NCBI RefSeq assembly: GCF_005670685.2
Contig: NZ_CP062008.1
Span: 1,488,001 to 1,552,000 of the forward strand
Length of the DNA: 64,000 nt
Source: Mycolicibacterium mucogenicum DSM 44124
GTDB lineage: Bacteria > Actinomycetota > Actinomycetes > Mycobacteriales > Mycobacteriaceae
Direction of reading: 5' to 3'
The notes beneath the pieces were generated by a model that was given only the letters and a program-made list of their open reading frames with translations, was not told where the DNA came from and did no database searches. A program made the position numbers and the translations under genes. Below are positions 1 to 64,000 of this stretch, piece by piece (position 1 is the stretch's first letter; every line of letters begins with the position of its first letter).

Positions 1-205
1 TTGAACCCCACCCATAAAATACCCACAGTATGTTTGCTGGGGCAAGATGTATTTAGCTGTTGAAATTAGCTCGCCAAGAGTGGGTGCCGGACTGGCTGCC
101 TGTCGTGCGGCGCCCGACGACGCTGTCGAGCCTGGCGACCGCGCCGAGAGCGTCGGTCATCACCGACAAAGAGATCGTCGACGCCGCGGAGTGACGTCCC
201 AGCGC

Positions 206-2560
206 CTAGGGGACCTTCTTGGCAGCTTTCTTCGCCACCTGCTTCGCGGGCTTCTTGGCGGGGCCGCCCGGCGGTGGGGGTGGATTCTTGGGAGCGTCGG
301 ATCCGGGCAGGTCGTCCTGCCCCAGATATTTCAGGTGCAGGGACCGCAGGAAGTTCTTGTCCTCATAGATCGGCATCAAATCCTTGGTGCCGTCGTAAAC
401 CTTTGTCAGCCAAGGGGAATCTTTAGACGCGCCGGACAGCTTCCACGCGGCGGTCCAGAGCGCGCCGAGCGTCACCGCACCCGCCGCGATGACCTCGACG
501 GTCCGGTCTCCGCACTTGTTCCAGAGTGCGTCCAACACCGCCGGATTGCTCGTCTCGTGGCTGGCTCCTGGATGTACGTCGTCATAGGTCTGGCAGATTG
601 TCTGGGGCGGCAGCGTGGTTTGGGCGAAGATCATCAAATCCATGGTGGCCTTGGCCGCGTCGCGCGGACTGTGGATCGCGCGCGGTGTGAAGTCCAGATT
701 TTTGATGGCGCTGCCGATCTCATCCGCGATGGCGTCGGCGTGCGCGTTCACCATGTTGTCCTCGTAGGTGGCGTGGACGCCGGTTGAAGCTCCGTTCAAG
801 CCGTCGGAGTGCTGCGAGGAATGCAGGGGCTGGCACGCGTCGCCCACATAGTGCGCCAGGCAGCCGGCCGCGGTGAGAAAACGATCGCCGTCACCGTTCT
901 TCGCGAATTTCACCATCTGGGCGACGATCTGCCAGACCCGGAACGGAAGCGCCCCTTGGTTATTGGAATGCGTCTTCGAGGCACTGGGCACCGGCGCGTC
1001 TTTGTAGAAGGTCAGCCAGTTGCTGTAGTTCAGCGAATCCTCGTCGGCCGCATAGCTCGCCATCAGCGAGCCGCCGTCAGCTCCGGGGAGGTCGATATCG
1101 GCGTAGTGATTCCAGTTCTCCATCACCCGCGCGACTTCCGGCTTGGCCCGGTTGATGTTCGTCTTCCACACCACATCCGGGACATCACTGAGCGGGACGA
1201 ATTTCGTGGCCTGCAGGTGCGTGGCGAGTTGAATTTGGTCGTCGCTGCGGAAACTCAGGTTGTTGATGTTGGCGGTGAAGAACTTTCGCAATGCCGGGTT
1301 TCCGACCAGGAAGCAGGCCTGTTGGCCAATCTTGAAGTGTCCCACCGGCCCCCAATACTGGATGCGCTGTGCTGTGGGGCCGGAGACCAGGTCGAGATTG
1401 AGTTCCCGCAGGATCACCGCCATCGACGTCGCCAGCGAGAACTGAAGGAAGTCGCCGGCGGCCGGATCGCCGCCGATCCGCTGACCGCCCCACTCCAGCC
1501 CGAACGGCGAGCGGACACCAGGTGCCTCGATTCCGTCGAGGCACCACAGTGACCCGGAATCGCCAGGTTGCGTGACCAGCGGGCCGGTGTGGTCGGATCG
1601 TGGACCGATGACGAAGTCGGCGATGTAGTCGCGCCCGCCGATCGACTTGTACCGGTAGAACAGGGCCTTGATCTCGCCGCGCATCTCTCCGCTCGCGGCG
1701 CCCTGGCCGACCACCGGCCGGCCGATCCAGGAGAGTGCGGCGGTGCTCGCGCTGAAGTCCGTCACGTCGCCGATCGGATCAGTGAGGGCGTCCGTTTCCC
1801 AGACCCGGGCATCGTCGAGTCGGACGATGGCGGCATCAATATTCACGACGGCGTCCCGGCCCGGCAGGTTCGGATAGATGTCCGAAAACGTGCGCTCCGC
1901 CAGGTGAGGCGCTCCCAACGTGCTCCCGATGGTGACGGGAACACCTTGCAACAACGCCCGCACCGGCCGCCCCACCACTCCGGCAAGGTGCGTGTTGGTC
2001 AGCACATAGACATCGCTGCCGTCCGAAACCAGGCAGGCGGCGGTGCCCATGCGACGCATTCCCTGTGCATCGACGTAGATGGGCGAACCGACACCGAGCG
2101 AATCCGCCGCGAGTCGGCTCGGGTCGAGCACGGGGGACGGGAGCTGCGCGGATTCGGCGAGTACGACGCACACCGGAACGATGCGCCCGTCCGGCAGGTA
2201 GATGAACGGCGGTACCACATCCTCGGGACGATCGACCAGATCGTCGAGCGTCTGCCACCGCTTGACGAACACCAGGACACACGGCCACGACCACGACCGA
2301 GTCGTGGAATTCAGGAGGGTGCGCTCTGGTGCCTTTCGCGCCCGCGCATCGAGCGGATCGCACGTCGTTTCAGGTACGTCAGGATCGGTGTCACGAATCA
2401 GGTAGCACCCGATCGCCGTGGAGAAGACGTTCGGCTTGTGTGCGAGGTGCACGTGAAACTGGTCGCGGGCATCCAGCAGATCGCGGATACCGAGCGACTG
2501 AAAGTCACTGGCGCTCAGTCGCCCGCGGTCGGGTGACGCTGCGTGTGTGGCGTGACTCAT
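206..2560 (-). CDS. Trypsin-like protease fold fused to S1/P1-nuclease-like domain
   Basis: The 784-residue product has no obvious signal peptide. Its middle reads as a chymotrypsin-like serine peptidase: LTNTH puts His at about residue 191, NIDAAIVRL puts Asp at about 242, and PGDSGSLWC puts Ser at about 335, in the right order and spacing for a catalytic triad. The C-terminal half (about 450-700) has HYVGD-x-CQPLH near residue 570, a hallmark of zinc-dependent S1/P1 nucleases and phospholipase C. The last 25 residues are a Lys/Ala/Pro-rich tail. The motifs are seen; protease and nuclease activity are inferred, and I do not know a named family with this architecture. It stands alone, divergent from the SRPBCC gene, with 276 bp between them in which I see no gene. 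Confidence 0.75.
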   Translation of the reverse strand: MSHATHAASPDRGRLSASDFQSLGIRDLLDARDQFHVHLAHKPNVFSTAIGCYLIRDTDPDVPETTCDPLDARARKAPERTLLNSTTRSWSWPCVLVFVKRWQTLDDLVDRPEDVVPPFIYLPDGRIVPVCVVLAESAQLPSPVLDPSRLAADSLGVGSPIYVDAQGMRRMGTAACLVSDGSDVYVLTNTHLAGVVGRPVRALLQGVPVTIGSTLGAPHLAERTFSDIYPNLPGRDAVVNIDAAIVRLDDARVWETDALTDPIGDVTDFSASTAALSWIGRPVVGQGAASGEMRGEIKALFYRYKSIGGRDYIADFVIGPRSDHTGPLVTQPGDSGSLWCLDGIEAPGVRSPFGLEWGGQRIGGDPAAGDFLQFSLATSMAVILRELNLDLVSGPTAQRIQYWGPVGHFKIGQQACFLVGNPALRKFFTANINNLSFRSDDQIQLATHLQATKFVPLSDVPDVVWKTNINRAKPEVARVMENWNHYADIDLPGADGGSLMASYAADEDSLNYSNWLTFYKDAPVPSASKTHSNNQGALPFRVWQIVAQMVKFAKNGDGDRFLTAAGCLAHYVGDACQPLHSSQHSDGLNGASTGVHATYEDNMVNAHADAIADEIGSAIKNLDFTPRAIHSPRDAAKATMDLMIFAQTTLPPQTICQTYDDVHPGASHETSNPAVLDALWNKCGDRTVEVIAAGAVTLGALWTAAWKLSGASKDSPWLTKVYDGTKDLMPIYEDKNFLRSLHLKYLGQDDLPGSDAPKNPPPPPGGPAKKPAKQVAKKAAKKVP

Positions 2561-2836
2561 GGGCTTGCCCTCCGCGACGCTCGGCGCTGATCAGATGGTG
2601 GCCGTAATAAGAATGCGCCTTCCGCGGTGATCAGGACCGAGTAGATCGCTACCTGTTTTCCATTCGGACACCGCGGCGTCATCGGTCGTCGAGTTCGGGA
2701 TGTTGGCGCTCGCGGGTTTAGCTTGTCCGCCGCAGGCTAATCACAGTCATGCGCACCACAGCGATTCTCCATCACCGGTTTGGCCGGGCGGTTCGTCGTC
2801 GTTTCCTTTCGGGGGCAGGCTCCGAAAGGAAATCGC

Positions 2837-3343
2837 ATGGCTGACAACGTCCTTGACAGCGCCATGACCGTTCGGCGGCACAGCACTGCGACCCGGCAAG
2901 AGGTCTGGAACGTCATCGCCGACGGCTGGACATACTCCCAGTGGGTGGTGGGCAACAGCCGGATGCGTGCCGTCGACGCCGACTGGCCGGCCGCCGGCCG
3001 CCGCATTCAGCACTCGATCGGAGTGTGGCCGGTTCTCGTCAACGACGTCACCGAAGTGCAGGACTGCCGCCCGCTGGAAGAGCTGGTGCTGCTTGCCAGC
3101 GCTGGAGTGTTCGGCCGGGCGCGCATCTTCCTTCGGTTGTCCGATACGCCGACCGGCGGTTGCCTCATCGAGATGGCCGAGGTGCCGGTCGGTCGACCGA
3201 TGCGTTGGGTGCCCGACCAGTTGGCCCTGGCGGCGGTCATTCCGCGCAACCGGGAATGCACCCTGCGGCTGGCCGCCATCGCCGAACGCCGAACCACAAC
3301 CAGTGACGACGACTCGGCCCGACCAGTGGGGGAGTCCGTGTGA
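2837..3343 (+). CDS. SRPBCC (START-like) family protein
   Basis: The 168-residue protein begins with the pattern of polyketide cyclase/START-like proteins: an N-terminal strand, then REVWNVIADGWTYSQWVVG, resembling the usual 'vWdvlaDp..y..W' helix. Such proteins bind hydrophobic ligands in a helix-grip cavity; the ligand here is unknown. I chose the ATG at 2837 because GAAAGGA lies 7 bp upstream; an in-frame extension to 2780 has no such site and would add unlike sequence. The next gene begins 10 bp downstream, so the two are probably co-transcribed. Confidence 0.8.
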   Translation: MADNVLDSAMTVRRHSTATRQEVWNVIADGWTYSQWVVGNSRMRAVDADWPAAGRRIQHSIGVWPVLVNDVTEVQDCRPLEELVLLASAGVFGRARIFLRLSDTPTGGCLIEMAEVPVGRPMRWVPDQLALAAVIPRNRECTLRLAAIAERRTTTSDDDSARPVGESV

Positions 3344-3353
3344 GAATCGGGGC

Positions 3354-3989
3354 ATGGGGCGTGCAGGGGGAAAAAGCCCGATCGGCAGAGTGATCGGGAC
3401 GCTGTTCGGGTTCGGGATGTTGGCGCTGGCGGTCGTCATCTTCCTCGGGGCCAAGGACGACCCGGCCGAGTTGATCAGATCGGGCGACGTGGTGACGCCC
3501 ACCGAACGCGTGCACGTCGTGTATCTCGACCGATCGCAATCGAACATTCGTTGCACGGCAACGACATCTGGCGGTCAGACCGAGCCCTTGGAGCCGTTCA
3601 CCGGGGCCCACGACGAGAAACGTTTCGGTGGCAAGCGGCTCTTCCTGATCCCCAGGGGCAAGTACTACCGCGCGGTCGGGGAGTTGCCGCTCGACCGCGG
3701 GCCGGTGACCGTGCGGTGTCCCGGAGCGAGCCGGATCTGGGTGAGTGCGCCGCCGAACGGCTGGTCGTGGCCGATTGTCGTCTTCGTCGTGATCGGGGTG
3801 GCGTGCCTCTTGGTGTTCGTCGTGGTGATGTTGCGCCGCCGGGGCGGGAAGAGCGGGCCGTCGTATCCCGCACTGCCGCAACAGGGTTACCCCGGCTACC
3901 CACAGCAGGGCTATCCGGGCTACCCGCCGCCCGGCTATCCCAACCAGGGCTACCCGCCGAACCCCAATTACCCGAACTCTCCGGGCTAA
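3354..3989 (+). CDS. Two-pass membrane protein with Gly-Tyr-Pro-rich tail
   Basis: The 211-residue product has a hydrophobic segment near residues 10-30, an exported-looking middle of about 100 residues with two Cys (SNIRCTA and VTVRCPG), a second membrane segment (WPIVVFVVIGVACLLVFVVV), then RRRGGK and a tail of tandem QQGYPGYP-like repeats. The extracytoplasmic middle may be disulfide-bonded; the tail should be cytoplasmic. GYP-rich tails are common on actinobacterial membrane proteins and do not identify the function. The start at 3354 comes 10 bp after the SRPBCC stop; a longer in-frame reading overlaps that gene and looks like shadow sequence. The gene ends 22 bp from the convergent histidine kinase. 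Confidence 0.75.
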   Translation: MGRAGGKSPIGRVIGTLFGFGMLALAVVIFLGAKDDPAELIRSGDVVTPTERVHVVYLDRSQSNIRCTATTSGGQTEPLEPFTGAHDEKRFGGKRLFLIPRGKYYRAVGELPLDRGPVTVRCPGASRIWVSAPPNGWSWPIVVFVVIGVACLLVFVVVMLRRRGGKSGPSYPALPQQGYPGYPQQGYPGYPPPGYPNQGYPPNPNYPNSPG

Positions 3990-4011
3990 TTGTGGTCCGG
4001 AGGCGTTGGGA

Positions 4012-5139
4012 TCAGCCGGCGAGCGACGTTGCGCGGCTGGGCAATTCCACGGTGAACGTCGCACCCGTGCCCACACCGGCGCTGGTCGCGGTGATCCGGC
4101 CATGGTGGGCATCGACAAGGGCCTTTGCGATCGCCAGCCCGATGCCGGAACCGCCGTGTGCGCGGTCGCGTGCCGAGTCGGCGCGGTAGAACCGCTCGAA
4201 CAACCGCGGCAGATGTTCGGCGGCGATGCCGTCGCCGTCGTCGGATACCTGGATCCGCACCGAACCACCGGCGGGCGTCGCCGTCACCCGCACCGTGCCG
4301 CCGGCATCGGTGTGCCGCAGTGCATTCGTCAGCAGGTTGGCCAGCACCTGGTCGAGGCGCTGCGGGTCGGCCCAGAGGTCAGGCAGTCCCGGCGCGATAT
4401 CCGATGTCAGCGCAACGCCTTTCGCGCGGTACGGCGCGGCGAAGGCGTCGACGGCCGCACCGATCAGCGTCGCGGGCGCGACGGATTGGGTGTCGACGAG
4501 CGCCATGTCGCGTTCGGCGTCGGACAGCGCCCGCACGTCGGAGCTGAGCCTGGCAAGCCGACGGGTCTGGTCGCGCAGCACGCCGATCGTGGTCGCGTCG
4601 AGCGGATGGATGCCGTCTTCGATCGATTCGAGATACGCGTCGATGACGGAGACGGGTGTGCGAAGCTCGTGTGCCAGGTCGGCCAACAACTGACGCCGGG
4701 TGGTCTCGACGGAGCCGAGCTGTTCGGCCATGGTGTTGAAAGCGTCTGCGATGGCGTCGAATTCGGTGCCCAGGTGGGGTGGCGAGACGCGGATGTCGTA
4801 GTTCCCGTCGGCCACCGCGGTTGCGGCGGCGGCGAGCTCGGCCGTCGACCGGTGCATCCGTCGACTCAGGTACCAGCTCAGTGCCAGCGCGGTCGTGGCG
4901 GCCACCGCGAGCGACATCCCCACCGAGACGGCGGTCGCCTGCCGGAAAACATGCTCGTAGGGGTGCGGACCGGTGCGTCCGGGGACGAGGACGTCCTGCA
5001 TCACCTGGCGGAACATCGGCGGGCCGATGATGAGGGCGACGGTCGTCGTGGTGGCGATGGCCGCGATGACGACGACCGCGTTGGTGACGAGCAGGCGACT
5101 CCGAATGCCGTGCTTGCTGCGCGGATGGTGCTGGACCAT
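4012..5139 (-). CDS. Two-component sensor histidine kinase
   Basis: The 375-residue kinase has membrane helices near residues 14-37 and 69-91 with a short loop of about 30 residues between them. A HAMP segment follows (about 92-145), then the H-box DLAHELRTP with the phospho-accepting His at 157, the N-box (NLLTNALRH), and the ATP lid motifs DDGDGI and GGSGIGLAI. It should autophosphorylate and pass phosphate to the response regulator just upstream. Their genes overlap by one base (TGATG), so translation is coupled. The periplasmic loop is small, which suggests sensing within the membrane or through a partner. The longer in-frame reading to 5646 merely runs through the regulator gene in another frame. 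Confidence 0.93.
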   Translation of the reverse strand: MVQHHPRSKHGIRSRLLVTNAVVVIAAIATTTTVALIIGPPMFRQVMQDVLVPGRTGPHPYEHVFRQATAVSVGMSLAVAATTALALSWYLSRRMHRSTAELAAAATAVADGNYDIRVSPPHLGTEFDAIADAFNTMAEQLGSVETTRRQLLADLAHELRTPVSVIDAYLESIEDGIHPLDATTIGVLRDQTRRLARLSSDVRALSDAERDMALVDTQSVAPATLIGAAVDAFAAPYRAKGVALTSDIAPGLPDLWADPQRLDQVLANLLTNALRHTDAGGTVRVTATPAGGSVRIQVSDDGDGIAAEHLPRLFERFYRADSARDRAHGGSGIGLAIAKALVDAHHGRITATSAGVGTGATFTVELPSRATSLAG

Positions 5140-5873
5140 CAGCCTTCTCCCATCCGGTACCCGACGCCGCGGACCGTCGTCACGTAGCGCGGCTCGGCCG
5201 AGTTGTCGCCGAGCTTCCGGCGTAGATGGCCGACATGGACGTCGACGACGTTGTCGTTGCCGAACCACGATTCGCCCCACACGGCTTCCAGGAGTTGATG
5301 TCGCGTCCACACCTGGCGCGGGCGGGACGACAGCGCGGCCAGTACGTCGAACTCGGTGCGGGTCAGCATGATCGGCGCGCCGCCCAGCAGGGTCTGGCGG
5401 CTGTCGGTGTCGATGTGCAGATCGCCGAACACCCGCGGCGGCGTCCCTGCCGTCGAGGCCTGCTCGGGTGCGCGCCGGGGCCGCCGCAGCATCGCGCGGA
5501 TGCGGGCCACCAACTCGCGGGGACTGAACGGCTTGGTGACGTAGTCGTCCGCGCCGACCGACAGCCCGACGATGGTGTCGATCTCGGTATCCCGGGCCGT
5601 CAGCATCACGACATACGCGTCGGAGAACACGCGAAGTTGTCGGCATACCTCGATGCCGTCCAGTCCGGGCAGGCCGATGTCGAGGATGACCACGTCAGGA
5701 TCCAGCTCGCGGGCAGCGACCAGGGCCGACGGGCCGTCGCTCGCGACGCGTACCTCGAAGAGTTCTCGCTTGAGGTAGCTGGCCACGACGTCGGCCAGCG
5801 CGGCCTCGTCGTCGACGACCAGCGCGCGCAGACCTGGCGCGGGTTCGGTGGCGGTCACCTGCTCATAGTGCAC
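5139..5873 (-). CDS. OmpR/PhoB-family response regulator
   Basis: The 244-residue regulator has a receiver domain with the acidic pair VDDE near residue 20, phospho-acceptor Asp65 in VILDIGLPG, and the conserved Lys114 in VTKPFSPRE. A winged-helix DNA-binding domain follows, ending in the typical RYVTTVRGVGYRM. It is the first gene of the pair with the kinase. The start codon ATG at 5873 faces a 138-bp intergenic region shared with the divergent secreted-protein gene; that region holds an 11-bp tandem repeat fitting OmpR-type binding. I could not assign it to a named mycobacterial system. Confidence 0.93.
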   Translation of the reverse strand: MHYEQVTATEPAPGLRALVVDDEAALADVVASYLKRELFEVRVASDGPSALVAARELDPDVVILDIGLPGLDGIEVCRQLRVFSDAYVVMLTARDTEIDTIVGLSVGADDYVTKPFSPRELVARIRAMLRRPRRAPEQASTAGTPPRVFGDLHIDTDSRQTLLGGAPIMLTRTEFDVLAALSSRPRQVWTRHQLLEAVWGESWFGNDNVVDVHVGHLRRKLGDNSAEPRYVTTVRGVGYRMGEG

Positions 5874-5918
5874 CCGCGCGCCGGCCGGGTCGACCGGATG
5901 ACCTAGTCAGAGCCGGGT

Positions 5919-5940
5919 TCTTTAACGAATCTTCATCGTT
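5919..5940. promoter_or_regulatory. Tandem 11-bp direct repeat, possible response-regulator box
   Basis: TCTTTAACGAA is followed directly by TCTTCATCGTT (7 of 11 positions identical). OmpR/PhoB regulators usually bind such head-to-tail repeats at 11-bp spacing as dimers. The element lies 46 bp upstream of the response-regulator start and 72 bp upstream of the divergent secreted-protein start, so it could control both. Confidence 0.45.
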
Positions 5941-6011
5941 CCTCCGGGGAACCCTTGTCGGCCGATTCGAGGCTGGAAGCCGTCAGAACCTCAACCCGAA
6001 GGGACACCGAA

Positions 6012-6311
6012 ATGATCACCAAGATCGCCTTCTTCTCCACCGCCGCTGCAGCGCTGGCCACTGCGACCCTGACGGCCGCGGGCCCCGCACAGGCCGCCAG
6101 TGTGTCCGGCAACAATGGCGCCGACGTCGTGTCCACGCTGCGCAGCGAGGGCTACAACGTGCAGGTCGACGGTGCCCCGAGCGCGCCGCTGTCGGCGTGC
6201 ACCGTGACCGACGTGCACGGTTTGCCGAACCCTGCCGACCCGACCCAGCGCGCCGACACCCGCATGGTCAACAACGTCTACGTCGACGTGACCTGTGCGT
6301 CGGACTCCTGA
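6012..6311 (+). CDS. Small secreted protein
   Basis: The 99-residue product starts MITKIAFFSTAAAALATA and has a signal peptide with a likely cleavage after PAQA, near residue 26. The mature part is about 70 residues with two Cys (LSACTVTDV and VDVTCASDS) that may form a disulfide. The segment VVSTLRSEGYNVQVDG resembles small conserved secreted proteins of mycobacteria whose function is unknown. AAGGGA lies 8 bp before the ATG. Its divergent position next to a two-component system suggests it belongs to that regulon; this is inference. Confidence 0.8.
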   Translation: MITKIAFFSTAAAALATATLTAAGPAQAASVSGNNGADVVSTLRSEGYNVQVDGAPSAPLSACTVTDVHGLPNPADPTQRADTRMVNNVYVDVTCASDS

Positions 6312-6361
6312 CTGGGCGGCCCGCAGGCCACCCGCCGGCGGCGACATGGTTATGTGAGGAC

Positions 6362-7597
6362 GTGACCGAAGCGCAGTCGCTGCCGCTGGCCGGGATCACC
6401 GTCGTCGCGATGGAGCAGGCGGTGTCCGCGCCGATGTGCACGCGCGTGTTGGCCGACTTCGGTGCCCGCGTGATCAAAGTCGAGAATCCCCGGGGCGGCG
6501 ACTTCGCCCGCGACTACGACGACGTGGTGCTCGGCCAGGCGGCGCATTTCGTCTGGGCCAACCGCGGCAAGCAGTCCATCACCCTGAATCTCAAGTCCGA
6601 CAAGGGCATTGCGGTGCTGCACCAGTTGCTCGACCGTGCCGACGCGTTCGTCTCCAACCTGGCGCCGGGAGCCACCGCGCGGCTGGGTTTGTCGCCGGAG
6701 GAGCTCTGCAAACGGCACCCGCAGGTGATTCCCGTGGAGATCGATGGCTATGGGCCGGGCGGACCCCTTTCCCGGAAGCGCGCGTACGACCTGCTGGTAC
6801 AGGCGGAATCCGGGTCGTGCGCGGCCACCGGCTTCCCCGGAATGCCGGCCAAGCCGGGCCCGCCCGTCGCCGACATCTCCAGCGGTCTGTACTCGGCGCT
6901 GTCCATCATGGCGCTGCTGGTGGGCCGGGCTCGCGGGGTATCGGTCGGCGCGGCGCCGTCGGTAGCCGTCAGCCTGTTCGACACGATGACCGACATCATG
7001 GGTTATCCATTGACGTACACCCAGCACTCCGGCGTGAACCAGCAGCCGCTCGGGATGGCATCACCGGCCGTCGCGCCGTACGGCGCCTTCGCCACCCGCG
7101 ATGGCCAGACGGTGGTGCTGGGCACGACCAACGACCGGGAATGGCAGCGCCTGGCCAGGGAGATCATCGACCGGCCCGACCTCGCCGACGACCCACGATT
7201 CGCTACCAACCCGGATCGCTGCGCGCACCGCGACGAGCTCCATGCCGCCATCGGATCCTGGTGCGCAGAGCGCGATCTCGAGGACATTCAGCGGATCGCC
7301 GACGCCGCCGGTATCGGCAATTCGCGGTACAACCTGCCCAGTGAGGTGGTCGCGCATCCGCACCTCAAGTCCCGCGACCGGTGGCGCCAGGTCAGCACCC
7401 CGAACGGCCCCATCGAGGCACTGTTGCCGCCGCCGGTGATCAGCGGCCTCGAGCTGAACATGGGGGCAATCCCCGGACTGGGTGAGCACACAGATGTGAT
7501 ACTCGGCGAATTGGGTTACCGCGCTGAAGATATCGCCGGCCTGCGGGCCGCCGGTGCCATCGGCGAGGTCTACGGATCAGGGAGCGACCATGCGTGA
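6362..7597 (+). CDS. CaiB/BaiF-type (family III) CoA-transferase
   Basis: The 411-residue protein matches family III CoA-transferases. It has the N-terminal LAGITVVAMEQ and RVLADFGARVIKVE (CoA-binding region), the LNLKSDKG segment, and the catalytic Asp143 in RAYDLLVQAESG, which forms the aspartyl-CoA thioester intermediate in this family. It moves CoA between carboxylic acids; the substrate is not evident. The GTG at 6362 gives the usual family length; the in-frame extension upstream overlaps the secreted-protein gene. It overlaps the thiolase start by 8 bp, so the two form an operon, perhaps for side-chain or ring-derived acyl-CoA degradation. Confidence 0.9.
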   Translation: MTEAQSLPLAGITVVAMEQAVSAPMCTRVLADFGARVIKVENPRGGDFARDYDDVVLGQAAHFVWANRGKQSITLNLKSDKGIAVLHQLLDRADAFVSNLAPGATARLGLSPEELCKRHPQVIPVEIDGYGPGGPLSRKRAYDLLVQAESGSCAATGFPGMPAKPGPPVADISSGLYSALSIMALLVGRARGVSVGAAPSVAVSLFDTMTDIMGYPLTYTQHSGVNQQPLGMASPAVAPYGAFATRDGQTVVLGTTNDREWQRLAREIIDRPDLADDPRFATNPDRCAHRDELHAAIGSWCAERDLEDIQRIADAAGIGNSRYNLPSEVVAHPHLKSRDRWRQVSTPNGPIEALLPPPVISGLELNMGAIPGLGEHTDVILGELGYRAEDIAGLRAAGAIGEVYGSGSDHA

Positions 7598-8738
7598 AGT
7601 CGTCATTGTCGAGGCCGTACGGACTGCCGTCGGCAAGCGCAACGGGGGACTGGCCGGCCAGCATGCCGCCGACCTGTCCGCGGTGGTCCTGAACGAACTG
7701 ATGGAACGGTCCGGGGTGTCACCGGACCTCGTCGACGACGTGGTGTGGGGCTGCGTCTCGCAAGTCGGTGATCAGTCGAGCAACATTGCCCGGTGGTCGG
7801 TGCTCGCCGCCGGCTGGCCCGAGTCGATCCCGGGCACGACGGTCAACCGGGCCTGTGGATCGTCGCAGCAGGCATTGGATTTCGCCGTGCAGGCCGTGAT
7901 GTCGGGCCAGCAGGACGTGGTGGTGGCCGGCGGCGTCGAGGTGATGAGCCGGGTGCCGCTCGGCGCGGCCCGTCAGACGGGGCAGCCGTACGGGCCGAAA
8001 GCGCTTGCCCGGTATGACGGTTTCGGTTTCAATCAGGGCATCTCGGCCGAGATGATCGCCAAGAAGTGGAGCCTGTCGCGAGCGCGGCTGGACGAGTACT
8101 CGGCGCGGTCGCACGAACTCGCTGCCGCCGCACAGGATTCGGGCGCGTTCGTCACGCAGATCGTGCCGGTGTTCACCGACGATGGTGGTGTGGTGCACGA
8201 GGACGAGGGCATCCGGCGCGGGACGACCGTCGAGAAGCTGGGCGGCCTCAAGCCGGCGTTCCAGGAAGACGGCGTCATCCACGCCGGCAACTCGTCGCAG
8301 ATTTCCGATGGTGCGGCAGCGCTTTTGGTGATGACGCTGGAGAACGCGCTGCAGCTCGGCCTCACCCCGCTGGTGCGGTATGTCGGTGGCGCCGTCACCG
8401 GCGCCGACCCGGTCCTGATGCTGACGGGCCCGATTCCGGCCACCGAGAAGGTGCTGCGCAAGACCGGCGTGCGGATCGGCGACATCGGCGTCTTCGAGGT
8501 GAACGAGGCGTTCGCCCCGGTCCCGCTGGCCTGGCTCGCCGATACCGGCGCCGACGAGGCGGCGCTCAACCCACTGGGCGGCGCGATCGCGCTGGGGCAC
8601 CCGCTCGGCGCGTCGGGCGCGGTGCTGATGACTCGCATGATCAACCACATGCGCGACAACGGAATTCGCTACGGGCTGCAGACCATGTGTGAGGGCGGCG
8701 GCACCGCCAACGCGACACTGGTGGAGCTGGTCGCTTAG
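7590..8738 (+). CDS. Thiolase (acetyl-CoA C-acyltransferase)
   Basis: The 382-residue protein carries all thiolase landmarks: the nucleophilic Cys89 in [15 protein letters not shown], the GHP motif in [11 protein letters not shown], and the C-terminal Cys in [10 protein letters not shown]. It should cleave 3-oxoacyl-CoA with CoA or run the reverse condensation. The ATG at 7590 lies inside the end of the CoA-transferase gene. Its stop overlaps the stop of the convergent aldolase by 4 bp, leaving no room for a terminator between them. Confidence 0.93.
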
Positions 8739-9742
8739 GCGCTTTCGGCGCGCGTGAGGTCCAGCGCGATGTCGACCAGCATGTCCTCTTGCCCACCGAC
8801 GAGTCCGCGTCGACCCGCTTCCTCCAACAGCGTGCGGGCGTCGAGATCGAAACGCGCAGCGGTGGTCTCGGCATGCCGCAGAAAGCTGGAGTACACACCC
8901 GCGTAGCCGAGCGTCAGGGTTTCACGATCGACGCGGACCGGGCGTTCCTGCAGCGGGCGGACCAGATCGTCGGCGGCATCCTGCAGCGCGTGCAGATCGC
9001 AGCCGTGCTGCCAGCCGAGCTTGGTGGCTGCGGCGATGAAGACTTCCAGCGGTGCGTTGCCGGCGCCGGCGCCCATGCCCGCCAGTGATGCGTCGACGCG
9101 GTTCGCGCCGTGTTCTACAGCGGCGATCGAATTGGCCACTCCCAGCGACAGATTGTGGTGCGCATGGATGCCGATTTCGGTTGCCGGGTCCAAGGTTTGA
9201 CGCAGGGCGTCGACCCGATCGGCGACGTCGCGCATGGTCATTGCCCCACCGGAGTCGACGACGTAGACACACGTCGCGCCGTACCCCTCCATCAGCTTTG
9301 CCTGCGCGGCGAGGGCGGCCGGCGTGGCGAGGTGACTCATCATCAAAAAGCCGACAGGGTCCATACCCAGCTCACGGGCAGCGGTGAGATGACGCGCAGA
9401 AAGATCGGCCTCGGTGCAGTGAGTGCCGACGCGGACGACCGAGACGCCGGCGCGATGAGCGTCGCCCAGCTGGCGCACGGTGCCGATGCCAGGGAGGATC
9501 AGCGTCGCGATGCGAGCGCGGGACACCGCGGCAGCGACGGCGGAGATCCACTCCAGGTCGGTGTGTGCGCCGAAGCCGTACACGCAACTGGACCCGCCCA
9601 GTCCGTCGCCGTGTGCGACCTCGATGGAGGCGACGCCCGCGGCGTCGAGCGCAGCGGCGATGGCCACGGCCTGCGTGATGGTGTACTGGTGCCGGACCGC
9701 ATGCATGCCGTCCCGCAGGGTGACGTCGCTGATGTAGATCAT
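8735..9742 (-). CDS. 4-Hydroxy-2-oxovalerate aldolase (DmpG/BphI/HsaF type)
   Basis: The 335-residue protein begins [16 protein letters not shown], the signature of 4-hydroxy-2-oxoacid aldolases of meta-cleavage pathways. The metal-binding pair appears in [12 protein letters not shown]. The enzyme splits 4-hydroxy-2-oxoacids into pyruvate and an aldehyde, usually channelled to a tightly bound acylating aldehyde dehydrogenase. Its start overlaps the upstream dehydrogenase fragment by 4 bp (ATGA), the usual arrangement for this pair, but here the partner is only a fragment. The TetR gene upstream makes it the third gene of a coupled unit. Confidence 0.93.
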
Positions 9743-10194
9743 GTTGGCACTCCGGCATTTTCAGTGGCGACCTCGACGAGCACGGTCACCTTGGTGCCGG
9801 CGAAGGCACCGATTTCTGGGATGTGTATCGGGCCGATGCTCTCGAACTGCACGGCCTGCTTGAGCCGGAAGCCGCCTACCTCAGCGCCGATTCGTGCCAC
9901 CGCGGTGTGGATGTCTCGTTCGATGGCAACGTGATCGGCAGCACCGTCGACGAGACAGTAGATGGTGTTCCGCGTCGACGGGGACGGGCTGAGCAGCGAA
10001 ATGACCTTCGCATGCCGCGCGCCCGCGGTCTGCACTGCGGCACAGGTGGTTTCGATGAGATCGTCGATGCCGCCCCGGATGTCCGGGCCGGCGGAGCGCG
10101 CCGAAATCGACGACACGATCTCGGCGTAGATCACGCTCGACGATCTCGCGACGGCAGCGACGATCGGCGCGGTAGCCCCGGCGGTCGCGGTCAT
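9739..10194 (-). CDS. Truncated acylating acetaldehyde dehydrogenase (BphJ/MhpF/HsaG-like), no catalytic Cys
   Basis: The 151-residue product aligns by eye with the second domain of acylating acetaldehyde dehydrogenases, normally about 300 residues. It keeps [23 protein letters not shown] and [10 protein letters not shown]. The N-terminal NAD-binding Rossmann domain of about 130 residues is absent, and the gene starts where the family has ITCGGQATIPIV. Here that stretch reads [12 protein letters not shown], so the catalytic Cys is gone. The C-terminal helix region after the VEVATEN segment is also short. It has an ATG and 4-bp ATGA overlaps with both TetR and the aldolase, so it is still translated in register. 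It may be a structural partner for the aldolase or a decaying gene; catalysis is not expected. Confidence 0.75.
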
Positions 10195-10817
10195 TGCGCG
10201 TTCTCGGCGAGCATCCGGATCGCCGTGTCGTAGATGGCGTTGGCGTGTATCTCGAACAACTCGAGCAGGTCCACGGAGTCGCCGCCGAGTTCCTTGGCAA
10301 TGAACAGCCCGTCGGCGCCGGCGATGGAGTAGTTCACCAGCAGCCGCACTTGGGCGTCGGCGAGGCCGGGGGCCAGCTCGCCGAGTGCTTCCGTGAGCGA
10401 CGCGGTAGCTTGCGCCCGCGCTTGCAGGAAACGCGCGCGGGCCAGCGGCTCCACGGGTCGGCGCTCCAGCGCGAGCATGAGCCCGAGTCGCAGGAAATCG
10501 GGATTGTCGAGCAGGCCCTTCGCGAGCTGCTTGGCCAGGCCGATGACACGTTCCCGCGGCTCGCCTTCGGAGGGGAGTTCCCAGACGCGCAGCCAGGTCT
10601 CGAAGCTGCGGTCGATCACGGCGGCCAGCAGGTCGTCCTTGTCCTTGAAGTGCCAGTAGATCGAGCTGGCGGGGAGCCCGCACTTCTTGCTGACCAGGGC
10701 GATGCTCGTGCCCTCGTATCCGCGTTCGGAGGCAATCGCATTGGCGGCGTCCAGGATTCGCTCACGGGACTGCTCGCCGTCGGCTCGTTTGCGACGGGTC
10801 TTGGGTGCTTCGGTCAT
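10191..10817 (-). CDS. TetR-family transcriptional regulator
   Basis: The 208-residue protein has a TetR N-terminal domain: RERILDAANAIASERGYEG, then the helix-turn-helix through VSKKCGLPASSIYWHFKDK. The C-terminal part is an all-helical ligand pocket with no informative motif. It is divergent from the flavin hydroxylase operon across a gap with two copies of an almost palindromic operator, and it heads the dehydrogenase-fragment/aldolase unit. It is therefore the likely repressor of both arms, probably relieved by an aromatic substrate or its CoA ester. Confidence 0.92.
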   Translation of the reverse strand: MTEAPKTRRKRADGEQSRERILDAANAIASERGYEGTSIALVSKKCGLPASSIYWHFKDKDDLLAAVIDRSFETWLRVWELPSEGEPRERVIGLAKQLAKGLLDNPDFLRLGLMLALERRPVEPLARARFLQARAQATASLTEALGELAPGLADAQVRLLVNYSIAGADGLFIAKELGGDSVDLLELFEIHANAIYDTAIRMLAENAQ

Positions 10818-10831
10818 TTTCGCTCCCGACT

Positions 10832-10875
10832 CTTGACTCTGTAGCGATCACTACATTACCGTAGCGATCACTACA
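10832..10875. promoter_or_regulatory. Promoter with duplicated TetR-type operator
   Basis: Two copies of GTAGCGATCACTACA lie at 10841-10855 and 10861-10875, exactly 20 bp (two helical turns) apart. The first, with the preceding T, forms a 16-bp palindrome with TGTAG/CTACA arms. A TTGACT at 10832-10837 could be the -35 box for the hydroxylase operon, which would place the operators over the core promoter. The position between the TetR gene and its divergent neighbour supports repression of both directions. Confidence 0.75.
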
Positions 10876-10896
10876 GAACAAGCCCCGGAGGCCCCA

Positions 10897-12411
10897 ATGA
10901 GCAGTGAAGACACCTACGACGTCGCCGTCATCGGGTATGGCCCCACCGGCGCCACCGCCGCCAACCTGCTGGGGCAGCTCGGCTTGAAGGTCCTGGTGAT
11001 CGAGCGTGACCCGGACATCTACAGCCGGGCGCGGGCGATCTCCACCGACGAAGAGGTGCTGCGGGTCTGGCAGTCGGTCGGGCTGGCGGAGCGCCTTCAG
11101 CGCGACATGCTGCCGGGTCGCCCCGTTGCCTTTGTCGATGCCCACGGCCGCCCGTTCATCGAAACGGTCATCTACGGCCGCGGGTGCGGCCATCCGTCGC
11201 AGCAGTTCCTGTACCAGCCGGCGGTCGACTCGGTACTCCGCGAAGGCGTGGCGCGTTTCGCCAACGTCGAGGTCCTCCTGGAACACGAATGCCTGCGGGT
11301 GGCCAACCGGACCGACGATGTCGAACTGCTGCTGGCCGACCTGCGTACCGACACGTTCAAGCGGGTGACCGCCCGCTACGTCATCGCTTCGGACGGTGGC
11401 TCGTCGGCGACGCGCGGGGTGCTCGGCATCGGGTACAGCGGACGCACCTACGGCGAGCGCTGGGTCGTCATCGACACGAAGGTCATCAAGGAATGGGATG
11501 CCCACGACCGCTTGCGGTTTCACTGCAATCCGGCGCGCCCGACCGTCGACTGTCCGACCCCGCTGGGACACCACAGGTGGGAGTACCCGGCCAGGGGAGC
11601 GGAGGACGAGAAGGACCTGGTGAGTGACGAGGCCGTCTGGAAGGTACTGCGGGAGCAGGGCGTCACACCCGACAACGTCGAGATCCTGCGAGCCGTCGTC
11701 TACAGCCACCATGTGCGAGTGGCGGACCGCTGGCGCGTCGGCCGCGTGTTCCTGGCCGGCGACGCCGCGCACGCCATGCCGCCGTGGATCGGCCAGGGCA
11801 TGTCCGCGGGCGTGCGCGACGCCGCCAACCTGTGCTGGAAGCTCGCTGCGGTCCTCCGGGGCCAGGCGCCGGACTCGTTGCTGGATTCCTATGCCGCAGA
11901 ACGCAAGCCGCACGTCACCGAGGTCACCCGCCGCGCGGTGCTGGTCGGCCGGATCATCACCGAGCGGAGGCCCTGGCTGGCCGCCATCCGCAACCACGTC
12001 GTGCGGGCGTTGACCAGGATTCCCGGCGCCAATGCCGTGGGGCAGAAATTCTGGTGGATTCCGGAGGCTCACTACGACGACGGCTTCTTCGCGGCCGCGC
12101 ACCCGGCGGTGGGCCGGCAGATTCCGCAACCGACCGTTGACGGCGTGCCACTCGACGATCTGCTGGGCGGCGGCTGGACGCTGATGCACACCGGCGCCGT
12201 GCCGGTCGGAGCGGCGGCCTGGGCCGCGGCAGGGGCCGCGACTCTGCAGACAACCGAACCCAGCCTCGTGCGATGGCTGGCCGACCACAAAGCCGACGCC
12301 GTCATACTCCGGCCGGACGGATTCGTCTACGCCGCAGCCTCATCCGGCGGGCGGCTCCCGGCTCCGCCGGCCGGACTGAACCTCACCACCCTGACAGGAG
12401 CACCCGCATGA
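10897..12411 (+). CDS. FAD-dependent aromatic hydroxylase (MhpA-like)
   Basis: The 504-residue protein is a class A flavoprotein monooxygenase. It has the dinucleotide-binding GYGPTGATAANLLGQLG at the N terminus, the IASDGGSSATRG segment, and the second FAD motif VFLAGDAAHAMPPWIGQGM. The overall pattern is closest to 3-(3-hydroxyphenyl)propionate hydroxylases, which add a hydroxyl group next to an existing one to make a catechol using NAD(P)H and O2. It leads an operon with a C-C hydrolase and an extradiol dioxygenase, which fits that role; the exact substrate is unknown. Its stop overlaps the hydrolase start by 4 bp. Confidence 0.88.
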   Translation: MSSEDTYDVAVIGYGPTGATAANLLGQLGLKVLVIERDPDIYSRARAISTDEEVLRVWQSVGLAERLQRDMLPGRPVAFVDAHGRPFIETVIYGRGCGHPSQQFLYQPAVDSVLREGVARFANVEVLLEHECLRVANRTDDVELLLADLRTDTFKRVTARYVIASDGGSSATRGVLGIGYSGRTYGERWVVIDTKVIKEWDAHDRLRFHCNPARPTVDCPTPLGHHRWEYPARGAEDEKDLVSDEAVWKVLREQGVTPDNVEILRAVVYSHHVRVADRWRVGRVFLAGDAAHAMPPWIGQGMSAGVRDAANLCWKLAAVLRGQAPDSLLDSYAAERKPHVTEVTRRAVLVGRIITERRPWLAAIRNHVVRALTRIPGANAVGQKFWWIPEAHYDDGFFAAAHPAVGRQIPQPTVDGVPLDDLLGGGWTLMHTGAVPVGAAAWAAAGAATLQTTEPSLVRWLADHKADAVILRPDGFVYAAASSGGRLPAPPAGLNLTTLTGAPA

Positions 12412-13277
12412 CCACCACCCGCACCGAACACACCGTGACCGTCGGCAACCGGAAGATCTTTGTCGCCGAGGCCGGTTCGGGCCCCGCGGTGATGCTGCTG
12501 CACGGCGGCGGCCCCGGCGCCTCCGGCGTCAGCAACTACTCCCGCAACATCGACGCGCTCGCAAAGCGTTACCGCGTCCTCGTTCCCGACATGCCCGGCT
12601 ACGGGCGCTCGTCGAAGGGCATCGACAAGTCCGATCCCTTCGGCTCGCTGGCCGACGCGATGCGGGGTCTGCTCGACGAATTGAGCATCAGCACAGCACA
12701 TCTGATCGGCAACTCCTACGGCGGCGCCGCGGCGCTGCGGTTGGCGCTGGACACCCCGGGCCGAGTCGGCAAGCTGGTGCTGATGGGACCCGGTGGTATC
12801 GGCACCACCCGTGGCCTGCCGACCGCCGGACTGAACAGCCTGCTGGCGTATTACGGCGGCACCGGTCCCAGCCGCGAGAAGCTGGCCGAGTTCATCCGTA
12901 ATTACCTGGTCTACGACGGTGATTCGATTCCTGCTGAGCTGATCGATCTGCGCTACGCCGCATCGATCGACCCGGAGGTGGTGGCCGATCCGCCGCTGAG
13001 CCGGCCGTCCGGACCGTTCGCCCTGCGAACGCTGTGGCGCATGGACCTGACCCGCGACTCGCGGCTGGCATCGCTGCAGACGCCGACGCTGATCCTGTGG
13101 GGCCGCGACGACAAGGTGAACAAGCCCTCCGGCGGACCCATGCTGCAGAACATCATGCCCAACGCCGAACTCGTGATGACCAGTCGTACCGGCCATTGGA
13201 TGCAGTGGGAGCGTGCCGATCTGTTCAATCAGATGGTCGACGAATTCCTCACGGACAATACGGTGTTCCAGCCATGA
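12408..13277 (+). CDS. Alpha/beta-hydrolase, meta-cleavage product hydrolase (MhpC/BphD/HsaD-like)
   Basis: The 289-residue hydrolase has the oxyanion segment LLHGGGPGASGVSNY, typical of C-C bond hydrolases, nucleophile Ser103 in GNSYGG, Asp235 in GRDDKV and His263 in TGHWMQWE. These enzymes split the ring-opened dienoate into a 2-hydroxypentadienoate and an acid. I chose the ATG at 12408 because it overlaps the hydroxylase stop (ATGA) and gives the family length; the earlier in-frame reading is shadow sequence. It is coupled at its 3' end to the dioxygenase by another 4-bp overlap. Confidence 0.9.
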   Translation: MTTTRTEHTVTVGNRKIFVAEAGSGPAVMLLHGGGPGASGVSNYSRNIDALAKRYRVLVPDMPGYGRSSKGIDKSDPFGSLADAMRGLLDELSISTAHLIGNSYGGAAALRLALDTPGRVGKLVLMGPGGIGTTRGLPTAGLNSLLAYYGGTGPSREKLAEFIRNYLVYDGDSIPAELIDLRYAASIDPEVVADPPLSRPSGPFALRTLWRMDLTRDSRLASLQTPTLILWGRDDKVNKPSGGPMLQNIMPNAELVMTSRTGHWMQWERADLFNQMVDEFLTDNTVFQP

Positions 13278-14257
13278 GCGTCTTCGGTCATGTCTCGCTC
13301 GGTTACCTGGCGGTCGAGACGGAGCGGTTCGCCGACTGGCGGCGGTTCGGCCGCGACGCGATCGGCATGCACCTCGATGACCTCGACTCGGATGCCATCC
13401 GATTCCGGCTCGACGAACAACAATGCCGGTTCCTGCTGCGGCGCGGACCGGCCGAGGACGTCACCGCATTGGGTTGGCAAGTCGACGATCACGAGACCTT
13501 CGACGAGATCCTCCGCCGCGTGCACCGGTGCGGTGTGCCGGTCACTGTCGGGAGCGACGACGAAGCCGCGCTGCGCGGCGTCGAGCGCTTGGTGCGCATA
13601 CCCGGCCCCAACGGCTTGGCGCAGGAGTTGTACACGCACGCGCACGTCGGGGACCACCTTTCCGTCGCCGGAAAAGGTTTTGTCACTGGCGAATTCGGAC
13701 TGGGCCACGTGGCCGTCACCAGCACCAGGCCGCACGAGGTGCGTGGCTACTACAACACCTTGCTCGATGCGCGGCTCAGCGACTTCATCGATGAGACGAT
13801 GAGCGGGGTGAAGGTCAAAATCCGGTTTCTCCGGGTCAACCGGCGTCACCACTCCGTGGCCATCGCGGCGGTGAATCGGCTGCCCATCAACCCGATTCGA
13901 ACCCGGGTGCAACACCTCAACATTCAGGTCGCCGAACTCGACGATCTGACGGACAGCTACCAGCGCGTGCGGGCCCTGGGATTCGACATGGCGCTCGGCA
14001 TCGGTCAGCACACCAATGACCGCGAATTGTCGTTCTATGCCGTCACGCCATCGGGTTTCGAATGGGAGGTCGGTTGGAACCCGCTGGTCGTCGACGAATC
14101 GACGTGGAAGCCGACGACGCACCAGGGCATCAGCATCTGGGGCCACGAGATGCAGGCCAGCGTCGACAAGCTCGGGCAGTTCTCGACCGCAGTCAGGTCA
14201 TTGCTGCACCGCGAAGATACCGTCCCGGCGCTCGCCGGGGTGGGAATCCGCGACTAG
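13274..14257 (+). CDS. Extradiol ring-cleavage dioxygenase (type I, VOC fold)
   Basis: The 327-residue protein has the two-domain vicinal-oxygen-chelate layout of BphC/HsaC-type catechol dioxygenases. The Fe(II) ligands fall at the expected places in the C-terminal domain: His145 (FGLGHVAV), His214 (VQHLNIQV) and Glu265 (FEWEVGW). It should open a catechol ring beside the hydroxyl groups, giving the substrate for the preceding hydrolase. The ATG at 13274 overlaps the hydrolase stop. The next operon gene begins 73 bp downstream, beyond a strong hairpin. Confidence 0.92.
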   Translation: MSVFGHVSLGYLAVETERFADWRRFGRDAIGMHLDDLDSDAIRFRLDEQQCRFLLRRGPAEDVTALGWQVDDHETFDEILRRVHRCGVPVTVGSDDEAALRGVERLVRIPGPNGLAQELYTHAHVGDHLSVAGKGFVTGEFGLGHVAVTSTRPHEVRGYYNTLLDARLSDFIDETMSGVKVKIRFLRVNRRHHSVAIAAVNRLPINPIRTRVQHLNIQVAELDDLTDSYQRVRALGFDMALGIGQHTNDRELSFYAVTPSGFEWEVGWNPLVVDESTWKPTTHQGISIWGHEMQASVDKLGQFSTAVRSLLHREDTVPALAGVGIRD

Positions 14258-14263
14258 TCCCGG

Positions 14264-14312
14264 GATTTGTGCACGATTTTCCGCGGTGGGCGCGGAATAT
14301 CGTGCACAAATC
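14264..14312. repeat. Long near-perfect inverted repeat (hairpin) between operon genes
   Basis: Arms at 14264-14285 and 14291-14312 (22 nt each, 21 matching) flank the 5-nt loop GTGGG. The arms contain GTGCACGA and TTCCGCG. There is no U-run after it, so it is not a classical intrinsic terminator. It sits between the dioxygenase stop and the amidohydrolase ribosome-binding site, where it could attenuate or stabilise the operon mRNA, or be a dispersed intergenic palindrome. Confidence 0.85.
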
Positions 14313-14330
14313 ACCGGAGGAGGAAACGTC

Positions 14331-15359
14331 ATGAAACGTATTGATACCCACCACCACATGGTCCCGCCGGTCTACCGCAAGGCGTTGGATCGCGCCGGTA
14401 TCGGCGATGCCGGCGGCCGGGCAATGCCGGACTGGTCTCCGGAAGCGTCCCTGGACACGATGGCCAAGCTCGGTGTCGCCACCGCCATCCTGTCGGTCTC
14501 CGCGCCGGGCACGACGATGCTGTCGGCCGCGGCCGACGCGGCCGCATTGGCCCGTGATCTCAACGACTACAGCGCAGAACTGATTGCCGCCCAGCCGGAT
14601 CAGTTCGGGTTCTTCGCCACCCTGCCGATGCCGCACCTGGATGCCTCCGTCGCTGAGTCGGTGCGTGCGCTCGACGAATTGGGTGCCGACGGGGTGTTCC
14701 TGCTCGCCAACAGCGTCGGGACCTATGTCGGTGCGACGGGCCAGGACGCGTTGTTCGCGGAGCTCGACAAGCGTTCGGCCGTCGTGTTCGTCCACCCCGC
14801 CGAGCTGCCCGGGCACGCGATCGACGGAGTGCTGCCGTTCGCCGCCGACTTCCTGCTGGACACCAGTCGCGCGGCATACCTGCTGGTGCGCAACGGCATT
14901 CGGCGCCGCTACCCGAACATCCGGTTCATCCTGAGCCATGCCGGCGGCTTCGTCCCGTATGCGTCCTACCGCATGGCCATGGGCATCACGAGTGATGTCG
15001 GCGGCAGCCCGGCCGATCACCTCGACGACTTCGCGAGCTTCTACTTCGATACCGCGCTGTCGTCCACGGCGGCCGCGCTGCCGTCGCTGCTGGCCTTCGC
15101 CAAGCCTGGTCACGTGACATTCGGGTCGGACTTCCCGTTCGCGCCCGTCGAGGTCAGCCAGCTGTACGCAGCCGGACTGGAGACGTACGGGGGACTGGAC
15201 GACGCCGGGCGCCGCGAGATCGACCGCACCAACGCACTGGCGCTGTTCCCGCGGCTGGGCAGTGCCGCAGCGCCGGCGGCGCCGTCGTTGATTGCGCAGG
15301 CACAGCACGCCGCGAGCCGCGTGGTGATGCGGGGTGTCACCCGGTTGCTGGCGCGCTAG
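14331..15359 (+). CDS. Amidohydrolase-family protein (ACMSD-like decarboxylase or hydrolase)
   Basis: The 342-residue protein fits amidohydrolase family 2: RIDTHHHMVPP near the N terminus (HxH metal ligands), VFVHPAELP, the His in RFILSHAGGFVP, and the Asp in VTFGSDFPFAP. Relatives decarboxylate or hydrolyse aromatic-derived acids such as aminocarboxymuconate semialdehyde. GGAGGAGG lies close upstream of the ATG at 14331. As the last gene of the hydroxylase-hydrolase-dioxygenase operon it probably processes a ring-cleavage intermediate. The 212 bp after it, up to the convergent acyl-CoA dehydrogenase, show no gene. Confidence 0.85.
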   Translation: MKRIDTHHHMVPPVYRKALDRAGIGDAGGRAMPDWSPEASLDTMAKLGVATAILSVSAPGTTMLSAAADAAALARDLNDYSAELIAAQPDQFGFFATLPMPHLDASVAESVRALDELGADGVFLLANSVGTYVGATGQDALFAELDKRSAVVFVHPAELPGHAIDGVLPFAADFLLDTSRAAYLLVRNGIRRRYPNIRFILSHAGGFVPYASYRMAMGITSDVGGSPADHLDDFASFYFDTALSSTAAALPSLLAFAKPGHVTFGSDFPFAPVEVSQLYAAGLETYGGLDDAGRREIDRTNALALFPRLGSAAAPAAPSLIAQAQHAASRVVMRGVTRLLAR

Positions 15360-15571
15360 CCGCCTCGCGCCGGCGCACCTGGCTGTGCATGTACTTCGGG
15401 CTGGGGCCGTCATCATGCACTGACATCGTCAACGCATGGTGACAACGTCAGCCGAAGATGACGGGTCTGAATCGCAAGTGCTGCAGGAGAGCTCGACACG
15501 CCGAAGCGATGCGTTCAGGCAGCGGTCAGCGTGTCGGCGAACAATTCGGCGAGTATGACCGAGGCGGCCGG

Positions 15572-16873
15572 CTAGAGGTTTCCGACTTCGAGTTCGAGGT
15601 ACTCCGCGTACTTCGCCTGTGCCGCTTCGCGTTTGCCCGGCAGCCACTCCGTCGGCCACAGCTCGTCGGTGCCCTTGTAGTCCCGCAGTACCTGCTTGGC
15701 GACCGTGACCTTGTGGACCTCGGTCGGTCCGTCGGCCAGCCCCATCACCGCGGCGCCGGCGACCATGCCGAGGAAAGGCACCTCGTTGGTGACGCCGAGT
15801 GCGCCGTGAATTTGCATTGCGCGCCAGGCGATGTCGTGCAGCACCGTCGGCATGACGACCTTGACCGCGGCGATGTCCTTGCGAACCTTCTTGTAGTCGT
15901 TGTACTTGTCGATCTTCCAGGCGGTGTGCAGCACGAACAGCCGGAATTGCTGCAGCTGCGCCCACGAGTCGGCGATGTAGCCCTGCACGGCCTGCTTGTC
16001 CGCCAGCAGGCTGCCGGCGGTGTGCCGCGAGAGTGCGCGCTCGCACATCATGTCGAGGGCCTTCTGGGCCAGTCCGATGGTGCGCATCGCGTGGTGGATC
16101 CGTCCGCCGCCGAGGCGGGTCTGCGCGATGACGAAGGCCTGGCCTTCGCCGCCGAGGACGGCCGAATTCGGTACGCGCACATTGTCGTAATGGATCAGGG
16201 CATGCGAGCCGTGGCCGTCGGATTCCCCGTAGATCGCCGAGTTGCGGATGATGTTGACGCCCGGCGTGTTGGTCGGCACGAGGAACATCGACATGCCCTG
16301 GTATGGGCTGACGTCGGGGTTGGTCACCACCATGACGATCAGAAACGTGGACGTCGACGCGTTGGACGAGAAGAACTTGTACCCGTTGATCACCCAGTCG
16401 TCGCCGTCGCGGACCGCGGACGTCGTGAACTGGGTGGGGTCGGCGCCGCCCTGCGGCTCCGTCATCGAGTAGCAGGAGAAGACCTCGCCGTTCAGCAACG
16501 GCCGTAGGTACTGCTCCTTCTGCTCGGGAGTGCCGTAGTGCGCGATGATCTCCGCATTGCCGGTATCGGGCGCCTGACAGCCGAAGATGATCGGCGCCCA
16601 CTGCGACCGGCCCAGAATCTCGTTGAGCAGCGCCAGCTTCAGCTGCCCGTAGCCCTGGCCACCGAGTTCGGGGCCAAGATGCGTGGCCCATAGGCCTTTT
16701 CGGCGCACCTGCTCTTTGAGTGGGTCGACGACCCGGCGCCGGGTCTCGTCGAGTGCGGTGTATTGCAGGTGCGGCCAGATGAGGTCGAGCGGCTCGACTT
16801 CGTCGCGCACGAAGGCGTCGGCCCAGTCGAGGAGTTCCTGGAACTCCGGATCGGTTTCGAAATCCCAAGCCAT
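15572..16873 (-). CDS. Acyl-CoA dehydrogenase (FadE-type)
   Basis: The 433-residue flavoprotein has the FAD/acyl-CoA motifs CYSMTEPQGGADP and the C-terminal MQIHGALGVTNEVP. The segment ADGPTEVHKVTVAKQVL places it near the ACAD10/11-like branch, where the catalytic base differs from the Glu of medium-chain enzymes. It should introduce an alpha,beta double bond into an acyl-CoA. It is single, with no close partner gene: the upstream 205-residue gene on the same strand ends 86 bp away. The substrate cannot be read from the sequence. Confidence 0.92.
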   Translation of the reverse strand: MAWDFETDPEFQELLDWADAFVRDEVEPLDLIWPHLQYTALDETRRRVVDPLKEQVRRKGLWATHLGPELGGQGYGQLKLALLNEILGRSQWAPIIFGCQAPDTGNAEIIAHYGTPEQKEQYLRPLLNGEVFSCYSMTEPQGGADPTQFTTSAVRDGDDWVINGYKFFSSNASTSTFLIVMVVTNPDVSPYQGMSMFLVPTNTPGVNIIRNSAIYGESDGHGSHALIHYDNVRVPNSAVLGGEGQAFVIAQTRLGGGRIHHAMRTIGLAQKALDMMCERALSRHTAGSLLADKQAVQGYIADSWAQLQQFRLFVLHTAWKIDKYNDYKKVRKDIAAVKVVMPTVLHDIAWRAMQIHGALGVTNEVPFLGMVAGAAVMGLADGPTEVHKVTVAKQVLRDYKGTDELWPTEWLPGKREAAQAKYAEYLELEVGNL

Positions 16874-16959
16874 ACGGCCTCCTTCAGTTCAGCCACCCGT
16901 CAGAAACACACCAGTCTCTGTTTAACGCACAGGGACGGGTTTGGGAACGGCCGCGAGGA

Positions 16960-17577
16960 TTACGCGCTCGCCAACGAATAGGTGTTGGCGAGGTTGTCCT
17001 GTGTGACGTGAGCGGCCTCGGTGGTGGTGTCGATGCGCAGCGGGCTGGTCAGCGTCGAGGTCCGGTAGCTCCAGCCGTCAGGCAGCTGCAGCCGCGCACC
17101 CAGCCCCGGCAGGTCCGCCAGTGAGAGTGTCGGGTCGACCGTCTGGCTCCATGACTGCATGACCCAGCGCTGCCCGTGCGGGTCGAGGAGCTCGAAGACA
17201 GGCCGCCCGGCGCCGAACACGAACACCGTGCGGCGGCTGACCTTGTTCACGCTGAAGGGCGCGGGGTTCATCGACGACAGTTCGACCGTCGCCTGCTGCA
17301 GCATCTCGATGCCGCCGAACGTCCTCTTCTCGCCGACGTCCTCGCGGGTTTTCACGATCTCGCTCATCAGCCAGTAGCGCGGGCCGTTGAGTAAAGCGGC
17401 CGCGGCCCCGTTCTCCTCGGCGAGGGCCTGCGGGTTGAGTGCGGACCACGCCTCTTGTGGGCAGTCGTTCAGCGGGAAGGTGTTGAACACGGCGACCTGC
17501 GGCCCCGTCGGCGTCGGGGAGACCAGCAGCACTTCGCCGTAGCGCTTGCCGAAGGTGTCGGCCGGAGAATTTTCCAC
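16960..17577 (-). CDS. Conserved hypothetical protein
   Basis: From the GTG at 17577 the product has 205 residues; from an ATG at 17628 it has 222. I prefer 17577 because a TAnnnT-like hexamer (TAGCGT) lies 7 nt upstream, as in leaderless mycobacterial genes, and neither start has a clear ribosome-binding site. No signal peptide, membrane segment or known motif is evident. The sequence is well formed (GQRWVMQSWSQTVDP, LPDGWSYRTSTL) with ordinary codon use. It is divergent from the MmpL gene, so it may share its regulation. An uninterrupted frame continues far upstream, antisense to mmpL, and is not part of the gene. Confidence 0.65.
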   Translation of the reverse strand: MENSPADTFGKRYGEVLLVSPTPTGPQVAVFNTFPLNDCPQEAWSALNPQALAEENGAAAALLNGPRYWLMSEIVKTREDVGEKRTFGGIEMLQQATVELSSMNPAPFSVNKVSRRTVFVFGAGRPVFELLDPHGQRWVMQSWSQTVDPTLSLADLPGLGARLQLPDGWSYRTSTLTSPLRIDTTTEAAHVTQDNLANTYSLASA

Positions 17578-17763
17578 GCCGTCAACGCTACGGCCGAAAC
17601 CGGGCGAAAAGAGCCCGATTTGTCCCATTTCGTGGGAGGTCGGAGGCCTTTTTTGGTGGCTGCTATGGATAAAAGTTTGGTTAGCTAGGTATATTTCGCG
17701 CGACAGTGATTTTGTAACGCCGACGAGCTCCATTTCCGTGGACCTGGCGGGCCTGACGGAAGG

Positions 17764-20625
17764 GTGCCCCGAGTGAGTGCCACCAACACCGAGCGATCCA
17801 AGATCGGCCACCTGATCTGGGTGCTCGCGGTGCCGATCGTGATCGGCTGGTTCCTGCTCAACGTCGCCACCAACACGCTGGTCCCGCCGCTGGAGAAGGT
17901 CGGCGAGGAGCACACCGTCGGGCTGAGCGCCCAGGACGGCCCGGCGATGATCGCGATGAAGCAGATCGGCGCGAACTTCCAGGAGTTCGACTCCGACAGC
18001 AACGCGATGATCGTCCTCGAGGGCGACCAGCCGCTCGGCGCCGAGGCACACCACTACTACGACGGCCTCGTCGCGAAGCTGACCGCCAACACCGACCACG
18101 TCGAGCACGTCGCCGACTTCTGGAGCGACCCGCTGACGGCCGTCGGCTCCCAGAGCGCCGACGGCAAGGCCGCGTACGTCCAGGTCTACCTGCGCGGCAA
18201 TCAGGGCGAGACGAAGGCCAACGACTCCGTCGCCTCGGTCCGGCAGATCGTCGCCGACTCGAATCCGCCGGCCGGGCTGCACGTGTACGTCACCGGCGGC
18301 GCCCCGCTGGTGTCGGATCAGCACCACGCCGGTGACAAGAGCGTCGCGCGGGTCACCGCGATCACCTTGTTGGTGATCGCCGTGATGCTGCTGTTCGTCT
18401 ACCGGTCGATCGTCACCATGATCCTGATCCTGCTGATGGTGTTCCTCGAGCTCGGCGCGGCTCGCGGCGTCGTCGCGTTCCTGGCCAACGCGAACATCAT
18501 CGGCCTGTCGACGTTCGCGGTGAACCTGCTGACGCTGATGGTGATCGCGGCCGGTACCGACTACGCCATCTTCGCGATCGGGCGCTACCAGGAAGCACGC
18601 GGCGACAGCGAAGACCGAGTGAAGGCCTACGACACCATGTTCCGCGGGACGGCGCATGTGGTTCTGGGGTCCGGTCTGACCATCGCCGGCGCCATGCTCT
18701 GCCTGAGCTTCACCCGGCTGCCGTACTTCCAGACCATGGGCGTGCCCTGCGCGATCGGCACCCTCGTCGCCGTCCTCGCGGCACTGACGCTGGGGCCCGC
18801 CGTCATCAAGATCGGTAGCCGCTTCGGGCGCTTCGAACCCAAGCGCGCCATCCACTCCCGCGGGTGGCGTCGTGTCGGTGTTCTCGTGGTGCGCTGGCCG
18901 GGACCGGTGCTCGTCGCGACGCTGGCGCTCGCCCTCGTCGGACTGGTGACGCTGCCCGGCTACAAGACGAACTACGACGCACGCCGCTACGTGCCGGCCG
19001 ACCTGACCGCCAACGTCGGATACACCGCCGCCGAAAGGCATTTCAGCGCTTCGCGGATGAACCCTGAGCTGCTGATGGTGCAGAGCGACCACGATCTACG
19101 GAACTCGGCCGACTTCCTGGTGATCAACAAGATCGCCCGGGCCATCGTGCACACCCCGGGCGTCGCGCGGGTACAGACGATCACCCGCCCCGACGGAAAA
19201 CCCATCAAGCACACGACGATTCCGTTCATCATGGGCATGCAGGCCGTCACCTCGAAGATGACGGAGAAGTACCAGCTGGACTCGATGGCCAACATGCTGC
19301 AGCAGGCCAACGACATGCAGGTCAGCATCGACACGATGACCAAGATGCAGGCCATCACCACGCAGATGGCCGCCACGACGCACGACATGTCGATGAAGAC
19401 CGCCAACATGGCGCTCGACGTCGCCGACCTCCGTGACCACATCTCCGATTTCGACGATTTCCTGCGGCCCATCCGGAACTACCTGTACTGGGAACCGCAC
19501 TGCTACGACATCCCGATGTGCTGGTCCACGCGGGCGCTGTTCGACACCCTCGACGGCATCGACGTCATGACCGACGACATCCAGACGCTCGTCCCGGATC
19601 TGATGAAGATGGACAAGCTGACGGCCGAGATGGTCACGGTGATGCCGCCTCAGATCGAGGTCATGAAGAACATGAAGCAGTACATGCTGTCCATGTACCA
19701 GACCCAGAAGGGTCAGGTGGACCAGCGTGCGGCGTCGTCGGACAACGCGGCGGCCATGGGCGAGGCGTTCGACAACTCGCTGAACGACGATTCCTTCTAC
19801 CTGCCACCGGAAGCCTTCGACAACAAGGACTTCAAGCGCGGCATGAAGAACTTCATCTCGCCGGACGGCAAGTCGGTTCGCTTCATCATTCAGCACGAAG
19901 GTGACCCGGCGACGCCGGACGGCATCGCCCATGTCGACCCGATCAAGCAGGCCGCCAAGGAAGCCATCAAGGGCACCCCGCTGGAGGGCTCCAAGATCTA
20001 TCTGGCCGGTACCGCCGCCACGTACAAGGACATGCACGACGGCGCGCAGTACGACCTGATGATCGCCGGAATCGCCGCGGTGTCACTGATTTTCATCATC
20101 ATGCTGCTCATCACGCGAAGCATGGTGGCGGCGGGCGTGATCGTCGGCACGGTGCTGCTGTCGCTGGGCGCGTCGTTCGGTATGTCGGTTCTGTTGTGGC
20201 AGCACCTCGTCGGCCTCGAGTTGCACTGGATGGTGCTGCCCATGTCGGTCATCCTGCTGCTCGCGGTGGGCTCCGACTACAACCTGCTGCTGGTGTCGCG
20301 GTTCAAGGAAGAGCTGCCGGGCGGTTTGAAGACGGGCATCATCCGTTCGATGGCGGGCACCGGTTCGGTGGTCACCTCCGCGGGTCTGGTGTTCGCGGCC
20401 ACCATGGCGTCCTTCGCCTTCAGTGACCTGAAGGTCATGGCGCAGGTCGGTACCACCATCGCGCTGGGCCTGCTGTTCGACACCCTGATCGTCCGGTCGT
20501 TCATGACACCGGCCATCGCGGCGCTGCTGGGCAAGTGGTTCTGGTGGCCGAAGCGCGTCCGACAGGAGGCGTCCGAGCGGCGACTGGCGGCCATCGGGAT
20601 TCAGCCGGCGGCGGCCGGCAAGTAG
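17764..20625 (+). CDS. MmpL-family RND transporter
   Basis: The 953-residue protein has an N-terminal membrane helix, a large extracytoplasmic domain (about 40-185) and five helices with the RND proton-relay stretch [10 protein letters not shown] second extracytoplasmic domain follows with a Met-rich coiled-coil segment ([19 protein letters not shown]), then the closing helix bundle with [13 protein letters not shown]. MmpL proteins export lipids or siderophores across the mycobacterial inner membrane. No mmpS gene is adjacent. The start is GTG at 17764, with GTG 17773 as an alternative. A relatively AT-rich stretch with TATATT around 17690 may be the promoter. Confidence 0.93.
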
Positions 20626-21213
20626 CTCGTGATGAGCTCCGCGGCCATCTGACGGGCCAGGGTGATGGGCGCCGTCGATCGTTCGAGTTTCGACGCGGTG
20701 AGGGCGCCGTCGTAGATCAGCTGGATGCGCTGGGCGACCACGGCGGCGTCGGGCACCTGAGCGTTCTGTAGCAGCTCGTTCAGTAGCCCACGCATCCATA
20801 ACCGGTGTGCCCGTACCGGTTCCAGGGTGTCGCCCGGGAATTCGGTGGCTGCGTTGGCGTACAGACAGCCCCGGAATTGGCGCTTGCGTGCCGCGGCGGC
20901 CGCGAGGTCGAAGAACGCCAGCAGCTTGTCCACCGGGTCGGCGATGCCGGAAGTCTTCGATTCCCAGCGGTTGCGATCAGCCTGATCCAATCGGTTCAGG
21001 TACGCGATCACCAACGCGTCCTTCGAGCCGTACGAGCTGTAGAGGCTGGCCTTCGCGACCCCCGCCTCGCGCAGGATCGTGTCGATGCCGACGGCCCGAA
21101 TTCCCTGTGCGGCAAAAAGATTCGACGCGGTGTCGAGTAGCCGCTGGGCCGGCCCGACGGTGTCGGTGCGGGGTGCCGGCCGGTCTGGCCGGGGGGGTGC
21201 GGGTCGCGCTCAT
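20601..21213 (-). pseudogene. TetR-family regulator disrupted by a frameshift in a C7 run
   Basis: An ATG at 21213 opens MSATRTPP, but the TetR helix-turn-helix (LDTASNLFAAQGIRAVGID and REAGVAKASLYSSYGSKDAL) and the ligand domain lie in the frame one base away. The switch falls at a run of seven C on the coding strand (seven G at 21191-21197 on the + strand). Six C would give one continuous 203-residue TetR protein. Downstream of the run the true frame has no ATG, GTG or TTG before the HTH. It is either a real inactivation, a phase-variable tract or a sequencing error. The 3' end overlaps the convergent mmpL by 25 bp. A perfect 14-bp palindrome lies 30 bp upstream. Confidence 0.8.
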
Positions 21214-21243
21214 ATCTGCACCATAGCGGAGAACCGTCGATAG

Positions 21244-21257
21244 ACAGACCGGTCTGT
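21244..21257. promoter_or_regulatory. Palindromic operator, likely of the adjacent TetR regulator
   Basis: ACAGACCGGTCTGT is a perfect 14-bp palindrome in the gap between the frameshifted TetR gene and the divergent DUF4242/ABC operon. Its size, symmetry and position fit a TetR-type operator serving both promoters. It lies 49 bp before the preferred start of the next gene. Confidence 0.65.
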
Positions 21258-21306
21258 TCATGCGAGCGTCGTGATGTCATCGACGCCCGACGAACAGGAA
21301 CACACC

Positions 21307-21831
21307 GTGACGCTGTACCTCTACGAAATCGCAGGACTGCCCGGCCGGGCCGAGGTCGACCAGGCCATCAAGACGCTCGACGCCGAAGTGCACCGGGCCG
21401 GCGGCGAACTCATCGAGGCGCAGGTGACGGCTCAGCACCGGTTGTTCGTGGTCGTGGAGCTCGCCGGCGGTCCGCTGCAGATCGACGCGCCGTCGGTCGG
21501 GGCCGCCGAGCTGACCGGCCCGCACGAAGTGCGACTGGTCGGTGCGGAACTGGACCAGCTGAAGGCCGTCCGCCCGACGGCGGGATACCTGGTCGAGTGG
21601 GACCTGCCCGCCGACCTGGACATGGAGAGCTACCTGAGCCGCAAGAAGGCCAACGCGCCGAAATACGCGGAGGTGCCCGAGGTCAGCTTCCTGCGCACCT
21701 ACGTGCGGGTCGACATGGACAAGTGCCTCTGTTTCTACGACGCGCCGGACGAGGACGCGGTGCGGCGGGCGCGCGTGGCGGTGCAGACCCCGATTGATCG
21801 GTTGTACGGATTGGAAAGTGGTGGGCAATGA
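21307..21831 (+). CDS. DUF4242 (SCO4226-like, putative nickel-binding) protein
   Basis: The 174-residue product begins MTLYLYEIAGLPGRAEVDQA. Its C-terminal half (FLRTYVRVDMDKCLCFYDAPDEDAVRRAR) has the beta-alpha pattern of DUF4242, a small ferredoxin-like fold; a Streptomyces member (SCO4226) is known to bind nickel. The N-terminal half looks like a second, diverged copy of the same fold. I chose GTG 21307 because AGGA lies 9 bp upstream; ATG 21274 is a possible earlier start. It is the first gene of a tightly overlapping operon with a flavoprotein and an ABC importer, so a role in that uptake or oxidation system is likely but unproven. Confidence 0.7.
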   Translation: MTLYLYEIAGLPGRAEVDQAIKTLDAEVHRAGGELIEAQVTAQHRLFVVVELAGGPLQIDAPSVGAAELTGPHEVRLVGAELDQLKAVRPTAGYLVEWDLPADLDMESYLSRKKANAPKYAEVPEVSFLRTYVRVDMDKCLCFYDAPDEDAVRRARVAVQTPIDRLYGLESGGQ

Positions 21832-22850
21832 CAACTCTGGTGTCCGACGACGTCGCGACCAGACTGGCTCATGTCACGGCCGGGGTGGACGCCCGGGCCG
21901 GTGACCTGGACGCGGGCCTCACCGACGTCCGTGACGATCTGCGCGCCCTCGGCGCTTCCGGATTGTTCGGGCTACCGGATCTGCCCGACACCGTGCGGGT
22001 GATCGAGCAGGTGTCGGCGGTGAGCCTCGCCGCCGGATTCTCGGCGTGGGCGCATCAGATGGCGATTCACTACCTCGCCGACCGGCCGGACCTGTCGGAG
22101 GCGTTGCTCACCGCACGCCGTCCTGGCGTGACCGCCATGGCCGCCGGGCTCAAGCACGTGGCGGGCCTCGGGCAGCTCCCGATCTTCGCCGGGGAGACGC
22201 GTCGTGGTCTGCGGCTCAACGGACCAATCCGCTGGGCATCCAACGTCTTTGACGACGCGTTGATCGTGCTCCCGGCACGGACCGTCACGGGCCGCCTGTA
22301 TGTCGTGGCGGTCGACGTGAGCGCGGTCGGCGTGGTGGTCGACCCGGCGCCCACGCTGATGGCATTGGGCAGCACCGGGTCGACGTCGCTGCGCCTGGAA
22401 GAGGTCGAGGTGAAAGCCGACCGCATCATCAGCGCCGACCTCACCGGGTTCGTCCGTGGGATCAAGCCGACGTTCCTGCTGCTGCAGACCGCGTTCTGCG
22501 TCGGCGTCACCGGGGCGGCGCTGACCGCGGCCGGTCGGGGGACCGACGGGCTGGCCGCCCAGTTCGACGGCGACCTCGCCGATCTGGTGTCGCACGCCGA
22601 AGCCAACCGCCGCCGGCTCTACGAATTCGCCTCGGCGCCAGGGGAAGCCAACCTGGCCGACGTGATCCGGCTACGACTGGATGCCGCCAATGTCGCGGTG
22701 GGGGCGACCCGCCTGGAATCGGCGCTGGCCGGTGGTCAGGGCTATCGCGCGGGGACGGCCGCCAACCGCCGGTTCCGCGAAGCGGCTTTTCTGCCCGTGC
22801 AATCACCATCGGAAGGACAACTGAGGTGGGAACTGAAGCAGTTCGGATAA
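21828..22850 (+). CDS. Acyl-CoA dehydrogenase-fold flavoprotein (DszC/SfnC-like)
   Basis: The 340-residue protein has the shape of the acyl-CoA dehydrogenase superfamily: an N-terminal helical domain, a beta domain with RLNGPIRWASNVFDDALIVL, and a C-terminal helical bundle. It lacks the classical acyl-CoA dehydrogenase signatures, and it is shorter than the usual 380-400. Its place directly before a sulfonate-type ABC importer suggests the DszC/SfnC branch, reduced-flavin monooxygenases that release sulfur from organosulfur compounds. It overlaps DUF4242 by 4 bp and the ATPase gene by 25 bp. The function is inferred mainly from context. Confidence 0.7.
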   Translation: MTTLVSDDVATRLAHVTAGVDARAGDLDAGLTDVRDDLRALGASGLFGLPDLPDTVRVIEQVSAVSLAAGFSAWAHQMAIHYLADRPDLSEALLTARRPGVTAMAAGLKHVAGLGQLPIFAGETRRGLRLNGPIRWASNVFDDALIVLPARTVTGRLYVVAVDVSAVGVVVDPAPTLMALGSTGSTSLRLEEVEVKADRIISADLTGFVRGIKPTFLLLQTAFCVGVTGAALTAAGRGTDGLAAQFDGDLADLVSHAEANRRRLYEFASAPGEANLADVIRLRLDAANVAVGATRLESALAGGQGYRAGTAANRRFREAAFLPVQSPSEGQLRWELKQFG

Positions 22851-23545
22851 CCGCGGGCACCAAGAGATTCGGGGACAGCGTCGTTCTCGACGGTATCGAT
22901 CTCGCCATCGAGTCGGGGGAGTTCGTCGCTGTGCTCGGGCGTAGCGGCAGCGGGAAATCGACCCTGCTGCGGGTGCTGGCCGGCCTGGAATCGCTGAGCT
23001 CGGGAACCGTCAGCTGGCCCGCCGGTGGCGAGCGTCCGCACATCGGAGTCGTTTTCCAGGACGCGCTGCTGCTGCCGTGGCTGACGGTGCAGGGCAACGT
23101 TTCCTACGCGCGGCGATTCGCACACCGGCGCAAGGGATTCGACGCGGACTATGCGGCAGAGCTGATGCGGCGCTTCGGCGTCGACGGGTTGGCCGACCGC
23201 TATCCCGACCAGCTGTCCGGCGGGCAGGCCCAGCGGGTGGCCATCCTGCGCGCTGTGGCGACCCGGCCCCAGCTGCTCCTGCTCGACGAACCGTTCAGCG
23301 CGCTGGACCCCGCGACACGTGCCGACCTGCAGCAGTGGTTGACCACGCTCACAACCGAATTGGGTGTGACGGTGCTACTGGTCACCCATGACGTCGAGGA
23401 AGCGCTCACCCTGGCGCAGCGCGTCGTGCTGCTGGCCGACGGCGGCCGGATTCAGCGTCAATGGCGCCTGGGGGAGACGGACCAGTCGGGTCTGCGTGAC
23501 GAAATCCTCAGCCATTATCGCGTTTCCGAACTGTGGGTGGCATGA
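22826..23545 (+). CDS. ABC transporter ATP-binding protein (SsuB/TauB type)
   Basis: The 239-residue ATPase shows a complete nucleotide-binding domain: Walker A GRSGSGKST, the Q-loop in VVFQDALLLPW, the signature LSGGQAQRVAI, Walker B LLLLDEPFSALD, and the switch His in VTHDVEEAL. It belongs to the nitrate/sulfonate/taurine importer group. The GTG at 22826 lies 25 bp inside the preceding gene, and its stop overlaps the binding-protein start (ATGA), so expression is coupled to both. Confidence 0.93.
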   Translation: MGTEAVRITAGTKRFGDSVVLDGIDLAIESGEFVAVLGRSGSGKSTLLRVLAGLESLSSGTVSWPAGGERPHIGVVFQDALLLPWLTVQGNVSYARRFAHRRKGFDADYAAELMRRFGVDGLADRYPDQLSGGQAQRVAILRAVATRPQLLLLDEPFSALDPATRADLQQWLTTLTTELGVTVLLVTHDVEEALTLAQRVVLLADGGRIQRQWRLGETDQSGLRDEILSHYRVSELWVA

Positions 23546-24696
23546 GCAGACTGCTGATCTCACGACGGCAGGCCTTGATCGCCGCGGCAGCGGCTGCCGG
23601 TGGCGCCTTCGGCCTGGCCGACCTGGCGCACAGTGCCACGACCGATTCGGCCGCCGGCGGGCCGCTGCGCGTGGGATATCTGCCGATCACGGACGCCGCG
23701 CCGCTGTTGATCGCGCACTCCGCGGGTCTGTATCCGGCGGGTGTCGGCAAGCCGGTGCTGTTCCGGAGTTGGGCGGCGCTGGGTGAGGCATTCCTGAACC
23801 GTCAGCTCGACGTCGTGCACCTGCTGATGCCGATGGCGGTGCAGCTGCGCTATGCGCTCGGTGGCGGTGTCCGGGTACTCGGGTGGAACCACACCAATGG
23901 CTCGGCACTGACGGTCGCACCGCACATCCGGGAGTTGCCGGATCTTGCGGGTTCGCAGCTGGCGATCCCGTTCTGGTGGTCGATTCACAACATCGTGCTG
24001 CAGAAGTTGTTGCGGGCCAACGGATTGCAACCGGTGATCCGCCGGTCGGCATCGCGGGCCGACCGCACCGTGGAACTCGTCGTGATGAGTCCGTCGGACA
24101 TGGTGCCGGCGCTGGCCACCGGCACCATCGGCGGCTACGTGGTGGCCGACCCGTTCAACGCGATGGCCCAGACCAAGAAGATCGGGCGCATCCACACCTT
24201 CCTCGGCGATGTGTGGCGCGACCATGCCTGCTGCGCCCTGGTGACCCGTGACGACGTCATCGCCAGTCGACCGGCGGCAGTGCAACAGCTCACGGACGCG
24301 GTGGTGACGGCGCAACTCGCGCTGTCGAAAGATCGGAAGGCGGCCGCGGCGAAACTCGGCGGCGGGCGCTACCTGCCCCAGCCGGTACCCGCGATCACGC
24401 TCGCGATGACCTATCCCACCGCGCCCTACCCGCTGCGTCACCCGGAGTGGCAGCCGCAGCGGCTCGGCTTCCAGCCGTTCCCGTTCCCGAGCTTCACCGA
24501 TGAACTGGTGACGTCCATGCGCGACACCGTCATCGACGGCGACCGGCGATTCCTGGAGCGGCTGGACCCCGCCACCGTGCACAGCGACCTGGTCGACGAC
24601 ACCTTCGTCCGTAATTCCATACAGGCCCATGGCGGTCCGGCCGCCTTCGGCCTCAACGGCGATTACACCCGAACCGAGCAATTGGAGCTGTCATGA
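23542..24696 (+). CDS. ABC transporter substrate-binding protein, Tat-exported (SsuA/NrtA-like)
   Basis: The 384-residue protein starts MSRLLISRRQALIAAAAAAG, with twin Arg at residues 8-9, a hydrophobic stretch and a likely cleavage near LAHSA: a Tat signal. The mature part fits the periplasmic-binding fold of nitrate/sulfonate/bicarbonate importers (LRVGYLPITDAAPLLIAHSAGLY is split across the first strand and helix). No lipobox is visible, so retention at the membrane is unclear. The substrate is unknown; an organosulfur compound is the contextual guess. Confidence 0.88.
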   Translation: MSRLLISRRQALIAAAAAAGGAFGLADLAHSATTDSAAGGPLRVGYLPITDAAPLLIAHSAGLYPAGVGKPVLFRSWAALGEAFLNRQLDVVHLLMPMAVQLRYALGGGVRVLGWNHTNGSALTVAPHIRELPDLAGSQLAIPFWWSIHNIVLQKLLRANGLQPVIRRSASRADRTVELVVMSPSDMVPALATGTIGGYVVADPFNAMAQTKKIGRIHTFLGDVWRDHACCALVTRDDVIASRPAAVQQLTDAVVTAQLALSKDRKAAAAKLGGGRYLPQPVPAITLAMTYPTAPYPLRHPEWQPQRLGFQPFPFPSFTDELVTSMRDTVIDGDRRFLERLDPATVHSDLVDDTFVRNSIQAHGGPAAFGLNGDYTRTEQLELS

Positions 24697-25499
24697 CCAC
24701 AACAACCGTCCGCTCGGTGATCGATCCGCCGGTGGCAGTGCGCCGTTGGGCCCCGCCGGTCGGCGCCATCGTCGTCGCGGTCGGCCTCTGGTGGCTGACG
24801 ACCACCGTCCTGTCCGCCCCGCACTCGCTGCTGCGCCAGGCCGCACCACAGCGCGTCGTGCCTGCGATCGTCGACCTGTTCTCCCGCGGCGTGCTGCTGC
24901 CCGACATCGGGATCAGCCTGTGGCGGTTGGTGATCGGGCTGGCGGTGGCGGTCGTCATCGGTATTCCGGCGGGCCTGCTGCTCGGGCTCAACACCACGGC
25001 CGAGCGAGCGGCGGCGCCGCTCGTCCAGTTCGTCCGGATGATCTCGCCGCTGTCGTGGGCCCCGATCGCCGTCGCGGTGTTCGGTATCGGCAACGAGCCG
25101 GTGATCTTCCTGATCGCGGTGGCGGCCGTGTGGCCCGTGCTGATCAACACCGTGGCCGGCGTGCGGGCCGTCGACCCAGGCTTCCTCGACGTGGCGCGGT
25201 CGTTCCATGCCACGCGCTGGGAGCTGATCACCGCGGTGGTGCTGCCTGCCGTCCGGGGACAGCTGCAGACAGGCGTGCGCGTGGCACTGGGTATCGCCTG
25301 GGTGGTGCTGGTCCCGGCTGAAATGCTCGGCGTGCGTTCGGGTCTGGGCTATCAGGTGCTCAATGCCCGTGACCAGCTGGCCTACGACCAGGTGGTGGCG
25401 GTGATCGTGGTGATCGGTGCGCTGGGCTTCCTGCTGGATGTCGTCGCCCGGCGCCTGATTTCTCCAGAGCGGCCAGGAGCGGCGTCCTACCGAGGATAG
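24693..25499 (+). CDS. ABC transporter permease (SsuC/TauC type)
   Basis: The 268-residue membrane protein has about six helices and the BPD_transp_1 cytoplasmic loop with the EAA-like pattern around AAVWPVLINTVAGVRAVDP. It would form the channel for the ATPase and binding protein just upstream, and overlaps the latter by 4 bp. With it, the importer is complete in one operon. The IspD-like gene begins 9 bp further on and may be co-transcribed. Confidence 0.92.
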   Translation: MTTTTVRSVIDPPVAVRRWAPPVGAIVVAVGLWWLTTTVLSAPHSLLRQAAPQRVVPAIVDLFSRGVLLPDIGISLWRLVIGLAVAVVIGIPAGLLLGLNTTAERAAAPLVQFVRMISPLSWAPIAVAVFGIGNEPVIFLIAVAAVWPVLINTVAGVRAVDPGFLDVARSFHATRWELITAVVLPAVRGQLQTGVRVALGIAWVVLVPAEMLGVRSGLGYQVLNARDQLAYDQVVAVIVVIGALGFLLDVVARRLISPERPGAASYRG

Positions 25500-25508
25500 G
25501 CTGTCGCG

Positions 25509-26102
25509 GTGACTCTTTCGGCGATCGTGACCGTGCCCGTAGGGCTCGCCCCGGCCGACTTCACCGCGCCGATCGCCGGGGAACCGGCACTGGTGCGGGC
25601 TGTGCGGGCGGTGCGCGACGTGGCGCCGGTTTCGGTGGTGGCCGCCGAAGAGTTGTCCGACGCCGCAGTGGAATGCCTTGCGGCTCATGACCTCAGTGAC
25701 GTGCCCGTACGCACCGCGCCCGCGCCGCTCGGTGCGGGGGACCAGGTCCTGATGCACGACGTGCGGTATCCGTTGGCGCCTGCCGAGCTGGCGGCGCGCG
25801 TGGCTGCCGGCCTGGCGGACCACGACGTCATCCTGCCGGTCCTGCCGATGACCGACAGTGTGAAGGCCGTTGCCGCGAATGACATCGTGCTCGGCAACGT
25901 GGACCGGTCGGAGCTCGTCACCGCGCAGTACCCGCGGGCCTTCTCGGCGGCGGCCCTGTCTCGGTGCGCCGATCCCGATGGCCTCGCGGCGCTGACGTCC
26001 GCCGGTCTGAAGGTCGGCATCGTCGACGGCGATCCGAACGCCGTCGCCGTCGACCTCGCGCAGGACAGGGGCCTGCTGGAGGCCATCGTCGCCGCAGGCT
26101 GA
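25509..26102 (+). CDS. Degenerate IspD-like (MEP cytidylyltransferase-like) protein
   Basis: The 197-residue product resembles IspD in its second half: LMHDVRYPLAPAEL corresponds to the 'vHDaaRPl' segment, PMTDSVKAV to the 'TDTIK' segment, and VDRSELVTAQYPRAF to the 'DRxxLxxxQTPQ.F' motif. The N-terminal CTP-binding loop (AAGxGxR) and its Lys are missing, replaced by TVPVGLAPADFTA. Cytidylyl transfer is therefore unlikely, and a binding or regulatory role, or decay, is possible. An intact IspD-family gene lies at the other end of the mce locus. The start is GTG at 25509, 9 bp after the permease. Confidence 0.65.
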   Translation: MTLSAIVTVPVGLAPADFTAPIAGEPALVRAVRAVRDVAPVSVVAAEELSDAAVECLAAHDLSDVPVRTAPAPLGAGDQVLMHDVRYPLAPAELAARVAAGLADHDVILPVLPMTDSVKAVAANDIVLGNVDRSELVTAQYPRAFSAAALSRCADPDGLAALTSAGLKVGIVDGDPNAVAVDLAQDRGLLEAIVAAG

Positions 26103-26414
26103 GTGGCCTGGGAGCGTTTGATCGCGCGGCCCCGTGCCGCCGGTCGCGGTGCCGTTCGCGCGCCGGCCCCGGGTCAGGTGACGCACTTCCATGCGACGAG
26201 GCTTTGGTGCCGTCCGAGGCCGGGCGGCGTCCACGCTGTCGCAAACCCGGGCGGGAGCCCCAAGTTCAGGGGCGGTCGCTGGGCTGCGTTCCGCGGTGAC
26301 CAGCCAGATGTCTAGGACACCTAGCCTTCATTGTATTCTCCCGTTGTGAATGTATGATTCGCCGTAGATGAGAATGAAATTTCCATTACATCGTCGCAGC
26401 TCGAGGAGGCGCGG
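26103..26414 (+). promoter_or_regulatory. Promoter region of the aldehyde dehydrogenase-mce operon, with GAGAAT element
   Basis: No gene is supported in these 312 bp; the one short open frame has atypical composition. The first 200 bp are GC-rich and the last 90 bp are clearly richer in A+T, as expected for a promoter. ATTCTC occurs at 26335-26340 and GAGAATGAAATTTCCATT at 26370-26387. The latter matches 14 of 21 positions of the element upstream of the Mam genes at 41082. A good GAGGAGG ribosome-binding site precedes the ATG at 26415. Confidence 0.5.
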
Positions 26415-27911
26415 ATGGCTCAGGCCACGGTTGATGCAGGCAAGATCACGGGTGCTCGAGCCGCCGAAACGGGCGTGGACCGCCGCATGTTGATCAATGG
26501 CGAATTGGTCGCGGGCGAAGGTAGCTATCCCTCGATCAACCCGGCCACCGAAGAGGTCTTCGGCCACGCGCCCGAGGCCACCGTGGCCGACGCCGAGGCA
26601 GCCATCAAGGCCGCCCGCCGCGCATTCGACGACACCGACTGGGCCACCAATGTGGAGCTGCGGATCCGCTGCCTCGACCAATTCCACAAAGCTCTCCTCG
26701 AGCACCGCGAGGAGTTGGCGGCGCTGACCATCGAAGAAGTCGGCGCCACGGTCGCGCTGACGCATGGCGCGCAACTCGACCAACCCATCGCGATCGTGCG
26801 CTACTACGCCGACCTGCTCGAGACCTTTCCGATGACCGAGGACCTCGGCACCGTCGAGATCCGTGGCGCCCAGCACCATCGCTGGGTGGAGAAGGAAAGT
26901 GCCGGCGTCGTCGCGGCGATCATCGCCTACAACTACCCGAACCAACTGGCACTGGCCAAGCTCGCCCCGGCACTGGCGGCGGGCTGCACGGTGGTGCTCA
27001 AAGCGGCCCCCGACACTCCCTTGGTCACCCTGGCGCTGGGTGAGCTCATCGCCAACCACACCGACATCCCTGCCGGCGTCGTCAACATCATCAGTTCGTC
27101 CGACCCGGCGGTCGGCATCGTCCTGACCACCAGTGGCGACGTCGACGCCGTGACCTTCACCGGCTCGACCGCGACCGGCCGGGCCATCATGGCCGCCGCC
27201 AGCACGACCCTCAAGCGGGTGTTCCTGGAACTGGGCGGGAAGTCCGCCGCCATCGTGCTCGACGACGCCGACTTCGCCTTGGCCGCAATGTTTTCCGCGT
27301 TCAGCATGGTCACCCACGCCGGCCAGGGCTGCGCACTGACCAGCCGGCTGCTCGTGCCGCGGAAACATCACGACGAGATCGTCGAGATGGTCAAGGCCAA
27401 CTTCTCGCATGTGCGCTGGGGCGATCCCAAGGATCCGGCCACCTACATGGGGCCGCTCATCAGCCAGAAGCAGCGCGACAAGGTCGATGCCATGGTGCAA
27501 CGGGCCGTCGCCGACGGCGCCACCCTGGTCACCGGCGGCGAGAAGAAGGGCCCCGGCTACTTCTACACGCCGACCCTGCTGACGAACGTCGACCCCGACA
27601 GTGAGATCGCCCAGGAGGAAGTCTTCGGACCCGTGCTGGCGGTGATCGCGTACGACGACGATGACCACGCGGCCGAGATCGCCAACAACTCCATCTACGG
27701 ACTGTCGGGCGCGGTGTTCGGCAGTCAGGAGCGCGCCCTGGCGTTGGCCCGGCGCATCCGCACCGGAACCTTTTCGATCAACGGCGGCAATTACTTCAGC
27801 CCCGACAGCCCGTTCGGCGGGTACAAGCAGTCCGGTATCGGCCGGGAGATGGGTGCGGCCGGACTCGAAGAGTTTCTCGAGCGCAAGACCTTCGCCACGG
27901 TCGTCGCCTAG
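26415..27911 (+). CDS. NAD(P)-dependent aldehyde dehydrogenase
   Basis: The 498-residue enzyme has the full aldehyde dehydrogenase core: the IIAYNYPNQLALAKLAPALA cofactor strand, the general-base Glu in LELGGKSAAIVL, the catalytic Cys in HAGQGCALTSR, and the C-terminal SPFGGYKQSGIGRE. It should oxidise an aldehyde to the acid, possibly a lipid- or sterol-derived one given that it heads the mce operon. The downstream genes follow within 14 bp or overlap, so it probably shares their transcript. Known mce operons more often begin with a FadD ligase or directly with yrbE. Confidence 0.93.
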   Translation: MAQATVDAGKITGARAAETGVDRRMLINGELVAGEGSYPSINPATEEVFGHAPEATVADAEAAIKAARRAFDDTDWATNVELRIRCLDQFHKALLEHREELAALTIEEVGATVALTHGAQLDQPIAIVRYYADLLETFPMTEDLGTVEIRGAQHHRWVEKESAGVVAAIIAYNYPNQLALAKLAPALAAGCTVVLKAAPDTPLVTLALGELIANHTDIPAGVVNIISSSDPAVGIVLTTSGDVDAVTFTGSTATGRAIMAAASTTLKRVFLELGGKSAAIVLDDADFALAAMFSAFSMVTHAGQGCALTSRLLVPRKHHDEIVEMVKANFSHVRWGDPKDPATYMGPLISQKQRDKVDAMVQRAVADGATLVTGGEKKGPGYFYTPTLLTNVDPDSEIAQEEVFGPVLAVIAYDDDDHAAEIANNSIYGLSGAVFGSQERALALARRIRTGTFSINGGNYFSPDSPFGGYKQSGIGREMGAAGLEEFLERKTFATVVA

Positions 27912-27925
27912 ACCAGGTTCATTTC

Positions 27926-28249
27926 ATGCCCACCGTCATCGCCATCGGTACGTACCTGCCGTTGACCGAGAGCAGCAATGCCGCCGGGCCACTGGCCGGG
28001 TTGGGCCTCGATCCCGAGCTGGACGGCGTCGGCATCCGGACACTCGTGAAAATCACTGGTACGCAGGCCGGTTCCCACCCGCCGGGTGCCATCGGTGTGG
28101 CACAGTGCGTCGAGTTGTTCCAACAACTTCGTGGCACTGCCCACAGTCAGGTGGACGGCGCCCGCATCGCGTTGGCACACAACATTGGCGGTCCGGCTGC
28201 CGTGTCGGCCGTGACGATTCTGGAAGGACCGGGCGCGGATGGCAGGTAA
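27926..28249 (+). CDS. Remnant of a thiolase-fold protein (N- and C-terminal ends only)
   Basis: The 107-residue product ends with a stretch typical of the thiolase C-terminus: GSHPPGAIGVAQCVELFQQL corresponds to 'GHPvGATGvaQ.vEl..QL', and ALAHNIGGPAAVSAVTIL to the closing strands. Its first 15 residues (VIAIGTYLP) resemble the first strand of thiolase-fold proteins. The whole middle, including the catalytic Cys domain, is missing, which suggests an in-frame internal deletion of a gene of about 400 codons. It overlaps yrbEA by 11 bp, so translational coupling could explain why a remnant persists. The call rests on motif reading only. Confidence 0.55.
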   Translation: MPTVIAIGTYLPLTESSNAAGPLAGLGLDPELDGVGIRTLVKITGTQAGSHPPGAIGVAQCVELFQQLRGTAHSQVDGARIALAHNIGGPAAVSAVTILEGPGADGR

Positions 28250-29048
28250 GGGGCCGGACCGGTGGTCACCGGGGATTTCGTTCGCGCGCAGTGCATCCGG
28301 GCCGATGCAGGCCATCGGTGGGTTGTTCGCGATGTCGGCGGACGCGGTGCGGTATCTGTTTCGGCGGCCGTTCCAGATGCGTGAGTTCCTGGAGCAGTCG
28401 TGGTTTGTGGCGCGGGTGTCGTTGGCGCCCACCTTGTTGGTGGCGATCCCGTTCACGGTGCTGGTGTCGTTCACGTTGAACATCCTGTTGCGTGAGTTGG
28501 GTGCGGCGGACTTGTCGGGGGCGGGTGCGGCGTTCGGTGCGGTGACCCAGGTCGGTCCCATGGTGACGGTGTTGATCGTCGCGGGGGCGGGCGCGACGGC
28601 AATGTGCGCGGATTTGGGATCGCGGACCATCCGCGAGGAGATCGACGCGATGGAAGTGCTGGGCATCAACCCGGTGGCCCGGTTGGTGACGCCCCGGATG
28701 CTGGCCTCGGGTCTGGTTGCGCTGCTGCTGAACTCGCTGGTGGTGATCATCGGCATCCTGGGCGGCTACATCTTCTCGGTGTTCGTCCAGGACGTGAACC
28801 CCGGTGCGTTCGCGGCCGGGATCACGCTGCTGACGGGTGTGCCCGAGGTGATCATCTCGTGTATCAAGGCCGCGCTGTTCGGGCTGATCGCCGGGCTCGT
28901 GGCGTGTTACCGCGGGTTGACCATCTCCGGGGGCGGGGCCAAGGCCGTCGGTAACGCGGTCAACGAGACGGTGGTGTACGCGTTCATGGCGTTGTTCGTG
29001 ATCAACGTCGTGGTCACCGCCATCGGTATCCGGATGACGGCGCGGTAG
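28239..29048 (+). CDS. yrbEA: YrbEA, MlaE-like permease of the Mce system
   Basis: The 269-residue integral membrane protein has the MlaE/YrbE pattern, including the hallmark loop SRTIREEIDAMEVLGINPVA, which contacts the ATPase in these importers. The N-terminal FRRPFQMREFLEQSWFVAR amphipathic segment is also typical. Together with YrbEB it forms the permease through which MCE proteins deliver lipids or sterols. The ATPase (Mkl/MceG) is not in this window; in mycobacteria it is encoded elsewhere and shared. Codon use is unusually rich in TTG and GTG compared with fas. Confidence 0.95.
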   Translation: MAGKGPDRWSPGISFARSASGPMQAIGGLFAMSADAVRYLFRRPFQMREFLEQSWFVARVSLAPTLLVAIPFTVLVSFTLNILLRELGAADLSGAGAAFGAVTQVGPMVTVLIVAGAGATAMCADLGSRTIREEIDAMEVLGINPVARLVTPRMLASGLVALLLNSLVVIIGILGGYIFSVFVQDVNPGAFAAGITLLTGVPEVIISCIKAALFGLIAGLVACYRGLTISGGGAKAVGNAVNETVVYAFMALFVINVVVTAIGIRMTAR

Positions 29049-29057
29049 GACGCGGCG

Positions 29058-29912
29058 ATGGCACTCAAGACGCTGCGGCAGACGTATCCGCGGATGGCGC
29101 GCGAGCTGGGCCGGCCGATCGGTCTACTGGGGCGCATCGGTGATCACACGTTGTTCTACGGCAAGGCGTTGGCCGGGGTGCCGTTCGCCGGGTCGCACTA
29201 CCGCAAGGAGGTCGTGCGGCTGATCGCCGAGATCTCCATGGGCGCCGGAACGTTGGCGATGATCGGCGGGACGGTCGCGATCGTGGGCTTCTTGACGCTG
29301 GCCACCGGCGGCACGCTGGCGGTGCAGGGGTACAGCAGCCTGGGCAACATCGGCATCGAGGCGTTGACCGGGTTCTTGTCTGCGTTCATCAATGTGCGGA
29401 TCGCGGCGCCTATCGTCGCCGGGATCGGGCTGGCCGCCACCTTCGGCGCGGGGGTGACCGCGCAGTTGGGGGCGATGCGGATCAACGAGGAGATCGACGC
29501 GCTGGAGTCCATGGCGATCCGCCCGATCTCGTACCTGGTGTCCACGCGAATCCTGGCCGGCATGATCGCGATCACCCCGCTGTACTCCATTGCGGTGATC
29601 TTGTCGTTCATCGCGTCACGGTTCGTCACGGTGATGTTGTTCGGCCAGTCCGCGGGCCTGTACGACCACTACTTCTATACCTTCCTGAACCCGGTCGATC
29701 TGCTGTGGTCGTTTCTGCAGGCCATCCTGATGGCCTTGACGATCCTGTTCATCCATACCTATTTCGGCTACTTCGCCACCGGTGGTCCGTCGGGAGTCGG
29801 TGTGGCCGTGGGCAATGCGGTGCGTACGTCCCTGGTCGTGGTGGTGTCGGTGACCCTGCTGGTGTCACTGTCGATCTACGGCTCCAACGGCAACTTCCAC
29901 CTGTCGGGCTAG
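29058..29912 (+). CDS. yrbEB: YrbEB, second MlaE-like permease of the Mce system
   Basis: The 284-residue protein has the same fold as YrbEA, with the equivalent loop AMRINEEIDALESMAIRPIS and the N-terminal FYGKALAGVPFAGSHYRKEV segment. It begins 9 bp after yrbEA, and mceA starts 8 bp after its stop. It is the expected heterodimer partner in the permease. Confidence 0.95.
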   Translation: MALKTLRQTYPRMARELGRPIGLLGRIGDHTLFYGKALAGVPFAGSHYRKEVVRLIAEISMGAGTLAMIGGTVAIVGFLTLATGGTLAVQGYSSLGNIGIEALTGFLSAFINVRIAAPIVAGIGLAATFGAGVTAQLGAMRINEEIDALESMAIRPISYLVSTRILAGMIAITPLYSIAVILSFIASRFVTVMLFGQSAGLYDHYFYTFLNPVDLLWSFLQAILMALTILFIHTYFGYFATGGPSGVGVAVGNAVRTSLVVVVSVTLLVSLSIYGSNGNFHLSG

Positions 29913-29920
29913 GGGCGACG

Positions 29921-31198
29921 GTGACGAAGAACCTGGGTCCGGGCCCCCTCCACCGGTCAGAGACCACCAGCTCCGCGGCTCCCGTGGCGGCCAAAGGCGG
30001 CGGACATTTCGGCGCCCGGACCTACGCGCGACCGCTGGCAGGCCTGGCGACGGTCGCCGTGGTCGGTGCGGTGATCGCATTGGCCATTGCCCTGTTCTCC
30101 GACAGTTTCACCGAATCGGTTCCGGTGACGGTCATTTCGCAGCGTGCCGGTCTGGTCATGAACCCGGACGCCAAAGTCAAGATGCGGGGGATCGAGGTCG
30201 GCACCGTCGAATCGATCGAGCAGCGCGCGGACGGCACCGCCGCCCTGCACTTGGCGATGGATCCGTCGCAGCTGCATCTGATTCCCGGGAATGTCCGCGC
30301 GAACATCGCGTCCTCGACGGTGTTCGGCGCGAAATATGTTGACCTGCAGGCGCCTTCCGATCCGTCCTCGACACCACTGCGGGCCGGACAAGAGCTGGGT
30401 GGCGACCACGTCACCGTCGAGATCAACACCGTGTTCCAACAGCTCACGAACGTGCTCGACAAGATCGACCCCGCCAAGCTGAACCAGACCCTGGCGGCCA
30501 TGTCGACCGCAGTGGCCGGGCGCGGCGAGCAATTCGGCCAGACCATGGTCGACTTCGACACCCTGCTGGCCAAGCTGAACCCGAGCCTCGCCAACTTCGG
30601 ACACGACATCGAGGTGATGGCCCCGGTGTCGCAGGCCTATGCCGATGCCGCACCCGACCTGCTCGAAACGGTCAAGAACGCCACCAGGATGAGCGCGACC
30701 TTGACCGAGGAACAGAAGAGTCTGGACAGTTTCCTGATCAGCATGTCGGGGCTCGCGGACACGGGCAACGATGTGCTCGGCGGAAATCGGGAGCAGCTCA
30801 GCAAGGTGCTGCACCTGTTGGCCCCGACTACCGACCTGCTCAACGAGTACGCGCCGGGGCTCAAATGTGCGCTGGGCGGAATGAACTTCCTGGCGCACCA
30901 GCCGCCGCAGCCCAATCCCGGCGTGATGGTCAACGCGTCGTTCGTCATGGGCATCGACCGCTACCGCTACCCGTCGAACCTGCCCAAAGTCGCGGCCAAG
31001 GGCGGCCCGCACTGTATGGGCTTGCCCTACATCGGATTTGGTAACCGGTCCAAGTATCTGGTCACGGACACCGCCGCCAACCCATGGGTGTACGGCAACC
31101 CAGGGGTGGTGCTCAACTCCGACGGCCTGAAGCAGATCCTGTTCGGCCCGATCGACGGTCCGCCGCGCAACACCACTCAGGCGGGTATGCCCGGATGA
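29921..31198 (+). CDS. mceA: MceA-family protein
   Basis: The 425-residue protein has a short cytoplasmic head, one membrane helix at about residues 38-59, then the MCE/MlaD domain with KVKMRGIEVGTVESIEQR and the VFGAKYVDLQAP segment, and a long helical and C-terminal MCE-family region with two Cys. Mce proteins form a periplasm-spanning hexameric tube for lipid import; MceA is the first subunit. The GTG at 29921 gives a proper N-terminus; the longer in-frame reading overlaps yrbEB. It overlaps mceB by 4 bp. I cannot assign the cluster to a numbered mce locus. Confidence 0.93.
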   Translation: MTKNLGPGPLHRSETTSSAAPVAAKGGGHFGARTYARPLAGLATVAVVGAVIALAIALFSDSFTESVPVTVISQRAGLVMNPDAKVKMRGIEVGTVESIEQRADGTAALHLAMDPSQLHLIPGNVRANIASSTVFGAKYVDLQAPSDPSSTPLRAGQELGGDHVTVEINTVFQQLTNVLDKIDPAKLNQTLAAMSTAVAGRGEQFGQTMVDFDTLLAKLNPSLANFGHDIEVMAPVSQAYADAAPDLLETVKNATRMSATLTEEQKSLDSFLISMSGLADTGNDVLGGNREQLSKVLHLLAPTTDLLNEYAPGLKCALGGMNFLAHQPPQPNPGVMVNASFVMGIDRYRYPSNLPKVAAKGGPHCMGLPYIGFGNRSKYLVTDTAANPWVYGNPGVVLNSDGLKQILFGPIDGPPRNTTQAGMPG

Positions 31199-32220
31199 AG
31201 CGTTCCAACTCCACACTGATCAAGTTCTCGGTGTTCGCCGCCGTCATGGTGCTGATGACGGTCTTCTTGTTCATGGCCTTCGGCCAATACCGCAGCGGCT
31301 CCACGTCGCAGTACAAGGCGGTGTTCGCCGACGCCTCGCGGCTCAAGGGCGGCGACTCGGTGCGGGTGGCCGGTGTCCGGGTGGGCACCGTGAACGATGT
31401 TGAGTTGCAAGACGATCACAAGGTGCTGGTCACATTCGACGCCGACAAGGACGTCGCGCTGACCACGGGGACCAAGGTTGCGGTCCGCTATCTCAACCTG
31501 GTCGGGGACCGCTTCCTCGAGTTGACGGCCGCACCGGGATCATCCCGGATTCTGCCCGCGGGCTCGACCATCGGTGAGGACCGTACGTCCGGTGCCCTGG
31601 ATCTGGATCTCCTGCTCAACGGATTGCGGCCCGTGGTCCGCGGGCTGAACCCACAGGACGTGAACGCACTGACGTCGTCGCTGGTCCAGATCTTCCAGGG
31701 GCAAGGGGACAACCTGGATTCCCTGCTGGGCAGGACGTCGTCGTTCTCGAATACGGTGGCGGACAACGCCCAGACGGTGTCGCAGCTGATCGACAACCTG
31801 AACCAGGTGGTCGGCACCTTGTCCAAAGACGGAAACCAATTCTCCGGCGCCATCGACAAGCTGCAGCAATTGATCAGCGGGCTGGCCCAGGATCGGGATC
31901 CGATCGGCAGCGCCATCACCCAACTGGATCAGGGGACCGCCTCGATCACCAGTCTGTTGAACCAGGCACGGGAGCCGCTGAAGCTGACCGTCGACGAACT
32001 CAACCGACTGGCTCCGTTCCTCGATGACCATAAGACGGTGCTGGACCGTGGCATTCAGAAGGATGTGGAGGTCTACCACAAGCTGGCCCGCCTCGGATCG
32101 TATGGCAGCTGGATCATGTACTACATCTGTGGTCTGCAGGTTCGCGTGTCAGACCTGCAGGGTCGCACCGCGGTGTTCCCGATGATTCAGCAAGAGGGCG
32201 GAAGGTGCGGTGAGCCCTGA
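31195..32220 (+). CDS. mceB: MceB-family protein
   Basis: The 341-residue product starts MKRSNSTLIKFSVFAAVM, with a membrane anchor at about residues 10-30. The MCE domain follows (VRVAGVRVGTVNDVELQDD, VRYLNLVGDRFLEL), then a long helical stretch of heptad-like repeats and a C-terminal MCEfam portion with a Cys in YICGLQVRVSD. The start overlaps mceA (ATGA), and the stop shares one base with the mceC start. Confidence 0.93.
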   Translation: MKRSNSTLIKFSVFAAVMVLMTVFLFMAFGQYRSGSTSQYKAVFADASRLKGGDSVRVAGVRVGTVNDVELQDDHKVLVTFDADKDVALTTGTKVAVRYLNLVGDRFLELTAAPGSSRILPAGSTIGEDRTSGALDLDLLLNGLRPVVRGLNPQDVNALTSSLVQIFQGQGDNLDSLLGRTSSFSNTVADNAQTVSQLIDNLNQVVGTLSKDGNQFSGAIDKLQQLISGLAQDRDPIGSAITQLDQGTASITSLLNQAREPLKLTVDELNRLAPFLDDHKTVLDRGIQKDVEVYHKLARLGSYGSWIMYYICGLQVRVSDLQGRTAVFPMIQQEGGRCGEP

Positions 32221-33302
32221 TGCTGAAATATCGCGGTGCACGGCTGGTCAAGGCCGGATTCTTCGGTGTTGTGTTGATAGCGCTCATCATTGCCATCGGA
32301 TTGCAGCCCGAACGGATCAGCCAGTGGGCCACTTCGGTGCGCTACCAGGCGGAGTTCACCGAGGCGGGCGGGATAGCGAAAGGCAATCAGGTCACCGTGT
32401 CCGGCATCAAGATCGGCACGGTCACCGACATCGCGCTGCGGGACGGCAATGCGGTGGTCACCTTCACCGCCAAGGGCAAGTACCCATTGGGTTCGCAAAC
32501 CACCGCGCACATCCGCACCGGGTCGCTGCTCGGCGAGCGGGTGCTGACCCTGGAATCGCGCGGCACGGGCACCATGCGGCCCAACGACGTCATCCCCACC
32601 ACGCGGACCTCGTCGCCATACTCGCTGACCGATGCGGTGGGCGAATTGACCAGCAACACCGCCGGCACCGATACCGCTTCGCTCAACCAGTCGCTCGACA
32701 CGCTGGCCGCGACGCTCGACCAGATCGCGCCGAAGCTCGGTCCGACCTTCGACGGGCTCAGCCGAGTATCGCGATCGCTCAACAGCCGCAACGAAAGCCT
32801 CGCCGGACTGCTCAAGAGCGCAGCGGATGTCACCAACGTGCTCTCCCAACGCAGTGGACAGTTGAACACATTGATCCTCGATGCCAACGACCTGCTCGGC
32901 GTGCTCAACGAGCGGCGCGAGGCGATCGTCGCGCTGCTCGCCAACACGTCGGCGGTGTCCAAACAGTTGTCGGGTCTGGTGCACGACAACCAGAAACAAT
33001 TGGCGCCCACACTCGAGCGGTTGAACCGAGTGACCGAGATTCTCGAGAAGAACCGCGACAACATCACCAAGATTCTCCCCGACATGCGGAAATTCATGCT
33101 GTCGCAAGGTGAGACGCTGGCCAACGGCCCGTACTACAGCGCCTATGTGCCGAACCTGATCCCCGCGCAGACGCTGCAACCGTTCTTCGACTATGCGTTC
33201 GGCTTCCGTCGCGGCGTGCACGCCGGCCAACCGCCGGACAACGCCGGACCGCGTGCCGAGCTCCCGCTGCCCTACAACGGTATTCCCGGAGGATCGCGCT
33301 GA
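32220..33302 (+). CDS. mceC: MceC-family protein
   Basis: The 360-residue protein has an N-terminal anchor at about residues 11-28 (AGFFGVVLIALIIAIGL). The MCE domain shows QVTVSGIKIGTVTDIALRDG and the beta-hairpin LLGERVLTLESRG. A helical region with regular hydrophobic heptads follows, which in Mce proteins builds the tube wall. It ends in a short Pro/Gly-rich tail. It is fourth of the eight yrbE-mce genes, with one-base stop/start overlaps on both sides. Confidence 0.93.
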   Translation: MLKYRGARLVKAGFFGVVLIALIIAIGLQPERISQWATSVRYQAEFTEAGGIAKGNQVTVSGIKIGTVTDIALRDGNAVVTFTAKGKYPLGSQTTAHIRTGSLLGERVLTLESRGTGTMRPNDVIPTTRTSSPYSLTDAVGELTSNTAGTDTASLNQSLDTLAATLDQIAPKLGPTFDGLSRVSRSLNSRNESLAGLLKSAADVTNVLSQRSGQLNTLILDANDLLGVLNERREAIVALLANTSAVSKQLSGLVHDNQKQLAPTLERLNRVTEILEKNRDNITKILPDMRKFMLSQGETLANGPYYSAYVPNLIPAQTLQPFFDYAFGFRRGVHAGQPPDNAGPRAELPLPYNGIPGGSR

Positions 33303-34831
33303 TGACGCGTAGGCGGTTGGCCGCGGCCGCGGTGGTCGCGCTGTTGGTGGTCGGCGGTGGATTCCTGGTGCGCCACTTGTTCTTTGCGCCCCGAACCATC
33401 AGCGCACTGTTCACCGAAGCCACCGGCATCTATCCGGGAGACGACGTCCGCGTGGCCGGCGTGAAGGTCGGCACCATCGGCGCGATCGTGCCGGAGGGCA
33501 CACAGACCCGGCTGACCCTCGACATCGACCGCGACGTGCCGATTCCCGCGGACGCCAAGGCCGTGATCGTGGCGCAGAACCTGGTGGCGGCGCGGTACGT
33601 CCAGCTGACCCCGGTGTACCGGCACAGCGGTCCGAAGCTGGGTGACAATGCCGTCATTCCGTTGGACCGCACCGCCGTTCCGGTCGAGTGGGATGAGGTC
33701 AAGACTCAGCTGACGCGGCTGGCCACCGATCTGGGGCCAAAGAGTGGTGTTTCCGGTACTTCGGTGTCGCGGATGATCGACAGCGCGGCAAATGCGCTGG
33801 ACGGCAACGGCCAGAAGCTACACGACACCATCACCGAAATGGCCGGTGCAGCAAGGGTGCTGGCGGCCGGCAGCGGCAACATGGTCGACATCATCAAGAG
33901 CCTGCAGACCTTCGTCACGGCGTTGCGCGACAGCAATCAGCAGATCGTGGCGTTCCAGAATCGGCTCGTGACGCTCACCGGAGTGGTCGACGGCAGCAAG
34001 TCGGATCTCGATGCGGCACTGAAGGATCTGTCGACGTCGATCGTCGAGGTGCAGAACTTCGTCGCCGGCACCCGGGACCAGACAGCCGAGCAGGTGCGCC
34101 GACTGACCAACGTCACGCAGAACCTCGTGGACAACCAGATGCAGCTGAAGAACATCCTGCACATCGCCCCCAACGAGTTCGTCAACGCATACAACATCTA
34201 CAACCCGGTGACAGGCAGTCCGGTCGGCCAATTCGTACTGAACAACTTCTCGTCACCCGTCGAATTCATCTGCGGGGCAATCGGTGCGTTGGAGAACACC
34301 ACCGCACCCGAGACCGCGAAGCTCTGTGCGCAGTACCTCGGTCCGGCCCTGCGCCTGGTCAACTTCAACCATCTGCCGTTCGGGATCGATCCGTTCCTGA
34401 TGCCGGCCGCGTCGCCAGAGGACCTCGTGTATTCCGAAGCGCGCCTGGCACCCGGTGGCGGTGGCGGATCGCCGGTACCGCCGGAGACCGATCCGGTGCT
34501 GTCGGCCTACAACCCTGGCCCGGCCGTGCCGCCCTTCACCGGCAGGCCGCCGGGCACTCCGCCACCGGGAGCCGACCAGATGCTGCCCAACGCGCTGCCG
34601 AATCCGGGGCCGAACATGCCGCCGTCGGTGTGGTCGATGCTGAATCCGGCCGGGCCGGTGCCCGGGCCCGCCCCGCAAGGCACACCGCCGCCGTTGCCTG
34701 CCGAGGCGCCTGCGGCACCGGTCGGTCCTCCTGTGCCCGCGGGCCAGATCGGTAGCGACACTCCACTCGGCCCGGGCATGTCCGCCGCCCCGCCACCACC
34801 GGCCCCGGCAGAAGGGGCGCCGCGCCCATGA
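33302..34831 (+). CDS. mceD: MceD-family protein with Pro-rich tail
   Basis: The 509-residue protein has an anchor at about residues 6-23, the MCE domain (DVRVAGVKVGTIGAIVPEG, LVAARYVQLTPVY) and a helical middle. A C-terminal tail of about 120 residues is very rich in Pro, Gly and Ala (PPPGADQMLPNALPNPGPN). Such tails are usual on MceD and MceF and are thought to reach into the cell wall. It overlaps mceE by 4 bp. Confidence 0.92.
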   Translation: MTRRRLAAAAVVALLVVGGGFLVRHLFFAPRTISALFTEATGIYPGDDVRVAGVKVGTIGAIVPEGTQTRLTLDIDRDVPIPADAKAVIVAQNLVAARYVQLTPVYRHSGPKLGDNAVIPLDRTAVPVEWDEVKTQLTRLATDLGPKSGVSGTSVSRMIDSAANALDGNGQKLHDTITEMAGAARVLAAGSGNMVDIIKSLQTFVTALRDSNQQIVAFQNRLVTLTGVVDGSKSDLDAALKDLSTSIVEVQNFVAGTRDQTAEQVRRLTNVTQNLVDNQMQLKNILHIAPNEFVNAYNIYNPVTGSPVGQFVLNNFSSPVEFICGAIGALENTTAPETAKLCAQYLGPALRLVNFNHLPFGIDPFLMPAASPEDLVYSEARLAPGGGGGSPVPPETDPVLSAYNPGPAVPPFTGRPPGTPPPGADQMLPNALPNPGPNMPPSVWSMLNPAGPVPGPAPQGTPPPLPAEAPAAPVGPPVPAGQIGSDTPLGPGMSAAPPPPAPAEGAPRP

Positions 34832-36198
34832 GCACTGTGAAATCTGCTGGTGCACAATATCGTTCCCGATGGGAGCGGACGGCAAAGGCGGCCCTGGCGA
34901 CCGGCGTGGCGATCATGCTGACCACAACCGGCTGTGCGTTTCAGGGCGTGAACTCGCTTCCGCTGCCCGGCGCGGTCGGCCGTGGGACGGGCTCGACGGT
35001 GTACCACGTCGAGGTCGCGAACGTGGCGACGCTCGAACCGAATTCGCCGGTGATGATCAACGACGTCGTGGTGGGCAGCGTCCGCCGCATGACGGCCAAG
35101 AACTGGCACGCGGACATCGAGTTCTCGGTGAAGCCGGGCGTGACCGTCCCTGCCAATGTGGTGGCGCGGGTCGGCCAGACCAGCCTGCTGGGTTCGATGC
35201 ACCTGGCACTGGACCCGCCGGTCGGCCAAAACCCGAGCGGCGCTTTGGCTCCCGGCGCGACGATCCCGTTGAACGACTCGTCGACCTACCCGACCACCGA
35301 ACGGACGTTGTCGTCTTTGGCTGCCGTGGTCAACGGCGGCGGGCTGGGCCAGATCGGGGACGTGATCCACAACTTCAGCAGCGCGCTGAACGGTCACGAA
35401 GCCGAATTCCGTGATCTGCTGTCACGTTTGAACGACTTCGTCGGCACCCTGGACGACCAACGCGACGCCATCGTCAACTCGATCCAAGCGCTCAACCGGC
35501 TGGCGGCTACGTTCGCCGGGCAGCGCGATGTGCTCACCCAGGCTCTCAACAAGATCCCACCGGCGCTGGATGTGCTGATCAAGCAACGGCCGCAGTTGAC
35601 CACCGCGCTGACCAAACTCGGCAAATTCAGCAACGTGGCGACTGAGCTCGTCAACGACTCCAAGGCCGATCTCGTGAGCAACCTCAAGAACATCACACCG
35701 GCGCTGGCGGCGTTCACCGCCCTGGGGCCCGATGTCGACACCGTTCTCGAGTACCTGCCGCATTTCCCGTTCACCGGCAGCTTCATCGACCGAGCAATCC
35801 GCGGAGACTATTACAACCTCTACGCCGTCATCGACCTCACCATCCCGCGTCTGAAGCACAGCACGATGCTGGGTACCCGGTGGGGGCAGGAGGGCACCCA
35901 ACTTGTGCCGGCGCCAGGTGACCCGTCGTATCTGAACTACACCTACGACCCGCTCAAGACCGGCATCGACCCACCGCCGCCGGGCAGCTGGGTGCCGAGT
36001 TCACCGCAGCCGCCGTGGGCGCCGCCGCCGGCCGTGGCCGAAAGCCCCGGCCCGATGCTGCCGTTGGTACCGCAGGCGGGAATGGCCGGCAGCGTTGTGC
36101 GGGACGCGCCGCCGACCGCCCCGAACCAGCTGTTCGCGGGTCCATACGGAGCGCAGGCGCCCGAGCCGGCCCCGGCGCCGCCGAACGGAGGCAACTGA
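34828..36198 (+). CDS. mceE: MceE-family lipoprotein
   Basis: The 456-residue protein has a lipoprotein signal peptide ending in LTTTGC, with the lipidated Cys at residue 36. The MCE domain follows (SPVMINDVVVGSVRRM, GQTSLLGSMHLALDPP), then the helical region and a Pro-rich end. MceE is the lipoprotein subunit in mycobacterial mce operons (LprK is the Mce1 example), which supports this being a complete six-subunit set in canonical order. Confidence 0.93.
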   Translation: MSTVKSAGAQYRSRWERTAKAALATGVAIMLTTTGCAFQGVNSLPLPGAVGRGTGSTVYHVEVANVATLEPNSPVMINDVVVGSVRRMTAKNWHADIEFSVKPGVTVPANVVARVGQTSLLGSMHLALDPPVGQNPSGALAPGATIPLNDSSTYPTTERTLSSLAAVVNGGGLGQIGDVIHNFSSALNGHEAEFRDLLSRLNDFVGTLDDQRDAIVNSIQALNRLAATFAGQRDVLTQALNKIPPALDVLIKQRPQLTTALTKLGKFSNVATELVNDSKADLVSNLKNITPALAAFTALGPDVDTVLEYLPHFPFTGSFIDRAIRGDYYNLYAVIDLTIPRLKHSTMLGTRWGQEGTQLVPAPGDPSYLNYTYDPLKTGIDPPPPGSWVPSSPQPPWAPPPAVAESPGPMLPLVPQAGMAGSVVRDAPPTAPNQLFAGPYGAQAPEPAPAPPNGGN

Positions 36199-37940
36199 TG
36201 CTCACCCGATTCGTCCGGATTCAGTTGATTCTCTTCACCATCGCGTCGGTCATCGGCGTGACGGTGATGCTGTTCGCCTACATGCAGATACCCACGCTGC
36301 TCGGGCTCGACCGGCTGACGGTCAAGCTGCAGCTGCCGGCCACCGGTGGGCTGTACCGCTTCAGCAATGTCACGTATCGCGGATCGCAGATCGGCCGGGT
36401 CACCGACATCAAGCTGACGCCGACGGGTGCCGAGGCAACGTTGTCGCTGGACACCTCGCCGAAGGTCCCGGCTGCGCTGCAGGCGCAGGTCCGCAGCATG
36501 TCGGCGGTGGGCGAGCAGTACGTAGAACTGTTGCCCAAGAACAACTCTGGGCCGTACCTCGAAGACGGCGCGACCATTCCGCTGGCGGACACCACCATCC
36601 CGCAGCCGGTGGGCCCGATGCTGGACAAGCTCGGCGCCATGGTCGACACGATTCCGGGCGACAAGCTGGCCAAGCTGCTCGACGAGTCCTACGCGGCGTT
36701 CAACGGCACGGGCTACGACTTCGGGTCGCTGCTGGATTCGGCGTCGAAGCTGACCACCGCCGCCAACGGAGTCTCCGACCAGATGCGTACGTTGGTCGAC
36801 GACTCAGGACCATTCCTGGACGCGCAGGCGCAGAACACCGACGGCATCCGGGCCTGGGCGGCCCATCTGGCCGGAATCACCGGCACGATGGCCAATGACG
36901 ACACGCAGTTCCGTTCGATACTGCACAACGGTCCGGGCTTCTCGCAGGAGACCTCAAACCTGTTGCAGCAGATCAAGCCGACTCTTCCGATCTTGCTGGC
37001 GAACCTGGGCACCATAGGTCAGATCGGTGTCACCTGGCACGCGTCGCTCGAACAGCTGCTGGTGCTGCTGCCGCCGTTCGTGGCGCAGATTCAAACGTAT
37101 GCGCCCGTGAACAGTCCCACCGGCATGCCCAACGGTGACTTCTCAGTCGGTCTCGGTGACCCGCCGTCGTGCACAGTCGGCTTTCTGCCGCCCTCGGCTT
37201 GGCGGTCCCCGGCCGACCTGAGCCCCGCCGATACTCCTGACAATCTGTACTGCAAGTTGCCGCAGGACTCGCCGATCGCGGTGCGCGGTGCGCGCAACTA
37301 CCCGTGCATGGACAACCCGGGAAAACGGGCGCCCACGGTCGAATTGTGCAATGACCCCAACGGTTTTCAGCCGCTGGCACAGCGGCAGCATGCCTTGGGG
37401 CCGTACCCGATCGACCCCAACCTGATCGCGCAAGGTATTCGTCCGGATTCGCGGGCGCGGCCCGACGACAACATCTACGGTCCAATCGAGGGCTCGCCAC
37501 TGCCGGCGGGCGTGGCGGACCGGCCGCAGGCGCCACCGGCGCCGGCCCCGCCACCTGCCAGCTACCCAGGTATGCCGCCGGGTCCACTGCTGCCGTATCC
37601 ACCACTACACGTGGACGCGCCGGCTGCGGCACCAGCGGACGGCGGCTTGCCGCAAGGGCCGATGGTCCCAGACCGCCCAGATCTGCTGCCGCGGGCGACC
37701 ACTGTGCCCACCCCGGCGCCCGGTCCTCCGGATGTCGGTGCCAACGCCCCTGTGCCGCAAGGGAATTCGGCGCCGCAGGCAGCGCCGAGCGCGTTCAAGC
37801 AGTCTTCCTCCGGTCCGTCCGTGATGATCGCCCATTACGATCCGCGCAGTGGTCAGTATCTGGGCAGTGACGGAAAGTTGTACGCGCAGTCCGACCTGGT
37901 GAAGCCGGCGACGTCGTGGGAGCAGATGATGCCGTCGTAG
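36198..37940 (+). CDS. mceF: MceF-family protein with long Pro-rich C-terminus
   Basis: The 580-residue product has an anchor at about residues 8-27, the MCE domain (NVTYRGSQIGRVTDIKLTP, SAVGEQYVELLPK), the helical region, then a segment with several Cys and a Pro-rich stretch of roughly 110 residues. It closes with MIAHYDPRSGQYLGSDGKLY, a motif common at the end of MceF-type proteins. The ATG at 36198 shares a base with the mceE stop; an in-frame upstream reading overlaps mceE and is not used. It ends the yrbE-mce operon, 41 bp from a convergent gene. Confidence 0.93.
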   Translation: MLTRFVRIQLILFTIASVIGVTVMLFAYMQIPTLLGLDRLTVKLQLPATGGLYRFSNVTYRGSQIGRVTDIKLTPTGAEATLSLDTSPKVPAALQAQVRSMSAVGEQYVELLPKNNSGPYLEDGATIPLADTTIPQPVGPMLDKLGAMVDTIPGDKLAKLLDESYAAFNGTGYDFGSLLDSASKLTTAANGVSDQMRTLVDDSGPFLDAQAQNTDGIRAWAAHLAGITGTMANDDTQFRSILHNGPGFSQETSNLLQQIKPTLPILLANLGTIGQIGVTWHASLEQLLVLLPPFVAQIQTYAPVNSPTGMPNGDFSVGLGDPPSCTVGFLPPSAWRSPADLSPADTPDNLYCKLPQDSPIAVRGARNYPCMDNPGKRAPTVELCNDPNGFQPLAQRQHALGPYPIDPNLIAQGIRPDSRARPDDNIYGPIEGSPLPAGVADRPQAPPAPAPPPASYPGMPPGPLLPYPPLHVDAPAAAPADGGLPQGPMVPDRPDLLPRATTVPTPAPGPPDVGANAPVPQGNSAPQAAPSAFKQSSSGPSVMIAHYDPRSGQYLGSDGKLYAQSDLVKPATSWEQMMPS

Positions 37941-37981
37941 CGCCGGGGGAGCGGTGGCGCCTGCCGGCGACGCGGACGCGG

Positions 37982-38509
37982 CTAGCCGGCGACCTTCTTC
38001 ATGTAGAACGGCATCCGGACGACCGGCCACTGGTTGCGGCCGCAGGATCCGCTGGGGCCCATGGTGTGGTCTTCACCGGCGTACTCGTCAGAGAGGTTAG
38101 CCAAGCGGCCGTCGGGCGCTACTGGATAGATTTTGTACTCCTGGAAGCCCTGGATGGCGGTGCCGTCGTCGCAGTACCGCCAGTTGGGCACCGACCGTTT
38201 GACGAAGTAGATGCCGTCCGTGGTGTAGATCGGCGCGGTCCATCCGTCACTGCTCTTGACGGTGCCTGTGCAGTCCGACGGGCCCACGCATCGGGTAGTG
38301 ATGGTCCACGTGGCCCGGTTCCCGGGTTGCGCCTCGTATCGCTCGTTGAGTTTGGCGAACGCGCCGTTCGATGAGGTGGCGAACGTGCCGTTGATGCCCC
38401 AGAGGCTCGGGTCTTCGTCGGCGTGGGCCGGCGTCGCACCCGACAATGCGACGGCGGTGGCGAGGAGCGAACCGACCGCCGCCTTGGTGCTCCATGTAAA
38501 GCCCGGCAT
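37982..38509 (-). CDS. Secreted protein of the mce locus (175 aa)
   Basis: A signal peptide is clear (KAAVGSLLATAVALSGATPAHA, cleavage near residue 31). The mature 145 residues carry four Cys (TTRCVGPSDCTG, WRYCDDG, GSCGRNQ), suggesting two disulfides. I recognise the style of secreted mycobacterial proteins but no functional family. GAGGG precedes the ATG. It faces mceF, and an ATTCTC-N7-GAGAAT inverted repeat lies 28 bp upstream of its start. Confidence 0.8.
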   Translation of the reverse strand: MPGFTWSTKAAVGSLLATAVALSGATPAHADEDPSLWGINGTFATSSNGAFAKLNERYEAQPGNRATWTITTRCVGPSDCTGTVKSSDGWTAPIYTTDGIYFVKRSVPNWRYCDDGTAIQGFQEYKIYPVAPDGRLANLSDEYAGEDHTMGPSGSCGRNQWPVVRMPFYMKKVAG

Positions 38510-38536
38510 GGCGTCCCTCTGCAGTGTGGTAGTTCT

Positions 38537-38555
38537 ATTCTCGAATTTGGAGAAT
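38537..38555. promoter_or_regulatory. Inverted-repeat site A (ATTCTC-N7-GAGAAT)
   Basis: ATTCTCGAATTTGGAGAAT is a 19-bp inverted repeat with perfect 6-bp arms. It sits in the promoter region of the secreted-protein gene ending at 38509, so a bound regulator would touch the core promoter. Sites of the same spacing occur at 39371 and 40862. Confidence 0.65.
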
Positions 38556-38607
38556 ATCAGTTCCGATCGGGTGGCAGATTGCCATCTGCAGTATCACTTC
38601 GGCGCGC

Positions 38608-39279
38608 TCAGATGTACTCGAGATCGGCGATCTTCAGCAGACCTTCGTCTTGTGTCAGCGTCACGACCACCCGGAATCGTTTCGGCGCCGGGTGCGGGTC
38701 TTTGGTGTTGGCCGCCTGCGATGTCGCCGCGACGAGGACCACGGCCGAGTTCTCGGATACCGATTGGACCGCGACCCCGGTCACCTCGACATGGGTGACC
38801 ACCTTGGCGTCGATGAGCTGTCTGACCAGGATGTACTGCTGCCCTTGGAAGTCGTCCTTGAACTTGCCGGTGGCGTTGTCGGCGATGCGTTTCACATCGT
38901 CTTCGGCGTTGATGAAGTTCAGTGACATGACGTTGATGACACCCTGTCGGGCTGCCACCGCCGCGCGCTCTTGCTGCTGGTGCTGCGTCTGCGCCAGCTG
39001 GTGACGCCAGCTCAGGGACGCGCCGATGCCGAGCAGGATGCAGAAGGCCAGGCCGGCGAGACCCACCGCGATCGGGCGCCACCGTGACACCTGGCGTGGT
39101 GGCGCGGCTGTGGTGGGGCTCGCTGCAGCAACTGACTCGGTCGCCTGCCTGCGGAGTTCGGCAGCGCGGGCGCGCGCCTGGCGGGCACGTTCCTCCGCCT
39201 GCACAGCCTCGGCTTCGGCTGCTGCCGCATCGCCGGCCGCCGCGGTATCTGCGGAATTGCCGACGGCCTGTGGTGCCAT
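38608..39279 (-). CDS. Mce-associated membrane (Mam) protein
   Basis: The 223-residue protein has an Ala/Glu/Arg-rich N-terminal coiled-coil-like region (residues 15-60). One membrane helix follows (WRPIAVGLAGLAFCILLGIG), then the extracytoplasmic domain of Mam proteins with ARQGVINVMSLNFINAEDD and the VSENSAVVLVAATS strand. This NTF2-like domain is typical of proteins encoded beside mce operons, some of which stabilise Mce complexes. It is divergent from the secreted-protein gene at 39420; an inverted-repeat site lies between them. Confidence 0.88.
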   Translation of the reverse strand: MAPQAVGNSADTAAAGDAAAAEAEAVQAEERARQARARAAELRRQATESVAAASPTTAAPPRQVSRWRPIAVGLAGLAFCILLGIGASLSWRHQLAQTQHQQQERAAVAARQGVINVMSLNFINAEDDVKRIADNATGKFKDDFQGQQYILVRQLIDAKVVTHVEVTGVAVQSVSENSAVVLVAATSQAANTKDPHPAPKRFRVVVTLTQDEGLLKIADLEYI

Positions 39280-39370
39280 GGGGAAGACTTCCTTGTGTCG
39301 GGTGGCGCGTTGCCCAGGTTAGTGGTCCCACCGGTACGTCGCGGTGGGTTGTGTCGACCATCGTAATCGC

Positions 39371-39389
39371 CTTCTCTGAAACAGAGAAT
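39371..39389. promoter_or_regulatory. Inverted-repeat site B (CTTCTC-N7-GAGAAT)
   Basis: CTTCTCTGAAACAGAGAAT has 5-bp perfect arms (TTCTC/GAGAA) and the same 7-bp spacer as sites A and C. It lies 92 bp upstream of the Mam gene at 38608-39279 and 31 bp upstream of the divergent secreted-protein gene at 39420, so it could serve both. Confidence 0.65.
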
Positions 39390-39419
39390 TTCGTTTCCCA
39401 ATGTGCGAAAGTTGAGGGC

Positions 39420-39818
39420 GTGCGCGTGATGGTGTTGGCGGCCGCCTCGATGCTGATGGCTGGCATGGCCATGGCGCCCCGATCCTGGGATGTCCTGCCC
39501 ACCGCGACCGCAGACCCCCAGACCTGCAACGACGCGTTCTGCGTGCCGGGCATCATCCCGCACCGGGTGCTGGGCGCACCGTGCGACAACACCACCTATT
39601 ACGTCTTCGCCACGACGGACTGGGGCCGGCTGATGTTCTGCGGCTCGCCCCGACGCTACGAGCCCCGCTGGTTCCGCTCGCCGCCGATGGCCGGCGTTCG
39701 CGACGAGAACAGCGACTGCATGACCGAGCAGAGCATGGTCGCGCAGGCGCCGGATGGCTTGTTCCTGACGTGTGTTCCGATGAACGGCGTCAGTCGCTGG
39801 ATGCGCGGCGACACCTGA
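39420..39818 (+). CDS. Small Cys-rich secreted protein of the mce locus
   Basis: The start may be GTG 39420, GTG 39426 or ATG 39429; all give a short signal peptide (MVLAAASMLMAGMAMA). The mature part of about 105 residues has six Cys (QTCNDAFC, GAPCDN, LMFCGS, SDCMTE, LTCVPM), consistent with three disulfides. No family is recognised. It is flanked by Mam genes and preceded by site B, which links it to the mce locus. Confidence 0.7.
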   Translation: MRVMVLAAASMLMAGMAMAPRSWDVLPTATADPQTCNDAFCVPGIIPHRVLGAPCDNTTYYVFATTDWGRLMFCGSPRRYEPRWFRSPPMAGVRDENSDCMTEQSMVAQAPDGLFLTCVPMNGVSRWMRGDT

Positions 39819-39884
39819 GTCGGCACCAGCATGGAGCCGGCACCTCGGTGAATTCGCCAGAGGCGCTAAAGCTTTCGCGGAAAG

Positions 39885-40319
39885 CTACCAGTTTCGGATC
39901 GAGCACAAGGCTCCGCGGGGGCCGCTGCCCTCCTTCACCACGGCGCCGTCGACTTCGAGTCGACATTTGAAGGCCGGGGTCTTGAAGTTGGGGGCCTCGC
40001 CGGACTGCACCATGACTGTTGCCCAGAGATTGGGATCATTCAGCGTCGTGTCGAAGACCCACGGTTGGTTGGGCCCGACGGTGACGTCGGCCCGCGGGCT
40101 GAACTCATAGGGATTATGGCTGTAGTCGGACCAGGTCGGTGGGTCGACCTCCCGGTAATAGATGTAGCTGAAGATCGGCGCGTCCGCGCTCACGACGTAG
40201 CGGACGTGATGTGCCGCGGGTGGCGGCGCCGGTGCGGCTTCGTCATCCGCGAAGGCGGGCGCAGGCGCTGCCGACGACGAGATCAGTACTGCCGCAGCGA
40301 GAATCACCGAAGTGCGCAT
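39885..40319 (-). CDS. MmpS-like secreted protein
   Basis: The 144-residue product has a signal peptide (LAAAVLISSSAAPAPAFA). Its mature domain has the MmpS pattern: VRYVVSADAPIFSYIYYREV for the first strands, the WVFDTTL segment, AFKCRLEVDGAVVKEGSGP, and a second Cys near the end. MmpS proteins usually carry a membrane anchor and partner an MmpL exporter; this one appears soluble and sits in an mce locus. It begins 2 bp after the preceding secreted-protein gene, so they form an operon. Confidence 0.7.
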   Translation of the reverse strand: MRTSVILAAAVLISSSAAPAPAFADDEAAPAPPPAAHHVRYVVSADAPIFSYIYYREVDPPTWSDYSHNPYEFSPRADVTVGPNQPWVFDTTLNDPNLWATVMVQSGEAPNFKTPAFKCRLEVDGAVVKEGSGPRGALCSIRNW

Positions 40320-40321
40320 CG

Positions 40322-40789
40322 TTACATCCTGGTGAGACCGAATGGATAGGTCAGCGTACCTCCGGGTGCGCCGTCGCAACCGGAGTCGAACGACGAAGTC
40401 ATGGTCCCGGTGAGAGTTGTTGCGTCCCAAACATATACATCATGAGTCGGGATGGTCGGCCCGTAATAGAGATCGCCGCAACGCAACCCGATGTCCTCGT
40501 TGATGGTCAGCGTGTACTGGCCGTTGACCAGCTGTGCGTCACCCGCGGAGCTGTCGGCCTTGGCCACCGGTTGCGGGATGGTCAGCACATGGATGCATTT
40601 GTCGAGGCTGATCTGGCTGCCGTCCGGGGCGTAACACGGCGACTGCGCCGACCAGATCCACGTATGGAAGTCGCGGCGGTCCGGGATGTGCATGTTGTAG
40701 TTGCCCGGCCACATGGTCGCCGAGGCGGGAGGTGCCAGAGCGATCGACGCGGCAGACAGCGCTGCAGCGCCCATCGCCAGCAACTTCAT
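40322..40789 (-). CDS. Secreted protein of the mce locus (155 aa)
   Basis: The ATG at 40789 is preceded by GGTGGAGGA and opens a signal peptide (KLLAMGAAALSAASIALA, cleavage near PASA). The mature part has four Cys (SPCYAPDG, DKCIHVL, GLRCGDLY, DSGCDG). It has the pattern of an Ig-like or beta-rich secreted mycobacterial protein; I cannot name a family. It heads a two-gene operon with the MmpS-like gene, and site C lies 73 bp upstream. Confidence 0.75.
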   Translation of the reverse strand: MKLLAMGAAALSAASIALAPPASATMWPGNYNMHIPDRRDFHTWIWSAQSPCYAPDGSQISLDKCIHVLTIPQPVAKADSSAGDAQLVNGQYTLTINEDIGLRCGDLYYGPTIPTHDVYVWDATTLTGTMTSSFDSGCDGAPGGTLTYPFGLTRM

Positions 40790-40861
40790 CACATTCCTCC
40801 ACCGCTTCGCGTAGCCGGGTTGGTATGGACTGGTGCCTGGAACCGGCACCGCGAGACTGTT

Positions 40862-40880
40862 GTTCTCCAAAACGGAGAAT
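40862..40880. promoter_or_regulatory. Inverted-repeat site C (GTTCTC-N7-GAGAAT)
   Basis: GTTCTCCAAAACGGAGAAT has the same TTCTC/GAGAA arms and 7-bp spacer as sites A and B. Read against the reverse complement of site A, it shares the core TTCTCCAAA and GAGAATA. It is upstream of the secreted/MmpS-like operon on the minus strand. Confidence 0.65.
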
Positions 40881-41081
40881 AACATCGCCGGTTGGCCGCG
40901 GGTGGCGGAATCTGTGCACAGGTGCCGATGGTCCAGTGTGGGGGCATGTGGTCGGTCCGGCTGGGGATTGCGGCGGCCGAGGCGGGGCGCTCCGCGTCAA
41001 TATGTCCACGTAAATGACATTTCCGCAGGCAAAGACCGCTTTGTGGACTGATTGAGTGGCGCGAGGTTACGGTGGTATGAC

Positions 41082-41102
41082 GAGAATGATAATCTCATTC
41101 TC
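41082..41102. promoter_or_regulatory. Variant inverted repeat D upstream of the Mam pair
   Basis: GAGAAT, nine bases, then ATTCTC form a 21-bp inverted repeat with perfect 6-bp arms (8-bp arms if the spacer is counted as 5). The half-sites are those of sites A-C but in the opposite order. The inner GATAAT could be a -10 box, placing the element on the promoter 34-54 bp before the Mam gene. It also looks somewhat like a Fur/Zur box (AATGATAAT), so a metal regulator is an alternative reading. Confidence 0.55.
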
Positions 41103-41135
41103 CTACATTGCCTTGCGACGCGGACAGGAGGTTCG

Positions 41136-41993
41136 ATGCCGTCCCTCAATGAGGCGTCAGTATTGATCAGTATGGACGAACCGAGCATGGGCCGGCCCGA
41201 GTCGCCCGACGCGCTCTCGCTGGCGGCCGACGAGGCCGAGGCGGAGGCCGCCGAGGCGGAAGCGATGGCGGCCGCAGCCCGCGCCCGGGCCAAGGCGATC
41301 CGGCTGCGCCGCGCCGCGGCGGAAACCGAGGAGGTCGCGGCGCGCGAAGCCGACTCCGATGCCGGTGCCGCGACAGACGTCGAAGTGGCTGCCACCGCTG
41401 ATCTTGAGGAGACCGAACCGCCCGCGGCGGCCGATGCTGCCGACGACATCGACACCGATCTGGCTGTTGCACAGACGCCGCCGGCGCCGGCGCAGCGTGA
41501 TTCGCGGCGAGTCATCCTGACCGTGGTCGCGGCGACCCTGATCGTCGTGATCTCGCTCGGACTGGTCGGGCTGGGCGGCTGGATGATGTGGCAGCACCAC
41601 AAAACCGACGCGGATGCGCGCCAGCGGGCCGAATATGCGGCCGGCGCGAGCCAGGGCGTGGTGAACCTGATGTCCTTGGATTTCAACCATGCCAAGCAGG
41701 ATGTGCAGCGCATCATCGACAGCACCGCCGGGGACTTCAAGAAGGATTTCCAAGCCCAGGCAGGCGATTTCGTCAAGGTGGCCGAGTCGTCGAAGGCGGT
41801 CACCGTGGCGACGGTGAATGCCACGGCGGTGCAGTCGATGACCGAGAACACCGCCAACGTATTGCTCGCGGTGACCACCCGGGTGTCCAACGCCGTCAGC
41901 AAGGAACAGCAGCCCAGGTCATGGCGGCTCAGTGTCGACGTGGTCCGCGACGGCGGCCAGATCAAGCTAGCGAAAGTCGAGTTCGTGCCGTGA
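41136..41993 (+). CDS. Mce-associated membrane (Mam) protein, long acidic N-terminus
   Basis: The 285-residue protein has about 120 cytoplasmic residues very rich in Ala and Glu, with an Arg/Ala helix (AAAARARAKAIRLRRAAAE). One membrane helix follows (VILTVVAATLIVVISLGLVGLGG), then a Mam-type domain (GASQGVVNLMSLDFNHAKQD, ENTANVLLAVTTRVSN). GGACAGGAGG precedes the ATG at 41136. It overlaps the next Mam gene by 4 bp (GTGA), and element D lies in its promoter. Confidence 0.88.
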   Translation: MPSLNEASVLISMDEPSMGRPESPDALSLAADEAEAEAAEAEAMAAAARARAKAIRLRRAAAETEEVAAREADSDAGAATDVEVAATADLEETEPPAAADAADDIDTDLAVAQTPPAPAQRDSRRVILTVVAATLIVVISLGLVGLGGWMMWQHHKTDADARQRAEYAAGASQGVVNLMSLDFNHAKQDVQRIIDSTAGDFKKDFQAQAGDFVKVAESSKAVTVATVNATAVQSMTENTANVLLAVTTRVSNAVSKEQQPRSWRLSVDVVRDGGQIKLAKVEFVP

Positions 41994-42595
41994 CCGCAGA
42001 AGATGACGAAGCCACTACGGCGGCAACCGATGTCGAGCCCGCGGCCGAGGAGCCGACGGCCGGCACGCCGGCCGAATCCGAGGCCGGCGGTGAATCGCTT
42101 CGGACCCGGCGGGCCCGGGTGTTGTTGCCGGCGCTGTTGGCGCTGATGCTGGCGGTGGCCTCGAGCTTCGCCGTGTGGGTGTATCTGAAGCAGTACCGCC
42201 CGGATCAGCAGACCGACGCCGCGGTGGCCGAGACGGTGGTCAAGGCCGCATCCGATGGCGCCGTCGCGATGCTGTCGTACGCCCCGCAGACGATGGACAA
42301 GGACTTCGCGTCGGCGAAATCCCACCTCACCGGCGACTTCGTCAAGTTCTACACGGACTTCACCAACAGCGTCGTGACCCGCGCGGTCAAGGAGAAGTCC
42401 GTCAAGACGGAGGCGACGGTCGTGCGGGCCGCTGTCTCCGATCTGTCGCCGGAGTCGGCGCTCGTGTTGGCATTCATCAACCAGACCACGGTGAGCAAGG
42501 ACAATCCGGACGGCACGTTCGCCCAGAGCGCGGTGAAGATTTCCATGAAGAAGATCGACGGCGCCTGGTTGATCTCCGCTTTCGACCCGGTCTAG
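41990..42595 (+). CDS. Mce-associated membrane (Mam) protein
   Basis: The 201-residue protein has an acidic, Thr/Ala-rich N-terminus, one membrane helix (LLPALLALMLAVASSFAVWVYL) and a Mam domain (AASDGAVAMLSYAPQTMDKD, PESALVLAFINQTTV). The start is GTG 41990, overlapping the preceding Mam stop. Its own stop overlaps the stop of the convergent ispD-family gene by 4 bp. Confidence 0.88.
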   Translation: MTAEDDEATTAATDVEPAAEEPTAGTPAESEAGGESLRTRRARVLLPALLALMLAVASSFAVWVYLKQYRPDQQTDAAVAETVVKAASDGAVAMLSYAPQTMDKDFASAKSHLTGDFVKFYTDFTNSVVTRAVKEKSVKTEATVVRAAVSDLSPESALVLAFINQTTVSKDNPDGTFAQSAVKISMKKIDGAWLISAFDPV

Positions 42596-43329
42596 TTCGC
42601 GGCGAGCGGTTCAGATTCCTGTCCGCGTCCGAGCCGGCCGAGCAGGCGCTCGGCGACCTGCACGTCGTGTGCGAATGTCACCTTGAAGTTCTGGGCCGAT
42701 CCGGCGATCGCGTGGACCTCGATGTCGGTGAAGCGCTCCACGCACGACGAGGTGTCGGTGCCCTCGAACCCGGCAGCCGCCGCGTCCTGGTACGCCTGCC
42801 ACAGCGGTGCGGCGCGAAAAGCCTGCGGTGTCTGCACCCGCACCAACGACTGGTCGATGGCGCTGAGCCCGTTCTCGGTCAGGCGCAGCACGTCGCCCGA
42901 TGGCAGCACCGGTATGGCGCCGCCCCGCTCGCGTGCCGTCGTGACGGCGGTGTCCATCAGGTCGGCACCGGCCAGCGGACGGGCGGCGTCGTGGATCAGC
43001 ACCACGTCGACGGCGCCGGCATCGATATCGGCCGCGAGGTAGCTCAGCACGTTGTGTTCGGAGCCGTGCCGCGAGTCACCGCCTTCGACGAATTCGACTG
43101 TGGTGCTGGGGAGTTCGTCGGCCATGAGGCGAACCACCTGGTCGCGCTCACCGCGGCGGAACACCAGGATGGTGCGGGCGACCCGGGGGCTGGCGGCCAC
43201 GGCCGCCACCGACCACGCCACCATGCTGCGGCCGGCCAGTTGCAGGTAGGCCTTGTTGCCGTCGGCCCCGACCCGGGATCCGATGCCGGCGGCAAGGACG
43301 ACGCCGACGGCGATCGGGGGAGCGGACAC
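42592..43329 (-). CDS. ispD: IspD-family 2-C-methyl-D-erythritol 4-phosphate cytidylyltransferase
   Basis: The 245-residue enzyme keeps the IspD landmarks: the CTP-binding loop VVLAAGIGSRVGADGNKAYL, VLIHDAARPLAG, the MEP-binding DTSSCVERF and RVQTPQAF. It would convert MEP and CTP to CDP-ME in the non-mevalonate isoprenoid pathway. In mycobacteria I know, ispD sits beside ispF and carD; here it is between Mam genes and an LtrA gene, so it may be a second copy. Start GTG 43329. The DTSSCVERF segment differs from the usual acidic 'DEA..VE' form, so activity needs testing. Confidence 0.85.
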   Translation of the reverse strand: MSAPPIAVGVVLAAGIGSRVGADGNKAYLQLAGRSMVAWSVAAVAASPRVARTILVFRRGERDQVVRLMADELPSTTVEFVEGGDSRHGSEHNVLSYLAADIDAGAVDVVLIHDAARPLAGADLMDTAVTTARERGGAIPVLPSGDVLRLTENGLSAIDQSLVRVQTPQAFRAAPLWQAYQDAAAAGFEGTDTSSCVERFTDIEVHAIAGSAQNFKVTFAHDVQVAERLLGRLGRGQESEPLAAN

Positions 43330-43420
43330 GTCTTCACGGTAGTGGGACGACAGCGGGGATCTGCGGCAGGCTTACCGTGATGCGGCCCGGACGGGGCCCG
43401 GATCGTTGAAGGGACACGGC

Positions 43421-44689
43421 ATGCATGGGACGCAGCAGGACGCTCCCGACCCACACAGCGCGGTGCGCGCCCATCGATTGACACCGATGCGGGGACGCGA
43501 TCCGCATGAAAGGCACCGCGTCGCCACTCCGCTGGAGCTGCTGTTCGACCTGACCTTCGTCGTCGCATTCGGGGTCGCGGCGTCAGAACTGTCGCACATG
43601 CTGGCCGCGGGCCACATTGGCGCCGGCATCACGGGCTTCGTGTTCTCCACCTTCGCGATCTGCCTGGCGTGGATCAACTTCACCTGGTTCGCCTCGGCGT
43701 ACGACACCGATGACTGGGTGTTCCGCCTGATGACCATGATCGAGATGGTCGGCGTACTGATCCTGGCGCTCGGATTGCCCGCGTTCTACGCCTCGATCGA
43801 GCACGGCCACCACGTCGACAACGCGGTGCTGGTCGCGGGTTACGTCGTGATGCGAATTGCGTTGGTGGGCCAGTGGTTACGGGCCGCGAAGCAGGATCCG
43901 TCACGGCGTGCGGCGGCGATGACGTACGTCTGGATCGTGGCGGTGGTCCAGGTGGGCTGGGTCGGCACTGTGTTCCTGCCGACGAGTGTGCCCGTGACAC
44001 TGGGTTTCTGGGTGCTGTTGGCGCTCATCGAACTGGGCGGCCCGATGATCGCCGAGACCAAGTGCGGCGGAACCCCGTGGCACGCGCACCACATCGCCGA
44101 ACGCTACGGACTGCTCGCGATCATCGCGCTCGGGGAGGGCGTCGTCGGGACCGTCGCCTCACTGTCGGCTGTCGTCGGCGAGCACGGCTGGTCGTGGGAC
44201 GCGGTGCTGCTGGCCATCGCGGGCACGGCCCTGACCTTCGGCATGTGGTGGGTGTACTTCATGGTGCCGTCAGCCGACGCCCTGCACGCGCACCGCGAGC
44301 GGGGCTTCTGGTTCGGGTACCTGCACATGCCGGTGTACGGCGCCATCGTCGCGACCGGTGCCGGCCTGCACACCGCCGCGTACTACATCCAGCACCACTC
44401 GACGCTGGGATCGGTGGCCACGGTGCTCAGCGTGGTGATCCCGGTCGGCGTCTACATCGCGTTGGTCTACGTGCTGTACGCGCTGATGCTGCGCTCGGTG
44501 GACGCCCTGCACGTGCTGCTTGTGGTGGTGACTGCGCTGGTCCTGATCGCGACGGTGGTGCTCGCCGCAGTCGGGGTGCCGATGGCGCTCTGTCTGTTGG
44601 TGGCCAGCCTGGCGCCGATGGTGAGCGTGGCCGGGTTCGAGATCATCGGGCACCGGCACGTCGCCGAGGCGGTCGCGCGCCAAACGTGA
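43421..44689 (+). CDS. LtrA (low temperature requirement A) family membrane protein
   Basis: The 422-residue protein begins with the LtrA signature: HRVATPLELLFDLTFVVAFG, then about ten membrane helices with AWINFTWFASAYDTDDWVFR and HHIAERYGLLAIIALGEGV. LtrA was first linked to growth of Listeria at low temperature; the molecular role is unknown. The ATG at 43421 has GAAGGGA 6 bp upstream. It stands alone between the ispD-family gene, with which it is divergent, and the DUF1906 gene. Confidence 0.88.
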   Translation: MHGTQQDAPDPHSAVRAHRLTPMRGRDPHERHRVATPLELLFDLTFVVAFGVAASELSHMLAAGHIGAGITGFVFSTFAICLAWINFTWFASAYDTDDWVFRLMTMIEMVGVLILALGLPAFYASIEHGHHVDNAVLVAGYVVMRIALVGQWLRAAKQDPSRRAAAMTYVWIVAVVQVGWVGTVFLPTSVPVTLGFWVLLALIELGGPMIAETKCGGTPWHAHHIAERYGLLAIIALGEGVVGTVASLSAVVGEHGWSWDAVLLAIAGTALTFGMWWVYFMVPSADALHAHRERGFWFGYLHMPVYGAIVATGAGLHTAAYYIQHHSTLGSVATVLSVVIPVGVYIALVYVLYALMLRSVDALHVLLVVVTALVLIATVVLAAVGVPMALCLLVASLAPMVSVAGFEIIGHRHVAEAVARQT

Positions 44690-44770
44690 CGTTGAGCAGG
44701 CACGTCTGGGACAAAAGCGCACTGGTGTGGCTAACGGGTCGGAAGAGGTAGCTGTCATATCCTGAGACGC

Positions 44771-45496
44771 GTGGCAATTTCGCGTCGTGACCTGCTGAAA
44801 TACGCTGCAGCCGCGCCGGCGGCGGTCGGCCTGGGGGCCGGGTTGCAATCGGTGCTCGGCGCGACGACCGCCTCGGCGGCCCCGTACGGAGTGTTGCTGG
44901 ACTACGCGGCGGGGGTGCTCAGCGCGTCCGATATCCGGTCGGCCGGGGCGCTGGGCGCCATCCGGTATGTCTCGGACCGGCGGCCGGGCGGGGCGTGGAT
45001 GCTGGGCAAGCCCATCGAGCTGCCGGAGGCGCGTGACCTTTACAAGGGCGGCCTCAAGATCGTCTCGTGTTACCAGTACGGCAAGGAGTCGACGGCCGAC
45101 TGGCTGGGCGGGCACGCCGCCGGCGTGCAGCACGCCCAGCGCGGGTTCGCGTTGCACACCGCGGCGGGTGGTCCGGTCGGGGCGCCGATCTACGCGTCCA
45201 TCGACGACGATCCGACTCCGGCCCAGTACAAGGCGCAGGTTGCCCCGTACCTGCGCGGCTGGGAATCGGTGCTGGGTCACCAGCGGGTCGGGGTGTACGC
45301 CAACTCCAAGACCATCGAGTGGGCCGTGCAGGACGGCTTGGGGTCGTACTTCTGGCAGCACAACTGGGGCTCGCCCGGTGGTGCCGCGCATCCGGCGGCG
45401 GCACTGCATCAGGTGGAGATCGACAAGCGTCACGTCGGGGGAGTCGGCGTCGACATCAACCACATTCTCAAGCCACGCTTCGGGCAGTGGGACTGA
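44771..45496 (+). CDS. Tat-exported DUF1906 protein (Rv2525c-like)
   Basis: The 241-residue protein begins MAISRRDLLKYAAAAPAAVG, a Tat signal with twin Arg at residues 5-6 and likely cleavage near TASA. The mature part is DUF1906, a TIM-barrel glycoside-hydrolase-like fold: GVLLDYAAG, KIVSCYQYGKES, APIYASIDDDP, GVYANSK and FWQHNWG. Its place just before fas and acpS on the same strand matches Rv2525c of M. tuberculosis, a Tat substrate studied for cell-wall and beta-lactam effects. The enzymatic substrate is not known. The start is GTG 44771. Confidence 0.9.
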   Translation: MAISRRDLLKYAAAAPAAVGLGAGLQSVLGATTASAAPYGVLLDYAAGVLSASDIRSAGALGAIRYVSDRRPGGAWMLGKPIELPEARDLYKGGLKIVSCYQYGKESTADWLGGHAAGVQHAQRGFALHTAAGGPVGAPIYASIDDDPTPAQYKAQVAPYLRGWESVLGHQRVGVYANSKTIEWAVQDGLGSYFWQHNWGSPGGAAHPAAALHQVEIDKRHVGGVGVDINHILKPRFGQWD

Positions 45497-46032
45497 CGGC
45501 CGCGCAGATTACCGCTCAGTAGTTAGCTGGCGGCCGGCTCTAAGAAAACGAGATGAAACCGCAGCAAATGGCGGCTCGGTAACTTACCGCCCGTATAGAC
45601 ACACAGACCGTCATTGTCGAGTGTTTTCTGGAACGGGTCTTTTCCTACTCATTAGTAAGGTTCGGCACCGTCACAAGCATGGTCACGATTTGATAACAAT
45701 ACCGCTTTGATCAGCGATGTTGTTGCTACTCGACCGTAACCAGCCGCCAACAGGACGTTTGTCCTGTTGGGTACGGGCAGTCCCACGACGCGGTGTTACC
45801 CACGTAGGTGGTTACCGATCCGTAGAACTCGTTGGTAACCATTTCCGGCCGAAAAACGCCGCGAATCTTATGACACTCTTAGTGCAGTCGGCCCGGCTCT
45901 CAGGCACCCGAAAAATCGGGAGCCAGACGTAGCACGGGCCTCACGTGATCCGACGTCGCATCGCGTTGCCCCAGGGCCGACTACCAAGACCAAGCACCTG
46001 ACCGGTTCGCGCGGCAAAGACGAGAGGGACGC
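45497..46032 (+). promoter_or_regulatory. Upstream region of fas with hairpin and inverted repeat
   Basis: No gene is supported in these 536 bp. The A+T content rises after about 45535. A perfect 10-bp hairpin (CCAACAGGAC, loop GTTT, GTCCTGTTGG) lies at 45748-45771. GGTTACC at 45810-45816 and GGTAACC at 45834-45840 form an inverted repeat 17 bp apart. TATGAC at 45869-45874 is a possible -10 box. GAGAGGG precedes the fas ATG. FasR is known to activate fas in mycobacteria; whether these repeats are its sites cannot be decided here. Confidence 0.45.
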
Positions 46033-49000
46033 ATGACGATCAACGAGCACCGCAATGTGACCAGTGGCAACACCGAGGCGGTGGCGGCGAGCGCACATGC
46101 TCTCGTGGACCTGCTGAACGCCGGCGAGCCGTATGCCGTCGCGTTCGGTGGTCAGGGTGCCTCGTGGCTGGAGAACCTCGAAGAGCTCGTCAGCTCGGCC
46201 GGCATCGAATCCGAGCTCAGCGAGATCGTCGGCGAAGCGGCCCTGCTGCTGGAGCCCGTCGCGCGCGAGCTCGTCGTCGTACGGCCCATCGGCTTCGAGC
46301 CCATGCAGTGGGTGCGCGCCCTCGCCGCCGACGAGCCGCTGCCGTCGGCCAAGCAGCTGACCACCGCCGCCATCTCCGGCCCCGGCATCCTGCTGGCCCA
46401 GATGGCCGCCATTCGCGCCGTGCAGCGTCAGGGCCTCGACCTGGCCGGCACCCCGCCCGTCGCCGTCGCCGGCCACTCGCAGGGCATCATCGCCGCCGAG
46501 GCGCTCAAGGCCAACGGCACCCGCGACGCCGAACTCCTCGCGCTCCTCCAGCTCATCGGTGCCGCCGGCTCGCTCGTGTCGCGCCGCCGCGGCATGGTCG
46601 GCCGCGGCGACAAGTCGCCGATGGTGTCGGTCACCAACGTCGACCCCGAGCGCATCGCCGAACTGCTCGAAGACTTCTCCAAGGACGTCCGCACCGTCCT
46701 GCCGCCGGTCCTGTCGATCCGCAACGGCCGCCGCAGCGTCGTCATCACCGGAACCCCGGAGCAGCTGGCCCGCTTCGAGCTGTACTGCAGCAAGATCACC
46801 GAGAAGGACGAGGCCGAGCGCAAGAACAAGCTGCGCGGCGGCGCCGTCTTCAGCCCGGTCTTCCAGGGCGTGCAGGTCGAGGTCGGCTTCCACACCCCGC
46901 GCCTGGCCGACGGCATCGAGGTCGTCGACCGCTGGGCCGCCAAATGCGGTATCGACACCGAGCTGGCCCACGCGATGACCGAAGCCATCTTCGTCAAGCC
47001 CATCGACTGGGTCGCCGAGGTCGAGCGCATGCACGATGCCGGTGCCCGCTGGATCATCGACCTCGGCCCGAGCGACACCGTCACCCGCCTGACCTCGCCG
47101 ATCATCCGCGGCCTCGGCATCGGCATCGTGCCCGCCGCCACCCGCGCCGGCCAGCGTTCGCTGTTCACCGTTGGCGCCGCCCCGGTCGTGCAGCCCGCGT
47201 GGTCCAGCTTCGCGCCGACGGCGGTCGAGCTGCCCAACGGCGACGTCAAGCTGTCAACCAAGTTCACCCGCCTGACCGGTCGCTCGCCGATCCTGCTCGC
47301 CGGCATGACCCCGACGACCGTCGACGCCAAGATCGTCGCCGCGGCCGCCAACGCCGGCCACTGGGCCGAGCTGGCCGGTGGCGGTCAGGTCACCGAGGAG
47401 ATCTTCGAGAACCGCGTCGCCGAGCTGACGCAGCTGCTCGAGCCGGGACGCGCCATCCAATTCAACTCGCTGTTCCTGGACCCCTACCTGTGGAAGCTGC
47501 AGCTGGGCGGCAAGCGCATCGTGCAGAAGGCGCGCCAGTCGGGCGCCCCGATCGACGGTGTCATCGTCACCGCCGGCATCCCCGAGCTCGACGAGGCCGT
47601 CGCGCTGATCGAGGAACTGCACGAGATCGGCATCACCAACGTGGTGTTCAAGCCGGGCACCGTGGACCAGATCAAGTCGGTCATCAAGATCGCCGAAGAG
47701 GTCCCGGACCGGGAGATCATCGTCCACGTCGAGGGCGGCCGCGCCGGTGGCCACCACTCGTGGGAGGACCTCGACGACCTGCTCGTCAGCACCTACTCGG
47801 ACCTGCGCAAGCAGGCCAACCTGACCATCTGCGTCGGTGGTGGCATCGGCACGCCAGAGCGCGCCGCCGAGTACCTGTCCGGCCGCTGGGCCGAGACCTA
47901 CGGCTTCCCGCTGATGCCGGTCGACGGCATCCTGGTCGGCACCGCCGCCATGGCCACCCTCGAGGCCACCACCTCGCCTCAGGTCAAGCAGCTGCTGGTC
48001 GACACCAAGGGCACCGATCACTGGGTCGGCGCCGGTAAGGCCCAGGGCGGCATGGCTTCCGGCCGCAGCCAGCTGGGCGCGGACATCCACGAGATCGACA
48101 ACACCGCGTCGCGTTGCGGCCGCCTGCTCGACGAGGTCGCCGGTGACGCCGACGCCGTCGCCGAGCGCCGCGACGAGATCATCGCCGCGATGGCCAACAC
48201 CGCCAAGCCGTACTTCGGTGACGTCGCGGACATGACCTACCAGCAGTGGCTGCAGCGCTACGTCGAACTCGCGATCGGCGACGGCAGCAGCACCGCCGAC
48301 ACCAAGCGCGACCACTCGCCGTGGCTCGACATCACCTGGCGCGACCGCTTCGAGGAGATGCTGCAGCGTGCCGAGGCCCGCCTGAACCCGGCCGACGCCG
48401 GCCGCATCGAGACGCTGTTCCCGGCGACCGCGGAAGGTGAAGCGCTGCTTGAGGATCCGCAGCGCGCCATCGCCGAGCTGCTCGCCCGGTACCCGGAGGC
48501 CGAGACCCTGCGCCTGCACCCGGCAGACGTCCCGTTCTTCATCACGCTGTGCAAGACGCTCGGCAAGCCCGTCAACTTCGTCCCGGTCATCGACAAGGAC
48601 GTGCGCCGCTGGTGGCGCAGCGACTCGCTGTGGCAGGCGCACGACGCCCGCTACGACGCCGACCAGGTCTGCATCATCCCCGGGACCGCTGCCGTCGCCG
48701 GCATCACCCGCGTCGACGAGCCCGTCGGCGAGCTGCTGGACCGCTTCGAGCAGGCCGCCATCGACGAGGTGCTGGCCGCCGGCGTGAAGCCGGTTCCGGT
48801 CGTCTCGCGCCGCCAGGCCCGTGCCGACATCACCGGCCCGCTGGCCGTCGTCCTCGACTCGCCCGACGTGCTGTGGGCCGGCCGCACCGCCATCAACCCG
48901 GTGCACCGCATCGGCGCCCCGAGTGAGTGGCAGGTCAACGAAAACCGTTCGGCCACACACCCGTCCACCGGTTCCCGGCTGGAACTCGACGGTGACGGCG

Positions 49001-52000
49001 TCGTCCTGAACGTGCCGCTGTCCGACATCTGGATCGCGATCCGCTTCACCCTGCCGACCGCCACCGTGAACGGCGGCATGCCGGTCGTCACCACCGAGGA
49101 CGCCTCGGCCGCGATGCGCGCAGTGCTCGCCATCGCCGCGGGTGCCGACGGCGTCGACGCCCTGCCGGCCGTCACCGACAACGTCGCGACCGTCACCGCG
49201 CAGTGGGACCCCGAAGAGGTCGCCGACCACACCGGCGTCACCGCCACCTTCGGCGCCCCGCTGGCGCCGGGCCTGACGCTGGTGCCCGACGCGCTCGTCG
49301 GCCGCTGCTGGCCGGCCGTGTTCTCGGTCATCGGCGCTGCCGTCACCGACGACGGCATCCCGGTCGTCGAAGGTCTGCTGAGCCTGGTCCACCTGGACCA
49401 CGCCGCGCACCTGCTGGCCCCGATGCCGGCCGAGAAGGCCGAATTGACCGTCACCGCAACGGCTTCCGCCGCGGTCGACACCGAGGTCGGCCGTGTGGTC
49501 CCGGTGGAGGTGATCATCCGGGAAGGTGTAGGCGCCGAGGGCATCATCCTTGCCCGCCTCGAAGAGCGCTTCGCCATCCGCGGCCGCAGCGGTGCCGCCG
49601 AGCTGACCGACCCGGTCCGCGCCGGCGGTGCGATCACCGACAACGCCACCGAGACGCCGCGCCGTCGTCGCCGCGACGTCACCGTCACCGCGCCGGTCGA
49701 CATGAGTGCCTTCGCCGTGGTGTCGGGTGACCACAACCCGATCCACACCGACCGCGCCGCCGCGCTGCTGGCCGGCCTGAAATCGCCCATCGTGCACGGC
49801 ATGTGGCTGTCCGCCGCCGCCCAGCACGTGGTCACCGCCACCGACGGCCGCGCCACCCCGCCGGCCCGCCTGGTCGGCTGGACCTCGCGCTTCCTGGGCA
49901 TGGTGCTGCCGGGCGACGAGATCGAGTTCCGCGTCGACCGCGTCGGCATCGACCGCGGCGCCGAGATCATCGAGGTCACCGCGAAGGTCGGCGGCGACCT
50001 GGTGATGGCCGCGACCGCGCAGCTGGCCGCGCCCAAGACCGTCTACGCCTTCCCGGGCCAGGGCATCCAGCACAAGGGCATGGGCATGGAGGTCCGTGCC
50101 CGCTCCAAGGCCGCCCGCAAGATCTGGGACTCCGCGGACAAGTTCACCCGCGAGACCCTGGGCTTCTCGGTGCTGCACGTGGTCCGGGACAACCCGACCA
50201 GCATCATCGCCAGCGGCGTGCACTACCACCACCCGGACGGCGTGCTGTTCCTGACGCAGTTCACCCAGGTGGCCATGGCCACCGTCGCGGCCGCCCAGGT
50301 GGCCGAGATGCGCGAGCAGGGTGCGTTCGTCGAGGGCGCCATCGCCTGCGGCCACTCCGTCGGTGAGTACACCGCGCTGGCCTGCGTGTCCGGCGTGTAC
50401 GAGCTCGAGGCGCTGCTCGAGGTCGTGTTCCACCGCGGCAGCAAGATGCACGACATCGTCCCGCGTGACGCCAAGGGCCGGTCGGACTACCGCCTGGCCG
50501 CCATCCGGCCGTCGCAGATCGACCTGGACGACAACGACGTCACCGACTTCGTCGCCGGTATCGCCGAGGAGACCGGTGAGTTCCTGCAGATCGTGAACTT
50601 CAACCTGCGTGGTTCGCAGTACGCGATCGCCGGTACCGTCCGCGGCCTCGAGGCCCTGGAGGCCGAGATCGAGCGTCGTCGCGAAATCACCGGTGGCAAG
50701 CGCTCGTTCATCCTCGTCCCCGGTATCGACGTGCCGTTCCACTCCGAGGTGCTGCGGGTCGGCGTCGCCGACTTCCGCCGCGCACTGGACCGCGTCATGC
50801 CGCACGGGCAGGACCCGGAACTGCTGGTCGGCAAGTACATCCCGAACCTGGTGCCGCGGCCCTTCACCCTGGACAAGGACTTCATCCAGGAGATCCGCGA
50901 CCTGGTGCCGGCCGAGCCGCTCGACGAGATCCTCGCCGACTACGACACCTGGCGCCGGGACAACCCGTCCGAGCTGATGCGCAAGACGGTCATCGAGCTG
51001 CTGGCCTGGCAGTTCGCCAGCCCGGTCCGCTGGATCGAGACGCAGGACCTGCTGTTCATCGAGGAAGCCGCCGGCGGCCTCGGGGTCGAGCGGTTCGTCG
51101 AGGTCGGCGTGAAGACCATGCCGACGGTTGCCGGTCTGGCCACCAACACGCTGAAGCTCCCGGAGTACTCGCACAACACCACCGAGGTGCTCAACGTCGA
51201 GCGCGACGCCGCGGTGCTGTTCGCGACCGACACCGACCCGGAGCCCGAGGACGATGCCCCCGCCGCGCCCGCAGCCGAGGCCCCGGCGGAAGCCGTTGCC
51301 GCAGCACCGGTTCCGGCCGCCGCTCCCGCGGCGCCCGCCGGTGGCCCGCGTCCGGACGACATCACGTACGACGCCGCCGACGCCACCATGGCGCTCATCG
51401 CGCTGTCGGCGAAGATGCGCATCGACCAGATCGAGCCGCTGGACTCCATCGAGTCGATCACCGACGGTGCGTCGTCGCGACGCAACCAGCTGCTCGTCGA
51501 CCTGGGTTCGGAGCTGAACCTCGGCGCCATCGACGGTGCCGCGGAAGCCGACCTGGCCGGTCTGAAGGGACAGGTCACCAAGCTGGCCCGTACCTACAAG
51601 CCGTTCGGTCCCGTCCTCTCCGACGCGATCAACGACCAGCTGCGCACGGTGCTCGGCCCCTCGGGCAAGCGTCCGGCGTACATCGCCGAGCGCGTCAGCA
51701 AGGCCTGGGAACTGGGCCCCGGCTGGGCCAAGCACGTCACCGCCGAGGTGGCGCTGGGCACCCGTGAGGGCAGCAGTGTCCGTGGCGGCGAGATGGGTGG
51801 CCTGCACTCCGGTGCATTGGCCGACGCGAACGCCGTCGACAAGGTCATCGACGCCGCGGTCACCGCGGTCGGTGCGCGTAAGGGCATCGCCGTGTCGCTG
51901 CCGTCCGCCGGCGGTGCCGGTGGCGGTGTGGTCGACTCGGCCGCGCTCAACGAATTCGCCGAGAAGGTCACCGGGCCCAACGGTGTGCTGGCCGGCGCCG

Positions 52001-55000
52001 CCCGGCTGATCCTGGGCGAGCTGGGTCTGCAGACGCCGGTGTCCGCACCGGACGCCACCGACTCCGAGCTGATCGACCTCGTGACCGCCGAATTGGGTTC
52101 GGACTGGCCGCGTTTGGTGGCTCCGTCGTTCGACGCCCGCAAGGCCGTGCTGTTCGACGACCGCTGGGCCAGCGCCCGTGAGGACCTGGCACGCATCTGG
52201 CTGCTCGACGAGGACGACGTCAACCGCGACTGGGCCAAGCTCTCCGAGAGCTTCGAAGGTGCCGGACACGTGGTGGCCACGCAGGCCAGCTGGTGGCAGG
52301 GCAAGGCGCTCGCCGCCGGCCGCACCCTCCACGCCGCGCTGTACGGCCGCGCGGCCGCCGGTGCGGAGAACCCGGAGAAGGGCCGCTACGCCAACGAGGT
52401 CGCGGTCGTCACCGGTGCCTCCAAGGGCTCGATCGCGTCGTCCGTGGTGGGCCAGCTGCTCGCCGGTGGCGCCTCGGTTATCGCGACCACGTCCAAGCTG
52501 GACGACAGCCGGTTGGCGTTCTACCGGACGCTGTACCGCGACAACGCCCGCTTCGGTGCCCAGCTGTGGGTCGTGCCCGCAAACATGGCCTCCTACAGCG
52601 ACATTGACGCGCTGGTCGAGTGGGTCGGCAACGAGCAGGTCGAGAACCTGGGCCCCAAGGCCATCCACCTCAAGGACGCGCAGACCCCGACGCTGCTGTT
52701 CCCGTTCGCCGCACCGCGCGTCGCCGGGGACCTGTCGGAGGCCGGCGCCCGTGCCGAGATGGAGATGAAGGTCCTGCTGTGGGCCGTGCAGCGGCTCATC
52801 GGTGGGCTCTCGCACATCGGCTCCGAGCGTGACATCGCGTCGCGTCTGCACGTGGTGCTGCCCGGTTCGCCGAACCGCGGCATGTTCGGTGGCGACGGCG
52901 CCTACGGCGAGTCGAAGGCTGCGCTCGACGCGGTCGTCGCCCGCTGGAAGGCGGAAACCTCGTGGTCGCAACGAGTTTCGCTGGCGCACGCGCTGATCGG
53001 CTGGACCAAGGGCACCGGCCTGATGGGCCACAACGACGCCATCGTGGGTGCCGTCGAGGAAGCCGGTGTCATCACGTACACCACCGAAGAGATGGCCTCG
53101 ATGCTGCTGAATCTGTGCAGCATCGATGCCAAGGTGTCGGCCGCCCGTGAGCCCATTCAGGTCGACCTGACCGGTGGCCTCGGCGACATCGAGCTCGACA
53201 TGGCCGAGCTGGCCGCCAAGGCCCGCGAGGAGATGGTGGCCGAGGCTGCTGTCGACGAGGAAGACCTCGAAGGCACCATCTCGGCGCTGCCGTCACCGCC
53301 GCGTGGCTACCAGGCCGCGCCGGCTCCGGAGTGGGCCGACCTCGACATCGACCCGGCCGACATGGTCGTGCTGGTGTCCGGTGCCGAACTCGGCCCGTAC
53401 GGCTCGTCGCGCACCCGCTTCGAGATGGAGGTCTCCGGCGAGCTGTCGGCCGCAGGCGTCCTGGAGCTGGCCTGGACCACCGGTCTGGTCAAGTGGGAAG
53501 ACGACCCTAAGCCGGGCTGGTACGACACCAACACCGGTGAGCTGGTCGACGAGTCCGAGCTCGTCGAGCGCTACCACGACGTCGTGCTGGAGCGCGTCGG
53601 CATCCGCGAGTGGGTGGACGACGGCGCTATCGATCCCGATCACGCTGCGCCGCTGCTGGTTTCGGTGTTCCTCGACAAGGACTTCTCCTTCGTCGTGTCC
53701 GCCGAGGCCGACGCCCGGGCGTTCCACCAGTTCGATCCGGAGCACACCGTCATCGCGCCGGTGCCGGACAGCAGCGACTGGCAGGTCACCCGCAAGGCCG
53801 GTACCGAGATCCGCGTGCCGCGCAAAGTCAAGCTGTCGCGGACCGTCGGCGCCCAGGTGCCGACCGGCTTCGACCCGCAGGTCTACGGCGTCACGCCGGA
53901 CATGGCCAGCTCGATCGACCGCCTGGCGCTGTGGAACCTGGTCACCACCGTAGATGCGTTCCTGTCGGCCGGCTTCTCGCCGGAAGAGCTGATGCGCTGG
54001 GTGCACCCGAGCCTCGTGGCCTCCACACAGGGCACCGGTATGGGCGGCATGACCTCGATGCAGACCATGTACCACGGCAACCTGCTGGGCCGGAACAAGC
54101 CGAACGACATCCTGCAGGAAGTTCTGCCGAACGTCTTCGCCGGTCACGTCGTGCAGTCGTACATCGGTAGCTACGGCGCGATGATCCACCCGGTCGGCGC
54201 GTGCGCCACCGCGGCGGTGTCGGTCGAAGAAGGTGTCGACAAGATCCGTTTGGGCAAGGCCGAATTCGTGGTCGCCGGTGGTTACGACGACCTGACACTG
54301 GAAGCCATCATCGGCTTCGGCGACATGTCGGCCACCGCCGAGACCGCGATGATGCGGGCCCGCGGCATCAGCGACTCGAAGTTCTCGCGTGCCAACGACC
54401 GTCGTCGTCTCGGCTTCGTTGAAGGCCAGGGCGGTGGCACCGTCCTGCTGGCCCGTGGTGACCTCGCGGTGAAGATGGGCCTGCCCATCCAGGCTGTCGT
54501 CGCCTACGTGTCGTCGTTCGGTGACGGTGTGCACACCTCGATCCCGGCCCCGGGCCTGGGCGCGCTGGGTGCCGGCCGTGGTGGACGTCAGTCGCAGCTG
54601 GTGCGCGACCTGGCCAAGCTGGGCGTCACCCCGGACGACATCGCGGTGATCTCCAAGCACGACACCTCGACGCTGGCCAACGACCCCAACGAGACCGAGC
54701 TGCACGAGCGCCTCGCCGCCTCGATGGGCCGGTCCCCGGGCAACCCGCTGTTCATCGTCAGCCAGAAGAGCCTGACCGGACACAGCAAGGGTGGCGCCGC
54801 GGCGTTCCAGATGCTGGGTCTGTGCCAGATTCTGCGCGACGGCGTCATCCCGCCGAACCGCAGCCTGGACTGCGTCGACGACGAGCTGTCCAACGCGCAG
54901 CACTTCGTGTGGGTCCGCGAGACGCTGAAGTTCGGCGACCGCCTGCCGATCAAGGCCGGTCTGGTGACCAGCCTCGGCTTCGGTCACGTGTCGGGCCTCA

Positions 55001-55257
55001 TCGCTCTGGTGCACCCGCAGGCGCTGGTGGCGGCCCTCGATCCGGCCGAGCGCGAGGACTACCTGCGCCGTGCCGGTGAGCGGGTCCTGGCCGGTCAGCA
55101 CCGGTTGGCGTCGGCGATCGCCGGTGGGCGCGCGCTGTACGAGAAGCCGGCCGACCGCCGCTTCAACCACGATGCGCCGGAGAAGCGTCAGGAAGCCGAC
55201 ATGCTGCTCGACGCCGATGCGCGTCTGGGCGAGGACGGGTGGTACGCCCGCTCGTGA
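46033..55257 (+). CDS. fas: Type I fatty acid synthase (FAS-I)
   Basis: This 3074-residue multifunctional enzyme makes long-chain acyl-CoAs that feed membrane lipids and mycolic acid synthesis. The domain order follows mycobacterial FAS-I: acetyltransferase (GHSQG, Ser149), enoyl reductase (about 420-720, EGGRAGGHHSWED, CVGGGIGTPERAA), dehydratase (GDHNPIHTD, His1234), malonyl/palmitoyl transferase (GHSVGEY, Ser1442), carrier domain (DGASSRRNQ, probable pantetheine Ser1814), ketoreductase (TGASKGSIA near 2127) and ketosynthase (Cys2724 in GACATAA, His2876 in SKHDTST, His2917 in GHSKGG). An Ala/Pro-rich linker precedes the carrier. All active residues look intact and the length fits the family. 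acpS follows by 43 bp. Confidence 0.98.
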   Translation: MTINEHRNVTSGNTEAVAASAHALVDLLNAGEPYAVAFGGQGASWLENLEELVSSAGIESELSEIVGEAALLLEPVARELVVVRPIGFEPMQWVRALAADEPLPSAKQLTTAAISGPGILLAQMAAIRAVQRQGLDLAGTPPVAVAGHSQGIIAAEALKANGTRDAELLALLQLIGAAGSLVSRRRGMVGRGDKSPMVSVTNVDPERIAELLEDFSKDVRTVLPPVLSIRNGRRSVVITGTPEQLARFELYCSKITEKDEAERKNKLRGGAVFSPVFQGVQVEVGFHTPRLADGIEVVDRWAAKCGIDTELAHAMTEAIFVKPIDWVAEVERMHDAGARWIIDLGPSDTVTRLTSPIIRGLGIGIVPAATRAGQRSLFTVGAAPVVQPAWSSFAPTAVELPNGDVKLSTKFTRLTGRSPILLAGMTPTTVDAKIVAAAANAGHWAELAGGGQVTEEIFENRVAELTQLLEPGRAIQFNSLFLDPYLWKLQLGGKRIVQKARQSGAPIDGVIVTAGIPELDEAVALIEELHEIGITNVVFKPGTVDQIKSVIKIAEEVPDREIIVHVEGGRAGGHHSWEDLDDLLVSTYSDLRKQANLTICVGGGIGTPERAAEYLSGRWAETYGFPLMPVDGILVGTAAMATLEATTSPQVKQLLVDTKGTDHWVGAGKAQGGMASGRSQLGADIHEIDNTASRCGRLLDEVAGDADAVAERRDEIIAAMANTAKPYFGDVADMTYQQWLQRYVELAIGDGSSTADTKRDHSPWLDITWRDRFEEMLQRAEARLNPADAGRIETLFPATAEGEALLEDPQRAIAELLARYPEAETLRLHPADVPFFITLCKTLGKPVNFVPVIDKDVRRWWRSDSLWQAHDARYDADQVCIIPGTAAVAGITRVDEPVGELLDRFEQAAIDEVLAAGVKPVPVVSRRQARADITGPLAVVLDSPDVLWAGRTAINPVHRIGAPSEWQVNENRSATHPSTGSRLELDGDGVVLNVPLSDIWIAIRFTLPTATVNGGMPVVTTEDASAAMRAVLAIAAGADGVDALPAVTDNVATVTAQWDPEEVADHTGVTATFGAPLAPGLTLVPDALVGRCWPAVFSVIGAAVTDDGIPVVEGLLSLVHLDHAAHLLAPMPAEKAELTVTATASAAVDTEVGRVVPVEVIIREGVGAEGIILARLEERFAIRGRSGAAELTDPVRAGGAITDNATETPRRRRRDVTVTAPVDMSAFAVVSGDHNPIHTDRAAALLAGLKSPIVHGMWLSAAAQHVVTATDGRATPPARLVGWTSRFLGMVLPGDEIEFRVDRVGIDRGAEIIEVTAKVGGDLVMAATAQLAAPKTVYAFPGQGIQHKGMGMEVRARSKAARKIWDSADKFTRETLGFSVLHVVRDNPTSIIASGVHYHHPDGVLFLTQFTQVAMATVAAAQVAEMREQGAFVEGAIACGHSVGEYTALACVSGVYELEALLEVVFHRGSKMHDIVPRDAKGRSDYRLAAIRPSQIDLDDNDVTDFVAGIAEETGEFLQIVNFNLRGSQYAIAGTVRGLEALEAEIERRREITGGKRSFILVPGIDVPFHSEVLRVGVADFRRALDRVMPHGQDPELLVGKYIPNLVPRPFTLDKDFIQEIRDLVPAEPLDEILADYDTWRRDNPSELMRKTVIELLAWQFASPVRWIETQDLLFIEEAAGGLGVERFVEVGVKTMPTVAGLATNTLKLPEYSHNTTEVLNVERDAAVLFATDTDPEPEDDAPAAPAAEAPAEAVAAAPVPAAAPAAPAGGPRPDDITYDAADATMALIALSAKMRIDQIEPLDSIESITDGASSRRNQLLVDLGSELNLGAIDGAAEADLAGLKGQVTKLARTYKPFGPVLSDAINDQLRTVLGPSGKRPAYIAERVSKAWELGPGWAKHVTAEVALGTREGSSVRGGEMGGLHSGALADANAVDKVIDAAVTAVGARKGIAVSLPSAGGAGGGVVDSAALNEFAEKVTGPNGVLAGAARLILGELGLQTPVSAPDATDSELIDLVTAELGSDWPRLVAPSFDARKAVLFDDRWASAREDLARIWLLDEDDVNRDWAKLSESFEGAGHVVATQASWWQGKALAAGRTLHAALYGRAAAGAENPEKGRYANEVAVVTGASKGSIASSVVGQLLAGGASVIATTSKLDDSRLAFYRTLYRDNARFGAQLWVVPANMASYSDIDALVEWVGNEQVENLGPKAIHLKDAQTPTLLFPFAAPRVAGDLSEAGARAEMEMKVLLWAVQRLIGGLSHIGSERDIASRLHVVLPGSPNRGMFGGDGAYGESKAALDAVVARWKAETSWSQRVSLAHALIGWTKGTGLMGHNDAIVGAVEEAGVITYTTEEMASMLLNLCSIDAKVSAAREPIQVDLTGGLGDIELDMAELAAKAREEMVAEAAVDEEDLEGTISALPSPPRGYQAAPAPEWADLDIDPADMVVLVSGAELGPYGSSRTRFEMEVSGELSAAGVLELAWTTGLVKWEDDPKPGWYDTNTGELVDESELVERYHDVVLERVGIREWVDDGAIDPDHAAPLLVSVFLDKDFSFVVSAEADARAFHQFDPEHTVIAPVPDSSDWQVTRKAGTEIRVPRKVKLSRTVGAQVPTGFDPQVYGVTPDMASSIDRLALWNLVTTVDAFLSAGFSPEELMRWVHPSLVASTQGTGMGGMTSMQTMYHGNLLGRNKPNDILQEVLPNVFAGHVVQSYIGSYGAMIHPVGACATAAVSVEEGVDKIRLGKAEFVVAGGYDDLTLEAIIGFGDMSATAETAMMRARGISDSKFSRANDRRRLGFVEGQGGGTVLLARGDLAVKMGLPIQAVVAYVSSFGDGVHTSIPAPGLGALGAGRGGRQSQLVRDLAKLGVTPDDIAVISKHDTSTLANDPNETELHERLAASMGRSPGNPLFIVSQKSLTGHSKGGAAAFQMLGLCQILRDGVIPPNRSLDCVDDELSNAQHFVWVRETLKFGDRLPIKAGLVTSLGFGHVSGLIALVHPQALVAALDPAEREDYLRRAGERVLAGQHRLASAIAGGRALYEKPADRRFNHDAPEKRQEADMLLDADARLGEDGWYARS

Positions 55258-55300
55258 GGCCTTCTGAGGTATCGGGATTGGGTCCGCTAGGTTGTTGCCC

Positions 55301-55693
55301 ATGAGCATCCTGGGTGTGGGCATCGACCTGGTCTCGATTCCGGATTTCGCCGAGCAGGTCGACCAGCCGGGCACCGTCTTCGCGGAGACGTTCACCCCAG
55401 GTGAGCGCCGTGACGCCGCCGACAAGAGTTCGTCGGCGGCACGGCACCTGGCAGCCCGCTGGGCGGCCAAGGAGGCCGTGATCAAGGCGTGGTCGGGCTC
55501 GCGGTTCTCGAAGCGTCCGGTGCTGCCCGAGGGCATCCACCGCGACATCGAGGTCGTCACCGACATGTGGGGCCGGCCCAAGGTGCGGCTGTCCGGCGAG
55601 ATCGCCGAGCACCTCAAGGGCGTGGCCATCCACGTGTCCCTGACCCACGAGGGCGACACCGCGGCCGCGGTCGCGGTGCTCGAGCAGGACTAG
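55301..55693 (+). CDS. acpS: Holo-[acyl-carrier-protein] synthase AcpS
   Basis: The 130-residue enzyme has the AcpS motifs GIDLVSI at the start, WAAKEAVIKAW in the middle and the closing VSLTHEGDTAAAVAV. It transfers 4'-phosphopantetheine from CoA to a Ser of carrier domains, here surely the FAS-I carrier encoded just upstream. The ATG at 55301 gives the proper N-terminus. fas and acpS appear to be one transcription unit, ending at a large hairpin 12 bp after the acpS stop. Confidence 0.96.
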   Translation: MSILGVGIDLVSIPDFAEQVDQPGTVFAETFTPGERRDAADKSSSAARHLAARWAAKEAVIKAWSGSRFSKRPVLPEGIHRDIEVVTDMWGRPKVRLSGEIAEHLKGVAIHVSLTHEGDTAAAVAVLEQD

Positions 55694-55704
55694 TTCTTCT
55701 CTGC

Positions 55705-55764
55705 GCGAGCAGACGTGAATACCCCCAAAATCAGCAGATTTTGGGGGTATTCACGTCTACTCGC
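55705..55764. repeat. Very long near-perfect hairpin between convergent genes
   Basis: Arms at 55705-55732 and 55737-55764 (28 nt each, 27 matching) flank the 4-nt loop AGCA. The arms contain ACCCCCAAAATC and GATTTTGGGGGT. It lies between the stops of acpS (+) and the LysE gene (-), so it would act in both transcripts. There is no run of T after either arm, so if it terminates transcription it does so by an atypical route; it may also be a mobile palindromic repeat. Confidence 0.9.
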
Positions 55765-55781
55765 CAGCGTGAGCGGCCCGG

Positions 55782-56420
55782 TCAGTCTTTGCGGCCCGTG
55801 ACCGCGAGGCTGACACCGAGGCCGACCATGGCCAGGCCGCCGGCACCGCCGATGGCCGCGATGCGCCGCGGCGACTGCGCGAACCAGTCTCGGGCCAGCC
55901 CGGCCGCCAAAGCCCAAATGCTGTCAGAGGTCACCGCGATGGCGAGGAACACGACACCCAAAATGAGCATCTGAGTCGATACGTGCCCGACTGCGGGGTC
56001 GACCACCTGCGGTAGTGCCGCGACGAAAAACACGATCGTCTTGGGATTGGTCATTCCGACGACGAAGCCGTCGGCAAGCACCCGGAGCGGCCGGATCGAG
56101 GACGCGCCACCCGTGAGCGCCTCACCGAGGGCGTGCCGATGCCGGATGGCTTGGACGCCAAGATAAATCAGGTATGCGACACCGATCGATTTGATGATGC
56201 CGAAAGCCAGCGCCGAAGCGTAGATGAGTGCACCGGCGCCCAGGGCCACGGCGAGGATCTGTACATAGGCGCCCATCGCATTGCCTGCCACTGTCAGCAA
56301 CGCCTGGCGCCGTCCGACCGTCAGCGCCCGGCCAACAGTGAACAAGACGCTCGGGCCGGGTACCACGATCACCAAGAACGAGATCAGCCCGAACGCCAAC
56401 AGATGACCCATCGACGGCAT
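55782..56420 (-). CDS. LysE/RhtB-family amino-acid exporter
   Basis: The 212-residue membrane protein has six likely helices and the family motifs VIVVPGPSVLFTVGRAL near the N-terminus and VGMTNPKTIVFFVA in the middle. Such proteins export amino acids or related metabolites. I chose the ATG at 56420 (MPSMGHLLAF); the longer in-frame reading extends across the divergent peptidase gene. The gene separates acpS from the M20 peptidase, which are adjacent in M. tuberculosis, so it is an insertion or a lineage-specific gene. Confidence 0.9.
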   Translation of the reverse strand: MPSMGHLLAFGLISFLVIVVPGPSVLFTVGRALTVGRRQALLTVAGNAMGAYVQILAVALGAGALIYASALAFGIIKSIGVAYLIYLGVQAIRHRHALGEALTGGASSIRPLRVLADGFVVGMTNPKTIVFFVAALPQVVDPAVGHVSTQMLILGVVFLAIAVTSDSIWALAAGLARDWFAQSPRRIAAIGGAGGLAMVGLGVSLAVTGRKD

Positions 56421-56468
56421 GCGGTGACGATACGCCGGTTGGTGAGGGCGCGCACTACGCTCGATGTC

Positions 56469-57797
56469 ATGGCTGATCTCGTCGCCCGCGTCCGTGAGGT
56501 GCTGCCGTCGGTGCGTGCCGACCTGGAGGACCTGGTCCGCATCCAGTCGGTGTGGGCCGACCCGGCCCGGCACGCCGAGGTACACCGCAGCGCCGCGCTG
56601 ACCGCAAAGCTGTTGTCCGAGGCGGGGTTCGGTGAGGTGCACATCGTCCAGGAGGGTGGGGCGCCGGCCGTCATCGCCCGCCACCCGGCGCCGGAGGGCG
56701 CGCCGACCGTCCTGCTGTATGCGCACCACGACGTGCAGCCCGAGGGCGACGCCGCGCAGTGGGCGTCGGAACCGTTCGAACCGACCGAGCGCGACGGCCG
56801 CCTCTACGGCCGCGGCAGCGCCGACGACAAGGCCGGCATCGCCGTGCACCTGGCCGCCATGCGGGCCCACGGCGGCAACCCGCCCGTCGGCGTGACGGTT
56901 TTCGTTGAGGGCGAAGAGGAATCGGGCTCGCCGTCTCTGGGTGCCCTGCTCGCTGCGCATCGCGACCTGCTGGCGGCCGACGTCATCGTCATCGCCGATT
57001 CGGACAACTGGAGCACCGAGACGCCCGCGTTGACGGTGTCATTGCGCGGCCTTGCCGACTGCGTCGTCGAGGTGGCGACACTGGACCACGGCCTGCACTC
57101 CGGGCTGTGGGGCGGCGTGGTGCCCGACGCGCTGAGCGCTCTGGTGCGGCTGCTGGCCACGTTGCATGACGACGACGGCAACGTTGCGGTCGAAGGGTTG
57201 TACGAGGGCACCGCCGCCGACGTCGACCGGGGGCCCGACTGGGTCGCCACCGAGACCGGCATGCTCGACGGCGTGCAGCAGATCGGTTCCGGCTCTGTGG
57301 TGCAACGACTTTGGGCCAAGCCGGCCATCACGGTCATCGGCATCGACACCACGTCGATCGCCAAGGCGTCGAACACGCTGATTCCGCGGGCGCGGGCGAA
57401 GGTCAGCATGCGGGTGGCCCCGGGTGGGGATGCGCTGGCGCATCTGGCCGCGCTGACGCGGCATCTGGAGAGTCACGCGCCCTGGGGCGCCAAGGTCACC
57501 GTGACCCCGGGTGACGTCGGCCAGCCGTATGCCATCGACGCCAGTGGTGCGGTGTACGACGCGGCGCGCTCGGCGTTCACGCAGGCGTGGGGGGTGGCCC
57601 CGGTGGACATGGGGATGGGCGGATCGATCCCGTTCATCGCCGAATTCGCCGAGACCTTCCCCGACGCAACGATTTTGGTCACCGGCGTCGAGGACCCCGG
57701 CACCCAGGCGCACAGCATCAACGAGAGCCTGCACCTGGGCGTGCTGGAGAAGGCCGCGATCTCCGAAGCGCTGTTGTTGGACGCGCTCGGGCGCTAG
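56469..57797 (+). CDS. M20-family metallopeptidase (dipeptidase-like, Rv2522c-like)
   Basis: The 442-residue enzyme has the two-zinc M20 motifs: LLYAHHDVQPEG (metal His and the Asp two residues after it), GRGSADDKAGIA (bridging Asp), VEGEEESGSP (catalytic and metal Glu), DHGLHSG, and the final His in GTQAHSINE. It should hydrolyse small peptides or acyl amino acids. It is divergent from the LysE gene by 48 bp. In M. tuberculosis an M20 homologue follows acpS (Rv2522c), which supports orthology. Confidence 0.92.
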   Translation: MADLVARVREVLPSVRADLEDLVRIQSVWADPARHAEVHRSAALTAKLLSEAGFGEVHIVQEGGAPAVIARHPAPEGAPTVLLYAHHDVQPEGDAAQWASEPFEPTERDGRLYGRGSADDKAGIAVHLAAMRAHGGNPPVGVTVFVEGEEESGSPSLGALLAAHRDLLAADVIVIADSDNWSTETPALTVSLRGLADCVVEVATLDHGLHSGLWGGVVPDALSALVRLLATLHDDDGNVAVEGLYEGTAADVDRGPDWVATETGMLDGVQQIGSGSVVQRLWAKPAITVIGIDTTSIAKASNTLIPRARAKVSMRVAPGGDALAHLAALTRHLESHAPWGAKVTVTPGDVGQPYAIDASGAVYDAARSAFTQAWGVAPVDMGMGGSIPFIAEFAETFPDATILVTGVEDPGTQAHSINESLHLGVLEKAAISEALLLDALGR

Positions 57798-57832
57798 GAC
57801 GTCCGCGTATTCGACACGAGTCTCTGTGGCAT

Positions 57833-57915
57833 GTTCGATCTGGACCTGTCATCACCGGCTGACAATGTCCGGTTTTGTGACAATGTCACGATTTGCGACG
57901 GGTCTGGATCGAACA
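57833..57915. repeat. Imperfect inverted repeat with internal hairpin and direct repeats
   Basis: GTTCGATCTGGACC (57833-57846) and GGTCTGGATCGAAC (57902-57915) pair at 12 of 14 positions. Between them TGACAATGTC occurs twice (57860-57869 and 57878-57887), the second inside GTGACAATGTCAC, itself a small hairpin. The element lies between the convergent M20 peptidase and amidohydrolase genes, at the edge of a block of genes not present at this place in M. tuberculosis. Confidence 0.6.
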
Positions 57916-57944
57916 CGTTGGGGTGAGCGGCTGCGCGCGCTCGG

Positions 57945-59213
57945 TCAGAACGACTCGGGGTCTCTTTGTACCGACTCGGGCACCGGGTGCTGGTAGAGCC
58001 GAGAGGCGTTCTCCCAGGTGATCTTTCGGATCACGTCGGCGGGCAGGTTGCCGATCTCCTCGTGGATGGTTGCCTGTGTGTGCGGCCAGGTCGAGTCGCA
58101 GTGCGGGTAGTCGGCTTCGAGCATGATGTTGTCGACGCCGATGCGGTCGCGCTGCACGAACGACGACTGGTCCTCGACGGCGCAGAACCAGAAGTTGCGG
58201 GTGAAAACCTCAGCCGGGGTGAGCTTTTCGCCGAGCCGTTCCCAAGTGCCGTACATCGAGTGGTAGCTCAGCATGTGGTCGAGCCGGTCCAGCAGCCCGG
58301 CGACCCAGCCGATGCCGCCCTCGGACAGGCAGATCTTGAGTTCCGGAAACCGGCTGGGCAGGCCGGAATACAGCCAGTCGACGGCCGCCGAGATGGCGTA
58401 GGCGAAGAACAGCACGCCCTGCACGTCCGGCGGCGCGTCCGGGGTGGTGGAGGGGGAGGAGCCCGATGATCCGATGTGCAGGTTCACGACCGTGCCGGTC
58501 TCGGCGCAGGCCGCCATCATCGGATCCCAGTAGCCCGAGTGGATGGTCGGCAGGCCCAGCATCGCCGGGTTCTCACTGAAAGTCATGGCATGGAAGCCAC
58601 GTTCGGCGTTCTCGTAGATCATCTTGGCGCCCACTTCGGGGTCCAGCAGCCACGGGAGCTGACAGGGGATGATCCGGTCCGGATACGAGCCGGCCCACAC
58701 ATCGAAGTGCCAGTCGTTCCAGGCCCGCACCGAGGCCATCGCCAGGTCGCGGTCGGTGGTGACCTGCTGCAGGCGCTGGCCCGCGAATCCCGGCAGGAAC
58801 GACGGGAAGTTCAGGGACGCGTACACCCCGTTCAGGTCCATGTCCCGCACGCGTTCGTGGATATCCCAAGCGCCCCGGCGCATCTCGTCGAACCGGACCG
58901 GCTCGAAGCCGTACTCGGACACCGGACGGCCGACCACGGCGTTGAACCCGACGTTGGGTAGCTCCTGGCCGTCGTACACCCAGGTCTGGCCGCCGCCCGC
59001 GGTGTCGACGACCCGCGGCGCCCGGTCGGCGAACCTGCTCGGCAGCCGCCCGGTGAAGGTGTCGGGTGGCTCGACGATGTGGTCGTCGACCGAGATCACG
59101 GTGTAGCGGCGCGCGGCACGTGGCGGGTCTGGCAGCAGCGTGACGGTGCGGTCCGCGCCGGTCTTGGCGACGGTGAAATCGAGATTGGCGGCCAGATCGT
59201 CGATGGATTTCAT
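57945..59213 (-). CDS. Amidohydrolase family 2 protein
   Basis: The 422-residue protein resembles metal-dependent amidohydrolases common in mycobacterial catabolic clusters: VISVDDHIVEPPDTF near residue 45 (DxHxxE in place of HxH), TVVNLHIGSSGSS for the middle His, and LEADYPHCDSTWP for the C-terminal Asp. Relatives are annotated as hydrolases or decarboxylases of aromatic or cyclic acids. It is the last gene of the GntR-controlled cluster, 15 bp after the class II aldolase-like gene. The reaction is unknown. Confidence 0.85.
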   Translation of the reverse strand: MKSIDDLAANLDFTVAKTGADRTVTLLPDPPRAARRYTVISVDDHIVEPPDTFTGRLPSRFADRAPRVVDTAGGGQTWVYDGQELPNVGFNAVVGRPVSEYGFEPVRFDEMRRGAWDIHERVRDMDLNGVYASLNFPSFLPGFAGQRLQQVTTDRDLAMASVRAWNDWHFDVWAGSYPDRIIPCQLPWLLDPEVGAKMIYENAERGFHAMTFSENPAMLGLPTIHSGYWDPMMAACAETGTVVNLHIGSSGSSPSTTPDAPPDVQGVLFFAYAISAAVDWLYSGLPSRFPELKICLSEGGIGWVAGLLDRLDHMLSYHSMYGTWERLGEKLTPAEVFTRNFWFCAVEDQSSFVQRDRIGVDNIMLEADYPHCDSTWPHTQATIHEEIGNLPADVIRKITWENASRLYQHPVPESVQRDPESF

Positions 59214-59228
59214 GTCGTACCAACGCCT

Positions 59229-60005
59229 TTACTGGAGAACGGACGGATCGGATTTGATGGTCATGCGGGCAGCGCCGGCCCAGTACACGTCGGCCGCGCG
59301 CTCGATCAGGGAGGACTTCATGCCGACCATGTCGGACCACTTCATCTCGCTCGGCTTCAGGCCCGTCAGCAGGACGTCGTAGGCCAGCTTGCAGACCCGC
59401 TCGATGGAAGCCGCCCGGTACACGGCCTCGGCCAGGTTGCGGCCCGTGGCGATGACGCCGTGGTTGGCCAGGATGGTCGTGTTCGCCGCGCCGATCCGGG
59501 CCGCCAATTCGGCTGCGCGGGAAGGGCTGTCGACCTCGCCGTCGTATTCGTCGACGAGGCAGAGGTCGTCCAGGAACAGTGAGCCGGTCTGATGCACCAA
59601 CTCCGGCAGCCGGCCCAGCGCCGCCAGCACGCACACGTAGTAGGGGTGGTTGTGGATCACCACGCGCGCATCGGGGCGGGCGCGATGCAGCTCGGTGTGG
59701 ATGTGGATGGCCGGCGTGACGTCCCAGCGGCCCCGCTGCACGCGGGCTTCCTCGTCGACGACGCAGATGTCGGAGGCGGCGACCTCCTGCCACCACAGGC
59801 CCCACGGGTTGACGTACATGTCGGTCCGGCCATCGGGCTGCCAGGTGATGTGCCCGGCCAGATTCTCGGCGAAGCCGATGGTCGCGAGGTGCCGGAACGC
59901 GATGGCCATGGCCTGTTCGTCGGTGAGGTCGACACCGACCGGCGGCGTCACCGACGGCGCCCAGACTTCGAGCCCGCCGCGGCGGGGCTTTTCAGCTGCG
60001 GTCAT
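59229..60005 (-). CDS. Class II aldolase/adducin family protein
   Basis: The 258-residue protein has the zinc-binding fold of class II aldolases: NLAGHITWQPDG near residue 50, the HxH pair in VVIHNHPYYV, and ILANHGVIATG near the third His. Members cleave or epimerise phosphosugars, or decarboxylate. Its 5' end overlaps the ligase gene by 14 bp, so translation is coupled. With a CoA ligase and an amidohydrolase as partners, a non-sugar catabolic substrate is likely. Confidence 0.9.
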   Translation of the reverse strand: MTAAEKPRRGGLEVWAPSVTPPVGVDLTDEQAMAIAFRHLATIGFAENLAGHITWQPDGRTDMYVNPWGLWWQEVAASDICVVDEEARVQRGRWDVTPAIHIHTELHRARPDARVVIHNHPYYVCVLAALGRLPELVHQTGSLFLDDLCLVDEYDGEVDSPSRAAELAARIGAANTTILANHGVIATGRNLAEAVYRAASIERVCKLAYDVLLTGLKPSEMKWSDMVGMKSSLIERAADVYWAGAARMTIKSDPSVLQ

Positions 60006-61587
60006 GACCGTCTCCCATCCGGGCGCGGATATCCTCGCGCAGTTGGCCTTTGGCGACCTTGCCGCCCGAGGATCGGGGGAGCTCGTCGACCACGATCAGC
60101 AGCTCGGGCAGCAGTTCTTTCGAAACATCCTGGGCGAGCAGGTTCGTGCACAGTTCGTCGAGTTCCAGCGTGGCCGCGCCGATCAGTTCGACGTAGACAC
60201 AGACCTTTTCGCCGAACACCGGATCAGGCATCGCCACCGCGGCGGCCAGACCGACCGCTGGGTGCGTCATGACGACGTCCTCGACCTGGGCCGCGCTGAT
60301 GTTCTTGCCGCCGCGCACGATGAAGTCGGACCTCCGGCCCGTCACGCGCAGGTAGCCGTCGGCGTCGATTTCGCAGATGTCGCCCATCCGCATCCAGCCG
60401 TCGGCGGTGAACAGTTTGTCGTGGTCGGTGCCACCCAGATAGCCGAGGCTGGTCGCCGGCCCGCGGCAGGCGGGCTGGCCCCGGCCGGTGTCGGTGACGT
60501 CGGTGTCTCCGTCGAAGAGGCGGACGGCCATGTCCGCGACGATCCGGCCGCCGGTACGCAGCCGGTGCTCGAGCGAGTCGTGCACCGTGGTGCCGCTGAG
60601 CAGACCCGTCTCGTTGGAGCCGTAGAACTGCAGAATCGTTGCGCCGGTCAGCTTTTCGAACTCGTGCGCGGGGCGGTAGGGCAGGGCCTCGCCACCGGTG
60701 AACACCACCCGCAGCGAGCTCAGGTCGTACTCACGGGCCACCGGGTCGGCCATGATCATGGTCAATTGAGTACTGACACAACATAACACGGTGACCCTGT
60801 GCCGTTCGATGGCCGCGCACGCCGCCGCGACACTGAACCGGTCCAGCAGGACGTTGTTGGTGCCCAACAGGATCGGGGTGATGTGCGTGGTCCACAACCC
60901 GAAGCCGAACGGGGTCGGGATGACCGGAAGGAACACATCGTCGGATGTCAGCAGGCCGTTGGCGACCGCTTGCTGATGGAAGTAATACCAACGGTTCTGG
61001 GTGTGCACAACGCATTTCGGTAGCCCGGTGGTGCCCGACGTCGAGTTGATGAGGAAGACGTCGTCGGCGCCCAGCTGGGCCTCGGGGCTCACGTCGGTCG
61101 AGTCGGTACCCACGGACAGTTCGTCCAGGGTCAGCAGCGGGCAGTCGATGGCGCCGGCCACGGTGTGAGCCTGAGCCTGCCGCGGGGGATCGGTGACCAG
61201 CAGTCGGGGTTCGGCGCTCTGCAGGATGGCCGTCACCTCGCGGATTCCGGCGCGTGCTCCGACACCGACGACCACCGCGCCGCATCGCTCGATGGCGACG
61301 AACAGCACGTGGATCGCCGTGGTGTCGCCATGCCACACCGCGATCCGGTCCCCGGGGTGCACGCCCGCACCGGCCAACTGCCCGGCCAAAGCAGTTGCCG
61401 CGCAATCGAATTCACGCCAGCTCAGCGACCGGTTCGGGTAATCCGCATATGCGACCCGGTCCGGGGTGCGCGCGGCGTTGGCGCGCACGGCATCCGAGAT
61501 CGTGGACTCGGTCCACCAGCCATTGGCGTGGAAGCGTGCGACGTCCTCGGCGGTGAATGCCGGCGAACTCGTGACCGCCATGTCCAT
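59992..61587 (-). CDS. AMP-dependent acyl-CoA synthetase/ligase
   Basis: The protein of about 531 residues has the adenylating-enzyme motifs INSTSGTTGLPKCVVHT (P-loop-like A3), FYGSNETGL (A5), DGWMRMGDICEID (A7), GRRSDFIVRGGKNI (A8) and the Lys in SSGGKVAKGQL (A10). It should activate a carboxylic acid to its CoA thioester through an acyl-AMP. GGAGG lies 8 bp before the ATG at 61587; an in-frame start at 61617 is less likely. A sigma-type promoter lies just upstream, next to the GntR gene on the same strand. Confidence 0.9.
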   Translation of the reverse strand: MDMAVTSSPAFTAEDVARFHANGWWTESTISDAVRANAARTPDRVAYADYPNRSLSWREFDCAATALAGQLAGAGVHPGDRIAVWHGDTTAIHVLFVAIERCGAVVVGVGARAGIREVTAILQSAEPRLLVTDPPRQAQAHTVAGAIDCPLLTLDELSVGTDSTDVSPEAQLGADDVFLINSTSGTTGLPKCVVHTQNRWYYFHQQAVANGLLTSDDVFLPVIPTPFGFGLWTTHITPILLGTNNVLLDRFSVAAACAAIERHRVTVLCCVSTQLTMIMADPVAREYDLSSLRVVFTGGEALPYRPAHEFEKLTGATILQFYGSNETGLLSGTTVHDSLEHRLRTGGRIVADMAVRLFDGDTDVTDTGRGQPACRGPATSLGYLGGTDHDKLFTADGWMRMGDICEIDADGYLRVTGRRSDFIVRGGKNISAAQVEDVVMTHPAVGLAAAVAMPDPVFGEKVCVYVELIGAATLELDELCTNLLAQDVSKELLPELLIVVDELPRSSGGKVAKGQLREDIRARMGDGHDRS

Positions 61588-61617
61588 CGTGGTCGCCTCC
61601 GCAGGCCGCATCTTCAA

Positions 61618-61648
61618 ATCATATGAAAATAAGCGTCCAGTTTGTCAA
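61618..61648 (-). promoter_or_regulatory. Promoter of the ligase-aldolase-amidohydrolase cluster
   Basis: On the minus strand TTGACA (61648-61643) is followed after 19 bp by TATGAT (61623-61618). The TCATATGA palindrome overlaps the -10 box and could be a GntR half-operator pair. The promoter fits the gap between the GntR stop and the ligase start. Confidence 0.6.
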
Positions 61649-61652
61649 GGAT

Positions 61653-62423
61653 TCACGAAGATCGCGTGCGGGTGCGCACCATCGCCGGGTCGACCACACC
61701 GGCCGAACCCGGGTAGTGCTGGGCATCGAGCAGATGCGTCGCGGCCAATTCCCGCGCGCGTTCGGCGTCGCCGGCTTCGATGGCGTCGATCAGCGTGCGG
61801 TGATCCTCCAGCGCGGCCCGGCGCTCGTCGACCGGAATGCCGGCGTGGTCGGTGAACTGCCGTGACCAGTTCAGCTCGTGCGACGACCACAGCTTCTCCA
61901 GGGCCCCGGCGAGGATGATCATGGTCTCGTTGCCGCAGTGCTGCACCAATGCCTCGTGGAAGCGCCGGCTCGCGGATGTCACCGCAACCAGATCCTCGAC
62001 CGACCCGACCGACTCGGCGTGGATGTGCCGAAGGACCGGCACCACCGCGGTCTTGCGGTCCGCGCGCTGCGCACACAACGCCGCACACGCCGGCTCCACC
62101 TGCTGCAGCGCGGCGCCGACGTCGCCGAGGCTCACCTGGTTCGCGCCGAGAACCAGACCCATGGTGTAGGCCACGTTGCTCGCGCTGGGCCGGTGCACCA
62201 CCGAGCCGCCGAGCTTGCCGCGGCGCACGCTGAGCAGGCCCTCGGCGTCCAGGATTCGGATGGCCTCGCGCAGCGAGGGCTTGCTGATCGGAAACTCGGT
62301 CAGCAGTTCATCCTCGGTAGGCAGCACGCTGCCGTCGGGGAGGTCACCGCTGAGGATGCGCCGGCGCAACTCGTCGGCCACCTGCTCGGCGAGGCGGCGG
62401 AAACGGACGTCGGGCGCGGCCAC
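61653..62423 (-). CDS. GntR-family regulator, FadR/FCD subfamily
   Basis: The 256-residue regulator has the GntR winged helix (LRRRILSGDLPDGSVLPTED, SKPSLREAIRILDAEGLLSV). An all-helical FCD domain follows, with metal or ligand His residues (FHEALVQHCGNETM, DHRTLIDAIEAGD). FCD regulators bind carboxylic acids and usually repress nearby catabolic genes. It lies directly upstream of the ligase operon on the same strand, so it likely controls that operon. Start GTG 62423. Confidence 0.92.
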   Translation of the reverse strand: MAAPDVRFRRLAEQVADELRRRILSGDLPDGSVLPTEDELLTEFPISKPSLREAIRILDAEGLLSVRRGKLGGSVVHRPSASNVAYTMGLVLGANQVSLGDVGAALQQVEPACAALCAQRADRKTAVVPVLRHIHAESVGSVEDLVAVTSASRRFHEALVQHCGNETMIILAGALEKLWSSHELNWSRQFTDHAGIPVDERRAALEDHRTLIDAIEAGDAERARELAATHLLDAQHYPGSAGVVDPAMVRTRTRSS

Positions 62424-62487
62424 GGGTCGAGTGTGCCAGAGCGGGGCGCCGGGGTGGTCGAAGCCGGCGCCCGGTCTATCCGGTGTG

Positions 62488-62515
62488 GCCGGGGTACGAA
62501 ACGTCGTACCCCGGC
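62488..62515 (-). terminator. Hairpin terminator of the acidic-protein gene
   Basis: GCCGGGGTACGA and TCGTACCCCGGC pair perfectly over 12 bp around the loop AACG. It lies 9 bp beyond the stop of the minus-strand gene at 62525. There is no clear U-run, as is usual for mycobacterial terminators. Confidence 0.65.
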
Positions 62516-62524
62516 GCCGGGGTT

Positions 62525-62767
62525 CTACTCGTCGTCGTCCTCATCGTCTTCGTCGTCGTCTTCGTCGAATTCCAGATCGAGCGGATCCTCACTGTGGGGG
62601 TCCACGGAGTACTGCTGCCAGTAGGACGGGCTGAAATAGATGGTGTCCGAGTGGTCGGCGTCTTCGCCGATCTGGACCCAGAGAATCTGGTCCTTCTCGC
62701 CATAGCTCAGCGCCTGGGGGTAGCGAATGCTGCTGTCGACAGTGCGGATGTGGATGTTGTGCGTCAC
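62525..62767 (-). CDS. Small conserved protein with Asp/Glu tail
   Basis: From the GTG at 62767 (THNIHIRTVDSSIRYPQAL) the product has 80 residues. The first 65 are compact and aromatic-rich (YFSPSYWQQYSVDP), and the last 13 are almost all Asp and Glu. No family is recognised. The open frame extends further upstream, but that part has unlike composition and I do not include it. It is single, between the GntR gene and bcp, and ends at a strong hairpin. Confidence 0.6.
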   Translation of the reverse strand: MTHNIHIRTVDSSIRYPQALSYGEKDQILWVQIGEDADHSDTIYFSPSYWQQYSVDPHSEDPLDLEFDEDDDEDDEDDDE

Positions 62768-62879
62768 GCCAAAAGTCTTGCACCTGAACGCATCTGCGGC
62801 TGTTCGCGCAACGCCGGTGGAGACAACGATTGGCCGAACGGCCACGCAGCTGTCACACGTGGTTGGGTGGGCCGCCACC

Positions 62880-62913
62880 CGGTTCCCGGCGCGACCTGCT
62901 CAGCCGGGAACCG
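62880..62913 (-). terminator. Hairpin terminator of bcp
   Basis: CGGTTCCCGGC and GCCGGGAACCG form a perfect 11-bp stem around a 12-nt loop, 15 bp past the bcp stop on the minus strand. Confidence 0.6.
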
Positions 62914-62927
62914 TGTGGCGCAGATGG

Positions 62928-63401
62928 TCAGACCGACAGGTCCCGCCGCAGCTTGGCCACGTGGCCCGTGGCCTTGACGTTGTACTGCGCGACCTCGATG
63001 TTGCCCTTCTCGTCCACGAGGAACGTCGAGCGGATGACGCCCTGCACGGTCTTGCCGTACATCGTCTTCTCACCGAAGGCGCCGTAGGCGGTGAGCACCT
63101 TGCGGTCGGGGTCCGATAGCAGCGGGAACGTCAGGCCTTCGTTGTCGCGGAACTTGGCGAGCTTCTCGGGCTTGTCAGGCGAGATGCCGATGACGTCGAG
63201 CCCCGCCTCGTTCAGTTCGGCCAGGCTGTCGCGGAAATCGCAGGCCTGCTTGGTGCAGCCCGGCGTCGAGGCCGCGGGGTAGAAGTACACGATGACCTTG
63301 CGGCCCTTGTAGTCCGACAGCTTCACGGTGTTGCCGTCGGCGTCGGGCAGGCTGAATGCGGGGGCTTTGTCGCCCACTTCGAGTCGCGGGGTCGGTGCCA
63401 C
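62928..63401 (-). CDS. bcp: Peroxiredoxin Bcp (thioredoxin-dependent thiol peroxidase)
   Basis: The 157-residue peroxiredoxin has the peroxidatic Cys49 in YPAASTPGCTKQACDF and a likely resolving Cys54 five residues later, the atypical 2-Cys pattern of Bcp/PrxQ. It reduces hydroperoxides using thioredoxin. The GTG at 63401 gives the standard N-terminus; upstream in-frame sequence has no similarity. It is divergent from the DUF3618 gene, as in M. tuberculosis (Rv2521/Rv2520c). Confidence 0.93.
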   Translation of the reverse strand: MAPTPRLEVGDKAPAFSLPDADGNTVKLSDYKGRKVIVYFYPAASTPGCTKQACDFRDSLAELNEAGLDVIGISPDKPEKLAKFRDNEGLTFPLLSDPDRKVLTAYGAFGEKTMYGKTVQGVIRSTFLVDEKGNIEVAQYNVKATGHVAKLRRDLSV

Positions 63402-63492
63402 CGGGAGGTCCCTTCTGTCGGCCAGGCGTTGCTGTTGCGGCAAGCTGCTCTAGGGTAGAGCGCCTAGGAGCAACGCGAGCTGGAGGGCTGAA

Positions 63493-63717
63493 GTGGCTGA
63501 CCGGAATCCTGACGAGATCAAGCAGGAAATCGATCGTGCACGCGATCAGTTGGCGTTGACGGTGGACGCCCTCGCAGAGCGGGCAAACCCCCAGCGGTTG
63601 GCCGACGACGCCAAGGCCAAGGCCATCGCGATCGCTTCCAAGCCCGCGGTCATCGCAACGTTCGCCGGACTCGGCGTTGTGGTGCTGGTGGTGGTCATCC
63701 GCAAGATCCGCGGATAA
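63493..63717 (+). CDS. DUF3618 small membrane protein (Rv2520c-like)
   Basis: The 74-residue protein starts ADRNPDEIKQEIDRARDQLA, the DUF3618 helix, and ends with one membrane segment (AGLGVVVLVVVIRKIRG). The family is common in actinobacteria and of unknown function; a peripheral envelope or stress role is often assumed. GGAGG lies upstream of the GTG at 63493. It is divergent from bcp. Confidence 0.85.
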   Translation: MADRNPDEIKQEIDRARDQLALTVDALAERANPQRLADDAKAKAIAIASKPAVIATFAGLGVVVLVVVIRKIRG

Positions 63718-63726
63718 CCCGACTTT

Positions 63727-63891
63727 CTAGTTCCCGCGGCGCGGTGTCAGCCAGCCTGGCAGCCAGCTGCGTGGGGGATTCGCAACCCGGCCCAGCCGGG
63801 TGCAGTTGTGGACGATGACCAGGGCGTCGTCGACTGCTGCCGCAACGTCGGCACTCGGCGCCGCGTAGGTTGCACCGGCGATGGGTGTCAT
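63727..63891 (-). CDS. Small protein gene (54 aa)
   Basis: An ATG at 63891 with AAGGGAG 7 bp upstream opens a 54-residue frame beginning MTPIAGATYAAPSADVAAAV and ending in the stop at 63727. The second half is basic and Trp/Pro-rich (PPRSWLPGWLTPRRGN). The ribosome-binding site and the clean start at the edge of an AT-rich promoter-like stretch (63892-63960) support a real gene, but I recognise no family. The remaining bases to the end of the window show nothing clear. Confidence 0.55.
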   Translation of the reverse strand: MTPIAGATYAAPSADVAAAVDDALVIVHNCTRLGRVANPPRSWLPGWLTPRRGN

Positions 63892-64000
63892 CAGCTAACT
63901 CCCTTCAGTCGTCGTCACCTATATTTCTACACCATCATACGCCGTTTCAGCTAACTCTGTTTTTCGGTGGCTCGTCACAAAATTGCAGGTCTATGTGATT

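Follow-up and report, generated by a model that had tools for sequence, protein, structure and literature searches.

What ties the small secreted and membrane-protein genes beside an mce operon of Mycolicibacterium mucogenicum DSM 44124 to one another, and does the tie reach the transporter itself? The window analysed here is the whole 64-kb stretch (64,000 nucleotides) that carries this locus. A sequence-only reading had noted three TTCTC-N7-GAGAAT palindromes in it, each before a different gene for a small secreted or Mam protein, and had inferred one unnamed regulator for a module of secreted proteins, Mam proteins and "perhaps" the transporter. The genes concerned are as follows.

26415..27911, plus strand: aldehyde dehydrogenase, first gene of the transporter operon (PF00171, E 7.8e-147)
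27926..28249, plus strand: 107-aa gene remnant, presumably thiolase-like; the longer gene in relatives encodes 354-391 aa
28239..37940, plus strand: mce operon yrbEA, yrbEB, mceA-mceF, from profile matches and gene order
37982..38509, minus strand: sec1, secreted protein with an Rv2253/PknI dimerization domain
38608..39279, minus strand: Mam (mce-associated membrane) protein, named by eye
39426..39818, plus strand: sec2, secreted protein, by eye
39885..40319, minus strand: sec3, secreted protein, by eye
40322..40792, minus strand: sec4, secreted protein, by eye
41136..41993, plus strand: second Mam gene, starting at 41136 or 41172

The MlaE, MlaD and Mce4_CUP1 models match yrbEA, yrbEB, mceA, mceB and mceF, and mceC-mceE were assigned from gene order and comparison with relatives. 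The sec1 product matches NF052447 at 73.1 bits (cut-off 35), with a signal peptide recognised by eye; Pfam and NCBIfam searches gave no match for the Mam protein at 38608..39279.

TTCTC-N7-GAGAA occurs at 38538-38554, 39372-39388 and 40863-40879, with no fourth copy in the 64 kb, against a mean of 0.03 in shuffles of the window; none of 100 shuffles reached three. When the arms are extended to six bases (ATTCTC/GAGAAT), site A is the only perfect one of the three, the outermost base being C in site B and G in site C instead of A. Two further sites, D and E, complete the set in the window; no strand is assigned to any of them.

38537..38555: operator A, ATTCTC-N7-GAGAAT, found by pattern search and conserved at orthologues
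39371..39389: operator B, cTTCTC-N7-GAGAAT, with counterparts in relatives
40862..40880: operator C, gTTCTC-N7-GAGAAT, with counterparts in relatives
26357..26375: operator D, ATTCgC-N7-GAGAAT, promoter of the leading gene of the mce operon (aldehyde dehydrogenase)
41082..41096: operator E, GAGAAT-N3-AATCTC, promoter of the second Mam gene

Sites A, B and C each lie upstream of another small gene. On the minus strand, the upstream arm of operator A resembles an extended -10 box of sec1, TGaTATTCT, and operator C, upstream of the secreted genes at 40322-40792 and 39885-40319 (minus strand), reads TGtTATTCT. Operator B lies between the Mam gene (38608-39279, minus strand) and the secreted gene starting at about 39426 (plus strand). 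Operator E has a second geometry, one mismatch from GAGAAT-N3-ATTCTC, and is followed by another ATTCTC at 41097-41102; an initial reading of this palindrome, at 41081, as a Fur/Zur box was dropped because the everted form GAGAAT-N3-ATTCTC fits better.

Conservation was read in 80 loci, the best 80 of 352 relatives among named mycobacterial records, closely related species and MAGs included. Genes were called with a codon-score script, with approximate starts and some genes missed, and named by blast against reference proteins; those whose upstream DNA runs off the contig were dropped before promoters were counted. Of the 80 loci, 78 contain operator sites. The closed form ATTCTC-N7-GAGAAT, at up to one mismatch and as a motif whose definition drew on part of the genomes counted, has 140 sites, of which 130 lie outside called genes although non-coding DNA makes up one fifth of the sequence. 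In a composition control on 20 of the loci the motif gave 28 sites, against 0-1 for each of eight palindromes of the same composition.

The sites are also selective among promoters. At up to one mismatch, across the 80 loci, the closed form precedes all 61 called enoyl-CoA hydratase genes with upstream DNA and 41 of 48 FadDa genes, the everted form precedes all 74 such amidohydrolase genes, and neither form stands before mceB-mceF (0/205), FadDb (0/72), thiolase (0/38) or P450 (0/79) genes. An equivalent of operator D, with one or two mismatches, was found before the orthologous aldehyde dehydrogenase gene in all seven relatives read. At up to one mismatch, a site precedes the gene in 12 of the 13 nearest sec1 relatives (at least 56% identity) and in 4 of 51 more distant ones; for relatives of at least 56% identity the counts are 12/32 for sec2, 6/14 for sec4 and 0/14 for sec3, which follows sec4. 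That secreted genes, Mam genes and the mce transporter share this operator is well supported, because orthologous promoters keep the sites, which are rare elsewhere and also stand before the mce leader gene and the second Mam gene. The palindromes and their placement before different small genes hold up, and their proposed co-ordinating role is supported; operator D adds the transporter operon to the set.

The regulon is wider than the window. In the whole genome (6,099,273 bp) TTCTC-N7-GAGAA occurs 11 times, against once for the pattern read backwards. Read by eye, five of the 11 belong to the regulon (A, B, C, L006 and L007), two look intergenic yet fall outside the attributed regulon (L004, L009) and four look coding (L005, L008, L010, L011). 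This plain pattern has 1-11 copies in each of 21 genomes; coding sequence adds to its background, one example being a SufC-like ABC signature (by eye). Being too loose for whole genomes, it was replaced by 12-base forms. With six-base arms and up to one mismatch there are eight genomic sites (reversed control 0), six of them in the regulon (A, B, C, the mce leader site, 3758451 and 3828614) and two not (30403, outside called genes, and 5061164, inside one). All seven exact everted sites lie within 3781171-3848101, between called genes of a catabolic island. Further operator sites are spread over this island, at 3.75-3.85 Mb and about 2.2 Mb from the mce/secreted cluster, which encodes acyl-CoA synthetases, enoyl-CoA hydratases, acyl-CoA dehydrogenases, Rieske oxygenases, P450s and amidohydrolases. 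Together these enzymes probably degrade a lipid. The module of the sequence-only reading was drawn too narrowly; for the regulator that it postulated, the island supplies a strong candidate.

3835968..3836624 of the genome, outside the window, in the catabolic island: TetR2, TetR-family protein of 219 aa, assigned from Pfam and fold

We propose that the palindromes are probably operators of this one protein, a reading drawn from sequence comparison. TetR2 carries an N-terminal TetR helix-turn-helix (PF00440) scoring 30 bits here and 39.8 in its G061 homologue (cut-off 24), and its predicted model is an all-helical TetR fold (mean pLDDT 81.4) nearest to YvdT, EthR2 and FadR. It is encoded in 14 of 150 genomes of the order, the same 14 that have TGNNATTCTC-N7-GAGAAT; 13 of these 14 belong to one genus, from which 13 of the 14 genomes drawn were positive, so few independent gains and losses underlie the match. 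Complete per-genome counts in 23 chosen genomes place GAGAAT-N3-ATTCTC in 13 of 13 with TetR2 and 0 of 10 without; its reversed control occurs once in this genome and in none of the other 22. In a looser comparison (12 chosen genomes), TTCTC-N7-GAGAAT has five copies in 4 of 10 genomes lacking TetR2, never with the outer A. TetR2 promoters were collected from 30 loci, reduced to 29 by dropping L307 (34% identity): the everted motif is exact in 20, with one mismatch in five, two in three and three in one, and thus present at up to two mismatches in 28 of 29. The everted form dominates there, and the closed form of A-C appears only with mismatches. G034 encodes TetR2 with no perfect closed site, a one-mismatch closed site before the TetR2 gene, and one everted site 0.6 Mb away.

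Another regulator, unlinked to the locus, might bind the sites, with TetR2 as its co-distributed target; we consider this unlikely. TetR2 adjoins mceF in G061, but its distance from sec1 is some 38-140 kb in other relatives and 2.3 Mb in this genome, and, given this distance in most relatives, another factor with the same distribution may act. The distribution argument would suit any gene gained together with the island, and few TetR2 promoters hold closed sites; operators of another factor could stand before TetR2. However, autoregulation would place the everted motif in TetR2 promoters, and nearly all of them have it; among the 30 largest unlabelled gene clusters of the 80 loci just one regulator, a cox-linked TetR (20 loci), recurs widely. 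GntR and TetR genes of the window and of L072 were dropped as candidates because, this one apart, none recurs widely. A LysR-type box (T-N11-A) was considered solely for its 4-N7-4 spacing; no LysR gene was recognised by eye in those clusters.

That the binder is TetR1, a TetR encoded next to the P450 gene, we regard as very unlikely, although its gene sits mid-locus, is the nearest regulator gene to the mce/secreted cluster in most species, and co-occurs with the 19-mer in 12 of 12 genomes against 0 of 9 (genomes chosen by TetR1 presence: 12 of 29 positive ones and all nine negative ones of the same genus). The TetR1 promoter has its own palindrome, GCTNAGCANNTGCTTAGC, found once each in 28 of 129 loci and among these only before TetR1, which sets the sites described here apart from a TetR1 regulon; in 10 of 16 loci with related TetR genes there is a 16-bp palindrome of different sequence. 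Our operator sites precede P450 in 0 of 79 and TetR1 in 1 of 80 loci. When the presence of TetR1 and TetR2 was compared in 30 chosen genomes, G016 and G070 encoded TetR1 but had neither TGNNATTCTC-N7-GAGAAT, GAGAAT-N3-ATTCTC nor TetR2, while G034 has TetR2 and imperfect sites without TetR1. Its own palindrome and the genomes G016 and G070 led us to reject TetR1. It is scarcely credible that the arms are mere -10 elements on both strands: TGnTATTCT in an arm can be taken for an extended -10, and divergent genes flank several sites, but the 7-bp and 3-bp spacings are fixed, site B keeps TCTC/GAGA though no TANNNT fits, and none of the tested genomes that lack TetR2 has the 12-base motifs.

Binding by TetR2 would most likely involve the hexamer half-sites ATTCTC/GAGAAT, arranged as GAGAAT-N3-ATTCTC or ATTCTC-N7-GAGAAT. 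At several promoters the ATTCTC arm coincides with the predicted -10 box (TGnTATTCT), so a bound protein would block RNA polymerase, and we infer KstR-like repression over that box as the likely mode. A pathway intermediate, probably an acyl-CoA or carboxylic acid, would release the repressor and jointly switch on the catabolic island, the Mam proteins, all four secreted proteins, and the mce transporter together with the aldehyde dehydrogenase that leads its operon.

In mycobacteria, the TetR repressor KstR controls sterol catabolism and mce4; its own promoter has the motif and its operator is TnnAACnnGTTnnA (PMC1995591). The likeness is one TetR over an mce importer and fadD/ech/thiolase-type catabolic genes, with an operator overlapping the -10 box. 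In contrast to TnnAACnnGTTnnA, from which A-E differ, the half-site here occurs at two spacings; the set of enzymes is another one, and the regulon includes secreted and Mam genes. This comparison is one of operators and gene content. Mce3R is likewise a TetR-type regulator of an mce operon (mce3) and lipid genes, but it is a double TetR in one 406-aa chain with 25-bp non-palindromic sites (PMC11667970), whereas TetR2, which it matches weakly (24.4 bits), has a single TetR_N stretch in 219 aa. FadR-type TetRs (Bacillus, Thermus), several of whose structure entries are titled as acyl-CoA complexes, and EthR2 (M. tuberculosis) are among the nearest solved folds of the predicted model, at about 14-21% identity to TetR2. 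By gene layout, the Mam pairs of relatives' loci (L232) resemble mce5-type loci (Casali and Riley naming); in M. paratuberculosis, Mas (Mam) gene pairs lie up- and downstream of mce5 on the opposite strand, and the passages on such loci name no regulator (PMC1810536).

We advance, tentatively and at somewhat less than even confidence, a fuller picture in which one TetR reads the hexamer in two geometries, the closed form being perhaps two degenerate 6-3-6 units with centres 22 bp (two helical turns) apart that hold two dimers on one face. It would thereby govern a complete, dedicated lipid pathway, with secreted Rv2253/PknI-type and Mam proteins as outer parts of the Mce importer and, inside, the P450, Rieske and beta-oxidation-type enzymes encoded over about 100 kb.

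To our knowledge, most mce importers lack a known substrate. In the literature searched, we recognised no description of an operator of this sequence and found none of TetR2, for which a clear set of candidate operators is now available. Through this operator one mce type, the secreted and Mam proteins that accompany it and a particular catabolic island are joined in a single regulon; the co-regulated enzymes offer a lead to the substrate class, and whether the small secreted proteins form part of the uptake system can now be tested.

Two arrangements of the same hexamers recur at an mce and catabolic gene set in Mycolicibacterium mucogenicum and its relatives, a closed form (ATTCTC-N7-GAGAAT) and an everted form (GAGAAT-N3-ATTCTC), and we propose TetR2, a 219-aa TetR protein encoded outside the window (genome 3835968-3836624), as their candidate regulator. 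The sequence-only reading had reported three TTCTC-N7-GAGAA palindromes, A (38537), B (39371) and C (40862); we confirm their positions in the window, where 3 against 0.03 expected is far above chance. Site A alone has perfect 6-bp arms, the outermost base deviating at B and C. The genes concerned are:

Window: aldehyde dehydrogenase gene, 107-aa gene remnant, yrbEA-B and mceA-F
After the mce genes: four small secreted proteins (sec1 to sec4) and two mce-associated membrane (Mam) genes, assigned by eye

Sec1 (window 37982-38509) carries an Rv2253/PknI dimerization domain (NCBIfam). Genes flanking the mce locus at window 25509-26102 (short) and 42592-43329 both match IspD, and at window 46033-55257 a reading frame of 3074 aa and the small gene after it resemble a type I fatty acid synthase and its partner phosphopantetheinyl transferase.

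In relatives the locus extends into P450, TetR1 (the TetR gene beside it), thiolase and its ChsH2-like partner, enoyl-CoA hydratase, acyl-CoA synthetases and amidohydrolase; the window's genome (6.10 Mb, single contig) holds this P450-to-amidohydrolase part separately, as an island at 3.75-3.85 Mb. The mce leader region here (window 27926-28249) lacks a CoA-transferase gene and most of the next gene, both kept intact by relatives (as at L108:15960-17156, a related locus), and a similar CoA-transferase lies near TetR1 at 3.78 Mb; the locus has therefore probably been split and rearranged. Among the best 80 of 352 TetR1 relatives from a scan of named genomes, sites in one or other form occur in 78, and the two loci lacking them are contig fragments of only 15.3 and 5.9 kb. 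Allowing up to one mismatch, 140 closed sites were counted, 130 of them outside called genes.

Sites (at most one mismatch) ahead of genes in the 80 loci
Enoyl-CoA hydratase: closed, 61/61
FadDa: closed, 41/48
ChsH2-like: closed, 17/36
VOC: closed, 5/24
Sec1: closed, 16/64 (nearest sec1 relatives, 12/13)
Sec2: closed, 17/45
Sec3: closed, 3/59
Sec4: closed, 6/22
Second Mam: closed, 4/72; everted, 15/72
Amidohydrolase: everted, 74/74

Neither form precedes the operon-internal genes of these loci (mceB-F, 0/205; FadDb, 0/72; thiolase, 0/38) or P450 (0/79). The module first envisaged, of secreted proteins, Mam proteins and perhaps the transporter, is supported in that the mce leader and secreted-gene promoters carry sites, and is too narrow in that catabolic genes carry them too. 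Conservation at orthologous promoters was borne out: sec1 relatives turned up in 35 of 61 genomes searched at the protein level, and all eight genomes besides this one with a relative at 58-67% identity have at least one perfect closed site in the 17-20 kb fetched from each, within the secreted-gene cluster adjoining the mce operon. In the window, the aldehyde dehydrogenase at the head of the mce genes has ATTCGC-N7-GAGAAT in its promoter, and an equivalent site with 1-2 mismatches occurs in 7/7 relatives whose leader was read. Two further, intergenic-looking TTCTC-N7-GAGAA sites of this genome (L004, 2201749; L009, 4425478), ahead of an exported-looking protein/permease pair and beside another TetR-like gene, are not attributed to the regulon. 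No description of the operator was recognised among the matches listed for literature on mce loci, mycobacterial TetRs and the enzyme set, and the running text of a mycobacterial TetR survey, as distinct from its motif logos, contains neither GAGAA nor TTCTC (PMC4482099).

TetR1, at first sight the obvious candidate, tracks the operator (sites in 12/12 chosen genomes with TetR1 and 0/9 without it), and all 21 sites in these genomes fall within mce/TetR1 loci. It was rejected as the binder: its own promoter has a different palindrome, found in 28/129 loci and always ahead of TetR1 (positions confirmed in 20 loci holding it), and two genomes of other families encode TetR1 without the operator.

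The lead to TetR2 came from G061, a genome of another genus in the same family, where a perfect operator sits alongside mceF and a TetR gene; this TetR is 56% identical to TetR2 of the island, and a second G061 copy 75%. Across 150 genomes of the order, the 14 with TetR2 are the same 14 that have the operator, and among 30 chosen genomes it is present in 19/19 with perfect sites and 1/11 without (G034). Its own promoters carry the everted form (20/29 exactly, 28/29 within 2 mismatches), which a search found in 13/13 genomes with TetR2 and 0/10 without. All seven exact everted sites of the window's genome fall between called island genes, and some in other genomes lie outside the island (2/9 in G042, for example); the Mam promoter at 41082 has this form with one mismatch. 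In the 10 TetR2-lacking genomes examined, all looser TTCTC-N7-GAGAAT matches lack the A that opens the 12-base operator. Logos from 124 closed and 135 everted sites, related species included, show degenerate hexamers 3 bp beyond each closed arm (GRTRWT-GNY-ATTCTC-N7-GAGAAT-RNC-AWYAYC) and, 7 bp further out from the everted site, weak TTC[TG]C-like arms; enoyl-CoA hydratase and amidohydrolase sites account for much of both sets, and promoter/ribosome-site sequence contributes to the flanks. Given the flanking hexamers, one possible reading of the closed form is a pair of 6-3-6 units spaced 22 bp centre to centre.

Mycobacterial -10 elements follow TANNNT. On the gene's strand the arm reads TGnTATTCT at sites A and C and TGaTAATCT at the Mam site, a sequence fit to this element; site B has no such -10 match. 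Because the arm is -10-like, a protein bound there would block the promoter, as is likewise proposed for KstR (PMC1995591). The predicted TetR2 model adopts a TetR fold whose nearest neighbours include FadR and EthR2, making an acyl-CoA-type effector plausible.

Close to their own genes, TetR1 and its sister TetRs have differing compact palindromes (GCTNAGCANNTGCTTAGC; TTGGGCGATCGCCCAA; TTGATCGATCGATCAA; L108:13735-14325 and other loci), present in 10/16 sister loci. These palindromes appear to change along with the recognition-helix sequence, and may offer a data set on TetR specificity.
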